In this document: in pieces, positions 1-64,000 of the stretch
Numbering within the stretch: position 1 is the stretch's first letter
Layout of the letters: each line of letters starts with the position of its first letter
NCBI GenBank assembly: GCA_025526935.1
Contig: JAHLKD010000077.1
Location: 124,001 to 188,000 of the forward strand
Origin: Cladochytrium replicatum
Lineage: Eukaryota > Chytridiomycota > Chytridiomycetes > Cladochytriales > Cladochytriaceae
Reading direction: 5' to 3'
Length of the DNA stretch: 64,000 nt
Notes under the pieces: generated by a model
Database searches by the model: none
The model's input: only the letters and a program-made list of their open reading frames with translations
What the model was told of the DNA's origin: nothing
Translations under genes and position numbers: made by a program

Positions 1-766
1 CATCCAAATCGTATTGAATTGAGTACCTTGAGATTCAACAACTCTGATCCCGACTTCGCCCATTCTGCCTTTCCCCCGTTCGTAATAAATTGAAGCGCAT
101 CGTTCGAAAGCCCCGGAGGAATGGCCGGTGCAACGACGGGTGTGAACAGCATCACATCAACGATCTTTGATGCCAACAGTTCCCAGCCCCCATCCTCGAG
201 CTCAAGCTTGTATGTATCTTCCAGCTTTGCCATGATCTAAAGAAATCACATCGATAAAATTCTCACCCTTGTTTATGTATCAGATTATGAATACCGGAAA
301 GGCCAGGAACAGCAAAATCTTTTGCTGTGAGACTGGGCGTGAGGCAAGCTTTAGAAGCATGATTGGGAGAGCCTTTTCACGTATTTCCGCGTCTGCTTTA
401 GAAATTCCCAGCTCTATGAAGACCAGAGCGAAATGGGCGACAAGAGCGTTGTTGGATGAGCTAGTGAACAGTTCAAGCAGCTGTTCGACGGGAAGAATCA
501 CCTGGCTCCCCTTGAGCCTCTGGGTGATATGACTGCACATTCCGATCACTTTCTGCCGAACAGCCTCGTTCGGGCTTGCCAATTTCTTCAGTACCGGAAC
601 GAGGAAGACCTTGAGCAGACCTTGCAGCTTGTCCTCTGAGGCAGCCAAGCCTAGTTTGAGTTCCACCGTTTCTAAAAGCGCAATTTCGTTCGATTCTAGT
701 TGGAATCATCTACGTATTAGCCCGGGATCACGGCGTCTTACCACACCCACCGTTCGGTTGCTGCAT
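1..766 (-). CDS. ECM29: Proteasome adaptor/scaffold protein ECM29, N-terminal part (runs off the window)
   Basis: Large HEAT-repeat protein that tethers and stabilises the 26S proteasome. Proposed exon 1 is 742-766: an ATG followed by 24 nt with a GTAAG donor. A 46-nt intron (696-741, branch-like CTAAT, acceptor CTAG) joins it in frame to an exon from 695 down to about 299. A second intron of about 59 nt (ending TTTAG near 238) leads to the exon that continues past position 1. The protein shows the family's opening signature: an ELKLGLA segment, then FLVPVLKKLASPNEAVRQKV and an LPVEQLLELF helix, and later an IPPGLSNDALQF segment. Only about 230 of the expected 1700-1900 residues are present, so the gene is cut by the window edge and not necessarily broken. 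The very short first exon is my inference from reading frame and splice signals; a start further upstream is possible. Confidence 0.82.
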
Positions 767-934
767 GTTGATGAACTACGCCACATTACGTTGCTCGTTG
801 GGGACGTGTCCACAAAAAGTAGTGTTTGGATTTGCTAATAATAAGAGTCAACCTATATTGATATAGTTGAAACACATTAGATCTCAGCAAAGGCCTGTCC
901 ATAGCAAAGCATGGCAACGAATATTATCAAACAA

Positions 935-2796
935 CTACAGTTCATCGTGTCCATCTTCGTCAGCTCGGCTCTCGGACCCTTCAGTGTCCTGGACAGTGAC
1001 GGCTTCACCGTGACTAAAGTGCAGGGGTCAGCTAAATTTACCTGTTGGGTACTTTGCCACTTACACTCCGTTCTTCTTGACAAAGTCGATGAGGGAGATG
1101 AGAGTACGGTCGCCGTCGTAGTCAACAATTTCGTTGGAGTTAGCCTTGTACAACTTCAAGGTTGGGAAACCTTCAACACGGTAAGGCGAAGATGCGGGGA
1201 GGTCGTTCTCTGTGGCATCCATCTTGGCGATAACCACGTTGCTACCCTTGAACTTTTCGCCGAGCTCATCCCAGATGGGAGCGAGCTAGAAATCACAAGC
1301 GTCAGGAAACGAACACCACAATCCTTTTAATTTCCCTTACCTTTTTGCAGTGACCACACCAAGCTGTTGATAAGATACGTCTGGTCAATATCACATTCGA
1401 AATGTTGGAAACCACAACTTACGGGCGTAGAGCTCAATGAAAACATCCTTGGTTGTGTCGAGGACAATCTGCTCGAAAGTAGATCCAACCACAACAGTAA
1501 CAGGTCCGTCATTCGACTCAGGGACGGGGGCAGACTTGAGAGAGGGCTCAAGAGTACCGTCAACGATACTCTTAACGAAGGCAGAGATGGCATCCTTGGT
1601 AATTTTCTTTGATTGGTCGAAGGGGTACTTCAAGTTCTTCTTAGCCTCCTGGACGGCGAAAGCGGGCCATTCGCTTTTAAGGTTAAGGTTGTTGCCGTGT
1701 CCACCAAACTTGTTGGCGTCGATGTACACGAAAGATACTTTTCCCTTGAATTCTGCAGCAACAGGTTCAACCTCAGCACCGAAAGTCTTCCTCTCTTCGT
1801 CGTTGGAGTAGAAGAGATATGCAATGGGAAGACCACGCTCCACGTAGTCGCCGTATGTCTCAGGGCCAATTTCATCCATAAGAGGAACGGAGTTTTCCTT
1901 TACAAAGTCGACGATTGCCTCAGCCTCGAACTTTCCTCCAAACACGTTCTTGCCCTCATCGAACTTCTTGAAGAGAACGATACCAGGAGCAGAAACCGCA
2001 TTGGAAGAGGCAACAGCATCATCCTCCGTAGCACCAAACAAGAAATCGTCGCGGTACTGGTTAGCCACTTCGTTGAAAGCTGCGAAATCGGCTCCCTCCA
2101 GCGACGGGAAGAAACCAATCACAACAACCTTGTCCGATGCGGCGAAATCTTCAACCTCGTCAGCGCTAAGAACTGAAACAGCTGGAAGGGCTTGTCTAAG
2201 AAGCACTCAGTGAGCGTCTGAAGTGTTGTAACGTGGCAATGGCCTTACTTCTTCATGTAGCTGACAATGCTGTCAGCCTTGCGGGCACCCTTGTAATCAG
2301 AGGGCTTTCCATCGCGGAAAACCTTCAGAGTTGGGTAGCCACGAACTTCCAACTGCTCACAAACTTCAGTCTCGACCGTGCAGTCAACCTTTGCAATTGG
2401 AATTTTGTCCTTGAGCTCGGTTGCAGCGACTTCGTACTCAGGTGCGAGTGCTACACAATTTTTTAGTAAAAAATTTGAATTCAATCAACAACAGCCCATC
2501 GGAATCCCAACCTTTGCTGCAAGAAGCGACATCGATCAAAAACTAAAATTTTGAAATATTACATCCCATTACTTACCAGTGACCGCACCACGGGGCGAAG
2601 AACTCGATCAAAGAAAGCTTCTCATCTTCGACAAACTTGGAGAAAGTGTCTGAAATGCGTGTATGTTAAGAAGGGAGAGTAACGAATTAACAAATATGGA
2701 ACCACCTTTTGTCAGCGAGACGACATCAGACTTAGTGTCTGTGGCAGCTGTGGCTCCGAGTAGAGCGAAAGCGGCAAGGAAAGCAGCAACGCGCAT
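935..2796 (-). CDS. PDI1: Protein disulfide isomerase, ER lumen, HDEL-terminated
   Basis: Thiol-disulfide oxidoreductase that forms and isomerises disulfides in the ER lumen. The proposed eight exons are 2706-2796, 2577-2649, 2512-2516, 2249-2450, 1423-2195, 1341-1363, 1065-1285 and 935-1013. They sum to 1467 nt (488 aa plus stop), the usual PDI length. Order: signal peptide (MRVAAFLAAFALLGATA), thioredoxin a domain with APWCGHCKALAPEYE, redox-inactive b and b' domains, a' domain with YAPWCGHCKKLAP, acidic tail and C-terminal HDEL. Both CGHC active sites lie at or in tiny exons (5 nt and 23 nt), and the introns cut at the same place after CGHCK in each domain. Without the 5-nt exon the a-domain frame is lost. 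The gene is divergent from the androglobin-like gene. The start is the only ATG that gives a signal peptide. Confidence 0.95.
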
Positions 2797-2998
2797 GGTG
2801 ATCAACAAACGATAGTTCCAGGTGTCAATATGAGGGCGGCGACCTTCTTGCGAACTTCTTGCGGATATACGATCCACACACGGCACGCTTCCACTTGCGG
2901 GGGCCAAGCCTTAAGTAGTGGGGAGTGCTGCGCCATCACGGAGTTGGGTGCTCGTGATTGGCTGCAGCATCGACGCGTTGCAAATGCGGACGTAGCGG
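2797..2998. promoter_or_regulatory. Divergent promoter region between PDI and the androglobin-like gene
   Basis: These 202 bp separate two start codons pointing away from each other, so both promoters must lie here or overlap the genes. An inverted CCAAT pentamer (ATTGG at 2957-2961) is present. No convincing TATA box is seen. An unfolded-protein-response element would be expected for PDI, but I could not identify one. Confidence 0.5.
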
Positions 2999-5900
2999 AT
3001 GAAGAAGGCTGTTTCAAATTCAAAAGACAGACTGGCGAAGTCAGGAAGCACTAAGAAACGCACACCCTCGGGTGGCGTGCCAAACTCAGGAGCAACTGGA
3101 CAGCAGCGTGATCGGGATCAAGATCCCTTTGGACGCGGTTTCCCCGAGGGGGGTGAACGAGATCAAGTCTGGGATCCGTTGGACCTGCCTGTTGTCATAT
3201 GGCCGGAATGGTCTGACCCTGAAATTACCGCCGAAAAGTGGGCAACAAAACACGTATTTGAAGATCCTGATTTCGGAGGAACAGGCGGTCTAAGTGCACC
3301 TGGACCTGCAGTTGAGAAAGGGCTTTCTCAAACTGCTGTCTCTGGTCAAAACAATGGGCAGGGAGGTGCAAATATTATCAGCGTCGGTGCCATCCTTCCA
3401 CGATCCCTCAGAGGATCCCTGGAATCAGTCAAACGGCCCATAGAGTTCTGTGTTCAGGACGGACAAACGCCAGTTTGCATCACAAACTCTTCCATTCTTG
3501 ATGACTCATTTCATTCCCAATCCCCCGCATCTACTGGATGTTTCACACGAGGAGGAACAATGGGAGGCCTTCCTCGTGTGGGAAGTACATTGGTGAAACC
3601 TGGAGACAACGAGTTCGGGGGGGCAGCTGGTGGACAGTCTTTCCTTGATCTACGTGCTGATCCTATAGCAGAAACTGCACAGCCAGCAAGTGTAACCGCG
3701 GAGACTGCAAACCCATTCCCGGCACAAAGCTCTTCAGAGGATGGCAGTGATATATTGGGTCAAACAAACTCCGCCGATTCCCGCGCGCCTACAGCCGAAG
3801 ATTCCAGTCAAGCCTTCCCAAATATACCCTCGATTGCGGATCCCGTTTTAGACGAGCACAAACCAGATGTCCATTCACCAAAGACTTCAAGCGTGCTTCA
3901 GTCAGCCGGAGCAGACGAAGAGGGCAACTTGTCTGGAACATCGAAGCTCTTCCAAGCAAATAAACATCTTCTGGGCTCGGACTTGATGCGTATGATGCTC
4001 ACATATTTCCATTTCCACTATGAGCAATCCAAAGCTGCAAGGGCTGCAAATGTCCCGGATGAGTTTTCCTTGTGGGATCACATATATCCAAAGGGAAAGG
4101 ACGGAATGCCTAGCTATAATCCATCTGGAAAATATTGTGTTAAGCTGTTTTGGCTGGGAGCGTGGAGAAAAATCATGGTGGACGATCGCATTCCACTGGA
4201 TTTAGAAGGACGCCCTTTGGTTATTTCTTCGCCCACCAACCATGAGCTTTGGCCAATGATCTTGAGCAAAGCAGTCATGAAAGTTGCAGCTATGAGGTAA
4301 ATAACTGTCTTTAACGGGTATATTAACCAACTACAATTGAATCAGCTTCAAAGATATTGACGGAGTTTGCGAGATCGGAGACTTTGACGTTTTTCATTGT
4401 TTGACTGGGTGGATCGTCGAAAGGTTCTCACTTCGATCTCAAAAACTCAGTCAGAAATTGTGGGCCCACATTTCTTCACTTAATCTGCGGTCCTCTTCGT
4501 TGCAAGGTTATTTCAGTCGTGCTTGTTTCTTCCCAATACTGATGGGCTAGTGCAGTCAGCCACGGAACAGCAAATACTGGCTCTCTCGGTACAGCAGACC
4601 GTTCGATGCTGGCATCTGCCAGTGGTAGATCGAGATCCATGCTCCCTACATGCGCGGTTTTCGCCTACCGGGATGGAGAAGTAGTTGTGTTCCTTTATCG
4701 CAAAAAAAGCATTAGTAACAGTTTCTCCTAGGATATTTTGGACAAGATCGATTTAGCCTTGCTTCCCTTTATCTTTCGAATTACAGATACTAGAGAGTCC
4801 GTTATTGCTCCCGGTGGCTCCACGAAAGATGTTGACCTTACGACAACGTTGCGTCTTTTGAGAATACGAAGCTACTTTTCTTGCGGGTGAGCAAATCCAA
4901 TTGTGGACTTGTACTGGTTGGTGCTGATTGTTTCAAGGACTATACGATCACGAAAATCAGACTTTCGAGGGAGAGGGATGGAGGACACACTCCAAAGTCC
5001 TACACATCATGAGGCTCCAGCAGACATGATGGAGACATGGCTGCAGTTTCAGGAATTTGTTAAAACATTTCGGTTAGTCAACTAAAACGTACAGCATTCG
5101 GTTATTGTTGACCTCAAACAGTCTTATAACAATCTTTTATCATCCATCTGTTTTCAAATTCTCAAAAACCATTCAGCATATCAATGATTTGCAAAAGTTT
5201 GGCGAATCTATCAGAATCCCTCCTGTGCTATGTAAGAAATTTTTTTAGCTCGCTTCGAAAACCCCATATTGATCTCTCACAGATCTTTCTGACCCTACGA
5301 AGGAAGCAGAAGTTCTTATATCGGTTTCCACATTTGGCAAAGTAAGAAACGAACTATCCCCACAAGGGACGTCGCTTCTTGTTGAAAAGTGGGCTTGGCG
5401 AGCCCAATATCCCTCTACCCCATTGATTCGGATGGCTACCAACGCTTCTTCGGCTACATGCCTCCGAATACCTCCCGGGTAGGACCTCCGTAGTTCTTCG
5501 TTTGGACAAACTGATTGTTGGCATAGAAAGGATGCCTTCAGGTTCATTGTTGACTCGCCATGCTCGTTTTATATCTCAGTGTATTCAAAAGAGGATTTCA
5601 TGCTCGAAGATGAAGCAAAGTATGCCACTGATCGTTTAGGATTGATAGTTCGAGAGTTCGACGACACTTTCCCAGCACAGCCCGCCTCTTCTTGGTTCAT
5701 TCTATTCAAGTTAGTGAAGTAGTTCATGAGGTTTCATAGTTTTGATTCAGTTACTCAGGTATATATTGACGTTTAATGAGCCAACGTACCTTGCTGCAAA
5801 CGTGTATACCGTGGAAGCTCTCGCCCAGAGCACATGCTGCAGAGCTTTCGACAACGATACGAACATTGAAGTACCTCAAGTGTTCTTCGTTTTACGCCCG

Positions 5901-7645
5901 CGGGTCTATGTCCCAAACAAGGTGAGGAACATGCCTATGAGCTTCTAGCACGCTGAACGACCGGCAGAGTGGATATGTTTTCATAGCTGACTGCAAAACA
6001 TTGATGGCCCGGGGACCTGGGAAATGGAAGCTGCGACTAATCGCTGAGCCAAATCGGAGCTTTTCAGTTGCGCAAACCCCGACAACTTCCATTCCGTTCG
6101 AAATCAGCCCGACAAAGTCGGTTCTACACGACTTTGAAGACACTTATTTTCCAAACAAACATAATATCTTGTTCAGGTAAGAATTCGCTGATCGCCTGCG
6201 CACTGTGAAAACATGCAAGTTCTACAGATATGTTATAAAGATCAAGGAAGGGCAAGAATGCTGCTTGTCAGTCCATGTTGTGTTCTCTTATGCCGCAGCT
6301 TCCGTCAAGCTTCAAATTCTGGACAACAACATCGAATTGGTCAGCTCAAAAGGGAAGGCGGTCTCTACTATTCATGCGTTTACAATCAAGTCATCAAGTG
6401 AGCCACCCCCGGTGTCTCCAGATCCTAAGAGCCCAATCCCGCCAATGGTAGATCGTAATAAAGACATTCTTCTAATATCTGACTCTGTTTCAGCACAAGT
6501 ACATTGTTCAAGGTTCAGTCGACCAGTTCGAACTCTCAAAAATGACTGCAAGTGTTGTCAACAATCCTGAGCAGATCCGTCCAGCCTCAACACGGGGTAC
6601 AAACAAACAGGTTTCGTCGGCAAGAAAGAAAAAGAGTACAACTAGCGCAGGAACTACTCCAAGTGCAGCTCAAACGGTCAGTACAATACAAGTATCGGGA
6701 GCAGGCGGACTGCAGCAGGTACGTACACAAGGTTATGAAACATATGTGCAGACTGTAACTTTCCCTTAGGACGAAAGGACTGGCAATGAGCCAACGTGGA
6801 AGTTGAGAATAGTGTCCAACGACACAAGTGGAATTACAGTTTTCAAAGATACTGAGAAGGAGGACCGTCACAAGGCCATAAAGGACTCATGGGAGCAAGC
6901 CCAACCGGGCAGAGCCTTACGTGCCCGAGATCTACGTGAAGCATACGCAAAAAGCGCCGAGTCTGGAAGCGTGCGCCCAATAACAATTCCCGGTCCATCT
7001 GGCCAGATGTGTAAAGCCTGGACTATCATCAATAACGGGAGGCAAGACGCCCAGAACGGCGCAGTTGACAGGGAAGCTCCTGAAGAAAGCTCACCTGTTG
7101 CCAAGGTTTCAGAGTTTATTTTCTCAGCCATCAGTGAAGAACAGATGCAGAAAGCAATGATCAATGACAGCGCTACATTACAGCTCCAGCCATTGTTATA
7201 CGAGCCAGTGCGCGGACAGATTCCGGCTCCCGAGCCTTCATCAATTACAGCCTTGTTTCCGGTTGATAGTTCCCCAATGGTTTTAACTGAGCAGGCGATC
7301 AGTGAGCGACAAGCAGAGGATGATGGAGTAATAGCAAAATTCGATATTGCATATGAGCAGTTGAAGTCAAAGAGAGCCCACAACAAAGAGGGCCGTCAAA
7401 ATGGTCGAACAAACCTTCTTGAGAGAGTAGAAGACAAGCTCCGCGAAGTTGAAAAGTACAAAGAGGAAGACATGTCAAGACGGGAGGCATATCGGCAGCG
7501 GATCATCAGAGAAATCGAAGAGGCTAATCAGAGAAAAACTGCCTTGGAGCTTGCGAAAGCGGCAGAGCTCGCGGATAAGGAAGGAATTGTGGATGACCCG
7601 GCCGACAAGGACAAGACTAAAAAGAAAGGTGCAATCAAGAAATAA
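2999..7645 (+). CDS. ADGB: Androglobin-like calpain-related protein, apparently without the globin domain
   Basis: Multi-exon gene. Exon 1 is 2999-4296, with a GTAAAT donor; exon 2 starts at 4346 with SFKDIDGVCEIGDFDVFHCL; the last exon runs from about 6771 to TAA at 7643-7645. The first 120 residues contain the WPEWSDPEITAEKW opening typical of androglobins. A degenerate calpain-like segment follows (GKYCVKLFWLGAWRKIMVDD, then a SSPTNHELWPMILSKA segment). Next come WLQFQEFVKTF, beta-rich modules (LRIPPG then AFRFIVDSPCSFYISVYS; later VPQVFFVLRPRVY) and KLRLIAEPNRSF. The C-terminal exon carries TWKLRIVSNDTSG, AWEQAQPGRA-like residues and a long charged coiled coil. In vertebrate androglobin a permuted globin lies between the two beta-rich modules; here only a few tens of residues fit between about 5700 and 5900. 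Middle exons are short and I did not resolve every junction. Family role: cilia/flagella and spermatogenesis in animals. Confidence 0.75.
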
Positions 7646-7698
7646 GTTGTTTGTCATTATTGGGTTTTGGCAGTTCAAAATAATACAGCTGGTCGATG

Positions 7699-9064
7699 TT
7701 ACTGTTTCTCTTCTGAACGTCTTTTCTGTTGTGCAGCCTGATCTATTGACCAAATCAGATACAGAGCAAAGTTATTCTATTTTCGAACTTACCATGAATT
7801 GCCTTAAGAAAGCCACGGACACTTGCAATCGGAGGTAAGCCTATGCTTCTGGCTTAAGATAAGCGCGAGATAATCCAGAACAGCTCACCAAGCTGGGCCA
7901 GCAGGGGATTCAATTGACCAGTGCGAAACGCCGATCCAAGTGATTGCAAAGATTGGGCAAACTGAGGGGAGCACACAACATCCTAAAGGAGTGTCAAACA
8001 TCATACGTTAATGAATTACTTGACTCACCAAAATCTCTTCCGGAGTGTGAGGTGCACCGTCAGGCAAGTTCTGGTAGAGATGCGCCCAAATCAGAACCAA
8101 AGCATGCTTCCGGAAGGAAAGAGGACGTACCTTCCAGGTCTGCTGTATTTTGTAAGAGTGGCATTACTGCTTCTGGAGTAATGACTTCTGTAAGCTTTAG
8201 ATCTTGTTTAGGATCAGTACATGATTTAGCCTTTCAATGAGATGATACCATTCTTTCCTTCCAAAGCTGAAACTAACAGAATCGAGCATTAAACTATCAC
8301 AGGATAAGGAAACTTCTACCTTGACCAGTCGCTTGCGCAAAAATTTCCCGCAGCTGCTGCAACCTTGCTGGATCGACGGTTCGAGTTGCTTCCGTATCTC
8401 TGAAAATGAAAATCATGATGAAATGCCTATAAAAAGAACAGGCGATAGCTTACACTGGAATATGCACACCTAGATCCATTGGAACAGGATCTTCGTGCAC
8501 GGCTGGACCTCCAATAGGGGACAAAGGTGCAGTGGGATCTTTTAATAAGGATTCACCTCAAAACAACGTGAGATTCTGCAACGCAACGCCCCGTCGGCAT
8601 TACCCGCTCAACCAACTCGCCATCCTCTTGGGCATTGGACTCTGTGAAACATGAATAATGCGCACAATAGAAAGCGAATTGCCTACCTTGGAGCCAGAAG
8701 AAGTTCTTTTGCCCGGTAGTTTTAAATTTCAATACATATACCCGAGCGGTGGGAGGACCAGCGATTTTCAACTCAGCCTCGTCCGGAAAGATAATAAGGT
8801 CAAGATCGATCGATCCAGTTTGACGATTCTAAGCTCCACTTAATGAGTTCCAGTGAGAAAACGATACATGGAGTGTACCGTCCAAAGGAAATGAAAAAGG
8901 CCATCCTGCCTTCTTGGTAAGACATGCTCTTGTGTTCATTTGGTGGTGATAAATACCTCGGTAATTCCGAGTGAGATCACTCCTTTATCATTGTTTGGGG
9001 TCACTCTTCCGTCGGCAAAGTTGCATGTTCCTGCTCGAAAATGGAAGCTGTGCTCCTCACCCAT
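7699..9064 (-). CDS. RPN13: Proteasomal ubiquitin receptor RPN13 (ADRM1)
   Basis: Ubiquitin receptor of the 19S regulatory particle, which also docks a UCH37-type deubiquitinase where present. ATG at 9062-9064 opens exon 8957-9064, whose product starts MGEEHSFHFRAGTCNF and matches the start of the Pru domain (FKAGK-like). The Pru core follows: DLDLIIFPDEAELKIAG, then ARVYVLKFKTTGQKNFFWLQ. The C-terminal DEUBAD half is in separate exons: ARLQQLREIFAQATGQ, TPEAVMPLLQNTADLE, LPDGAPHTPEEIL, FAQSLQSLGSAFRTGQLNPL and LPPIASVRGFLKAIH. The last exon, 7699-7742, ends in a charged tail (KRRSEEKQ) and TAA. Introns are 44-60 nt. One junction near 8835-8870 is uncertain and appears to remove part of the usual HFCWKDR strand. 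Convergent with the androglobin-like gene, 53 bp apart. Confidence 0.88.
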
Positions 9065-9163
9065 CTGAGTTTTTAAGCAATCCCAATTAGGAAAGAACAG
9101 TACGCAGCTCAGACATGGAAAGGCCTATTTACACTCAAAAAGAAACTGAGAGAGCTAGGCTAA

Positions 9164-9391
9164 CAACGTTATAACCTTAGCCCAACAAATGTTTTTAATT
9201 GAAACAACAAATAATAGCTGGGAAAGTTGTTGCTTTATTATTGGCTCAAGGCAAGTAGTGTATGTTAATTTTAAACCTCAGTGGTAGTTGCCATGTTTTG
9301 GATTTGTTAGGTTGATAACATTGTCGCTACAACGTTCTCAGCTATTCTTGTGTCAATTACATAACGTTGATGGGCTAACGTTATAATGTTG
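9164..9391. mobile_element. MITE-like element with 25-bp terminal inverted repeats
   Basis: Positions 9164-9188 and the reverse complement of 9367-9391 match at 22 of 25 bases (CAACrTTATAACsTTAGCCC core). The 228-bp body is AT-rich with no ORF. The right repeat is followed by a second copy of GTTGATGGGCTAAC, so the exact right end is uncertain. No perfect target-site duplication is visible. Size, AT-richness and inverted ends suit a non-autonomous DNA transposon of unknown superfamily. Confidence 0.6.
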
Positions 9392-9654
9392 ATGGGCTAA
9401 CATTGCCCACCAATCATGGTATCAGGTCCACAATGTGACAGGTGAGATCCATACTCTCAGTTTGTGAAGACTGCTGTATGCGCTTGTTAACAAACTTGTG
9501 CACCTCACTGAGTACTGTGTACTGAGCAATAAATTCAACTGTAGTCTGTTCTTACTATCCGGTAAGACCTGGCCAAGGGATGTGATGGTTTAAGCTCGGT
9601 GCACTCATTTCCATGCACTACCACTTTGAAAGGAAATCATACACATACAGATAA

Positions 9655-10126
9655 TTGGTAGAAAATATGAGCCAACAAAATCCTTTGCTCCAAACTAGTA
9701 AGGGAAAGGGTTTTCATCATGGGACGTCAAGCAAATCTTGGACCTGGAAGAGTCGAGGCCTATTGGGGCATTCCAGTGGGATAACTTGGCAGTGCAATAC
9801 AACGCCCCTGCTAAAGACAGAGCATTCCGCCGATCAGCTGAAGCGCAAGTTTTATTCACTCAAGAACACTTGGAACTAGTATGGCATTTTGGGACTAGTT
9901 TCATATAACCTTGAATTCTCTTTGGTTGTTTTGGGTGTTAATATTGTATATTAGGGGATCCCACTATTCCTCCTGATGTTCGACTGCCCGGACAGGCCCT
10001 CGACACTCTTCTGACAGGCGGCGTTAGATCTGCACTACAAAGTGAAAAGCGGAAAGGGGAAAACGGGGAGTCCAATTTGTTTTGGAGACAAACATGCAAT
10101 TATCACATGTCTACTACATTTCTACT
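9655..10126 (+). pseudogene. Frameshifted Myb/SANT-like (DUF6818-type) gene remnant
   Basis: One frame reads a SANT-like helix set (KGFSSWDVKQILDLEESRPI, then GAFQWDNLAVQYNAP). A neighbouring frame continues with RSADQLKRKFYSLKNT. After a plausible 75-nt intron ending ATATTAG at about 9954, a third frame gives GDPTIPPDVRLPG. Taken together these recall the R-S-A-E-x-L-K-R-K-F and G-D-P-x-x-P-P-x-V-R signature of DUF6818-type Myb-like proteins, which are often transposon-associated in oomycetes and other eukaryotes. The reading frame is broken at least once (about 9835) and stops follow. The stretch 10127-10870 that comes next holds only short ORFs I cannot assign. Confidence 0.45.
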
Positions 10127-10879
10127 TCTCCCAGAGAGACACTAAGACGCTCCAGCTGATGTTTGGAATACTGCCGGTTACGTTTTGTGAACCATGCGCA
10201 GGGCAGAACGATGCCTCTTTCGAGCCTTGCTTGATATCCCTGCTGCAGCAGTTTCATGGCCAACTCATGAACAACAGAGGGAATGGGCACGGCTGGTGCA
10301 ACAGAGGGAGCAAATGTGTTTTTGGAAAGAACTGCAACGTACAAGACCAACTCTAGCTGACAAGCAAAATGCATATTACAACAGTTGGCTCCATAGTGTC
10401 AAAGTAGCCGGCACATTCTGTGCTTTTTCAGAAAATTCGAGTTGTTCAAATAATTTAAACAACCTCTTAGGTTGAAATTAGTCAAGCATACTTCGATTAA
10501 GGTCTAATATTCAACCTGTGTTAACGCGTTGATGGACAAATTATTGATTTTGGTGCTTTTCGAAAGGGAGTCTGATGATCCGAATCCACATGACTTTGAA
10601 TGTGCTTGCAAGGCATTTAAAGACGCTCCCTATTGGCTGGAGAAGTCCAGTGAGCTCGACTGAAAGTGATTGATCCTTGAAATCTGATGCTACGATAGAC
10701 CTAAGTGTGGAGACACACTTTCGGGTCCCGTGCAAATGTGGGTCAATATTACTATTGCATCCAGTCAGATCTCAAATTTTAGATGTTGCAGAGTGCCATT
10801 ACTTCCTTCAAAAGATCTATAAGGAATACACATGAGTTAAAGCAAGCAAAGGAGACTATGGCGGAGCGGAGCTGTCCTG

Positions 10880-11310
10880 GTAAGAATTTTAGACCTATTG
10901 ATCCAGTGTGAAGAGATGATATCATCGACATGAACTGTCACATGTTCTCTTACTCCATGTTTACCAGGAATCCTTCCCCAAATATGACAGACGTCTGACA
11001 AATCTTGAACGAAATCATGCTATTTTTCCATAAAGTGATATACCATTCTCAGGCACTTGATGCAAACCATACAAGCTCTTGATTAGTTTACAAACAATCT
11101 CTTGGAGTTGTTCGTTAAACTTCTCGAACCCATGGGGCATTTCAAGATAGTTTGTTTCTCAAAGTGTACCGTCAAGAAAGCTCCTTTGACATCATACTGA
11201 TGTATGTACAACATAACCACGTTGATAATGCAATAAACATATGGATAGAAGTGGTCTTTGTTACTGGAGAATAGACTTCATTGAATTCCTCACCTTCGAT
11301 CTCGAAAACA
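10880..11310 (-). pseudogene. Decayed Ty1/copia reverse transcriptase fragment
   Basis: Reading minus-strand from about 11310 downward and crossing frames, the hallmarks of copia RT appear in order: IEGEEFNEVYSPVTKTTSI, YDVKGAFL (family usually QxDVKxAFL), LQEIVCKLIKSLYGLHQ, and VTVHVDDIISSHW (family YVDD; here HVDD). Frameshifts and stops separate the blocks, so no functional protein is made. No LTR is visible on either side. 11311-11785 contains nothing I can support beyond the 3' flank of the phosphatase gene. Confidence 0.7.
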
Positions 11311-11785
11311 ACCCTATCTCCGAGCACGAAAACGTGAACCTGGTGCAGGTCACAAGCAGTATCAGCCTGAAGCCCGTTGGAGTGGGATTTACGAAGCTAC
11401 AAACACCAACATCCTCAGCGTTGCCCAGTACTGCTCGGTCACGGGAACGGGTTGGTAGAAATGTAAACTAGTGTATTCCTGTTATTTTGAAACACAGAAG
11501 TGATATAAATACATCCCTGGCGTTGTGGTAGGTGGAAGATCTGTCGTTGGAGCATTTCGTTAATCAGTATGCGGCCCAAAGTTCGGAAGTTTAGCAACGA
11601 ACACCTGACACAGGACTTTTCTACACTCTTGGCAAATTCGATCCGCTGAAGCATGTTCTGCGAATAAGCAAATAAGCATCTGGTACATGCAGCGCCACCA
11701 CCAACAGTCCCCCTCAGAGAAATGAGCAGAAAGGACAGTATATTGCAATAAAATGAGGGAAAGATCGTTACGTGGAATAAACTGC

Positions 11786-13179
11786 TCAAAGGAAGTATTG
11801 TCCAGTTTGGCGTTGAGGAATCACTCGCTCATTGTCTGGCACTGCATGAAAGATCTTGAACGAGTTTTCGTCGATGGTGAGACTCTCATCGACGGTCATG
11901 ATGGATGCGACATTCCCGCAGCGGTAGCAATAGTTTGGCGCAGACCACACAGTAACCAGATTCTCATCTGGGAACATGTACTTGTATCCCTCCTGCACGA
12001 GTTGATGAGCTCGCGCGATCAGCACAAGATTATTCACTTGATTGAACTAGAGATGGAAAGTTATATGGCGAGCGGGAAAGAGGATTATGACGTTACCTCT
12101 GAAGTGACTTTGCTGCCGAACAGCCATCCAGCACCACGAGGACTGACAGCCCAAGTCTCGATTTCGTCAGGATCTGACCACATCAAGTCTAACAAACAAG
12201 GAGAGCGTCGGCAAATACTAATGTTCACTGTAAAATTGATTACCACAGAATGCCCCCTCGTGTGGGATCTCTTGGCAACGCTGAATGGTTCGGATCTGAT
12301 CCAATGTTCTCACATCGGGAGACAAACCACCGTGAACACACAAGACACGACCGTCGACGATCTGGGAAGCGATTCGAAGCAACTACATCAGAAAAGAGCG
12401 CTCCAGAGTTTCCTGTAATGGCTTACCGCAGCCAAGGTTAAATAGTCGAATACAGAACAGCAGTACTTCCACACGTTCATGTTGCCGTACTTTGTTTGGC
12501 ACTCGTCTAATGAAAACAATATAGTTATAAATATTAAGGTAATATAACTCATCTCCAGCGTACCATAGAAGCCATAAACTTGTGTAATCTGCCTACTTTC
12601 GTGGTTGCCGCGAAGCAGAGTGATTTTATCGGGGTATCTTTTAGGAATATATGAGAAAACGCAACGAATAATCATCAAAAGGATTCATTACCGTGCCTTC
12701 AAGGCCATCAGCATTGTGAAAGTTTCCAAGCTGTAGTAGCCACGATCCACGAAGTCTCCCTGCGATATTGAAAAAAGAATAAAAATCGTATTACCAGTGA
12801 AAGCAAAACTGACCATGAAGATGTAGCTCGTTGTCGGCACTTCTCCTCCCACCCGGAACAGTTCGAGAAGGTCGTAAAACTGGCCATGGATATCTCCGCA
12901 AATGGTAACGGGGGAATGCACGGGTTGAATGTTCGACTCCTCCATTAGAAGCTCTTTCACCTGGCAATATTGGGAGCATGGTCAGCAATTTCGGTGTTTT
13001 CCAAGAGCCGTTGCTCAGCAGTACCATATCGCATAGCTGTTTGATGTCAGGTTCGGGCAGGTACTGGCACTTTTTGATTGTCTCTAGCCATTCATCCGGA
13101 CCTAAGTGTGACACAAGTTGAGCTCTAGGCACACTGCTCTCATCTGATCAGCTAGTCATCACGTATTAATACCTCCCAT
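11786..13179 (-). CDS. SIT4: PP2A-like Ser/Thr phosphatase SIT4/PP6 catalytic subunit
   Basis: Metal-dependent Ser/Thr phosphatase of the PPP family, acting with SAPS-type subunits in cell-cycle and TOR signalling. The motifs GDIHGQF, GDFVDRG and [17 protein letters not shown]-type residues, ISPRGAGW-type residues (here [14 protein letters not shown]) and [12 protein letters not shown] are all present across about seven short exons. [12 protein letters not shown] near the start and the ERVIP...TGQYFL end favour SIT4/PP6 over PP4 or PP2A. The start ATG (13177-13179) sits in a 7-nt coding exon (ATGGGAG, 13173-13179). A 71-nt intron splits the Gly codon before PDEWLE. The C-terminal YFL carries the site that is carboxymethylated in the family. 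Divergent from YPI1. Confidence 0.95.
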
Positions 13180-13291
13180 GTTGAGCCGTTGAATTGCTGG
13201 TGGGACGGTGCTCCTGTGGCTTCTGACGAGAATATTCGAAACCCGCCAATGTCAAAGCCACTGAGACGTGCTTACAAATCAATCTGAGGGG
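13180..13291. promoter_or_regulatory. 112-bp divergent promoter between SIT4/PP6 and YPI1
   Basis: Start codons at 13179 (-) and 13292 (+) face away from each other, so transcription of a phosphatase and a phosphatase inhibitor must start in or next to this short interval. I see no clear TATA element. Confidence 0.45.
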
Positions 13292-13751
13292 ATGGCTTCA
13301 CAGCAACAACAGCAGCAGAACACTCCAGCGTCTGCCACCGGGACAGCAACCGCAGACGAAGTTGAAGAGTCGGTGCAGAACCGGAACAACATCGTAGGAA
13401 CACTGATTCTGCAGGGAGGCAGCTCGTCTTCGCGGAGAGTGCAGTGGGATGGCCGGGTAGTGGACAACGAGCATGCTGGCAAGAAGAAATCAAAGAGTAA
13501 GCAGTAGGAGCTGTACCCCTTGAGAAAATCCGTCTAGGCTCGCAATTTCTCATTTGCTTTCAGTTTGCTGCATCTACTCAAAGCCGCATAACTTTGACGA
13601 GTCTTCTGACGAGTCTGACTCGGACTCATCCGACGACGACAAGAACGCTTACGAAATACAGCCGCGGTACCGGAAGAAGGCATGCTCGCATCATCATCAT
13701 CATCATCAGCACAGTCATTCCACGAACCCACCCAGCCCACCACAACAATGA
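13292..13751 (+). CDS. YPI1: PP1 regulatory protein YPI1/PPP1R11 (inhibitor-3)
   Basis: Small, largely disordered inhibitor and regulator of nuclear protein phosphatase 1. The two exons, 13292-13496 and 13564-13751, total 393 nt (130 aa). Core family motifs: RRVQWDGRVVDNEHAGKKKS, which contains the RVxF-like PP1-docking stretch, and across the intron ICCIYSKPHNFDESS with the conserved CCIY. An acidic Ser/Asp run follows (SSDESDSDSSDDD), then a basic RYRKK and a native run of six histidines near the end. The ATG at 13292 is the first in frame after an upstream stop. The N-terminus is a poly-Gln/Thr/Ala stretch. Length and order are normal for the family. Confidence 0.93.
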
Positions 13752-14714
13752 CCAAAACTGGAACGTTCGTTCAATAGGTTTGTTAAATTTTAGAGCTTTT
13801 GTTTGATACAAATAGATGAACTGAATTTGTTTAGGAGCGGAAAGTTATATTTATTCAGCGTGTTAAAATACGAGGTCATCCTCATCAAGATCCCGGCAGA
13901 GAGAACCTTCTGGATTTTGAATCCCTCTTCCTCATCAATTGAATCATGGATCGTCTGGCTCATGCAGTACGGTTGTCTGGGCTTTAAAGTGTGGCATTTC
14001 GACCATTGCTGTGGCCGTACCTCTTCAGATGTGAAACTGAGATTGAAAGATAGATTTTCGTTGGGATCTTTTGATGTTGTCAGTGTATGAAGGGAGTGAG
14101 GACGATGTAGGTGTGTCCTTGTCGCTAGCATATTAAAACTTGAGGAAGCCTAATAGTAGACGCCAGTTTTGCTTTAGACTGGCGTGTTAAGTTACCATTG
14201 ATTAGCGTGAGGGGAATGTCTGACGTGAACGTTTACCCAACAAACTTCTCGTGTCAGCTTAACAGACTCCTTTCTCGAAAGAACATCCTCGATCCATTGA
14301 GATTCACGGAAATCCTCAATGCTCGCGTAGAGCGTTATTGAAGTCGATATGAGACGTAATAGCATCTCGTTAAGCTGCAAGTGTGCACCGATCCTGATTA
14401 AACCATTGTCCAGTTGTCACTGAACTGGAACATGGGACTGCGAGACGAACATTTTCCGGATTTGATTCTCTATGGTTGAATATATCAATGGGCGGAAAGA
14501 ACGAAGGCGGCATGGTTTCATAACTAGACATCAGAGCATTAACGCACGAAATGAAAGCGAGCGCATTGTTGACCGGATACAGGAGAAGCAGGAGAGTCAA
14601 TGAGTCGATCACGATAGACATATCGGAGAGACCTCTTGATTTCAACTACATAGGTGACGATCAGATCGGTCTGTGAGCTGTCACATATATATAGTATACA
14701 GCATTGGTAGCTTG
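13752..14714. other. Stretch without a supported gene
   Basis: Only short, disconnected ORFs. Two minus-strand pieces (13790-14131 and 14370-14645) are mildly protein-like: one has KCHTLKPRQPYC, the other SFFPPIDIFNHRE, which faintly recalls the SET-domain DxFNHR motif. Neither is continuous or long enough to call. Confidence 0.4.
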
Positions 14715-15260
14715 TTATTTGTCCTTTGTCCTCTTAACGTTCGAGGTCGATTTGACCTCCACCGACGTCGCTTTGCTATTCCCGCCGTCTCCCTTCATCA
14801 CTGCCTCCAGACATCTCCGCAAAAACAAGACTGCACTCCACTGATACATGTTCATCTTGTGGTTAAACAGGAATAAGCAGAGCAGAACAGGCAGCATCTT
14901 CCGCACAACCGTGATTGTCACCAGACTGAGTGACCCAAACCGTTCCAGTGTATGGTAAATAAAGCATTGTCCCACCGCTCCAGTGAAACTGTACAGGAGC
15001 AGATCTCTCGGAGCTGCAGGTGTCGTGTCAGAAAAGAGAGTGCAAGATGTTTCTCGCCGGTGCCGAAGAGATCGATCAGTGCGTAAGAGGTCATGTATGC
15101 GGTAGAGCATATAGACCATCATGTGCGATCCGGACACTTTGTGGGTTCGGAAAATCTGATCTTGGGTGGAGTTGGTGACGCCGTCCAAGAGTAAGTTGAG
15201 AGAGAGAGGAAAGCAAGCCGTAGAGCGAGTTGGATTGCCGTCCCTTCGAGTGCTGCCTCT
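14715..15260 (-). pseudogene. HUT1: 3' half of an SLC35B1/HUT1 nucleotide-sugar transporter, frameshifted
   Basis: SLC35B1/HUT1 is a ten-helix ER carrier of UDP-galactose or ATP/ADP. The readable part starts at LLLDGVTNSTQDQIFRTHK, a strong family signature at roughly residue 190 of the normal 330-400. It includes DLLLYSFTGAVGQCFIYHTL and ERFGSLSLVTITVVRKM and ends in a Lys-rich tail (KRTKDK) typical of ER retrieval. The N-terminal half is missing: upstream the sequence becomes copia reverse transcriptase. Inside the remaining part the frame slips by +1 at about 15110 (MTSYALIDLFGTGEKHLAL lies in the other frame) and slips back at about 15005. A further slip near the end damages the last helix. 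It is therefore a truncated relic; a functional copy is expected elsewhere. Confidence 0.8.
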
Positions 15261-15339
15261 CCTCCTCACCATTCTCTCTGTCGTACTTTGTCTTGCAACA
15301 ACCCAACTACACTGCTGGTTCTCTGGCCTTGCTGATCTC

Positions 15340-15770
15340 AAATCGTTGCTCTAAGTGCCTTTCCATCCGCTCGATCTCCTCACTCGTGGAAGCTAGTAGA
15401 ATGTCGTTGACGTACGCGATCATGATGGTAAGATAATTCCCTTTGTGCTAGTAATAGAAACATGGCTCGCATTCTGATTGTTTCATCTGTAGATGCTGGG
15501 TCGTGAACTCGTGGAATAAACTATTCCACTCTTTTGGGATTCTCAAATGCACACCAAATCCTCCTTCCCCGGCTCGAAAAACCTCTGGTTCCTCGAAGTA
15601 CACGACACATGTTCAAGAATGCCGCTTGCAGTCGTACATCTGCTCTTGTGCGATCACTGCGAGTCCAAGGCGAACTGTCTCTTTCCGTGCTATGATCCAC
15701 GTTTCTCCCAAGGGACACTTGCTTTTCTTGTTGCTTTCTGTACGAAAGATGGCGTGAGAAACTGCCATTA
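15340..15770 (-). pseudogene. Second decayed Ty1/copia reverse transcriptase fragment
   Basis: Minus-strand blocks in copia RT order: VRLGLAVIAQEQMYD, QAAFLN, IPKEWNSLFHEFTTQHL, QSECEPCFYY, then TIMIAYVNDILLAS (family YVDD; here YVND) and EEIERMERHLEQRFEIS. At least two frame changes and one in-frame stop break it. The fragment ends within about 90 bp of the truncated HUT1 sequence, so the two are probably parts of one rearrangement. The blocks differ in sequence from the fragment at 10.9-11.3 kb, so this is a different copia lineage or an independent decay. 15771-16093 holds nothing else I can identify except the upstream region of the synaptobrevin gene. Confidence 0.75.
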
Positions 15771-16093
15771 ACCAAGGTATTGTTTTCTTCTTGCTGCATT
15801 CGAAGGTAGTTCTTGGTCTCCTGATCACGCTCTTGACTTCGCCGCTCATGCTCGTTGTCAAGATCCCAGCGAAACGACATTGCAAAAGACTATTTGTAAT
15901 TGGTATTGAAATGATATTTTTGTGTTCCACCACGTGACCGACACGCATGTTCCATATCTGAACATCAGCTTCTTAAAAAACAACTGAGCCCAATCCCCAT
16001 TGATCAGAAAGCACGTCTTATCTTTGAGTCTTTCTCCTCGAATTTAAATCAGAGAAAACTTATCTACTCGCTTTTGCCTGTATCTCTCCCAGA

Positions 16094-16811
16094 ATGTCAG
16101 GAAAGCCAGCTGCCGGATCGGGAAAGTCTCAACATGTTCAAGCTCAAGTAGACGAGGTCATCGGGATCATGAGCAACAACATTGAGAAGGTAGTTCAACG
16201 TGGCGAACGTCTCGAGACCTTGCAGAACAAGACGGACGACTTGCAGCAAGGAGCTCTGCAGTTTAAGCGAGGAGCGACCAAAGTTAGACGCCAGATGTAA
16301 GCCTTTAGTCAAAAGCGTATGAAAGAAAAATGCCTAAAATCAACAAAAAGGTGGTGGAAAGACCTCAAGTTGAAGTTGATCATTGTGGCCATTGTGATTG
16401 TGATTGCCATCGTTATCATAGTTCCGATTGTGAACCAGTTCAACAAAGCAGCTCCAGGTAAGTCTGAGTTCAACCAAGTCTATGTGTCGAGAATTTGTTT
16501 GAATTTTGTGAGTAGCGCCCTCTTCTTCTTCCTCAGGATCAACCACAATGGCAGGATCCAGTGGATCTGCACCTTCAACTGCTCCTGCAACTGCTCCTGC
16601 AATAGGCCCTGCCATTGACGGTTCTGGAGCTTCTGGTGGTTTAACTGCCCCCGCAACTGCACCGGCGGCTGCACCAGCCATCGATGGTTCTGGGACTACA
16701 ACTGGCTCCACCGATACAGCTGGCGCAACAGGTGACTCAGGTTCAACGAACACCTCAACTGATACTTCTGGTTCTGACTCCGGTGCTACAACTGGATCTG
16801 GTACCAAATAA
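16094..16811 (+). CDS. Synaptobrevin/VAMP R-SNARE with a long C-terminal extension
   Basis: Vesicle SNARE for exocytic or endosomal fusion. The three exons, 16094-16296, 16351-16457 and 16537-16811, sum to 585 nt (194 aa). Residues about 13-68 form the R-SNARE coiled coil with a zero-layer Arg (VVQRGERLETL). MWWKDLKLKL precedes a strongly hydrophobic segment of about 18 residues (IIVAIVIVIAIVIIVPIV). Most VAMPs end within a few residues of this membrane anchor. Here about 99 more residues follow, almost all Ala, Thr, Ser, Gly and Pro (for example APATAPAIGPAIDGSG, repeated with variations). They would lie in the vesicle lumen or, after fusion, outside the cell. Splice sites are canonical and the frame is kept, so the extension looks genuine. 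Close to PDCD2, convergent, 89 bp apart. Confidence 0.93.
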
Positions 16812-16900
16812 GTTGTTCAGACCGTTTACCATTTGCTATCCTTGTTCTTCGCCATCCTGCTTTTAAAGTGCAATAAACTGATCTATTGAAAACATCAACT

Positions 16901-18190
16901 TCAACTTGGATCATCTTCCTCTTTTTTGACTTCTTCCAATTGGCCCGGAACCATCCCATCTGCACTGAAGTCCTGCCGCCAGAAAAATTCCCGCTGATAC
17001 ACACCAACATCAATTTGGCAATGCCGTGGGCATGAGTACACCAAAACTGTACCCCAGTCCAGCGCGTCCGGAGAGTAGCTATTAATACCCAAGTGAGTAA
17101 GAAGTTGGGGCATCAGCTGAAACTCAAATTCACGCGGGGTACTGCATATTGAACATGCAGGGATATTGTCAGGCTTCCCAAGGTCACTCACGTAGAGTGG
17201 ATCTTCTGAGGTGGCCCCTGTACGGCCGTATCTATCCAACCGAGTCAACAAACTTATAATAGTTCCTGGTGAATCGTAAAACCTCATAACTTGGTCGGGA
17301 GCAACCGCTACCCGTTTTTGAAACTTCAAGAATGCTTTATCCACTCCAATGGAAGTGTCCGCAGCCTCCTCTTCGTCAGAATCTTCGGGTCCTTCAAGCT
17401 CTTTCCCAATGCTGTACTTTTCTTTGGCAGATTTGAGTATTTCCTCCTTCCAGTCTGGCTCATCTTCGTCGACAAGTTCAAGTTCTGGAAACAGCGCGTC
17501 CTTCGAACCAGAATGATCATCCGAGCTCGCGGATTTGCAAACTTCTTTGTGGCCACTTTTCCAGTCTAGAATCTGGTGCTCCTTATGGCAATACCGAGCC
17601 TTCTTGCACTGCGAACAAATATGTTTGCCTGTAATGCCGCATACACTGCAGAGCAGAGCTGAAAATAGTCCAGGTTAAACGAGAGATTTCAAATCTTCAA
17701 ACCCAATACGTACCAGGTTTGGATGGTGAGTTCTCTTCCGGCAACTGGCTGCGAAACACTGCAAAGCTCGAAGGCGTTCAATCAAACTTTGCAAGCTTAA
17801 TGATATTTGATCTCACCTCTTCTTCCAATCCGATTTGTGACACTCGCCATTTTTGCAAGCAAAGAAATAAATCACTCGATGGAAAGCATCCCGATTCTCA
17901 TCATCGGGGGTGTAAATCTGTAGTTAACAAACTTCAACCGACCAATTCAGAGTAGAAGGTCAATGCATTACCTGAATAAGCAGCACCATGATCTGGTTAC
18001 AGTTACCGCACGTGAGATCCTCTGGGCCAAGCGCTCGACTAGGATTGAGCCAAAGCTCCAGCTGTTCAACATATGTCCGAAACAATGCATTGAATTTACC
18101 TACTGGTTTACCGCCTACTTTGCTTGGGAAGTCCGAAAGATCGTATTTTGGGTTCTCCTCGAACGGTTCGACGAATCCCAGATGCACCAT
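16901..18190 (-). CDS. PDCD2/TSR4-like ribosome-biogenesis chaperone
   Basis: Relative of PDCD2 and yeast Tsr4, which chaperones newly made ribosomal protein uS5 (Rps2). ATG at 18188-18190 opens MVHLGFVEPFEE, followed by the hallmark FPSKVGGKP. Next: LTCGNC...QIMVLLIQ, YTPDDENRDAFHRVIYFFACKN, a Cys-rich piece with a MYND-type zinc-ribbon spacing near 17600 (CSVCGITGKHICSQC-like), FRSQLPEENS, and the C-terminal domain (IPACSICSTPREFEFQLMPQ, LDWGTVLVYSCP). The stop is TGA at 16901-16903. At least four short introns are present. The ATG chosen is the one beginning the conserved LGF block; an upstream in-frame extension exists but would run into the EMC1 side. Divergent from EMC1. Confidence 0.9.
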
Positions 18191-18281
18191 TTTTTCAGAT
18201 GAAATTGAAAACAAGAGTTGACGTGGCGGTGCTCGACAGTTGGTTTCTGGTATCTTGCACACGAATTTTATGTTCAACTCG
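18191..18281. promoter_or_regulatory. 91-bp divergent promoter between PDCD2-like gene and EMC1
   Basis: The start codons at 18190 (-) and 18282 (+) leave 91 bp for two promoters and both 5' leaders. No TATA-like element is evident. Confidence 0.4.
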
Positions 18282-21200
18282 ATGTGGAAGAACGGCAGGA
18301 CCGGAACCGCAGGTCTAGTGCTGGGAATCAGCATCTGCTTAGTGTCGATAATCTCATCGGTCAACGCACTGCATGCCGATCAAGCCGGGTTGTTCGACTG
18401 GTACATGAATGGACTTGAGACACACTTTGGATTAACACCCGCTTAGGCACAAGCAATTGATCGGGGCGCCTACGCATGTTGCGTTCTCAAATTTTAGTGG
18501 AAAATCTGTCGTGAATGTAGCCACTTCAAAGAATGTCGTCGCAAGTTTGGCATTGGAGACGGGGGACATTAGTGGGTTCAACTTTCATTGCACGCGATAC
18601 TTATGAATGACTAACGATTGGCACAGAATGGAGGCATTTGTTGCAACCCGATGAAGCGGTTCACGGAATTATTGCCGACACTGAAGCTGGTATGCTACAT
18701 GTAACCTTCAAATGAGTGCCAGTACGATTTTCATTCCATCTGGGTTCAGTGCTGACTATTTCGGGGATAAAGCCGTTCTTCACGCGTTTGTGGGACGGAG
18801 CGACTGGGCACCTGATCTGGGAAAATGCATATGCACCTTCTACAGCTGGAGCAGGAAGGTCCTCCGTTGTCGTGCATGGAGAGGACTTTGTCACTGTATC
18901 AGGCGGAAAAGCTGTTACGCGAATCAATGGACGCACGGGAAAGCCAGTTTGGCGTTGGGTAGTGAAAGCCAGGTAACGAGTCTGGTGCTTATAGAATGGG
19001 AATGTACTGAAGTTTTAGGAAAGCGTGGTTACCTGTGAAGCCATTCTGACTACATCCGATCGAGTTATTTCGGCTGGAGTCGAGCGACAGAGTTCTGCAG
19101 ACTCATTGCTTATCACCCCGATCGACATTGCTTCTGGAGAAGCTCAAGAGCAGACAACGGTGGCTCTGGGACAGAAAATATCAGGAAATGTTTTATCTTC
19201 TGAGCAGTCCTTGTATTGGTTGGACACAACAGGAGCAGTGTGGGCATACTCGATTGGCGCGACGGCTCCTGTAAAAGTAGCAGTGAAAGTATGCCAAATT
19301 GATTTGAAGTGTCGCTACGTACTCATTTACATTTTTTCAATCAGGGATATGACAGTATTTCGTCTATTGATGATTCAGTCTCTGGTGGTCTGCGGGTGAC
19401 GCTCACAGATGGCAACTCTGCTATCCTGAAACTGAACAGCCTCGATGGAGAGATCGTGAATAGCTTTACGCCGAGATATGGTTCACCGCGAAAGGTACAT
19501 ACGACATGGTTTTTCAGTTTTGGAGCTAACTCTACCGCTAATAGTTATTTGTTGAAAACTCGTTTGAGTTGGTTGTCACCGCAGACGGAGCTGCCCACAT
19601 GGTGGAGAACGACATAATCAAGTGGACAAGGGACGAGTCATTGGCTTATGCTACATCTTCTGTGTTTGTTGAACTTCCTGAACGTCATGGGTTATCAGAA
19701 GATCACGATGAACTTGGTACACAATCTGGCTTCACGTTTTGGTTAAGTTCACTGATATTTAACAGACGAAAGCGTTTCCCAATCAAAGTCTTTGAATCCT
19801 GTGAGCCGTTTTATCCGTCGCGTGCTGTCCCAGAGTCGCAATTTCTCCGTAAGTATATTTTGAGAGTGGATTTGCCTTATATCAGTGTTAATGTGTTTTG
19901 TGGTTAGAGAAATATCAGTGTCAGACTCCAGTCTCTGTTACGCAAAAAGCCTAATGATGAAGATTCCTTGCTCGTTCGAGATTCCATCGGAGTTCGGAAG
20001 CTTGCTTTAATTGGTTCTTCCACGGGAAAGCTCACTGCCCTGGATACCAAAAGCGGCAAGAATGTTTGGAGTCGTTACTTCGGTTCAAGTTCGACTATTT
20101 CTGATATTTTCTTGGTACGGCAATCGGTAGTCAAGTTCCCTCCAATCGCGGTTGTTGTAGTTAACAGCGGTGCGGTACGTAAGATTGGTATGTCAAATCT
20201 ATCCCAACTAATTCTGAACTGTAGTCCACTGCCGCTGTGAAGATCAACGCTTTGACTGGAGAGATTCTCGAGGAGGTTATACAATCAGAAGGTGTTTCGA
20301 AGGTTATGCAAACTAATGTGGAAGAGCCATCGTCTCGATTGGAAATTCTTGCTTTTGTCAACAACAATGCGCAGGTGAAGCGAAGAGAAACACAGAAGCA
20401 TCTTTTCTAACCTTATGAATTCGAAAGGTCACTCTGTACCCAAACACAACTGAAGCTCACCAATCGTTCCAAAGCATTCTCGACAACTTTTACTTGCATG
20501 TCGCAGACCCACTTGGCGGCGACACGATCCGGGGATATTACCTCCAAGCTCCATCTGCAGACGTAATTTCAAAGCTTCAGAGTAATGATGACGTGTTTAA
20601 TTCTATTGTCAGGGTATCTATGGCTCAAAAATTGTTTGGTCATTCCAACTTCCGGAAGGTGAAAAGTTTGCTGCATTTGCAACGAGAGAATCTCCTGGTA
20701 TGTGCACGCATTTTGTTCATAAATTTAAACTCAACATCACACAATTCTCATGTAGAAACTGTGGCGTCACTCGGCCGAGTTCTTGGCAACCGCCAAGTGC
20801 TGTACAAGTACCTTAATCCAAACATGATTGCTTTTGCAACCTTGAAAGTGACTGCAGAGAGCTCTTCAGTGTTTATCTACCTTTTCGACACTGTCACTGG
20901 ATCGATTTTGTATCGTGCCGGCCATCCAGCAGGCGGCGACCTGAGCACCTCTTTTGATAAGGTTTCACACAGGAGCGCAATTCAAGTGCTCCAGTGCGAA
21001 AATTGGGTTGTTTATACCTATTTCAACCATGGGCCAGAGGCTGCTGGAGAGGAATTGGTGACTACTTCAAGTGACGAGGAGGGTGACAAAGATCGCCGAT
21101 CACGTAGGCGAAGGAAGGAGGCCACCAAAGAGCGCGTTCCAGTGCCGGATGCAAAGGGGCAGGAAGTCGTCGTGCTGGAAGTGTATGAGGACGCGAAACC

Positions 21201-21962
21201 GGACAAGCGGATTGAGAGGTTCGGTAGACAGGGCAGTTTTGTGTTATGTGATCTTAACTTGTGTGCCCGGTTTTAGCACTACATTCAGCTCTCTCGTGGC
21301 CAAGAAACCGAATGTTCTCACCCAAGCGTACACACTAGGACAAACTTCTTCTGCAATAGGCGTAACATCCACGATTCGAGGGATCACCACGCGAGAAGTC
21401 TTATGTGAGTCGTGCGATCGCTTTCAGCAAAATGCACCACTTATATTTTTCCTAGTTGGACTCCCTTCTGGTGTGTATGGTGTAAGCAGACGTTTCTTGG
21501 ATCCTCGTAGGACATTGGGAAATCCAACCAGTGATGATAAGGAGGAGCAGCTTTTCCCCTACAAGGCAGGTCTTGACATCATGCCTCGAGAAGTCGCCAG
21601 CTACAATTTGGAGGTAAGCGACATATGTCTTCTCGGACTGGATGTTTCAGTGTATAATTGTGCTTTTCTCAGGTTCTTGGAACGGAGCGTATCAGAAGCA
21701 CACCATCGTCTCTTGAGTCTACCTCATTGATCCTGTCATACGGTTTGGACTTGTTCTGCACTCGACGGATGCCTTCAAAGACATTTGACCTCCTGAGCGA
21801 AAGCTTCAGTTACAGTAGCTTAATAGCGACAATGATTGCACTTTTGATCGGCATTGTGGTAGCAAGATCATTTGTGAGTCAAGCAACGCGAAAGCTAGTT
21901 ATGTAAACTGAACATTTGCTCCCCAGGTTGCTCGTAAGAAGCTGCGGGAGGCATGGAAATGA
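18282..21962 (+). CDS. EMC1: ER membrane protein complex subunit 1 (EMC1)
   Basis: Large lumenal subunit of the EMC insertase, which inserts tail-anchored and multipass proteins. The ATG at 18282 gives MWKNGRTGTAGLVLGISICL, a signal anchor cleaved around ALHA. The family PQQ-like beta-propeller begins with FDW, then (after a 46-nt intron, 18401-18446) HKQLIGAPTHVAFSNFSGKS and NVVASLALETGDIKWRHLL. Later landmarks are SIGVRKLALIGSSTGKLTA, GKNVWSRYFG, LGNRQVLYKYLNPNMIAF, ENWVVYTYFNHG, GITTREVL, GLPSGVYGVSRRFLDPRR, PSSLESTSLILSYGLDLFCT and PSKTFDLL. A single transmembrane helix (IATMIALLIGIVVA) and a short basic tail ending REAWK follow. About ten short introns. Length near 1000 aa matches the family. 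All blocks occur in order, so I consider the gene intact, although not every junction was traced. Confidence 0.93.
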
Positions 21963-23440
21963 TGGATCAGTAAAATATGTAGTTCTGGGGTTATTTTCCA
22001 ATACATAGATCTCTGTTCCCGCATCTGCAAACCTCCTGCCATATTTGGCAAGGTTATATATCTGTCGGATTTAGTTGACAGTGAAGCCTATGGTGTGATC
22101 CCAACACGTTTTCTTCGGCATGGAGCAAACACGTTCGAAGGCAGTCAGCGGGTTTAAAAACGTAAACTGCTTCGTTGTCTATCTGCACAACCCAACATGC
22201 CGATGCAAAAGCTGCTTCCCAAGCTTCCTGTGGTGAGTGCACCAGATACGGATCATGAATATTTTCTGAAGTATCTGACAATCACTGTAGCTGATGTGAT
22301 GCTGCACTACTTTTTGGGACGCGACAGTGCAATTCGCTGGAGCATGCCAAGCCAATCTGGCTTACTTCGAAGGCGAATGTGCTCTTATTTATCACAGAGG
22401 AATGTCGAAGCAACAGACGTGTCGACGATACTAAGCATTCAATGGGCATTAGGTGCATTGAATGGTCTTAATACACCTGCAAACATATCATCGATAACGA
22501 AGCGGTCACAAACTGGGTCACGATGGTGAAATTTGATTTCATTCAACTCTCTCAAAAGCAGTTGCCATCTTATCGTCACGTTGGTGCGATCTTCAAAGCT
22601 CGATGAAGCAGTGAAATATTAAAACGCTTGTCGGAGCCTCCTCTTGATCTCCAATTCGACGGCGGATGAAACTCATTAAGATTTGCCCTTTTCGAACCGC
22701 CGCCCATGTTCTGGGGCAGATTAATGCAGGAGGTCCCTCGATGGTTGCTCAACAAGGAAAGCTGTTGTTCACCTTGATGAAGCGAAGAAACGTTCCCATC
22801 CGTGTTGCTTATTGGGAAGAGTAGTTTAGTATTCAAACCGTATCTGTATATAAGGTACGCTCGATAGTTGAATGGCGTGTATGAGTCTGAGGATCGACTC
22901 TATTCAACCACTAAGTAACGGAGTGCAACGCACTCCCACAACGCCGATTCACCACTGCATTCATCACTCATGATCAATCAAATCTTTCAAGCTTGCGTTT
23001 GTGCGAGAGAGTTTACAGATCATCATCTTAGCTCAAACTCACAGCAGATGAACATGCCATGCCCATGATAATATTGTTTTTTGTGTCTGTCAGTCTGGGC
23101 ACGCAAATAATTATTTTTTCCCAAAGTGGTAACCTTTGTGTTTCTTGATCTGATCGGGCCGAGATATTGATCGGCTTCTTTGTAAAGGATTGGTCAAAAG
23201 GACCTTTGTATTGTTAGTTCCGGACGATCCAGTGCCTTCCACGCTAACGTTGCTTCGACCGCTGCAGGCTTTGCAGAACAAACAGATCGGCGGAATTCCT
23301 GGCGGATGAAAACGGAATCACACCAGCTGAACGGGCCGGGTGAAGTTATTGCGGGCAGAAAGGGGAGCTCTGAGCGCGGCAAAAGATTAGGCGAAAGGGA
23401 ACGATAACTTTTAGTTGTCAGTGTGGCAAGATTAGCATAT
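21963..23440. other. Non-coding or unassigned stretch between EMC1 and SUV39
   Basis: Nearly 1.5 kb with no recognisable gene. Short ORFs on both strands at 22.05-22.53 and 22.58-22.84 kb match nothing I know. A TATATAAGG motif lies near 22852 and is followed by a CA-rich stretch; this could be the promoter part of a degenerate LTR, but no paired repeat was found. Confidence 0.4.
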
Positions 23441-24883
23441 CTATTCAATACAAGGGCTATTATTTGCAACAAAGAACAAAAAGCCTTTACAAGTCTTGCT
23501 GCTGCAAGCGCAGGGCACAACTCCCTTGAGTCCCTTAACGTCCTGATTTTGGGTGTAGTCGAATGTGAGTTCTTCCCCAGCCCGGATGTCCCGTTTCGCA
23601 AAAAACGCCACCCGATGGATACGAGGGTCCTGTGTATCGCAGTATATTGAGATCACGACCATGTTTGGGCTGCAACTGTGGTTGAAGAATCTGGAAGCGT
23701 TCCCTATGTACGTTGCATCGAGGGCGAACTGTGTTTCCTGACCATGGTCCATGTCGAATATGTAGCGCAGGTTCAGCTTATCATACTCTTTCTCACGGTC
23801 GTGCACCATGCTCATTGTGATGACTTCGCCAAGGTACTCGGCAATGAAAGTTCCTTTCGGAATGGCGATGCGGTTATCTGCCTTCTTCGACGATCCTACG
23901 CCTTTTGATCCTGAGGAGACCGCAGCTGTGTCCAGCACCGCACGGACTCCCAAGCCCTTTCTACCGCTCCGGAATAACTCCAATGGTGGCGTGATTCCGG
24001 TTTGGACCACGCGCGACGGACAGTGCGATCCACACGCGCATTTTGAGTTGCATTCGTAGGCTAGACACACTTTGACGTCGATCAGCCGGCCATTTTTGCC
24101 GTACGCACAGTCTCCGCCAAGACATGGGCAATCACCATCGCACCCTTCATCCCCGCAGCCGCAACCGTACATGAAGTCGCTGAGCGTTTCGATACTGATC
24201 CCTGTCTCTTCGTTGTAAACTAAGCGATCCACCCAGGTGAGGTTTTCAGGGGGAGGTTCATCAACATTCGATGCTATTCGAAGGTTCATTCCGTTGTCGT
24301 CAATCAAAGACCTCCATTGTGCCTGATATTCTTCCACCTGCTGCCGGGATTTCTTAGGTGTTTGTGGCCTTCTATTTGAAACCGAGAGAGAAGTCAAAAG
24401 TTGTTGATGAGCACCAATGGACCCTTTCTTTGTGTTCGTTCGTGCATCCTGAGGTGGACTAGTGGGTGCCGATCTTCGTGAAATTGATCCGCTGAGCGAT
24501 TTAGATGGTAATCGGGTATAATATGATTGAATTTGCAGCGTTGGTGGGGCATTCTTTCGTCTCTTATCTGTCCTGCCTTCCTCACTCGTCTGCGAGGCTG
24601 GTCGTTTTCCTTTCCTAAATCCCGGCCTCTGAGTTCCTGTTAGCTCGTGATATGTATCCACCAGATCCTGACAACCCTCCAAGTTGCCTGGAGGTTCCCA
24701 AGTGTCGTCTTCCGCCTCGTAACCTTTCCACCTCACGCGATATATTCCAGCCTTGCAAGTTAAAAGTTTTTTAAAAAAGGAATAACTCAGATATATATTC
24801 CGGAATACCTCCTGGTTGCAGTCTACGATCGCCTCGACTTCGAATTCATTTTTGAGTTGGTATTGAGAATCGATGCCCTCCAT
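23441..24883 (-). CDS. Histone H3K9 methyltransferase, SUV39/Clr4 type
   Basis: Heterochromatin-forming lysine methyltransferase, about 461 aa. The chromodomain at residues about 10-70 has FEVEAIVDCN, then after an intron AGIYRVRWKGYEAEDDTWEP. The pre-SET zinc cluster contains CGCGDEGCDGDCPC and CNSKCACGSHCPS. The SET domain shows GTFIAEYLGEVI, RFFNHSCSPNMVV (the NHSC motif) and GEELTFDY. Post-SET is CACSSKTCKG. The 57-nt intron (24752-24808) splits the chromodomain, is a multiple of three and contains no stop, so its retention would insert 19 residues without breaking the frame. The ATG at 24881-24883 is chosen because it places the chromodomain near the N-terminus and lies downstream of the divergent TFIIA promoter. 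Clr4 relatives partner with HP1/Swi6. Confidence 0.94.
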   Translation of the reverse strand: MEGIDSQYQLKNEFEVEAIVDCNQEVFRNIYLSYSFFKKLLTCKAGIYRVRWKGYEAEDDTWEPPGNLEGCQDLVDTYHELTGTQRPGFRKGKRPASQTSEEGRTDKRRKNAPPTLQIQSYYTRLPSKSLSGSISRRSAPTSPPQDARTNTKKGSIGAHQQLLTSLSVSNRRPQTPKKSRQQVEEYQAQWRSLIDDNGMNLRIASNVDEPPPENLTWVDRLVYNEETGISIETLSDFMYGCGCGDEGCDGDCPCLGGDCAYGKNGRLIDVKVCLAYECNSKCACGSHCPSRVVQTGITPPLELFRSGRKGLGVRAVLDTAAVSSGSKGVGSSKKADNRIAIPKGTFIAEYLGEVITMSMVHDREKEYDKLNLRYIFDMDHGQETQFALDATYIGNASRFFNHSCSPNMVVISIYCDTQDPRIHRVAFFAKRDIRAGEELTFDYTQNQDVKGLKGVVPCACSSKTCKGFLFFVANNSPCIE

Positions 24884-24921
24884 TACAGCTAATACGTGGC
24901 TTGTTACCCGCAAATCTTCGA

Positions 24922-25415
24922 ATGGTAAACAAAACTGGAGTCGGAAATGTTCCTTAAAAAAAGCAAACTTCCATGTTGTGCAGGCTGCCACCCAGTACGA
25001 GCTCTACCGTCGTTCGTCGCTGGGAAACTCGCTTATCGAGGCCCTCGACGTGCTGCACACCAACGACCTCATGTCGCCCCAAATGGCCATGAAAGTGCTT
25101 TCGCAGGTAGATTTGGTGACAGACTGCTTATGTTGTTCTTTATGCTTACTGGGAATTAGTTCGACACATGCATCGCTGAGTCTTTGCAGCAAGTCCGCTC
25201 CAAAGCAACAATGAAGGTTCTTCCATTGACCTCACAACTGTATGCTGTATGGTTGATATTGACAGAGCCGTCAGGGATCGAAGCTCACATACGGGTACTG
25301 CGACGATGTCTGGACTTTCATTGCGAGGGACGTCACCGTCCGCATCGACCAGGAGTCCTTCAATGCCGACAAGATCAAAATTGTCGCATGCTCCGCAAAA
25401 TCGGGCACATCCTGA
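24922..25415 (+). CDS. TOA2: Transcription factor IIA gamma (small) subunit, TOA2
   Basis: General transcription factor subunit that stabilises TBP on DNA together with TFIIA alpha/beta. The four proposed exons are 24922-24924, 24984-25106, 25160-25216 and 25275-25415, totalling 324 nt (107 aa; family about 105-125). The coding part of exon 1 is only the ATG; the donor GTAAAC follows directly. Then AATQYELYRRSSLGNSLIEA, SPQMAMKVLSQ, FDTCIAESLQQVRSKATMK, and GSKLTYGYCDDVWTFIARDV, the diagnostic C-terminal beta-barrel strand (family YRFCDNVWTF). The ending FNADKIKIVACS fits TOA2. Introns are 53-59 nt. Only 38 bp separate its ATG from that of the SUV39 gene. Confidence 0.95.
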
Positions 25416-25482
25416 TGAAAACAACCCTTAACTTTCAATCATGTACAGAATATGTATTTAAGGGGACAGATACGAAGCTTTT

Positions 25483-28424
25483 CTACTCTTCGTACTGATC
25501 CAACGCTTTCATGAATAGCTCGAAATCGTCCCGCTTGATTTCAATGACCGAACTCTCAAATCCGTCATATCGTACGTTCGCGCCGGTTCTTTCTGCTGTT
25601 GTTTGGAATGCCAGACCGAATTGACTGCATAAATTAATAAGTGGTATCAGTTTGAGTCATACAAATGAATATAACAGAGAGCTTGCTTTTTAACTTCAAT
25701 GTCGGGAGAGTAACCTTGCAGGCCGACCACAATGAAGCTGTCCTTCTTGAGGTCTGGCGCCGCAATAACCAGCGGAAGCTGCTTCTGGTGATATTCCTGA
25801 AACAGAGGATTATGTCTGGGAATGATAGCACAAACGACTTGACACCTGCCTGGTACACCATTGCAATGAAGCTCGCTAGGCGCTGGAGCAATGACATACT
25901 GCGAGCAAAGATGCTGGCGTCCATTTCACCAGCCCCCAAACCAATGGAGTCCGTTCCAAGTCCTGGAACCAAATTTGAAAAAGTTCTCAAGAAATCAACA
26001 ACGGTGATATGCCGCACCTGAAAGGATTGCGTAACGATAATTCTTCAATGTCTTGACTTGGTGCTTATCGATAACAGAAAGGCCAGTCCGCACGAGAGCT
26101 TTCTGTAGCTGCATCGACAAGTGGATCCCATGATACAGCAAGTCAAAGCTGAAATTATCAAGAAACGTTGGTTAAAGTGACTTCTTCGACCTTTGCGAAG
26201 ATACACACCTGTCAAGTGCATCGTAGGCAATGAAGAAGTTTTGCATCCAACCTCTTCCCTTTCCCTTTCCTCGCGATTTCCCCTCCTCATCATTCTCCTC
26301 ATCCCCTTCTTTTCGGTTCGGATCATTTTCATCATCTCCAGCATCGTCATATTGATCCCATCCGGAAAGAGCCCGGTTATTTTGCACATGAAACATTAAA
26401 CTGACCGCTGCCGCACCAGTTTTCGTTCCAACGCCAACTCCACTCTGTGTGTTGAGCTCGGCCAGCGCAACGCCAGACAATCCGCCAGAACGCGCACCTA
26501 CTCCGCCTCCCGCTCCAACTATCGAGCCTCTTGGACCTGCACAGGATTCACCAGCACGCCCGCCCCGAGAAGATTCGATTGTGTCATCTGCACCAAGTGC
26601 GTGCTGCAATATCCACCCCCGACCGTGATCAAGCAAGGCAGAAAGGGAATACACGGCATCAGATGCAGATATGGTGCATTTGAAACCTTGATGCTTGAAA
26701 AAGGATGGGTAAACAATGTCGGCGAGGTTGTATCGGGCTGAAAGATGGGATAGCCTTCCGCGCAACAAATGCTTGAACTTGATGTGCATAGCAGTAAATG
26801 GTTCCCTGCATTCCTTATGTGGGAAGCTGCGGTGAACATTTTTTTAGGACGTTATGTCTCCAAGTTCCAAGTTGGACTTACCCCATTTGAACCATCATAT
26901 TCACCAGTCTTTGTCGACCTTTCTCTTTCCATATACCAAGTTTGGAGGCAACATAGCTGGAGTGAAACATAGAATCCCGCAAATTCCAATGTCTCAGCAG
27001 CATCAATCGAAATTCGTCCCCTTGTCGAATAGTATGATCGTCGGCTGCTTTCCCTGCCGTCGTAATGCCTAATGCTACCTTTTGCTCGTTCTCATTCTGA
27101 TTCTGTAGGCCGAAATCAAAGTCTTCTTCTCCGTCCCCTGGCGCACCATCTGGAGCGATAGAGTTGATGTTGAATCTTGAAACCTCCTCCCCTAGTTTAT
27201 CTGCGAGGGCTCTATACCGCCGGCGGTCAATCTTTTCGTGCAGGAAAAGGTCTGTGAGACCAATGATGGCATTCCAAAGCATCCCGCTGGTAGCACAGCC
27301 CAATTGCAGCGCCATACTGTATATCATCCACGAGCACGGCATTCCCGTAAATGTCCCTTCGGCATAATACTCTGCTATCACTCGCTGAAACGCTTTTCTT
27401 CTTCTTCTCTTAGCCAACCATAATTGGCGCTCGGGTTTTGGATTTTGGCCATCTTCCAATCGTCTCCGCTTGCGCTTTCGTGGATCTGGTGGCTAAATAA
27501 CTGGTTGGCTAAAGAATGTTGCGGAGAGCACCCTGCTACTTGCCTCGTCATCGCTTCTCCGACGGCCTTTTGGACTCTGACCATTTTCTTCTTGGTTGTT
27601 GTCCGATTTTGGTTCCTCATCGACTCCGTCATCGCTTAGCCCATCATCTTCATCTACATCTTCGTCGCCACCATCATCATCCTCGCTCCCGCTTCCATCT
27701 TGGTCAGACGCGCTCTCTTCCCCCTGAAGAATAATGATGTTACAGCATAATTTCAATCATCAATCTTACAATACCTGAAGGAACGCGAAGGCTTCCTCAA
27801 GTTTTGTAGTATCTCCCATCTCTCCGTCGTCAAGTACCGCAACCTAGAACTCCGTCATTGAGCTTTGGGTCTGTCCCTGAATCAGGATACTTACCTGTTG
27901 GTTTCCAAATATGTTATGCAAGTTTAGAGGGCGATGTGAATCTGCGACGTAGACAGTCATATCCTCTGATAAGCCAAAAAACGACTCCAGGTCGATCATT
28001 CCACCACAGTTGAGAAGAATGATGCTTCGCAACTGGAAACAGTGAGCTCGAGCCACTTTGAACGAGGAACAGAAATATCTCCTCCACCTGGGTGTTATCC
28101 TTAATCAGCTCTTCATCCTTCTTTGTCAGCTCGGTGAATCCAGGAACAGGTGCGATTTCGTGAAGTATCGAGTCAGACTTTAAAATGGACTTAAATGGTA
28201 GGCATATAAGCTAGCCGTCTCGCTCAGTCCACACGATCATAAAGCTTCAGAGCTGAATGACAAAGGAACATCATCAGCAGACAGCTCACCTCCAGGATCT
28301 TGCAGGCACAGAGAGAGTCAACGTCCAAGCTGACAAAAATCAGCACAGTGGTGCCGTAATTGAGGGCATCCCGTTTAATTTTCGCGTACGCTGATGCGCC
28401 CATGCGATCGAGAGGCACGAGCAT
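25483..28424 (-). CDS. CDC45: DNA replication initiation factor CDC45
   Basis: Component of the CMG helicase (Cdc45-MCM-GINS) and distant DHH-phosphoesterase relative. The ATG at 28422-28424 gives MLVPLDRMGASAYAKIKRDA and TVLIFVSLDVDSLCACKILE, the conserved CDC45 N-terminus. Further blocks: FGLSEDMTVYVADSHRPLNL, an acidic insert (EEDDGGDEDVDEDDG) normal for the family, PCSWMIYSMALQLGCATSGML, AIIGLTDLFLHEKI, MLLRHWNLRDSMFHSSYVAS, ARYNLADIVYPSFFKHQGFK, and a C-terminal EIKRDDFELFMKALDQYEE. The stop is TAG at 25483-25485. Many short introns. A Gly/Ala/Arg-rich linker near 26480-26580 is longer than in typical homologues. Divergent from NOC3, with 138 bp between start codons. Confidence 0.95.
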
Positions 28425-28562
28425 AGTGCGCCGAGTGTGCCGTGTGTCTCCGTGTGGTTGAGATTGCCCCTCGTCCCAGTATGGCAGGTGTTGCGATGCC
28501 AACTTCGAGCCCTATGCGTAAGCCACACTCGTCCAGAACGCGCTTTTCTTTTGTTTTTCGAG
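28425..28562. promoter_or_regulatory. 138-bp divergent promoter between CDC45 and NOC3
   Basis: Both neighbours start here and run in opposite directions. A DNA-replication gene and a protein that works in both ribosome assembly and pre-replication complexes share the interval, so co-regulation is plausible but not shown. No clear motif was identified. Confidence 0.4.
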
Positions 28563-31500
28563 ATGCGAAAAAAGTCAAAGGTGGGCAAGAGGCGACCGGG
28601 CAAGACCTTGGCAATCCCGACAGGGATCGACGACCCGGAGCTGTCGGATGAGGACCTGCAGCTGTTGGAAGAGTTTGGGGGGGCAGCCTCGTTTCTCACC
28701 CGCCTGAATCCTGAGGTTTTATCGAGGTAAGAAGCCCATGTATCGCAAGGCTGCCATTTTGGACCTGCAAAAAAGTCCAAAGCTCATCAGAAACTTTTAA
28801 ACTGATTCCTAGTGATCAAACATCAAACGTTTCGTGTTTGATCAACTCCATTTAGGAAGGTAGCACTGCAAGCCCCTCTGCCAAGCAGGAAATCACTTGC
28901 GGCCGACCCGGATTTACCAGATATAGATTCTGAAAGTGCCAGTGAGCACGAATCTGTGGAAGAAGCAGGGGATATTGATTCGGAGGATGACAGCGAAGCA
29001 TTTGATGATGCGGACGATTATGAGGACGTGCACCGACGTCCGCAAAAGAAGAAGCGAGAGAATGCTGACGAAATGGAGGCCGAGTATGAGCAGAATCCGC
29101 GTCTTTCGAAAGCAGCAAACACCAGTGACTTTGATGAACCAAGTATAACAACAAACGGGATCACACGACGTTCAGCAGCATTGCCCGTAATAGACTCCAC
29201 CGGTCAGCTTGTCAAGCAAAATAAGACTCTTGAAGTGAACATGGACGCAGCGTTCGCGATCACCGCTGATCATCGGGCACAAAAGATGTCGAAACGGGAC
29301 AAGAAAAGTGTCGCTGCTGAAGAAAGAAACAAAGCCGTCGCAACTCCTCTGAAACCAGAACAAGATGCGAGAGTAGAAAACGGCACGAGCTCAAGTGGTC
29401 AAGCGTCTGCAGAAGCGGAACCTCCGAAGAATCCCAAAGCCAGACGGGTTTTCTTGCAGGAACAGCTTGCCGAAGCTGCCTCTCTTGTTCTGGCAGATCC
29501 GGAGAAAAATGTTCGTGTCTTTCTTTTACTCATGTAGCATTATCCTAATCCCATTGTTCAGATTGCCACCCTAAGCAGGCTTCGGAGGTATGTTACCGAC
29601 GAAAGCGACCAGCACATCAAGCAGCTTGCACTGCTCACCCTACTCGCCGTGTACAAAGATGTCATCCCGGGATATGCGATTCGGCCCTTGACTGAAAAGG
29701 AAAAGACTGCCAAAGTATCCAAAGAAGTAAAAGCGCTCCGAAACTTTGAAGAGTCTTTGGTTTCAAATTATCAATCGTACCTGCAGACAATTGAACAAAT
29801 CATCTCAAGTAAGAGGTTTGTTTTTCTCAGAGTGCGAGATGGATTTTAAACGGATCACATTATTCAGAATCTTCGAAAGCAACTTACGGAACTTTCCTCG
29901 CCGCTGTTAAATGCGTAGCAGGGCTTTTGGCGACTGTGACACACTTCAACTATCGAATTAACTTGATGACTTTGGCTGTCAATGTGCTCACTTCAAACAC
30001 ATCAATAGAGGTATGTATTTTTTGGAGCAGAACGAGCTGTTCCTAATCTCCTTCTAGATTATAGTTTTGCTTACGGATGCCTTTGCAACTGTATTTCAAA
30101 ACGACGAGGAAGGGCTGCATTCTCTTGAAGCCTTGAAGGCGCTGTCCAAAGGGATCAAGCGAGTCGGCTACGTTGTCAATGAGCGCGTTTTATCCACGTT
30201 TTTGCATTTGCGACTGGTCGAAGAGCTGTCCACTGATACTCTCAACGGATCTGCCCCACAACCAACTGTAACTCGCGGGAAGCGAAAACGAAACGCTGAA
30301 AAGGAGCATATATCGAAGCGGATGAAGAAGGCGCTCAAAAAAGACAAGGAGGTTGAAGAAGAAATGCGGGAGGCAGAGGCCGTTGTGGACAAAGAGGAAC
30401 TACAGAAGAGAGTGAGTAACTTTTTGGCTTTGCAAGAAGCTGAGCTTACGCATTCCTCTTATTTTATAAGCAAGCGGAAACACTTAAGATTGTTTTCGTT
30501 GCGTATCTTCGGATATTGCGAAATTCACAGTCTCGAGCTTGTCTGTCGGCCGTTTTTGCAGGAATCACTCGTTTTGCCCATCTCATAAATGTGGATGTGT
30601 ACACTGATTTGATCACGGTACTCCGTGGCATCTGCGAAAACATTCTGAAAGAAGATGAGCAAGCACTCACACATTCCGACGCGCGCTGTGCTCTCCATGG
30701 AGTTGTAGCAGCATTACAGCTTGCCACGGGACAAGGTAAAGGTTATGCGTTCTGTTTTTGTATCCCACTGACTCTTTCAAGGGCAAGGTCTGAACATCGA
30801 CATGCGAGAGTTTGCCTTCATGTTCTACAGACTATTGCTTCAGCTTCCCATGGTATCTGATGTACCATGTCCTCAACAACCAACACAAAATCCTAAAGCG
30901 AGTGGGGATATATCAACGGGGCCACTACGCCTTCTATCGGTAGCCGAGCTGGCTGTTATGGGGCTGAACATTTTGTTTAGCCAGAAGCAGGTGGGAGAAA
31001 CGTTGTTATGGCTTTGCATTCTATGAATCGCCTGGGATGAGAAATGGGAAATGAAAACAAATGATTTCATGTTGTACATCATTCGATGTTTCAACAATTG
31101 GTTCTTCTGAGGCTGACGATTTCCTTGCATATGACTTTAACGGTATCTTTGACAAGGCTTATTGACGTGATTTGTTTTTAGAGCGGGATTACACGCTTAG
31201 CTTCGTTTGTGAAGCGACTCGCATTGGTCTCCTTGCACGTCCCAAGTAACACTGCGATTGCCTGCTTAACTGTGATTCGCTTGCTCTTCGTGGTACTTAT
31301 GTCCGGTTCATTTGATATACGAACCTAATTCATGTCTACTCTCAACAGAAGTTTCCCAAACTCGGCAATTTGCTATCTTCTGACAGCGCAATTGGAACCG
31401 GTGTCTACCAGCCGACCTTAGACGACCCTGACCTAGCAAATCCGTTCACAACAAATTTGTGGGAGCTGTCGGCTTTCAAGGTATTAATGGACGCCCGTAG

Positions 31501-31944
31501 CTCTGGCCAAGTGTAAATTTTAATCGTTTCGCTCAACGTATTCAGACACACTATCATCCAGTGGTACGAACGCTCGCCCACCATATCCTTGCCTCAGTGT
31601 CGGACCAGGAGTCTTTGGTGAACACAGTAACGAAAATAAAGTCCGTTCCCCCAGAGTTGAACTACCCGGCTGCGACACTTCTCCGACGCTATTCATGGCT
31701 ACAACAGAATCAAAATGGTTCGAGATCTGAAGACGGAGCCAGTTGTTTGAGATTAGCCTTCGTTCCGCCAATGGAGATGCCCAAGAACATTACTGCCTCA
31801 ATCCAACGGAGCAAAACAAAGGGTATCAGAATACGAGCGCATGATTTCATGGGGATGATGGACGATGACTTTTCTACAGAAGACGAGCTGCATTGTCAGC
31901 AAGCATTGTTGAAATATTTTGATGACCATATTCTTAATGCATAA
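28563..31944 (+). CDS. NOC3: Nucleolar complex protein NOC3
   Basis: Ribosome-biogenesis factor that works with NOC2 in 60S export; yeast Noc3 also joins pre-replication complexes. The ATG at 28563 gives a basic MRKKSKVGKRRPGKTL start, then LSDEDLQLLEEFGGAASFL. Exon 2 has a long acidic stretch and nuclear-localisation-type KKKRE. The NOC3 core: IATLSRLRRYVTDESDQHIK, LLTLLAVYKDVIPGYAIRPL, VSKEVKALRNFEESLVSNYQ, FRTFLAAVKCV-like residues near 29900, and in the second half ITRFAHLINVDVYTDLI, MREFAFMFYRLLLQLP and the CBF/Mak21-type end (YHPVVRTLAHHILA). The stop is at 31942-31944. About eleven short introns. Order and size (about 850-900 aa) agree with the family. Confidence 0.92.
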
Positions 31945-32001
31945 GAAAAATCATGTTTTATGAAAGATGATCGTGTGCGTTTTTTTTCGTCTATGGATGG
32001 G

Positions 32002-33331
32002 TTAAACAGAATCCTTTGGTTCAACCAAAAAGCAGAGACTGTACGGATTCATGGGAGTAAGGTGTGGTCGTTGTGATGTGCTCGTGTCCATTCGTGATGT
32101 TGGTCTCAACTTCCTCTGCACAGCTTCGGCAAATGGTGGTGGAACATCCTCCGTCTCAAGCGATGCCACGAGAAAGCGTGGATCGATCACAGTTTGCCGT
32201 GAACATGGTTGAACAATTCGGCCAAGCCGAACGTGAACAGCCTGAATCCAAGGGAATGAAGTTCCTGATGAAAGCCGATCAAATGCCGGCAAAAATATAT
32301 ATATATGTATACCTCGATTGCTTGGTTTCGATTCCATCGGCTGAGATCACATATAATAGTGTTCAAATACAATCCAAATGACGAACTAAGTATTTCTGAC
32401 CTTGTAGTAACCTGGCCCCACGAAAGTAGCCGTGCATTGATGTGTTTCGGGAAATCTGGGTACGCCGCTGTGAAAAGCCGTTGACGAAACGTCAGAGACT
32501 TGCGTCTTCAATTGGTCGTATGTTCCTGGCCCAATGTTTGCCGTGTTCTGTTCACCATGTTCAACTTCTGCTTACAAACAATCCCTCTCACGATCCTCTT
32601 ACTTTTTGGGTTTGAGCAAACCGTTCGGGAGATTGTGCCCAGCGGTCTTTGCGAGTCGATGTGGTTCCTCTCCTTGCGTCGCGATTCGGCCATGCGAGCG
32701 GGTATGGATCGTACGTTCCCACACTAGGTGCCTCAGAATACTGTCTGCCATCTAACCCCACTTTACTGTTGGAAAAGCTACCGAACGAAAGCCCACGCGA
32801 GGGCTTGATCAACCCGGAGATTCTCCCACTCTGGGTTCTTGCGTGGTTCGAAGTGCGCTTGCGAGATGAGGACGGTGCGCTCGAGCGGCTGACGTGCCCG
32901 AGGTTCTTTATATTCACCTCGCTTCGTGACATGCTGAAGTCCCCAGAGCGAGAGAACGACTCATCGACCTCGCTCAGCTGCCACGGACTCCCTTCCCCTT
33001 CTTCACCATCTTCACCCAGCACACCGACGCTTTTGATCCTCCGAGCAGAGCGACCCGGTATATGGCTGTCTTCAAGAACTATCACTGAGCGGCGACGTCG
33101 TGCTGACGCTGGCGTGGATGTCGGGATCACGGGCAAATCGATGGTAGAGTTTGGGTTTGTAGCTATCAGTGTGGCTCCGGGCTGGTCTCCACCGCCGATG
33201 TATTCGCGGCTGGCCCTAGCGGAACTTCTGCGCGAGCCGGCACTGAAGAGATCCCGACTGGCCCTAGCTGAACCACGACGAGAGGGTGGTTTGGATCCTC
33301 CGCTTCCAATCCGGTTTCCTTCCGCTTCCAT
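32002..33331 (-). CDS. Sperm-tail PG-rich (STPGR/SHIPPO-like) repeat protein, probably axonemal
   Basis: ATG at 33329-33331. Exon 1 (to about 32605, GTAAGAG donor) encodes a Ser/Arg-rich disordered region (repeated SARASR). It then has APSVGTYDPYPLAWPNRD followed by RWAQSPERFAQTQK, a degenerate PG repeat. The next exon (about 32540 to 32405) contains NIGPGTYDQLKTQVSDVSST, a textbook GPGTYD repeat, then FVGPGYYK directly before a GTCAGA donor. The two final exons, joined through a small 28-nt exon, end with TAA at 32002-32004. PGPGxY repeats are found in microtubule inner proteins of cilia and flagella; that role is inferred. I cannot assign a specific family member. The reading frame of the last exon is the longest available but is less certain than the first two. 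Confidence 0.6.
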
Positions 33332-33688
33332 ACGTGGAAGTAATATGCCGAATTAAAATTCGTGCTATTCAGCTTTATCTTCACTTGAACACAAAACTTC
33401 AACCAATCAGCCTCTGATTTTGAGTGCATTGTCCCGAAATTTTGGTCCCCCCAAAATGTGTCTAATAATGTACCATTGCACTATTGCTACGCTTCTAGGC
33501 GTTGAATTAACGCCGATTCGAACAAAAAATCTACAGATTTGAAATTATTTATGTACTTTATAAGGACTCCATAAGGACTTGCCTAAAACGACTGATTTGG
33601 ATGTCGCGTACTGCTTGACTTGGGAAGTTCCTACTTTCCCACGATTCCATCACATCCCGGACAAGTTTGGCCAGAGCAATCACCAGCC

Positions 33689-35090
33689 ATGGGCTCACCA
33701 TCCGTTCAAGCTCCCAGTGAGCCCCCGATGCAGATCCACTCCATTCCACGCTCATTCGCAAAGAACCTGCCCACGCCTGTGCAAGAAGACCAGTGCTACA
33801 CCGGACTCATCGGATGCATCGGATCCGTCCTCGGTTGTCTAGGTTCACCAAAAAAATGAAAGCTCAATTCTGGAAACAGAGCAAAAAAGACTAAAAGCAT
33901 GATCTCTTTGCAGGATCCGTACCGTGTCTCGTGTGTTTCCCGAATCCCTTCAGGACTGTGAATCAAGGAAATGTTGGTTTGATCACACGCTGGGGACAGT
34001 ACTACCGAACTGTGGATGCGGGGTATGTGAAAAAGCCCTTTCAACTTTTTTTTAACGTTGAAAATGTTAATTTTTGTGTTCTGCAGCTTGTACCAGATCA
34101 ACATTTGCACAGAGGCTATCCAGCAATTAGGTCAATCCACACATTTATTGATCCGTGGAACAACCTGATCTTTCCATTTGTCACTGAAATCCTCAATTTG
34201 CACAGAGGTCAAGCTCCAGCTCTCAGACATCCCACAGCAGTTCGTCATGACCAAAGACAACTGCAGCGTCAAAATCGACAGTGTCTTGTACTGGTAAACC
34301 CCTTTGCGTAGTTTTTCTATTTCAACTCGGCAACCTAAAAATCATGTGGGACAAATTATTTAGGCACATCATCGATCCCGTTGTGTCCGCCTTCGAAGTC
34401 GCTGATGTCCGCAAAGCGCTGACCGAGCGTACGCAGACGACGCTCAGGCACATCCTCGGCACACGGATATTGCAGGACATCATCGAAAATCGCGACGTAT
34501 TGGCGCGCGAGATCGAGTCCATCATTGCTGGACCGGCCGCAAGTTGGTGAGGAAGCTTCGAATTCACCCGTAATCTACCGTCCATTATAAACCTTTCTCT
34601 CAATATTGCAGGGGTGTAAAAATCGAAAGCATTTTGGTAAACTATTTTTTAGTGTTTCCTCAAATTCGACTGTAATATTTCATACTTGCTTTCTAGATCA
34701 AGGATATCCAGTTCAGCCAGGAACTGCAGGAAACCCTCTCCTCCGCCGCAAAGCAGAAACGTGTTGGTGAATCCAAAGTCATCGCCGCTGCGGCCGAAGT
34801 CGAAGCCGCCAAACTCATGCGCGAGGCTTCGGATATCCTAAACACACCAGCAGCGATGCAGATCCGATGTATGTTTTAACAGATTCCACCTATCTCTCCG
34901 TTTTTGTTTGACGATCGCTTGCTCTTGCATCTGTGAAGATCTCGAAACCCTCAGTTCTATGGCGAAAAGTTCGGGTTCGAAAGTCATCTTCATGCCCACC
35001 AGTACAGAAGGAGGCGGTGGTGCGCACATGGGCTTGAGAGCCGTGATCGATCGCGCCGTTCTGGAGACCATTGGCGAAGAGAAACATTGA
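33689..35090 (+). CDS. Stomatin/podocin-like SPFH-domain membrane protein
   Basis: Prohibitin-superfamily scaffold that organises membrane microdomains. The ATG at 33689 starts MGSPSVQAPSEPPMQIHS. A hydrophobic hairpin split by an intron follows (CYTGLIGCIGSVLGCLG, then SVPCLVCFPNPFRTV); its many cysteines suggest palmitoylation. SPFH core: QGNVGLITRWGQYYRTVDAG, LYQINICTEAIQQL, VKLQLSDIPQQFVMTKDNCS, VKIDSVLYWHIIDPVVSAFE, VADVRKALTERTQTTLRHIL and REIESIIAGPAASWGVKIES. The flotillin-like coiled coil (EAAKLMREASDIL) and a Gly-rich C-terminal tail complete it; stop at 35088-35090. About seven exons with 50-70-nt introns. It matches fungal stomatin-like proteins in layout and length (about 300 aa). 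Confidence 0.93.
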
Positions 35091-35633
35091 AACGAGACGT
35101 ATATAATCGTTGTACCAGATTCGATCTTGTATGATACTCTTTTTGAATTTTGTTAAAAAAAAGAATGTGTCCCAAAACATCCAACCCCGAAACCAACACT
35201 CTGAAAAGAAAACTTCCAAACACGCAGTAGATTCGAAAACAAAACGAAACAAAACATGTTTTTGCCATGCGCAGAGTGACAAAAAACAGATCACCAACAA
35301 AAAACCAAAACCACAAACGTCCTCACTTCAAAACTCAAAAAAGGGGAATAGCTAAAGAGGATATCAGGGGCTAAATCGAAATAAAACTTTTACGGGTGAT
35401 TTCAGATGCAAAAAAAGCAAAAACAGAAAAGATAGAAAATATGGGTGGGAGAGGTCGTTTCTTCAAATCAACATGCAACAAGTATGTTTTGAGTTTTCAT
35501 GAAAAGGAAATTAAAAAGGGGGACAAAAAAAACACAAACCGCCAAAAATTAACATTACTGGATTGGATCAACCTATCCAAAACCCTCTCTCCCCACACAG
35601 ACCGTTTCCCATACAGCTTTTAATAATAGTCTA
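35091..35633. other. A-rich convergent intergenic region
   Basis: The 3' flanks of the stomatin-like gene (+) and the WD40 gene (-) meet here. The sequence is strongly A-rich on the plus strand, with several runs of five to seven A. ORFs in it are low-complexity Lys/Asn/Thr and not credible. Confidence 0.6.
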
Positions 35634-38600
35634 TCAACGTCGCTCATACCGTCCCGTCTCCAGCCCATAGCTCATCGTCCTCCTCTGCTGCTGATGTTGT
35701 TCCTCATACTGCTGTCCCTGCCCCTGATTCGTGATCGCCGGCTGCGTCACCCTCGTCGCACGCAGCCACGACGGCACAAGCGTCCACGGGTTCTCCATCG
35801 CAGACTCGATCGCCTCGAACGCACGCTCAATGGTGCTCCCCGTCCCGCCCCCGGAAGGCGGCTGCACGTTCGGCGTCGGGGGAACTTCACGCTGCTGCTG
35901 CTGCTGCTGCTGCGGTCGCGGCGCGACCGGAGCTGTAGCACGTCGGTTCACACGCGCACTCCCGTTCGGTGGCGCGTATCCTTGCTGCCGCTGCCCGTGC
36001 TGCGCCGACTGTCTCTGCTGCTGCTGAGAGGGTCGTGCAGAGTGCCCCCGTCGAGGCGGCGTCCGTCTATGGTGGTCGCCCCAGAAATCATCGTCGGTCT
36101 CCGACCTCGCGTCGTCCTCCCTCGCATGTGCACCGACCGCCCCTCCACGACCGACCTGCAACGGCGCAGGTGCGTGTCCGCCCAGAAACTCGTCTTCCTC
36201 CGCAAGCACCAGCGCGCTCTTTTTCGCCTTCAGTGTCTTTTGCGACGACGACGACAGCATCGGCACCGACGGCGCGACTCCAACCGCGCTAACGGAAAGC
36301 GTGCCAGACCCGCCCTCACCGCTAATCACGAGCCTCGACAGCCCCGTCGCTTTCTTCCTGTACGACGACGCACCGGGGACAGGGATCTGCCTATGCCGTC
36401 CGTACACCGCGTCCTCAAAATCATCGTCGTCGTCGTCGTCTTTCGAGGTCACGCTGTCAATGTCCGTAGGTAGATCGTCGTCTTCCCAATACACCTCGTC
36501 CTCGTGCCCGCCACGCTGCATCCGCTGCCGCGCAGGCACCACCACGTCCACCGCCCCAACCTCTTCGTCGCCATCCACGCTCTCGACTTCATCAAACTCA
36601 ATATCGTCAACATCAAGCACAGTCTCGGGCCTCGGCGCTCCGACACGCACGTTCCGCGTGTCAACCACCATCCCACTCGACCCCGCGCTCGTCCCAAAGA
36701 TCCCCATCATCCCTCCAATAGGCAACACGACGCTATTCCCCATCATCCCAACCCCTACAATTCCGCCCCTACCCCCCCCACCACCACCACCCGTACTCCT
36801 CCCGCTCACGCTCAACGTAGACCGCCGGTTCGGGTTGGCCCCAACCACCGGCGTCTCTGCCGAAACGCTGCCGGACGCCCTCACACTACCCCCGCGCCCT
36901 ACTACCCCTTCGTCCATAGCAGCGGCCTCCGCAGCAGCCCGCTCCCTCAGTTCCCGATCCCGCGCCTCCCGAATCTCCCGCTCACTCGCCCTCACATGCC
37001 CCCTCACCATCGCCTCCCGCTCAGCTTCCGCCGCTACCCGCGTGATGCTCTCCCTCAACTCCCGGTCCGCTTGCTCCCGCCTCTCCCGTTGGCTCACCTC
37101 CGGAATCCTTGTCTTCGCAACTGGCGTGCCCGCAGCTGCTCCGATCGACTCGGCCGCCTGCTCCGCGGCTTCGCGCAGCTCCCGGTCCCGCAGCGCCCGC
37201 ATCTCCCGCTCCCGCTCAAGGTTCGCCCGCGCAGACGCAGGGATCGGGGGCGCAAGCTGCTCCAGCGTCGACTCCATGAAGTTGCGCAAGGGTCTCAACC
37301 AGCTCACAGCTCCCCCAAGCCCGGCACGCTCAGAGTTCACTCCGCTGGGGCTGCTCCCTCCGCTCGCAACCCCCCTCGCGCTCCTCGGCATCATCGGCGA
37401 GCTCGGCACGCTCCCGGCCGGCGACCCGCCCGCACTCCTGTTCGCCGCAAAGAGCCTGGCAGCAGCCGCTGCAGCCGACGCCGGCGCATGCGTCTCCAAA
37501 AAGTGCGCATTATACGGCGTCAACGGCGTCCCATTCGCCCCCCACTTCGCTTTGTTCGAAACCTCCTCAAATTCTTCCCCGTCCTCCTCCTCCCCTCCGG
37601 GCTGCCCAAACGTCCCCCTCCGTCGAACCGTATACCCCTCCCCGCTCGCCGTCGTCACCACCGTCCTCGCAATCTCCATCCCGCTGGGACCGCCCGCGTC
37701 CGCAACCCGCTTCTTGACATCATACCCGTTCTCGTGCCTCCACCACCGCTCCTCCTCCTCAAGGTCGACGTCGGAGTCCCACTCGTCGTCCGTCTCCCAG
37801 CACTTGCTCCACGGCTTGCGCGGCATGTACTCCTCGATCCCGCTCTCCTTCTTGTACAGTGGCGTCCACGGGTGCTCGAGCAACGCCATTGTGCCCGCGA
37901 GGTCCATCTCGATCTCCAGGTGCTGCCGGTCGATCTCGCGCAGAATGTACGACATGGCGACGACGTGCGCTTCCTGCACGCTCTCAAGCTCGTCCTGGTA
38001 TGTTACCAGGAGCTCCTTGGCCGCACAAAGCTCTTCCTCCGCCTCGACGACCCGTGTCGCGGCTCCCTGCAGCGCGTTGACTTCCTCCCGCGCGGCGGCG
38101 AGCTCCTGATGCGCCGTCGTGAGCTCCGACTTCAGCCTCAGACGCACGCGGTTCTGCCTCGAAAGCTGGTCCTGCGCCTTCGCAAGCTGCTCGCGGATAA
38201 TCGCAAGGTCGCGCTCCAGCTCTACTGTGCTGTTGTACTGGTGGTTGTGGTGGGGCGGGTATCCGTTCACTTGCTTGCTTACCGCACCGTTTACATGCGG
38301 CGCATACGAGTGCGAGGGTATGGTAGGACCAGCGCCAGAGTCTATCCATTGGGAGCCTAACAAAATGATCAGTTTCCAATAAATAACTAAAATCCGCCTC
38401 CTTCTGCACTCACCAATGTCCCAGATTCTAATCGTGGTATCCCCGCTTCCGGAATACATCAGCCCGTTCGGCGTAACAACCAAGCTCGACACCGCAGCCT
38501 GATGGCCCGCAAGAGTCCGCACCGCCTTCCCCCTCGGCACATCCCACTCCACGATCCCCTTGTCGTCTCCCGCCGAGAACAGCCTCCCGCCATCCGCGAC

Positions 38601-40133
38601 AGCCACAGCCCGCACAGGCAGCCTGTCGTGCCCAACGAGCGTGCGAACGCACTTTGCGCCTTCCACGTCCCACACCTTCACGCTGCCGTCCTTGCTGCTC
38701 GAAAACAGCACGGGCGCCGTCGGGCCCTGCGCGTTCCTTGGCATGTTGGGCGGCGGTATGTACACCGCAAGCGAGAACACCCAGTCCGAATGCTCCTCGA
38801 GCACCGCGACGCATTTTCCGGTGGACATCTCCCAGACCCGGATCGTGTGGTCGTTGCCCGCCGAGTACAGCTTGCCCGCGCCCGACGCCAGCGCGAGGAT
38901 GATCCGCGTGTGGCCCTGGAGCATCCACAGCCGTCTTCCGGTGCTCGGATCCCACTCGTTGATCAGCCGGTCCGCGCCGGCCGAAAACAGCCTTCCCTCG
39001 GCCGTCATGCACACGGCCGTAACGTACCCCTCGTGCCCCGTCAGCACGCGCGAGCACTCCCCCGTCGCAACGACCCACGACCGCACCGTCCCGTCCTCCG
39101 AGGCCGAGAACAGCCGCCCGCCGCCCGCCGAGAGCGACGACACGGCGCGGTTGTGTCCCGTCAGGTTCCGCACGTGCTCGCATGTGGACAGGTCAAACTC
39201 GCAGATGGCGCCGTCGCGCGTGGCGGCGTAGACGCGGTCCTCGGCCACGCACACGCTCGTGATGGGGCGGCGCGGGTTCGTCTCGAAGGAATGGATGTGT
39301 TTCGGCGCGTTCCCGGTGCTGTAGGCCGAGTGCGCTGAGGAGGAGTAGGAGGCGGAGGAGACGGGGGACGTCGGGGCGGTGAGGTCTTCCCAGGACGGCT
39401 GGGCGCGGAGGTTCGGACGCGAGCGTGTGGAGATCAGCGGGTGGTAGTTTGGCGAAGTGAGTGTGGAGCCTCGGGACCTTCTGTGTGCCGCTGCTTCAGA
39501 GGTCGCGGCGAACGGCGAGGTCCATGCACCGGGTGGTGACGTAAACTCTGCAGTGCTGGAGCGTTTGTGGACCCCGTTGGGGTTGAATTCAGCCGCGCTG
39601 GAGCGCTTGCTGATCGGCGCGACGACTTCGGCGGTGCTCGTCCGTCTCGAGAGCACCGACCTCGCCTCGTCGCCGTAATCCGACCGCGATTTTCTGGACT
39701 CGGTCCGTCCCACAATGACGGAATTGCGCACACGGACGGGGCCGGACACGGTGATAGCCGCCAGGTCCGGCGGAAGGTCGGACTCCACTGCCGGGGCAGC
39801 TTTTGCAGTTGTTGTGGGATGGGGAACCGGGGACACGGGCGACACGAGCGAGGGCGAGATGGGCGGAGACTCCATCTGGGCGGATGCAGAAGTGTCTGGA
39901 GACTGCGAGGTCATGGTTGGGGCCATGGAGGCCAGCGAGATGCGGTTGTATTGCGGGAGTCTATCAGGCGACGACGAGGTGGAGCGCAGGAGAGACGAGA
40001 CAGCAGACGGATGTTCGGGATCCGGGGCAGTCGAAGCATTGGGGTGGTTTGAATTGTCCGAGATGAAGGGCAGCAGCTTAGGGTTGAAGGTGACGTCGGT
40101 GGTCGGGGACACAAGGCGGGCGATGAAGTCCAT
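35634..40133 (-). CDS. Large WD40-repeat and coiled-coil protein of unknown function
   Basis: ATG at 40131-40133 (MDFIARLVSPTTDVTF), stop TGA at 35634-35636. Removing one 57-nt intron near 38358-38414 (GTGAGTGC...TTGTTAG) gives about 1480 aa. Residues 1-280 are Ser/Pro/Thr-rich with repeated RRSSTAEF-like boxes, possible basophilic-kinase sites. Residues about 280-570 hold seven WD40 repeats (for example NLTGHNRAVSSLSAGGGRLF, VLTGHEGYVTAVCMTAEGRL, TLAGHQAAVSSLVVTPNGLM). An alpha-helical coiled coil follows (LAIIREQLAKAQDQLSRQNR and onward), then a second charged helical stretch (REREMRALRDRELREAA), acidic patches, and a Gln-rich tail. No F-box, kinase or other partner domain is seen. Codons end overwhelmingly in C or G, unlike the genes to its left. 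Antisense ORFs of about 600 aa are by-products of this bias. Confidence 0.88.
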   Translation of the reverse strand: MDFIARLVSPTTDVTFNPKLLPFISDNSNHPNASTAPDPEHPSAVSSLLRSTSSSPDRLPQYNRISLASMAPTMTSQSPDTSASAQMESPPISPSLVSPVSPVPHPTTTAKAAPAVESDLPPDLAAITVSGPVRVRNSVIVGRTESRKSRSDYGDEARSVLSRRTSTAEVVAPISKRSSAAEFNPNGVHKRSSTAEFTSPPGAWTSPFAATSEAAAHRRSRGSTLTSPNYHPLISTRSRPNLRAQPSWEDLTAPTSPVSSASYSSSAHSAYSTGNAPKHIHSFETNPRRPITSVCVAEDRVYAATRDGAICEFDLSTCEHVRNLTGHNRAVSSLSAGGGRLFSASEDGTVRSWVVATGECSRVLTGHEGYVTAVCMTAEGRLFSAGADRLINEWDPSTGRRLWMLQGHTRIILALASGAGKLYSAGNDHTIRVWEMSTGKCVAVLEEHSDWVFSLAVYIPPPNMPRNAQGPTAPVLFSSSKDGSVKVWDVEGAKCVRTLVGHDRLPVRAVAVADGGRLFSAGDDKGIVEWDVPRGKAVRTLAGHQAAVSSLVVTPNGLMYSGSGDTTIRIWDIGECRRRRILVIYWKLIILLGSQWIDSGAGPTIPSHSYAPHVNGAVSKQVNGYPPHHNHQYNSTVELERDLAIIREQLAKAQDQLSRQNRVRLRLKSELTTAHQELAAAREEVNALQGAATRVVEAEEELCAAKELLVTYQDELESVQEAHVVAMSYILREIDRQHLEIEMDLAGTMALLEHPWTPLYKKESGIEEYMPRKPWSKCWETDDEWDSDVDLEEEERWWRHENGYDVKKRVADAGGPSGMEIARTVVTTASGEGYTVRRRGTFGQPGGEEEDGEEFEEVSNKAKWGANGTPLTPYNAHFLETHAPASAAAAAARLFAANRSAGGSPAGSVPSSPMMPRSARGVASGGSSPSGVNSERAGLGGAVSWLRPLRNFMESTLEQLAPPIPASARANLEREREMRALRDRELREAAEQAAESIGAAAGTPVAKTRIPEVSQRERREQADRELRESITRVAAEAEREAMVRGHVRASEREIREARDRELRERAAAEAAAMDEGVVGRGGSVRASGSVSAETPVVGANPNRRSTLSVSGRSTGGGGGGGRGGIVGVGMMGNSVVLPIGGMMGIFGTSAGSSGMVVDTRNVRVGAPRPETVLDVDDIEFDEVESVDGDEEVGAVDVVVPARQRMQRGGHEDEVYWEDDDLPTDIDSVTSKDDDDDDDFEDAVYGRHRQIPVPGASSYRKKATGLSRLVISGEGGSGTLSVSAVGVAPSVPMLSSSSQKTLKAKKSALVLAEEDEFLGGHAPAPLQVGRGGAVGAHAREDDARSETDDDFWGDHHRRTPPRRGHSARPSQQQQRQSAQHGQRQQGYAPPNGSARVNRRATAPVAPRPQQQQQQQREVPPTPNVQPPSGGGTGSTIERAFEAIESAMENPWTLVPSWLRATRVTQPAITNQGQGQQYEEQHQQQRRTMSYGLETGRYERR

Positions 40134-40483
40134 TTGAGGGCACTGCACAGATTCGACCGACTCGGTGTTCGCAACGGCTACAGGCTACGGATGGCCCGAG
40201 AGCAATGAGAACGAGACAGAACACGTCCGTCGTGTTGGTTTATTAGATGACGGGTCTCAAGGACAGGAGTCACGTGGCAGCAGGATGAGTGTCGACGGTT
40301 GAGGTTGCATTGTTGGATGCTTGCAACTACCGGGAAAGGAAAACAGGAATCAAAAACAAGCAACAAAACAGAAAGAGCACTACAATAGCACAGCAATGGT
40401 TCGATGCTCACACCACCAGCAAAGCAGATCAACAAATCATGAAAACGACGGCGCATAGAGTCTCCCCCACAAAAACACAGCTC

Positions 40484-42651
40484 TCACTTCTTCGGGTCGG
40501 CCCATACCTGCGCCTTGTACTTTATAATCTTCCCGTCCCCGCTGTCCTTCACCAGCCCTGGCGCTACCGAACACACCACCACCCCGCGCACCTTGTCCCC
40601 AATCGCCCCTCCGATCGCCTGCCCGCTCTCAACAAGCTTGCCCCCTACCACATCCATATACTTGCTCCTCACGCTGTCGCCCTTCGCCGGAAGCAGAAAC
40701 TTGTACAGAGTATCCACCGCTTTCACCCGGAACATCACTGTCATCGCCTGCACCACTAGCGACTCCACCACCTTGCGCTCCTCGGGCGAGATCGTAGCGG
40801 GACTGCTGCCTGTCGATCCCGACGTGGACGTGCTGTTGTTCTCCGCGAACCGCTGAGTGTCGTCCAGCACCAGCCCGCGTGAGATCCCGCGGACAGCCCG
40901 TCGGATCGCCGTCGACAGTTCCTGAAGCACCGGCACAACCGCCGGTCCCAGGTGTTCTGGGACCGTCGTGCCCGAAACCGCGAGACTCGACAAGATCGGA
41001 AGCACCCCGGGACTCTGCAACCACTCCGCGATTCCACGGAAGATCACCCTCTGCCGCTCCGCAATCTCTTCCTGCGACCCCCCGCCCCCGCTCATATGCA
41101 GCTTCTCAAACGTGCTCATGAGCTCCCGGGACGGCATGTACGTCGTTCCCGGAACCGGCGGGCCAGGCTGTGTCCCCGGGACCGGTGGCGCCGGGATCGT
41201 GTTGATCGGTGGGCCGGCGACCAGGAACGCAGCGTACGCCGCTTCCTTCTCGGGCACAGTCAGTCCCGCAATGAAGACGTTCTGGTACAGCTCGGTCGCC
41301 GTGAGGTGCTTGACGGCGTCGACGTTCGCGGTCGGAGCCGTGGAGAATAGGTGCACGATCCCGGGCTGGCGGTCGCTCGTCGAGCGGGCGTAGTGGTTCT
41401 CGACGTACCGTGTCGCAAAGGTGTGGATTCGGGTCAGCAGCGACCCGTAAGCGTCCACGACGGCTTGCTCGGACTCGGCCTGCACGGACTGGAAGATGTT
41501 CTGGCCGAGAAGGATCGGTGGCGGGATCGCGCCGCCGCCGACTTCGGAGCCGTATATGGGAATCTCACTGCCGACGTTCGGTGGAGGGATTTGGCCGGGG
41601 AGATACATTCCAAAGTCGGTACCCACGTCCGTTGGAGGCAGCTGCCCGTACGGGGTCTCTTGCAGGTGGCTGGTGGGTCTGCGGCCAACGTCGGTGGACG
41701 GTTCGTCGTAGTACGAGCCCTGACGGCGTGGGAGAGTAGAAGGTGCGTTACCCATGAGATCGGTGGTTGTTGTTATTGGGATGGGTTGCTGAGCATGGGC
41801 GAACTCGGGGGAGGGGATGTACAAACGCTCGTCGTTGTAAGCGGGTCTGCTGGTGTCCGGGGTTCCCCTGCTCTGCCTGCTCTGGTGTGGGCTGGAGTAG
41901 CGAGGATCCGCGGATTTTGCAGGTTTGCGGTTGCGGTTGCGTCGAATAACGATAAAAACAATGACAGCGATGCCAATGAGGCCGAGGACGCCGCCGAGAG
42001 CACCACCTACAATGGCCCCGAGAGAAGGACCGCCCTGTTGAGCAGCAGCACCTGGACCGACACCTTGTCCATTTCCTTCGGATTTCCCAGTAGTAGCAGC
42101 ACCAGCGGGGCTATTTACAGCACCGGGAGGCTTACTGTCCCCGTTTCCACCACTCCCTTTTGCGCAGCTGGCTACAGGTACAACAACACAACAACAGATA
42201 AGCAAAGATGAAGAAAACATAGGCAATGGCGAGCAGCAGCAACAAGCATACTTGGTTGTTCAGTTAGAGGCGAGCAGCGAACAGGCGCAACAAGTGGGTT
42301 CAAGACGTCGAGACAGTACCAGCCGCTGAGATTTGATAGGTAAAAGCAGCCTTCGAGCAGGTCACCGTTGAGCTTTTGGTTTGTGTTAATGTTGAAAGAC
42401 GACGCTCTGACTTGCGAGCAGCCCGCAGTGGATATTAGGCGAGAGGTCACGCAGTTGTTCTGGGGGAAAGAGTTGTTCTGCGGAGGGATGGTAGGCGGCG
42501 ACGAGTAGACATTCCCGTAGAAAGCCTCGAAGGTGAACTCCGAGTTGAGGGACGGCAGCACCGACAGACACAACGAGCCGGTGGAAGACGGACAGGAGGC
42601 CATGGAGAGAAAGTGTGGGAAAGACGGTGGCAGTGTTAGAAGAAGAGACAT
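40484..42651 (-). CDS. Single-pass plasma-membrane-type protein with Cys-rich ectodomain
   Basis: The two exons, 42252-42651 and 40484-42171, are joined across an 80-nt intron. The N-terminus (MSLLLTLPPSFPHFLSMA) is a likely signal peptide. An ectodomain of about 130 residues with eight Cys and several N-x-S/T sites follows (GCFYLSNLSGWYCLDVLN). Then a Gly/Pro/Ala linker, one clear transmembrane helix (LGGVLGLIGIAVIVFIVI) with a stop-transfer RRNRNRKP, and a cytoplasmic tail of about 480 residues. The tail has a Pro/Ser-rich part with repeated PPNVG/PPTDVG motifs and then a helical region (ALLTRIHTFATRYVENHYA, ERQRVIFRGIAEWL) that resembles a folded domain I cannot name. It is reminiscent of fungal wall-sensor layouts (ectodomain, one helix, signalling tail), but no WSC or other named domain is visible. 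GC-rich like its neighbour. Confidence 0.85.
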
Positions 42652-42679
42652 TGGAATCGAATTAATTTTTTATTGATTA

Positions 42680-44280
42680 TTTAACGGCGAGAGAATGCAA
42701 CGGTGAATGATACTGTGGATTGGTTATTGATACAGCTGAATACACGTACACACCAAGAACTTGTTGTGCCTTAACAATATCAGGCTGCAAAGCTGGCAAC
42801 TTGCCGGACAAAATACCCAACCGCTCGTTGGCCAATCTCTGCGCTTCACCCTCATCTCCACGGTCGTGGAAGCAGCTACTCATTCCAACCATTGTCTTTG
42901 CAGCATCTACATCTATGTTTGCACGTAAATATCCAGTGCCTCTTCATAAGATTGCATCGCTGACTCAAATTTTCTCTGGGACATACTTTGCCTACGTTAC
43001 TGAGTGATTCTGCAACATTGACATGCTGCGAGTGCCATACCATTGATGAAGATGGCAAGACCCTCCTCATTGTATTCCATTGCTTCGTCAAAGGGTCCGA
43101 GCATGTGCCAAAATCCCCATGCTGTTGAGTGTCACCGCCACATGAACATGCTGTCGAGTGCCACAGTGATTGTGGTGATTTGTTTGATCTTCATCCTGCA
43201 ATATTACCATTTTCTGATTGAAGAAACCAGCTAAATCGCAGAAAGACGAGGCCTCCAAATAAAGTTCATCCAAAAGTTCAAAATACTCAGATGGATCTTT
43301 GGGGCAGTCATGGCATGGTGACAAATTGTATCAAGATGTAAAAGCATATTTGTGGCAAGTGGAATCAACGAGGTGTCATACCGACCATTGTTCATTTTTT
43401 GGGAGGCTGTCATATGGGACATGGTGACAAATTGTAAAGATGTAAAAGCATATTTGTGGCGAGAGGTGTCAAACCGACCATTGTTCATTTTTGGGAAGAC
43501 TTCAAGTAACGACTGCAGTGCAATTTTAAGAGCAGAGTTTTTGAACAATAATGGAGTTTGAGAAACTATGATATGCAGAATAATTTGGTGTGTTGAAAAC
43601 TGTACATTCTTTTGCTTTGATTATGGTGGAAGAGGGGTGACAAGATCCACAATTGGGTACATGGCTTCAAAGCGGGTTTCTTCAGATGGTGTAAAGTGAA
43701 ACCATTGACGTTTGAATAAATTTGACATTGTCTCTAAAAGACTTTTGTTTGATCTGACATGATTCTGGCTGACAAATGAATCGTTTGAATTGACTGTGGC
43801 AACATCACGGTTTGAAAAATGTGCCTGAGACGGATTAAATTTGGGAAGCCGCTCCAAGAGAATAAATTTGGCTGAGTGGTTCTTGTTGTTAATAAGAACT
43901 GGAAAGAGTCGAGCATTTGCAGAGCTTTTGGAAAGCTCTAGCCCCTCCTCAATCTATGTCAGAACATTGTCTTTTCTCCTATTGAAGGTGTAGTCATTTT
44001 TGCAAGCAAAACATCCCTGACATGTTTGGTTGCTTACCCTGCGAGAATATTTTCGTTCATTGTCTTAAATGATTCCACGCTGAGAAAGTAAACAATAACT
44101 CTGCTGCGCTGAAGTCCGTTGATAAATCCTTGCCCAAGCGACGCTTCCCAACTTCTTCCTGGAACGGAAGGAACATTTTGACGAGGTTTTGGTTTTGTTC
44201 GCTCTGGACGCGGTATGAAATGAAAATATTGTGACTTTAGGGATTCTGCGGATTGTTGTCTATTAAGTGATGTTATCTGT
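42680..44280 (-). pseudogene. Decayed TIR-TPR gene
   Basis: Minus-strand blocks across several frames. First a TIR-like segment, 44260-44034 (VPGRSWEASLGQGFINGLQ, SRVIVYFLSVESFKTMNENI), ending at a GTAAGC donor. Then the TIR continuation at 43960-43850 (KDNVLT-stop-IEEGLELSKSS, ARLFPVLINN). Then tetratricopeptide-like repeats with the usual PHVAVTLNSMGI and FDEAMEYNEEGLAIF pattern at 43170-43060, HVNVAESLSNVGKV at about 43010, and AAKTMVGMSSCFHDRGDEGE at 42900. In-frame stops, frameshifts and an imperfect duplication of about 100 bp (43303-43405 versus 43406-43495) show that it is dead. TIR domains joined to TPRs occur in NLR-like or signalling proteins; function of the ancestor is unknown. 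Confidence 0.6.
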
Positions 44281-44432
44281 TTAGTGAGCATGTAATGCTG
44301 AGGTGGTGCATGCAATACATCTAACAAAAAGGCTAGTTCAAAAGGTAGTTCAAGAACTACTTTTGTCGATTGAACGATGATTTGATTTCGCAGAGTCTCA
44401 CCCAAAGCTGTGCAACACAGAACACAGCGAGT

Positions 44433-44480
44433 AGTACTCCAGTTACTCCAGTTACTCCAGTTACTCCAGTTACTCCAGTA
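44433..44480. repeat. 9-bp tandem repeat, about five copies
   Basis: The unit TTACTCCAG is repeated head-to-tail about five times just upstream of the Hsp70-like gene. It lies in non-coding sequence and its copy number may vary between strains. Confidence 0.85.
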
Positions 44481-44610
44481 CATACTTATTTATTCCCTCT
44501 GTCCGGATATCTTCTACAAGTGGCAGTGTCCTAGTGTCTCTGTGTTTGGCAACTTCTGATAAAAGTCTCACCGGGACGTGCCTTCTCCATAACCCTGCGG
44601 CGTTGCCAAA

Positions 44611-47438
44611 ATGAGCGGATTTAGGAACTTTATCAACAAGATTACCGGCGAGGATAGCCTCAACAACCTCCAGCAAAATGTGCAGCAACAGCAGGGTCAA
44701 CCAAACGGCAACTACTACCAGGGTCAGCCTGCTCCTGCAGCCGGTCAGCCGCAGTACGGTCAACAGTACCCAAACGCGGCGTATTACAACCAGCAGGCCA
44801 TGGCCCAGGCACAATACAACGAGGCTTTGAGGCAGCAGCAGCTTTACCAGCAGTACCTTCAACAACAGCAGTACGCTCAGCAATGGGCTTCTATGCAACG
44901 TCAGCAACAACAACTTCAGCGTCCCGTGCCTATGGGAGCCTCTGGTCAACTTCCCTGGCAGCAGCCGCAACAGGTTCCTCAACCACAACCCGGTCAGCAA
45001 GGGGCACCGAATGTAGCTCCAGTAGTGACGGGCGTGAATATGAAAGCGCCGGCAAATCAAGCAGAGGGTTTAAGCAACATCAAATACGTGGTCGGGATTG
45101 ATTTTGGAACGTATGTTTAACGTTGGTTTGCATCTTTATGGTTCTCAAAAACTGAATGAATTTCTACATTGCAGAACATTCTCTGGTTTTTCTGTCCTCG
45201 CTGTCCCACAAGACGGTTCGAACCCCACAAAGCCCGCAGTTTGGACCAACTGGTAAGATTATCGACAGTTTGCTGCTGTTTAGGTTCTGATGCCTGATTA
45301 CCCTTCCAGGAGAGATCAACCGCCCCGGGTAGCATCTCCAAAAACACCAACACTCCTCGCATACAGTATAACGCCAGACGGAGCCGTGCTTCGTCACTGG
45401 TAATTCACCGTTTGTTGGAGACGGAATTGAGTGCTGATGCATAAGTACTTTAATAGGGGCTGGACGGTCGATGCTGTCCCTCCAAGACCCCACATTCGAC
45501 GCATCGAGCGCGTAAAGCTGCTCCTCCGCGACGACGACGACGTGTTTTCCGGCAAGGAACAGGCTCCCGGCTCTCCCACCAACCCTGAGCAATTAACCGA
45601 GCAGATTGGGAATATTGGAATCGATGACGGTGATAAGGCCGGCCAGGCGGCAGCGGAAGCCATGATTTTCAATAACATACGCTTGCCGAAAGGGTTGACT
45701 CCCACACAAGTGATCGGTGATTATCTGCGGAGTATGAGTGAGGTTATCGTGCATGTCGTGGAGAACATAACAAAAACGAGTGGCGGAGGTGGACAGAAGA
45801 TAGACTTGCAAAAGCTTCAGCAGGAAGCACTGTTCTGTTTCACTGGTGAGAGTGGATTGCGTTCTCGGAGGGTCCGATGACTTACGAGGGCCATTTTTAA
45901 GTGCCGGTGAATTGGACTCCCGGTCGAATGGAAGTGATGCGAAAGGCAGCACAGCACGCCGGTCTCATAGAGAAAGCCGAATCGCCAAACCTTGTTTTCT
46001 GCCACGAACCCGTCGCAGCTGTCCTAACGTTCGCAAAAAAGATGATGGGTGTTATTACACCAGGCTCAAGAGCACTGGTCGTCGATGCTGGAGGTATTTT
46101 GGGGATTTTTGAGCCTGACCGATGAAGTTGATCTAAGTTTCGATAATTAAGGTGGAACGGTTGACCTTTTCCAGTGCACGTTTGGCCGTGAGCTTGAGGT
46201 TGCAGAGCTGACCCAAGCCGCGGGCGACTTCTTTGGAGCGTCACTCGTCGACCAACTCTTCTGGTCTTTCTTCGAAACCCAGATCGGCCCCTCTTCCTAC
46301 GACCGACTCCGCGAGGACTCTGACCTTCGCCAAGCGTACCAGGACGTCCTCGCAAAATGGGATGCTATGAAGCGAGAATTCCACGAAGAAGAGTCGACGT
46401 GGACCGACGAATATGCGGGTGGATACAAACCCATCGTACTCCCCGCATCTCTATGCCATGCCATCCGTCAGGATGGACCTGAATACGTTGCCAAGCTCCC
46501 CAACAACGGCACGGAAGTCCGGATAACGCTTGCTGACATGAAAACATTTTTCGACCCTGCTGTGAACAGAATCGTTGAGATGGTGGTTGCGCAACTGGAT
46601 GCGGCTGGAGCTACAGCGCCTGGTGCAGCAACGGAGGGGTCGGAGGCAACTACAGCTGGAAGGCCGATCGATCACTTGTTCCTTGTGGGAGGGTTCTGTT
46701 CGAACGGGTACCTGCGACGACGGATTTTGACGGACAGTCGGGTTGTTGGAAGAGTAATGAACGTACCGACGATTGAGCAGCCTGAGGGTGCCGTGCTAGA
46801 AGGTGCGGCGTGGTATGGATTCGATGCCAAGGTGGTACGAAGTCGGAAGGCACGGTACACTTTGGGAATCAAGATTGGACGACAGTACGATCCGCTTTTG
46901 GACTCGAAAGCGGACGTGGTGAACCCAACAGACCCGCCATCAAGCTGGATCGTGTACAAGAAGTTCTGTGGTAAGGATCGACTTTCACGTCCAATTACTC
47001 CGCTGTTGTATACTAAGGTTATGCGTAGTGTTTGTACAACGAAACCAAACGGTGGAAGTCGGCGCATCATTCACAAGGGACAAATTCATCCTCACAAAGG
47101 ACATGGTAGCAGAAGTCATGGTCTACGGCACGTTCTCCGAGGCCGTCCCGAACGATGTGACGGACCCTGGTTGCCACATTGTCGGAAAGTTCACTCTGGA
47201 TACCAGAGTGTGGATGTACGCTCCCGAGTGGAATCGGGAGGACTTTAGCATCACGATCGAGGTGCGTATCAATCCTGTTGATCTTGTGAGTGAGAATGCT
47301 CATGGATTATTTCATTTGTAGTATGGCAAGATTGAATTGTGGGTGTGCGCGCGGCCAAACTTGCGATACGCGGTACCGGATGCACGGATGAAGGACTTGG
47401 AGTTCAAAACCCCACTGATTGTGCAAGGAGAGTGGTAG
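44611..47438 (+). CDS. HSPA12-like Hsp70-superfamily ATPase with a Gln-rich N-terminus
   Basis: ATG at 44611; the first 140 residues are low complexity (Gln, Tyr, Pro, Gly; AAYYNQQAMAQAQYNEALRQ), a prion-like composition. The actin-fold ATPase begins with VVGIDFGT, then TFSGFSVL after an intron (phosphate-1 loop). Later: LQQEALFCFT, VNWTPGRMEVMRKAAQHAGL, FCHEPVAAVL, ALVVDAGGGTVDLF (phosphate-2 loop, split by an intron) and HLFLVGGFCSNGYLRRRI (adenosine motif). There is no canonical Hsp70 substrate-binding domain or EEVD end; instead a beta-rich tail follows (VEVGASFTRDKFILTKDMVA) and the protein ends VQGEW. This matches the divergent HSPA12 group, which is expanded in many fungi. Six or seven exons, introns 50-70 nt. 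The stop is TAG at 47436-47438. Confidence 0.9.
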
Positions 47439-48440
47439 TTTTTGTCCAGCGGTATCGCAGGCGAAGACGGGCACACTGAAGGAGGTGGAATGAAAAAATG
47501 AAATGAATTTTGACCCCAAGCAGGTGGTGTTCTCTCCATTATGATTTCTTTGATTGTTGTTTTTCGCGTATCTTTTCTTGATGTATTTCTTTATTCAGTC
47601 ACAATTGCTTTTCCCGCTTCCTTCATTGTGGTGGTGTATGAAAAAGGAGTTCTGACATTGTGGTCTCGCGCATCATGTTTTGTGTTCCCCCAGTTTTGTT
47701 TGTTTTGGGTACCTCAGATTTGGTTTGAAGTCTAATATTATTTTGTTTTTACTATTCGGTTGAGTCTTTGATGTTTTTTACAGAGAGGAAGTAGTTTACG
47801 ATAAATAGCCGACATAATAGCGGCCAGTACTTTAATTATTTTTCCTTTCGTATAAAGAATAGTAATCGACCCGGTGAGAATATTGTGAGGTTGTGTCCAT
47901 GGAGTCGAAATCTGTGCGTGGTTGAAGCGGTGAAGGAAGATGAGATGGAGCATCCGGAAAACGTACCGAGCAGCCGCATGACCGTCTGTCAGCTGGATGT
48001 TTTGCCGCTCCTCTGGAGGTGGGTGCAGATAGTTTCCAACGGAATTCAGTTCAAATGTCGAATCCGCAAGATGCAGCAGAATTGGATGCTCAGAGTTGAC
48101 ATTGATGTTGATCGTGAACGAGTGAGGTCCAAGAGTTGCTTGAACTGCTCTACTCATGACTCATGCTTCGTCCCTCTGATGTGGTGAAAGTGGAGTCTGG
48201 CGTTTAATAAAGCCTGCAGATCTTCAGAAAAACGGATAAGGTTGGTGATCCATGAAAAGTTATTGAATGTGAGGAAAATCTTCATCCGTGAGCTGACCAG
48301 AAGAAACCCGAATAAACCCTTATGTCGGGTTGTGTTTTTCCAGGCATCCGCCGGGTTAATGCGGGTAGGAGCGGTTTTCCCTGAGCAGAAGTGTTTGAAA
48401 CCCATACCCGACCCGGACCCGAGGAGAGATTGAACTTGAG
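47439..48440. other. Intergenic region with one doubtful minus-strand ORF (47738-48157)
   Basis: An ATG-initiated minus-strand ORF of 139 codons (MSRAVQATLGPHSFTINI...) is present. It has balanced composition but matches no family I know, and no start context or intron supports it. Near 48380-48425 there is a CCCGACCCGG-type C-rich run. Otherwise AT-rich with nothing recognisable. Confidence 0.3.
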
Positions 48441-48899
48441 TTGGACAATCTATTTACATACACACATTGTGTCTGCGTAGACAGTATGATATTTACAAAC
48501 ACTATCGTAAAGATGTACAAAACTCCATTAAACAAAGTTGATAGGTGGAAGAGCCCAAATCAGTTTCTGTATCTGGTTCATATTGGCCGAGTCCCATTCA
48601 CCACTGGTTATGTCCTTTGCCAACCCAGCCCTGATGAACCGATCGATGTGTCAAAATTTGAAAGCATGAAATCCTTGGCCAAACCTGCATTCCAAGGTTT
48701 CCAATCCACCTCAGGGCGTTTGGACAACAGATGGTCGATTATGCCGTCCAGAGCCTTAGTCACTCAGAAGGATTCGCATCCGCTAATGCTCTGAACTTAC
48801 GATATATTGTGGCAGAGACTGAGTGAGTTGTTGTGCCGAATCCAGTTCCCGAGTAAAATAGGCCTTGGGAATTCCACCAATCACCTTGATAGCCGACGA
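48441..48899. other. Unassigned sequence joined to the 3' breakpoint of LINE-A
   Basis: Minus-strand reading frames here are protein-like (AIKVIGGIPKAYFTRELDSA, then after a possible GTAAGT donor near 48800 DGIIDHLLSKRPEVDWKPWN), but I cannot name a family. Homology to LINE-B stops at about 48900, so this is either host gene sequence into which the LINE was inserted or another repeat. Confidence 0.35.
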
Positions 48900-50209
48900 C
48901 AAAATAATATCCAATGCAGAGTCAATACATCCCTGTGCAACATCCACAGACATTTGGGCAAAGGTGGGAGCTTCTAAAATTGGACTGAGCGCAGCATTGA
49001 CATCAGCGAGGGTGGGATCAAAAAACAAATGTCCCACTTCCTCCATTGCTTGAAAGACAGCAGGTTCACGCAACAGATGAGCAGCCCAGCGCTTGTGGGG
49101 GGTGCAGCAGAGGGAGCGCTGGCATTGGGAGGAGCAAAAGAAAAAACAGCTGTAACCGGAAAATGGTCAGAAGCCCAAGGCATAAACTCGCCGTCGGCTA
49201 GACGACTATGAACTATGTAAGACATAGGATCACATTGAAGCAGAGGATTGACAAACAACAAATCGATAATGGAGTCACCATTGCGAGAAGAAAATGTGGG
49301 GTTATGACAGGAAGGGTGCTTAACTAGAGAGAACTAGCAGCAGAAATAAATTGCTCAAACAACCTACCTCTACGATTTGAAGAATGATCACCAGTAGCTA
49401 AAAAACGGGCATTGAAATCGCCCAACAAAAGAACAGGGCACGGAGACGACGGGACATGTTGAGGAAGTGAAGCAATAAACTCTTCAAGGAAGGGGTCCTG
49501 AGCAATACCACACGGAGGCAAATAATACCCTCCAACCAAAAAGCCCACGAAATGTAAACCATAGAGAGGTGCCACCATAACTAGAAACGAGACGGAAATC
49601 AGAAGCTCTACAAAGACTGCGATTGATCAAGACTCCCACACCAGCCCGTCGTGTACCCGATGACCCAGGAGAAAGACGAGTGTCAAAAATCAAATCTGGG
49701 GAAGGCAGCAGGTCTAAAGGAAAAAGGTGTGTTTCAGTCAGGAGCAGAAAAACAATGTGATTTGCGCGCATAAAACGAAACAGTGAATCAAGAACTCCAA
49801 AGCTCAAATTTCGACAATCGAAGGTTCCAACTCGAACACTAATCATTGACGAAGATGGGTTGAGCGAGGCTGACGCGCAATCCCGCGGGCACAGTCCAGC
49901 ACAGTTTCCTGAGCATCCATGGGGAGCTGACCACGGACATACAGGAAAATAGCAGGATCAGTAACTGAACTGAGGATATGTGCATATCTCTTTTGGACAA
50001 CTTCCCTGACCGCAGCCTCCCGCTGCTCCAAAGGCAGAGTAGAGGCTCGGCGAAGAAAGTCAGGGTTTGATTCGTCAGTGGGGGCCACAAAAATCACGGT
50101 GCCACCAGAAAGTCCATCAGGGGGCACAGCGGGGGGTGCGGCGGGCGGCGCGGCATGCGGCGCATCAGGCAGCTGCGCATGCAGAGCGCTGGGAGGCAGC
50201 ATTGATTTT
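48900..50209 (-). mobile_element. LINE-A: internally deleted, 3'-truncated non-LTR retrotransposon
   Basis: Near-identical to LINE-B where they overlap. The 5' end keeps the ORF1 start (from about 50202), but codons corresponding to most of ORF1 are missing: GGTVIF runs straight into DESNPDFLRRASTLP. ORF1 ends at 49843 and ORF2 starts at 49846, overlapping as ATGA. ORF2 holds only the endonuclease part (LLTETHLFPLD, LLGDFNARF, ASDHFPVTAVF), with a one-base slip near 49540 and another near 49330, and is cut at about 48900. The copy is dead. Confidence 0.88.
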
Positions 50210-50240
<31 letters not shown>

Positions 50241-50256
50241 TTTCTTTTTTTTTTTT
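50210..50256. repeat. (GA)n microsatellite and A-tail junction between LINE-A and LINE-B
   Basis: On the minus strand: the poly(A) of LINE-B (12 A, 50245-50256), then GAAAACCC, then (CT)n (50210-50238) and immediately the LINE-A 5' end. The same A-tail plus (CT)n plus 5'-end arrangement recurs at 55.2-55.3 kb and 60.55-60.61 kb. Confidence 0.9.
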
Positions 50257-50399
50257 GAACTTCATAATATGTATTTATTGTCCAACCAATACATATCACC
50301 CGCTGGTGCAAAATCCAAATACAAGTGTAAAAATACACGTAAATTGGCAGCACATGGGGAACCGTGCGAGCCATAGGAAAAGTAAAATGTTTCAAAACA

Positions 50400-53300
50400 C
50401 TAAGGCATATCCAAATCAACAAAAGCAGACAAGATACAATCAGGAGCTGGAGACAAAACTAACTCATAACCAAGACAGTTTGACCAAATGCGGTTAAGTG
50501 CACGAAGAACAAGAACCCACTGGGAAAAAGCAGGGGAAGGATAAAAAGGCCGTGGTGAAAGCATATCAATTGCAATGTCAAGAGGTAGGCGGGGATCATC
50601 AGGTGGGCCTAGATCAAAACTAGCAGACAAACTAGCACGCAAATGTAGACACACAGAGACATGGGCACGCGACACTTCAGGGGCATCATGACAGTTCCTA
50701 CAATAAGGTCGGGGGTTTGGAAACAGGCGGCCAAGCTGATATAGCAGGAACAAACGAAGACATACTGTTGGGAGATGTTGGTGTGGGGGTAGCAACAAAG
50801 GGTGGCGAAGTTTCAAATTGCGGACAGGGGCAAACGAAACTGCAATTGGTCCATTATGTGCAACAGCTAAAGACTGAAAATGCAACATCAACGGATGAAG
50901 TGGGGGCACAACAGGCATAGGAACAATGAGATCATTGTGACAAGCGGAAAAATAAGGAGATGAACCATAACCGACTGGAGATGACCGATAGAATTGCAAC
51001 ACAGCAGCTGGTAACAGAGGGCTGGAATCACTAGACCAGCGAGCAAACATACGTGCCTGAAGGTACTTCAGCCTGAACTCAAAAGTAGGAATTTGCGCTA
51101 ACAGCAACAAACCAACACGCGAAGTGGTATGGGCTATCGAAAACAGACGACACAGTGCATGATAACAAAAACGCTCGAGTACCTGAAGCTGAGCAGTGGA
51201 AGGCCGAATAAGTGCTAAACCAAACTCAAGTGAAGGTCTAATAAAAGACAAAAACAACAACCTGGCAACACGAGGAGCAGACCCACCAAAGTACGAGACA
51301 TAAGGTGCAAAAAGATACAATGAGGCACAAGCTTTCTCTAAGCGATGATCAATAGTTGCAGCAAGATCAAACCCTTCAATAGTAAAATAGTGACCAAGGT
51401 ATCTAAATGAAACCTCTACAGGGAGGGCAGAGCCATGAAGCTTCAAGGGGGTGGGTAACCGTTGAGAAGATAACACAGCACACTTTGAAGGTGAAAACAC
51501 AAAATGAGAAGCTAAAGCAAAATCTTCACAAATTTTCAATGCACGTTGGGCCTGCTCAGGGGTGGCAGAAAACAAAGCTATGTCATCAGCAAAAAACAAC
51601 GAATTGAAAACAGGAGTGTTATAAGAAAACCTAGCAAGATGAGAAGATTCACGACGAAGGAGCTGTGCTAAAGGATTGATGAAAACTGAGTACAAGAACG
51701 GAGACAAAACAGAACCTTGAAAAAGACCTCGTGGAAGCGAAAACAAATCAGAAGAACGATTCTCTATAACAACCTGAGAAGAACAACAATCAAACATACT
51801 CATCAAAACAGAGATCAAACGGTTTGGAATTCTGGGAAATTGACGAAGACGTTCCCACAAAAGAGGCCTATGCACAGTATCATACGCTGCTTTAATATCT
51901 AAGAAAGTAACACAATAAGGCAGAGCAGTGCGGGAAGCCCGTCGAAGGGTAGCATCTAATGCAAAAACACACTCAACACCTGAACGATTGGCCTGGAAAC
52001 CAGCTTGGGCGGGATCAAGTTTACCAACATGAGCTACAAGCATAGGAAGCAGGGTACGCTCAAAGATTTTTCTATCAACATTGGTTAAAGTAATGGGGCG
52101 GTACTGACTAATATCACCAATGGAGCCCTTATTCTTCCAAACAGGTAACAACAAGCCAGCATTCCAGGCAGAGGGCGACAAACCTGAACGGAAAATAGCG
52201 TTTGAAAGTTGAACAAAAAGGATAGCAACATCAGAAGCTAACGGCTTAAATAACTCAGCTGGAATATGGTTTGAGCCAGGAGCAGAGTTGTTTGGGGAAG
52301 AACGAATAGCACAAACAAAGTCACTAACACTAACTGACACAGAATCATTCAGCGCATGTAGACGAACGTGTTCTGCACTGGCAGAGGATTGTGCAAACTG
52401 AGTCTGATAAACGGAGGCAAAGTGATTGCGATAATGAGATAAAGAGGCAGGATCAGACAATAAACCACTTGCAGCTGAGCGCCGTTGATGACACTTACGC
52501 GCGGTGGAAAGAACTTTGCTAACCTCGGTTAAAGAACTAGGAGAAGAACTAAACATATTGTCGCCAGAAGCCTCTCGAGCTCGCTGAGAAAGAGACCAAG
52601 TACGAAAAGCTTTGACACGCTCACGCGATAGCCGGTCACGCTCCAAGCGGCAATACTCAACTAAACCAGGATCAGGATCATCACAGGAAGAAACAGCTAA
52701 ATAGTGCTTATGAGCAAGTAAGTAGCTCCGTCGCAAGGCCACTAAATGCGGCGGCAACAATGGCAGGGCAGGGCGACAGCGAACTAAACTGGGGGGTCCA
52801 ATGACACAAGCAGCACATGAAGTAACAAAGGACAAAATAATATCCAATGCAGAGTCAATACATCCCTGTGCAACATCCACAGACATTTGGGCAAAGGCGG
52901 GAGCTTCTAAAATTGGACTGAGTGCAGCATTGACATCAGCAAGGGTGGGATCAAAAAACAAATGTCCCACATCCTCCATTGCTTGAAAGACAGCAGGTTC
53001 ACGCAACAGATGAGCAGCCCAGCGCTTGTGGGGGGGTGCAGCAGAGGGAGCGCTGGCATTGGGAGGAGCAAAAGAAAAAACAGCTGTAACCGGAAAATGG
53101 TCAGAAGCCCAAGGCATAAACTCGCCGTCGGCTAGACGACTATGAACTATGTAAGAAATAGGATCACATTGAAGCAGAGGATTGACAAACAACAAATCGA
53201 TAATGGAGTCACCATTGCGAGAAGAAAATGTGGGGTTATGACAGGAAGGGTGCTTAACTAGAGAGAAACTAGCAGCAGAAATAAATTGCTCAAACAACCT

Positions 53301-53780
53301 ACCCCTACGATTTGAAGAATGATCACCAGTAGCTAAAAAACGGGCATTGAAATCGCCCAACAAAAGAACAGGGCACGGAGACGACGGGACATGTTGAGGA
53401 AGTGAAGCAATAAACTCTTCAAGGAAGGGGTCCTGAGCAATACCACACGGAGGCAAATAATACCCTCCAACCAAAAGCCCACGAAATGTAAACCATAGAG
53501 AGGTGCCACCATAACTAGAAACGAGACGGAAATCAGAAGCTCTACAAAGACTGCGATTGATCAAGACTCCCACACCAGCCCGTCGTGCACCCGATGACCC
53601 AGGAGAAAAACGAGTGTCAAAAATCAAATCTGGAGAAGGCAGCGGGTCTAAAGGAAAAAGGTGTGTTTCAGTCAGGAGCAGAAAAACAATGTGATTTGCG
53701 CGCATAAAACGAAACAGTGAATCAAGAACTCCAAAGCTCAAATTGCGACAATTGAAGGTACCAACTCGAACACTAATCAT
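50400..53780 (-). CDS. LINE-B ORF2: APE endonuclease and reverse transcriptase
   Basis: 1126 aa. The APE-type endonuclease (residues about 1-240) has VGTFNCRNLSF, LLLTETHLFPLD, LLGDFNARF and ASDHFPVTAVF. The reverse transcriptase (about 480-830) has ISQYRPITLTNVDRKIFER, QAGFQANRSGVECVFALD, FLDIKAAYDTVHRPLLWERL, LPRGLFQGSVLSPFLYSVF and SLFFADDIALFSATPEQA, with catalytic Asp pair in FADD, then SFRYLGHYFTIEGFD. The C-terminus has a CCHC-type finger (CRNCHDAPEVSRAHVSVC). No RNase H domain is visible after the RT, unlike many fungal Tad-type LINEs. The start codon overlaps the ORF1 stop as ATGA, implying translation by termination-reinitiation. Confidence 0.93.
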   Translation of the reverse strand: MISVRVGTFNCRNLSFGVLDSLFRFMRANHIVFLLLTETHLFPLDPLPSPDLIFDTRFSPGSSGARRAGVGVLINRSLCRASDFRLVSSYGGTSLWFTFRGLLVGGYYLPPCGIAQDPFLEEFIASLPQHVPSSPCPVLLLGDFNARFLATGDHSSNRRGRLFEQFISAASFSLVKHPSCHNPTFSSRNGDSIIDLLFVNPLLQCDPISYIVHSRLADGEFMPWASDHFPVTAVFSFAPPNASAPSAAPPHKRWAAHLLREPAVFQAMEDVGHLFFDPTLADVNAALSPILEAPAFAQMSVDVAQGCIDSALDIILSFVTSCAACVIGPPSLVRCRPALPLLPPHLVALRRSYLLAHKHYLAVSSCDDPDPGLVEYCRLERDRLSRERVKAFRTWSLSQRAREASGDNMFSSSPSSLTEVSKVLSTARKCHQRRSAASGLLSDPASLSHYRNHFASVYQTQFAQSSASAEHVRLHALNDSVSVSVSDFVCAIRSSPNNSAPGSNHIPAELFKPLASDVAILFVQLSNAIFRSGLSPSAWNAGLLLPVWKNKGSIGDISQYRPITLTNVDRKIFERTLLPMLVAHVGKLDPAQAGFQANRSGVECVFALDATLRRASRTALPYCVTFLDIKAAYDTVHRPLLWERLRQFPRIPNRLISVLMSMFDCCSSQVVIENRSSDLFSLPRGLFQGSVLSPFLYSVFINPLAQLLRRESSHLARFSYNTPVFNSLFFADDIALFSATPEQAQRALKICEDFALASHFVFSPSKCAVLSSQRLPTPLKLHGSALPVEVSFRYLGHYFTIEGFDLAATIDHRLEKACASLYLFAPYVSYFGGSAPRVARLLFLSFIRPSLEFGLALIRPSTAQLQVLERFCYHALCRLFSIAHTTSRVGLLLLAQIPTFEFRLKYLQARMFARWSSDSSPLLPAAVLQFYRSSPVGYGSSPYFSACHNDLIVPMPVVPPLHPLMLHFQSLAVAHNGPIAVSFAPVRNLKLRHPLLLPPHQHLPTVCLRLFLLYQLGRLFPNPRPYCRNCHDAPEVSRAHVSVCLHLRASLSASFDLGPPDDPRLPLDIAIDMLSPRPFYPSPAFSQWVLVLRALNRIWSNCLGYELVLSPAPDCILSAFVDLDMP

Positions 53781-55174
53781 TGACGAAGATGGGTTGAGCG
53801 AGGCTGACGCGCAATCCCGCGGGCACAGTCCAGCACAGTTTCCTGAGCATCCATGGGGAGCTGACCACGGACATACAGGAAAATAGCAGGATCAGTAACT
53901 GAACTGAGGATATGTGCATATCTCTTGTGAACAACTTCCCTGACCGCAGCCTCCCGCTGCTCCAAAGGCAGAGTAGAGGCTCGGCGAAGAAAGTCAGGGT
54001 TTGATTCGTCAGTGGAAGCTTCCTGGGTGGAGAAGTGCGCACGGAGAGCAATTGCAGTTGAGCGAATACAGATAAAGGAAGCAATGTTGCGACCAACGAA
54101 ACTGATGTGGCGGATACCACGCACCACCTCATCGCCCAAGAGAGCCCTCAGCATGGTCCGCACAAAGCCGAGCCGCTGTCTCATGATGTCCTTGATGTAC
54201 ACAGTGGTCAAATCATCCACACGGGCCTGAAGATCAGCAGGTGGGGAGACCAGCAGCGGAGAGGTCGGAGGATAGAATACGACAGACCGAGGGCCACGAA
54301 GGCTGACATTGGAAGTGGGGTCACGACCAGCAAGGGCAGTCCTGACAGCTTCTGTACGAGATTCAGCACTCAGTGTGGGGAGACTCTCAAGCACACGGGC
54401 ACGGGCATTGGCAGCAGCAGCGGCATAAGTGCATGGACCACGAGGTCCACGTGGGGCAGGTCGACTAGACGGGGGGCGAGGGCCAGGAGCACCAGAGTTC
54501 CCAAGATCGTCCTGAATTGAAGGATTACCATGCAGTTGTCTAGGGGGAAGGCACACAGGCGCAGCCACATCATCATGGCGGGAGACAGGGGCAACCGGAG
54601 GTGAAGGCGAAGGCAGCGGCCTCCCAAAGCGACCCACCAGATCCTCGGCCATATCACGACAAACACTAAAAAATTCAGCAGGAGTGTCCCTCGGCGAATG
54701 TGCAAGCATAGGATCCAGCATCGCCAACGGATCAAAGGTTGCACAAACAGATCGCATCTGAGTGAGAACGACACGGAGATCGGCCAGAGATGCAACACTC
54801 GAGGGAGCAGCCACAGCAGCAAGAACCCGGACACCCGTCAGATGTGATCGGGAACGAGAACAGGAGCGACCACGGGGCAATTCATGTTCAGCAAGTCTTT
54901 TGGCGCGTCGGTCACGTGATCGGAAGTCACGTGATTCGGCATTTTCATCCTCCCCCATATTCACATCATCGGCCCAGTGAATTGGAGAGGCAGGAGCGGA
55001 GAATGGAAGCTGTGGAGCGGAATTTTCAACAGAGGAGGCACGGGGGTGCGAATGGGCCTCAAAAATCACAGTGCCACCAGAAAGTCCATCAGGGGGCACA
55101 GCGGGGGGTGCGGCGGGCGGCGCGGCATGCGGCGCATCAGGCGGCTGCGCATGCGGAGCGCTGGGAGGCGGCAT
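53777..55174 (-). CDS. LINE-B ORF1 protein
   Basis: Product of 465 aa. Residues 1-30 are Ala/Pro-rich (MPPPSAPHAQPP). A Ser/Arg-rich basic part follows (RGRSCSRSRSHLTG), which suits RNA binding. A C-terminal core (GIRHISFVGRNIASFICIRS, then LPLEQREAAVREVVHKRYAH) is also found in LINE-C ORF1 with substitutions. No CCHC zinc knuckle or L1-type trimer coil is recognisable. ORF1 normally packages the RNA; that is family knowledge. Its TGA overlaps the ORF2 ATG. Confidence 0.88.
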   Translation of the reverse strand: MPPPSAPHAQPPDAPHAAPPAAPPAVPPDGLSGGTVIFEAHSHPRASSVENSAPQLPFSAPASPIHWADDVNMGEDENAESRDFRSRDRRAKRLAEHELPRGRSCSRSRSHLTGVRVLAAVAAPSSVASLADLRVVLTQMRSVCATFDPLAMLDPMLAHSPRDTPAEFFSVCRDMAEDLVGRFGRPLPSPSPPVAPVSRHDDVAAPVCLPPRQLHGNPSIQDDLGNSGAPGPRPPSSRPAPRGPRGPCTYAAAAANARARVLESLPTLSAESRTEAVRTALAGRDPTSNVSLRGPRSVVFYPPTSPLLVSPPADLQARVDDLTTVYIKDIMRQRLGFVRTMLRALLGDEVVRGIRHISFVGRNIASFICIRSTAIALRAHFSTQEASTDESNPDFLRRASTLPLEQREAAVREVVHKRYAHILSSVTDPAIFLYVRGQLPMDAQETVLDCARGIARQPRSTHLRQ

Positions 55175-55179
55175 TGATT

Positions 55180-55302
<123 letters not shown>

Positions 55303-55607
55303 CTTTTTTTTTTTTTTTTTTTTGAATGTTATAACATGTATTGACAATGCTTAATCAGTACATGTCACCCACGTGTACTTCAACCAAGATTTGGAATCTT
55401 CAGTACTTGGGGAGCCGTGCGAGCCGTAGGAAAGAGGAGCGAAGGCAATGGCGAATCGAAGGAGGTGTGGCGCGGTACTTGCACGTGACACGATATTGCG
55501 AGAGATATATTTCGTAGGAAATTCAAATCCAGTCCCCTAAAGGATTCGAACCGCGGAGTTTAGCTTCGAAAAGTCGCATTCCTACCGACTGAGCCACTAT
55601 GAGGCTC
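55303..55607 (-). mobile_element. tRNA-headed SINE with a LINE-like 3' tail
   Basis: Minus strand, 284 bp plus an A-tail of 20 (55304-55323). The head (from 55607) folds partly like a tRNA and carries a perfect pol III box A (TGGCTCAGTCGG, 55585-55596) and box B (GGTTCGAATCC, 55542-55552). It is not a true tRNA: the acceptor stem does not close. After a unique body, the 3' part shares CCTAYGGCTCGCACGGYTCC (55411-55430) and the following GGGTGAyATGTAyTG pattern with the end of LINE-B, and ends like it in TTC plus poly(A). This fits a SINE mobilised by the LINE-B enzyme. Confidence 0.82.
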
Positions 55608-55851
55608 TTTTTTTTTTTTTTTTTTTTTTTAACAATATTATTATTTATTTTGCACATACAATGCATAACAAAAAACAACACCCAAAGTGCCTTACAAGAT
55701 GGTCATGGACCAGCACATAGGGAAGCGCGCGCAGCATAAGGAAAACCAACAAAGCAAAACAGAGAATGTAAACTCAAACCTGTGGCTACCCGTCAGATAC
55801 TGCTAAGGTGCCAAAAAACAGGTGAGTAATAAATAATGAGAAAAGAAAACG

Positions 55852-58800
55852 TTAAAGATCCACAAATGCAGGGCCAAAGAGGGAGTCTGGAGGAGAAACT
55901 TCTAATGGCAGACCCATACAGTGAAGCCAAATCTTATGGAGACAACGAAAAACTAGATACCACGGTGCAAGATTCACTGGGTTGACAATGCGAAGTGGAC
56001 GAAGGCCATCAATTGCAACGTCAAGCGGAAGTTGTAAAACAGGAACAGGAACAGGAGGCAACAATAGGTCAAGACGCAGACATTCTGAAACATGAGATCT
56101 AGAGAGAGTTGCAGTGCGGCAGTGACAACACTGCTTGCGGGGGTGATAAAACAAACGTCCAAGGCGATACTGCAGAAGCCTCAAGATTGACGAAATAGGG
56201 AAGCATGGAGGAGCAATTGCTAGCGCATGAGGGTGTGCAGATGCAAGGGGAGCAAAGCTAGCAGCTATAGAACCATAGGCAGATGAGGCTACTTGGTGAA
56301 AGTGATTGCGATAACATCAGAAGGTTTGGGAACTACAACATTTGCAGCCAGGGAAGAGGAAGTGATTGTTGAAAGGGACAGGAGAACAACGAAAGTGCTT
56401 TCCCTGGTGAAGAAAGAATGACAACATAGAGTGAACCATATCAGGGGCATCATCATCCAGCCAACGTTGAAACATCTGAAACTGCAGATATTGAAGCCGA
56501 AACTGAAGGTCAGGAAACTTAAAAAACAGTAAAACCCCAGCAATTGAAGTAGAAAATGAAAGGCGAAGAAATCGACACAAACATTGGTGAATAAAAGTCC
56601 GAACTGGTTTGCAAACAGCAACAGAGGGAAGAATAAAATATAAACCAAATTCAAGCGTAGGTCGAATAAAAGACAAAAACAAATGACGAACCACAACCAG
56701 AGAATGAGAACTAAACATCCTTGAAAAAGAAAGCAAAGCAAAAGAAGCTGCGCGCGCTTTGGCAAGTCGATGGGAAATAGTCAGTGACACATCAAATCCA
56801 GTATCTCCGAAAAAGCAACCCAGATAACGAAATGAAGGCTTGACAGGCAGAGTTTGACCATGAAGAAGCAAAGGTGAATGAGCAGGAATAGGAATTTTTG
56901 TGAGAATCACAGACTTCAAAGGAGCAAAAGAAAAACTGAGCTTGGGCAAACTGGTCACAAACAGAGAGAAGAACCTGCATAGCATCCAAAGTAAGTGCAA
57001 ACAAGGCCAAATCATCTGCAAATAAAAAAGAATTATATCGTGGTTTGGCAGGATGAAAGAGTGTTATAGGTGGGGCAAATGGTCGGAGGAGCCCAGGTAG
57101 AGGATCAAGAAAAGTGATATAGAGAAGTGGACTGAGAACAGAACCTTGAAACAAACCTCTAAACAAATCAAAAGCATCTGAAAAACAATTTGCAACAACC
57201 ACTCTGGAAGAACAAAAATCAAACAGAGACTTCAAAACAAAAACAAATGGCAACGGTACTCCCCTAGAAAGAAGCTCAGCCCAAAGAATTGCACGATTTG
57301 TGGTGTCATAAGCTGCTTGAATATCTAAAAAACCAGCAACCCAAGGAACCTTGGCATTAGACGCACGGGAGATACATGCCTGAAGACCAAAAACACATTC
57401 CATTCCCGAGCGGTGTGACTGAAATCCCGCTTGGGCAGCATCAAGTGGGCGTTGAGACGTGATAGCAGAATAAAGATGTGGCAACAAAGCTCGCTCAAAA
57501 ATTTTTCGGGCAACACACGAAAGAGTAATGGGGCGATAATTAGTAATATCACCAAGCGTACCACGTTGCTTCCAAACTGGGTGCAAAGGCCCAAGATTCC
57601 ATGAAGTGGGTGTAAGACTACTGCGAAAAATGGACTGAGAAAGTTGCAAGAACAATGGAGCAAGAATAGCTGAAATTGGGCGATAAAGTTCTGCAGGCAG
57701 ACGATCATGACCCGGGGCAGACTCCAAAGGGCAGTCCCTAATAGCTAGAACAAAAGCTTCAACATCCAATGGCAGCTGAAAATCACACAGAACAATTGAA
57801 GGTGAAACTGGGTCAGCAGCTTGAGCATTGTAGACACTAGCAAAATGATCAGAATATTTGGCTAAAGACTGAGGATCAAAATCTAAACCATTAGCTGAAG
57901 TACGAAAGTTAGCGCAGCGCCGAGCATGAGACACATGTTTCAGAAGAGAAGGCACTGATGAAGAACTAGGGTCATCAAAAAAATTTGCTTTTGTCTTACG
58001 CCTGTGTGATCTCAGAGCTGATTTGAATGCTTTGTGACTATCACGTTGGCGAGTTCTTAGAAAAGGAAGAAGAGGGTCAGAAGAATTGTGGTGAAAGAGG
58101 GAATAATAGTCACGGAATGCTGAACGAGCCTTACTACGCAACAAAGCAATCTCAGGGGGCAAAGGAGTGGTCGCTGGTGCTCTACGACGAGGTGTTGGTG
58201 GTCCCAATGTCAGAACTGCTGTTGCCTCAACAAAATCAACTATAATTTGAAATGCGGAATCAATTGCTCCCTGGGCCACTGCACGAGAAAGAGAAGTCCC
58301 CACAGGGACCTGAAGTGGTTCCAATGCTGCTGTTAGCGCCTCTGATGTTGGAGGAAGCAGAATCTTAGCAGTTTCTCTGTGCGACTTACGAATAACTTCA
58401 TCCTTTAACAATCGGAGATTCCAAGAAGGTAGAGGAGGAGGCACAGTGGCCTGAGGATCTGGGCCAGCTAAAGAAAATGAATAGGTCACTGCAAAATGGT
58501 CTGAAGGATGGGGAGCCATAGACTGGGGTTGATCATGCACTAAATAAGAGGAAGCTGTCACATAAGTAGAAGCAAAAAACAAATCAATAATTGAACTCCC
58601 TAAGTGGGAACGAAAAGTTGGGCAACGAGCTGAAGAAGAAGCTGGGACAACCAATGAAAGTGAGTGGGCTGTAAAAAAAGGAAGAAGTGCTCTGGCACGG
58701 GCATTAGTAACATGATCACCAGTGCTCTGAGTTCTAAAATTGAAGTCACCCATCAAAACTACTGGTGTATCCGAATTCGAAACAAATTGAGGAAAATCAG

Positions 58801-59161
58801 ATAATGCACCCAAACAGTCTTCCGCAGTCCAACGTGGGGGAAAATAACATCCACCAATCACGACCTGACAAAACCTAAACCACAAACCAAACCCAGAAGG
58901 AACTGTTGCAATCAACCTAAATTGATAAGTACTGCAACGATGTGGGTTAATAAGAAGAGCAACACCAGATGCCAAAGGAGCGTCTGGTGGAGGACGAGAA
59001 TCAAACAACAAATACTCTGAAGAAACACTGTCTAAAGTTAACTGATGAGTTTCTGTTAAAACTAAAAAATCAAGCTGATGAGTAACAAGCCAAGCAAGTA
59101 AATCTGAAAAATCCAGAGGCAAACCTCTACAGTTGAAGGTTCCAGAACGAAAGGTCCACAT
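55852..59161 (-). pseudogene. LINE-C ORF2 (endonuclease-RT), frameshifted
   Basis: The start ATG overlaps the ORF1 stop (TAATG). The endonuclease (FLVLTETHQLTLD, MGDFNFRTQ, SDHFAVTYSF) and most of the RT (GFLDIQAAYDTTNRAIL, LFRGLFQGSVLSPLL, SFLFADDLALFALT) are readable to about 56930. There a frameshift moves the continuation (SFRYLGCFFGDTGFDVSLT) to another frame, and a second shift near 56310 separates the C-terminal Cys/His piece (CCHCRTATLSRSHVSEC). The copy cannot make an intact enzyme. Confidence 0.88.
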
Positions 59162-60546
59162 TAATTGCGAGATGTAGGTTCAGAACGCGAAGAACGGGCT
59201 AAAGAAACAGTAGCTTCAAAGTCTGCAGCAGGAAGATTAGAACGAAGATAATGAAAAACTGCAGGATCATGAGTAATTCGCAAGAGGTGAGCAAATCTTT
59301 TGTGACCAGCCTTTGCTACAGCAACTTGACGTTGCTCAAGTGATTGAACAGACCCAGAACGAAGCTGCCCAGGGTCAAAAAGATCAACGGGCACCTCATC
59401 ACCTGGAAAAATGTCCTTGCGGAGCTTGTCAGCACAGTCAGAAGTACAAATAAACTCAGCAGTGTTACGCCCAATAAAACTAATATGGCGAATGTCACGC
59501 GAAAATTGAGGGTTTCCAGAAATTTGATTAATCAGAGTGCGGAGTTGATTAAGTGGCTGACGACTAATTTCCTTAAACCTCACAGTAGCAAAACCAGCAG
59601 CACGATCACGAACAGGCTGAGGAGGATTGATCAGAATTGGTGACTCAGCCGGGTAATCAATCACCAATCTGGGTGGCCGTAGTGATCTGCGAGATAGGGG
59701 GTCCACTCCAGCAACCACTGAGCGATAAAGGGCGGGTTGAGCATCTGCTTCGGCAGCTTCAATACGAACATTAGCATTTGATGCACGAGAGGCAAATTTT
59801 GCAGTGCTGAAAGGCCCAGGATTGCGAGTAGCAGGGGCAGGTGGCGGTCGGCTAGCACTCGCAACTTGAGCATAGGAAGGCACGGCAGAGACAGCAGCAG
59901 GACGGCAGCTGATAGTTTCAACCAACGGAACTACAGCAATAGTCAATGCAGCAAAGAAGGCAGCCTCAGTCTCTGGTTCCAATACTGGGAGAAATTGCAT
60001 TGCACGAGTGAAAGCAGACATCACTAATGGATGAGATCCAGAAGTTTGAGCAGGGGCCAGCATATGCAGAGCATCCAAGAATCGGTCACGAGGAGTAGGC
60101 AAGGGAGAGGTAGCATGATCAGCTGCAGAGGCATTCTTCTCGACCCTGGCACGAGAGGCAGGTCGGCGAGTCGGGGGTGATTTTGATGCTCGACGTTTCC
60201 CTTTGGGATCAGCATCAGCAAGGGTAAGTGACATTTCGACTGTATCATTCATGTGAACATCAACGACACTTGCGGGGGATCTTCCTCTAATTCGAGCCGG
60301 TTCTGAAGGGGATGATGCTTGGTCACGTGATCAGCAGTCACATGATTCGCGAGGAGAATTCACTTCATCTGCCCACAGAAAATTTTCTCCATCAAAGTTG
60401 CTGGGCTGAGAGTCAGGAATGTTTTCCTGAGGGGCGCGAGGGTGGGACACAGAGGGAGCACGGGAGCGAGCACGGCCAGAAGCGATGAAAATTTTTGAGG
60501 GGGGTGCGGCGGGCGGCTGCGCAGGCAGACCGCTGGGAGGCGGCAT
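59161..60546 (-). pseudogene. LINE-C ORF1 with an internal nonsense codon
   Basis: The frame opens at 60546 (MPPPSGLPAQPP) like LINE-B, but meets TGA at 60331-60333. LINE-B has a CGA Arg at the matching place within a TCACGTGAC context, so this is probably a C-to-T change. Downstream the frame stays open to 59161; an internal ATG at 60252 gives a 363-aa remainder with DIRHISFIGRNTAEFICTS and SLEQRQVAVAKAGHKRFAHL, the core shared with LINE-B ORF1. Confidence 0.8.
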
Positions 60547-60551
60547 TGATT

Positions 60552-60553
<2 letters not shown>

Positions 60554-60603
<50 letters not shown>

Positions 60604-60613
60604 CTTTTTTTTT
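60554..60613. repeat. (GA)n microsatellite and A-tail junction between LINE-C and LINE-D
   Basis: On the minus strand: an A-run of nine (60605-60613) ending LINE-D, then about 50 bp of (CT)n with one CC interruption (60554-60603), then the LINE-C 5' end. Confidence 0.9.
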
Positions 60614-62325
60614 CGAACTTCATAATATGTATTTATTGTCCAACCAATACATATCACCCGCTGGTGCAAAATCCAAATACAAGTGTAAAAATACACGTAA
60701 ATTGGCAGCACATGGGGAGCCTTGCGAGCCGTAGGAAAAGTAAAATGTTTCAAAACACTAAGGCATATCCAAATCAACAAAAGCAGACAAGATACAATCA
60801 GGAGCTGGAGACAAAACTAACTCATAACCAAGACAGTTTGACCAAATGCGGTTAAGTGCACGAAGAACAAGAACCCACTGGGAAAAAGCAGGGGAAGGAT
60901 AAAAAGGCTGTGGTGAAAGCATATCAATTGCAATGTCAAGAGGTAGGCGGGGATCATCAGGCGGGCCTAGATCAAAACTAGCAGACAAACTAGCACGCAA
61001 ATGTAGACACACAGAGACATGGGCACGCGACACTTCAGGGGCATCATGACAGTTCCTACAATAAGGTCGGGGGTTTGGAAACAGGCGGCCAAGCCGATAT
61101 AGCAGGAACAAACGAAGACATACTGTTGGGAGATGTTGGTGTGGGGTTAGCAACAAAGGGTGGCGAAGTTTCAAATTGCGGACAGGGGCAAACGAAACTG
61201 CAATTGGTCCATTATGTGCAACAGCTAAAGACTGAAAATGCAACATCAACGGATGAAGTGGGGGCACAACAGGCATAGGAACAATGAGATCATTGTGACA
61301 AGCGGAAAAATAAGGAGATGAACCATAACCTACTGGAGATGACTGATAGAATTGCAACACAGCAGCTGGTAACAGAGGGCTGGAATCACTAGACCAGCGA
61401 GCAAACATACGTGCCTGAAGGTACTTCAGCCTGAACTCAAAAGTAGGAATTTGCGCTAACAGCAACAAACCAACACGCGAAGTGGTATGGGCTATCGAAA
61501 ACAGACGACACAGTGCATGATAACAAAAACGCTCGAGTACCTGAAGCTGAGCAGTGGAAGGCCGAATAAGTGCTAAACCAAACTCAAGTGAAGGTCTAAT
61601 AAAAGACAAAAACAGCAACCTGGCAACACGAGGAGCAGACCCACCAAAGTACGAGACATAAGGTGCAAAAAGATACAATGAGGCACGAGCTTTCTCTAAG
61701 CGATGATCAATAGTTGCAGCAAGATCAAACCCTTCAATAGTAAAATAGTGACCAAGGTATCTAAATGAAACCTCTACAGGGAGGGCAGAGCCATGAAGCT
61801 TCAAGGGGGTGGGTAACCGTTGAGAAGATAACACAGCACACTTTGAAGGTGAAAACACAAAATGAGAAGCTAAAGCAAAATCTTCACAAATTTTCAATGC
61901 ACGTTGGGCCTGCTCAGGGGTGGCAGAAAACAAAGCTATGTCATCAGCAAAAAACAACGAATTGAAAACAGGAGTGTTATAAGAAAACCTAGCAAGATGA
62001 GAAGATTCACGACGAAGGAGTTGTGCTAAAGGATTGATGAAAACTGAGTACAAGAACGGAGACAAAACAGAACCTTGAAAAAGACCTCGTGGAAGCAAAA
62101 ACAAATCAGAAGAACGATTCTCTATAACAACCTGAGAAGAACAACGATCAAACATACTCATCAAAACAGAGATCAAACGGTTTGGAATTCTGGGAAATTG
62201 ACGAAGACGTTCCCACAAAAGAGGCCTATGCACAGTATCATACGCTGCTTTAATATCTAAGAAAGTAACACAATAAGGCAGAGCAGTGCGGGAAGCCCGT
62301 CGAAGGCTACAATCTAATGCAAAAA
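60605..62325 (-). mobile_element. LINE-D: 5'-truncated copy of the LINE-B family
   Basis: Matches the last third of LINE-B at close to 99 percent by eye. It contains the RT from AAYDTVHR onward, FADDIALF, the CCHC finger and the full 3' UTR with the AATAAA signal. The ORF2 frame is open from the truncation (about 62325) to the stop at 60758. The 5' breakpoint lies about 14 bp from the tRNA-Lys gene. Truncation at the 5' end is typical of incomplete target-primed reverse transcription. Confidence 0.9.
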
Positions 62326-62338
62326 AAACTCATATATC

Positions 62339-62412
62339 ACCTGGGTAGCTCAATTGGTTAGAGCGTGAGACTCTTAATCTCAAGGCTGGGGGTTCGAGAC
62401 CCCCCTCGGGTG
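62339..62412 (+). tRNA. tRNA-Lys (anticodon CUU)
   Basis: The acceptor stem ACCTGGG (62339-62345) pairs with CTCGGGT (62405-62411), including two G-U pairs. D stem GCTC/GAGC. Anticodon stem TGAGA/TCTCA around loop CTCTTAA, anticodon CTT. T stem GGGGG/CCCCC around TTCGAGA. Discriminator G62412. There is no intron. Decodes AAG. A T-rich terminator is not obvious immediately downstream. Confidence 0.95.
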
Positions 62413-62599
62413 GAATTTCAGATGATACGTTCTGATGATGCAGTGGAGGAAATAGGAATAATGACGTTTTTGTCTATTGCTCTATAGGTAATATCGCAGA
62501 GATCAGCTTTTCTGCATGGAGTATTTTGTCAAGACAATTTGTAAGTTTGCTCATGCAACGATTTCAACTTTTCTTGCTTCTGCAGAGATAATCGAATCT
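62413..62599. other. Short unassigned stretch
   Basis: Between the tRNA gene and the hAT remnant; no ORF or repeat recognised. Confidence 0.4.
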
Positions 62600-63960
62600 T
62601 GACAATGATGTTGCGAAGCTACTGAGCAATAAATCAGATTCAGTCAAATACGCAAATTTTACACCTTTCCGTACTTCCAACATCATACTCCATCCTTTAT
62701 AACTGTGAGGCATTGCTTGGAGACCAAATTAACGATATGTGCAAAGCATCGGACAAATGTGTGGCTTGCAGGCAGCTCAACATTTCATGAGTGGCCTGTC
62801 TCTTGTAAAGCTTCTGTTAACGTTTCGTTGTTCAAAGCATTATCTGCCGTGATCCAGCTGATCTAATAAACAAACTGTAAGGACATTATGATCAAAAGTT
62901 GAGCGGTCAAAGAGATCTTACCTTTTCAAAAAGATTATATTCATTGACAATGGACACAAATGCATCCCGAATTGGTTTGTCTGTATGGCGTTCAGGGGCT
63001 TCCTTGAAACCAAGAACACAAGCACAAAGTTTTCAATCACAATCAATCCAGTGGCTGGTGAGTCCCATGAAAGGTTTCTCTGTCTTGCTCGTCCACATGT
63101 CTGTTGTAAATGACATCCTCCTGGAACAAGACCTAGGGGAAGAATTATTGATTGTAAGCAATGACATTGATTCATGGAGATTTTTCAAAATTGAATCATG
63201 CTTACCTGCAATTTGACTTGCCTAAGTTCGGCAGAGTAGATCTTCATGAGGAGCCGTTTGGTTGTCTGAGGTAAGTGATGAACAAACTCTGGGGAAAAGT
63301 ATGACAAAAACTAACGGAAGTAGAGCTGGGATGACAGATTTAAAGAGAGGCCATCGCAGATGATCCCCTCAATAAGCAATCTGTTTGCTCCTATTTGCTT
63401 GAACGACCCTGTAGAGATTGTGGGTAATGAAGTAAACTCAACCAATTCCAGACCTACTCGGTGCTTCACACTCTGCATTTGAAGCATTTGCGCCACAGTC
63501 ATTTTGGACTTTTCAGCCCTTTATCAATTTCATCAAGGTCAATGGAATGCCTAGTGTGAAGATGTCCCTTCAAAGCATTGGTAAAAAACAGAGAGGCTGT
63601 ATTTAGAGTTGTAAGACTTACCCTCTGATTTGTTGTCGAACAACTGATAACCTTGTAGCACACTATCTTCTTCATTTGTTGGCATTTGATGCAACCGTCG
63701 TACTCAACCTCAACAACGCCCTCCAATTGCTTCTCTTGTTTTCTGTAGCTGTGGATACTCGATGAAAATCTTGTTTCAGTCCTGACTCTGGCAGCATGTC
63801 ATGCCAAGTTCAGAAGTTGGTTCTGCTGCAGTGAAAGCGCCCCGGTTATCAACCTCCCCCTCGCCCTCAACTGCTTGTGCTCAGCTTGACAACAATTAGC
63901 AAAGTATTTGACTTGCGGCGTTTATGATTGCGGGAGTTGTTCTGGGTTTCGCTCTCACTG
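62600..63960 (-). pseudogene. hAT-family transposase, decayed
   Basis: Minus-strand blocks in hAT order: a BED-finger-like region with CIKCQQMKKIVC and, after an intron, ALKGHLHTRHSIDLDEIDKG (63730-63500); QIGANRLLIEGIICDGLSL (about 63360); FSPEFVHHLPQTTKRLLMKI and YSAELRQVKLQ (63300-63210); then FTTDMWTSKTEKPFMGLTSH and WIDCD-stop-KLCACVLGF (63110-63010); SWITADNALNNETLTEAL (about 62850); and FVRCFAHIVNLVSKQ (about 62750). TGA replaces an expected Trp codon near 63035, and frame changes follow. The catalytic region further downstream is missing or unreadable. Dead relic. Confidence 0.7.
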
Positions 63961-64000
63961 TCAAACGGCGAAGATGTTGATGAACTTTCATCAATATCCT

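Follow-up and report, generated by a model that had tools for sequence, protein, structure and literature searches.

How a short element with a pol III promoter moves through a genome, and what determines where it lands, is the question raised by a locus in the 64,000-nt window of the Cladochytrium replicatum genome analysed here (contig JAHLKD010000077.1, positions 124,001 to 188,000). The initial annotation described this element as a tRNA-derived SINE ending in the tail of a neighbouring LINE. It lies on the minus strand and its boundaries were correctly placed, with a body at 55324-55607, composed of a pol III head, a middle part of ~100 nt and a LINE-A-like tail (55324-55430), followed by a 20-nt poly(A) at 55304-55323. 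The head contains TGGCTCAGTCGG (55585-55596) and GGTTCGAATCC (55542-55552), which we take to be the internal A and B boxes of a tRNA-type SINE, both agreeing with the pol III consensus. The term “tRNA-derived” holds for these boxes but not for a head recognisable as a tRNA: an Rfam search with two copies gave no tRNA match to the head up to an E value of 5, and the best local score between the head and the tRNAs of the loci examined was 16, with tRNA-Lys, leaving no close source tRNA among them.

A search of the genome with the SINE sequence gave at least 47 matches (40 of 138 candidates were scored). A 22-nt pattern taken from the head, allowing at most two mismatches, located 99 SINE heads in the 198 contigs (50.5 Mb), and the reversed pattern used as control located none, so that the concern that the sequence might be single copy can be dropped. 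The 49 full copies present at the loci examined differed from their majority sequence by a mean of 0.46% and a median of 0. Since the median divergence is 0, the SINE is not only multicopy but young and recently active. It is short, dispersed and A-tailed, and carries target duplications that are short and absent at some copies. Ten of the 99 heads are located less than 5 kb from the start of their contig (C8, C17, C28, C48, C65, C102, C105, C125, C152 and C156), as if the arrays described below might break the assembly or adjoin chromosome ends.

In the window, the SINE is part of an array in which all the elements lie on the minus strand, at one side of a tRNA-Lys(CTT) gene (62339-62412, plus strand) that is divergent from the array and is its presumed landing site. 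Outward from the tRNA gene, the order is a 5′-truncated second copy of LINE-A (60615-62332) that stops 6 bp short of the tRNA gene, LINE-C (55632-60552) with a (CT)n 5′ terminus (60553-60603), the SINE, LINE-A (50257-55180) with its (CT)n 5′ terminus, read on the element strand, at 55181-55300, and, at the far end, a LINE remnant with an internal deletion (48898-50237). LINE-A has both ORF1 (53777-55174) and ORF2 (50400-53780) open; ORF2 encodes an AP endonuclease domain and an RT domain and, close to its C terminus, a CCHC-like motif. LINE-C contains ORF1 (59161-60252) and an ORF2 frame (56792-59161) that ends early and matches RT only in part. No Pfam family matched ORF1 of either LINE, nor was an RNase H family found by Pfam in the LINEs; the ORF1 structure predicted from two sequences was of low confidence (pTM 0.33, mean pLDDT 45.5). 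The top three relatives of the LINE ORF2, out of 7990 candidates scored, were 27-30% identical, and Mucor saturninus was the sole fungal name among 12 matches; when compared with solved structures, 8c8j and L1 ORF2p outscored R2. Patterns of the 3′ ends revealed 288 LINE-A and 256 LINE-C ends in the genome and 0 in the controls.

Elsewhere in the window, a single open frame at 23441-24991 encodes a Chromo-PreSET-SET protein of the Clr4/Suv39 type, whose top four named relatives are from Neoconidiobolus, Chlamydoabsidia, Hesseltinella and Coemansia (31-35% identity), with Schizosaccharomyces next (30%). Also, a frame of 1504 aa occupies 35634-40148, and GC content reaches ~0.60-0.66 in the 36-42 kb region compared with ~0.47 around it.

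Stringent SINE/LINE pairs are described as having in common a 3′ tail with a stem-loop (PMC3747384). We compared the SINE tail with those of both LINEs. A 20-nt motif of the SINE (55411-55430) recurs unchanged in LINE-A (50257-55180) and, by eye, with one mismatch in the truncated copy, which is 98% identical. Alignment of the last 113 nt of the SINE with the LINE-A tail gave a local score of 38, above all 2000 dinucleotide shuffles (mean 15.4, sd 2.4, maximum 34), and the best-scoring windows along LINE-A (46) fall at its 3′ end. The score with the LINE-C tail was 17 (shuffle mean 14.8, maximum 27), no excess over chance, which rules out LINE-C as the tail partner. When folded alone, the last 47-52 nt formed terminal hairpins in the SINE (within 55324-55372; z = -3.4, 0 of 200 shuffles as good), in LINE-A (z = -2.8, 4 of 200) and in LINE-C (z = -4.4, 0 of 200). 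Stem variants occurred in 3 of 11 distinct SINE tails and 2 of 18 distinct LINE-A tails, standard pairs being kept in all of them, and one pair is compensated between families, C-G in the SINE and T-A in LINE-A; since most stem pairs are invariant, this conservation gives the pairing modest support. Together with the 20-nt motif, the ends of the SINE and LINE-A have in common GGGTG, the hairpin and a TTC followed by poly(A). The tail score, the hairpin, the TTC-poly(A) end and the presence of both elements in the same arrays bear out the proposal that the SINE carries the tail of a partner LINE, and support its assignment as a non-autonomous follower of LINE-A; the chance-level resemblance that would have spoken against such a pair is found with LINE-C, not with LINE-A.

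An alternative would be a relaxed mobilisation like that of L1 and Alu, in which poly(A) is recognised by either LINE and the tail resemblance is due to chance or is ancient. Poly(A) does end all the elements, and tRNA fragments followed by poly(A), detected by eye in L004 and L030, are also found in arrays. This reading has to contend with a SINE tail that beats every shuffle for LINE-A and not for LINE-C, and with the motif, GGGTG, hairpin and TTC end that the SINE and LINE-A have in common, so that we regard it as unlikely.

A third kind of element, element D (L005:221-1475 and other loci), 1.26 kb long, was found in the same arrays at tRNA genes. Its 5′ pattern is present at 38 places in the genome (control, 0), and its tail is LINE-C-like (83% over ~220 nt). 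Its 330-aa ORF resembles ORF1 of LINE-C (32%, E = 1e-14) and of LINE-A (28%, E = 1e-9), and Pfam returned no meaningful family for the element, RT included, the one match having an E value of 0.64. Each LINE family may thus have its own non-autonomous follower, the SINE for LINE-A and element D for LINE-C.

We then asked what lies in front of the SINE copies. Flanks were read for 50 of the 99 heads, the 30 most similar to the window copy plus one batch of 20 loci taken by contig, with no selection on the flanks. Many loci among the first 30 copies had a tRNA gene facing the head. Over the 50, a divergent tRNA gene was located 5-30 bp upstream of 19 heads, 25 followed the 3′ end of another element in the same orientation (a LINE in 20 cases and a SINE in 5), 3 heads, representing two independent loci, faced the 5′ end of a LINE where no tRNA was present, and the 3 others were placed by eye only: L078, with a tRNA at ~9 bp missed by detection, L021, with a degenerate tRNA-like sequence, and L007, with a tRNA at 63 bp and a LINE-C fragment in between. 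For two further heads beyond the 50, the tRNA list places a gene 6-7 bp away, the remaining 47 of the 99 being unclassified. The 21 distances thus available (19 + 2) were 5, 5, 6, 6, 6, 6, 7, 7, 7, 8, 9, 9, 10, 10, 10, 10, 12, 12, 13, 22 and 30 bp, that is, mostly 5-13 bp from the mature tRNA end, with outliers at 22 and 30 bp. The neighbouring tRNA genes span many isotypes. As for other pol III genes, none of the 99 heads was within 16 kb of the 5S (8 places) or U6 (3, one below the cut-off) sequences, these 11 sites being too few to carry much weight. At two loci, L004 and L030, pieces of tRNA-Val and tRNA-Cys with poly(A) were seen by eye within the arrays, as if retroposed. In addition, L024 and L025 are the same 3.3-kb locus on two contigs (98.1% identity), either a segmental duplication or a second haplotype.

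The reverse view was obtained from 30 tRNA loci, those with the highest covariance scores among at least 62 found (63 of 2278 candidates were scored); they include the tRNA-Lys of the window, some of them had also been reached through the SINE, and their 1.5-kb flanks were complete except for one shortened by a contig end. When the flanks were searched with the SINE, LINE-A and LINE-C, the closest element upstream of the tRNA was divergent and lay within 20 bp at 20 of the 30 loci, within 100 bp at 25 and within 400 bp at 28. Adding element D raised these numbers to 21, 27 and 29, the nearest element always being divergent, and left L034 as the tRNA locus without any upstream element. Downstream of the tRNA, an element was present within 400 bp at one locus and within 1.5 kb at two. 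When every match was counted, 89 were upstream and divergent (35,594 bases), two, at L053 and L059, were upstream and same-sense at a distance of 0.7-0.9 kb (660 bases), and two were downstream (L034 at 0.2 kb, 79%; L053 at 0.85 kb, 74%; 441 bases). A tRNA box pattern, with 280 matches versus 137 in the control, was left out of every count. These results identify the landing target as the tRNA gene, on its upstream side and in divergent orientation, and place the APE-RT LINEs themselves consistently at tRNA genes.

The (CT)n repeat beside the SINE had been proposed as the target of insertion. In the window and the loci examined, 17 of 21 tracts of (CT)8 or longer lead within 90 bases into the LINE start ATGCCGCC; the 4 exceptions, inspected by eye, comprise two that continue into this start in a form with ATGCTGCC and two (L044 and L065) without the start. 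The (CT)n tracts are therefore LINE 5′ termini, a microsatellite target is ruled out, and the neighbour that the copies have in common is the tRNA gene.

Short duplications provided information on the order in which copies entered. The bases preceding 19 tRNA-side SINEs match those past their own poly(A) (mean 2.47 versus 1.39, 0 of 5000 permutations as high). The match may include as many as three As from the tail, and the set omits the L032 head, whose anchor word is mutated, and includes L078. A looser test on the longest duplicated word gave p = 0.06. In L026, the word TCACCT is present on both sides of the SINE. Since such a match would be seen if the copy on the tRNA side had been the last to arrive, new copies probably insert between the tRNA gene and those already present. 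In 18 arrays, comparing the first element with the second gave no consistent order of age by position, with 12 against 5 for identity and 7 against 10 for tail length, a measure that fails for LINE-C.

Alternatively, the elements might target the poly(A) or (CT)n of earlier elements and nest in themselves, the tRNA gene being only an old anchor. Half of the heads read do come directly after the 3′ end of another element, and (CT)n is frequent at junctions. These repeats are, on the other hand, LINE 5′ sequence, the tRNA gene is in contact with 19 of the 50 SINEs (within 30 bp) and with an element at 21 of the 30 tRNA loci (within 20 bp), and the short duplication follows immediately after the tail of the tRNA-side copy itself, all of which make self-nesting quite improbable. 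Generation of the arrays by tandem duplication or recombination in place of separate insertions, as the one locus doubled at 98% (L024/L025) might suggest, is hardly credible given that the neighbouring family and the 5′ truncation vary between arrays.

We consider it very likely that we are dealing with a young non-autonomous SINE that is moved by LINE-A by means of its tail, enters upstream of tRNA genes and builds arrays there, a reading that starts from the observed copy number, position, orientation, tail similarity, hairpin, array composition and short duplications. The SINE would be transcribed by pol III from its own A and B boxes, and the ORF2 protein of LINE-A would recognise the GGGTG-flanked hairpin ending in TTC-poly(A) and copy the transcript in trans by target-primed reverse transcription. 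Recruitment of the LINE machinery to pol III complexes would lead the new copy to insert upstream of the mature tRNA end, mostly at a distance of 5-13 bp, divergently and with a short target duplication or none. With the insertion site at a set distance from the tRNA, each later copy would insert on the tRNA side and push the older ones outward, generating arrays of one orientation such as that at tRNA-Lys.

It is also possible, though we hold it as a doubtful extension, that the SINE inherits tRNA-gene targeting from its LINE while its own pol III head acts as a portable landing site for the LINE machinery. At L011/L070 and at L024=L025, a divergent LINE 5′ end was seen by eye ~8 bp from the SINE head with no tRNA, a spacing equal to that at tRNA genes. 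This raises the question of whether the pol III promoter of the SINE attracts its own LINE. Tail-based mobilisation by LINE-A would itself raise the question of whether target choice resides in the LINE protein alone, the SINE being presumably protein-free, and the arrays prompt the question of how a tRNA gene functions when the DNA upstream of it has been replaced nearly to the start site.

UnaSINE, a SINE of the eel, is paired with UnaL2, and the initial annotation drew its comparison with this pair. It is apt for the tail, as both systems have a common 3′ tail with a stem-loop, and fails for the targeting: the elements described here end in poly(A) instead of the TGTAA repeats of UnaL2 and target tRNA genes, for which TRE5 and NLTR-A of Dictyostelium are better counterparts. 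The view that partner LINEs are known for few fungal SINEs seems reasonable, with AfuSINE2-1a of Aspergillus fumigatus as a precedent, whose 3′ end resembles the 3′-UTR of the I-1_AF LINE; its partner belongs to the Tad clade, and the available part of that report does not mention tRNA targeting for it (PMC5063351). Zebrafish Dewa is likewise an element of tRNA neighbourhoods, specific, according to the section available, to the spacer of tRNA-Leu (PMC3706591), one tRNA species as opposed to the many isotypes found here. Ty3 is described as sitting at the pol III transcription start (PMC5911963) and is thus similar in its spacing, but it is an LTR element with an integrase. The LINEs tabulated as targeting tRNA genes in the accessible portion of a 2018 review are all from social amoebae (PMC5911963), and a search of the open-licence literature yielded no SINE described as targeting tRNA genes and no such fungal non-LTR element. 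What the present locus adds is tRNA-gene targeting in a fungus, at 29 of the 30 tRNA loci examined, by LINEs that share the site with a SINE and an ORF1-only element.

The closest parallels are found in Dictyostelium. TRE5 elements are reported to insert upstream of tRNA genes, at a distance of 40-54 bp and with transcription in the opposite direction, and their ORF1 protein to interact with TFIIIB (PMC5911963). As in TRE5-A, the LINEs described here have two ORFs with APE and RT, lie divergently upstream of tRNA genes and end in oligo(A) (PMC5911963); unlike in TRE5, the spacing is mostly 5-13 bp and a SINE with pol III boxes is also present. Element D recalls TRE5-A.2, a variant without ORF2 described as moved in trans (PMC5633606). 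The nearest spacing is that of Dictyostelium purpureum NLTR-A, which is reported to lie upstream of tRNA genes at 2-6 bp from the mature tRNA (PMC5911963, PMC5006619), a distance that overlaps only in part with the one found here; NLTR-A is also described as carrying RNase H downstream of RT, for which the LINEs of this locus gave no Pfam match. By analogy, this fungal system appears to work like TRE5 and NLTR-A of Dictyostelium, with the addition of a SINE.
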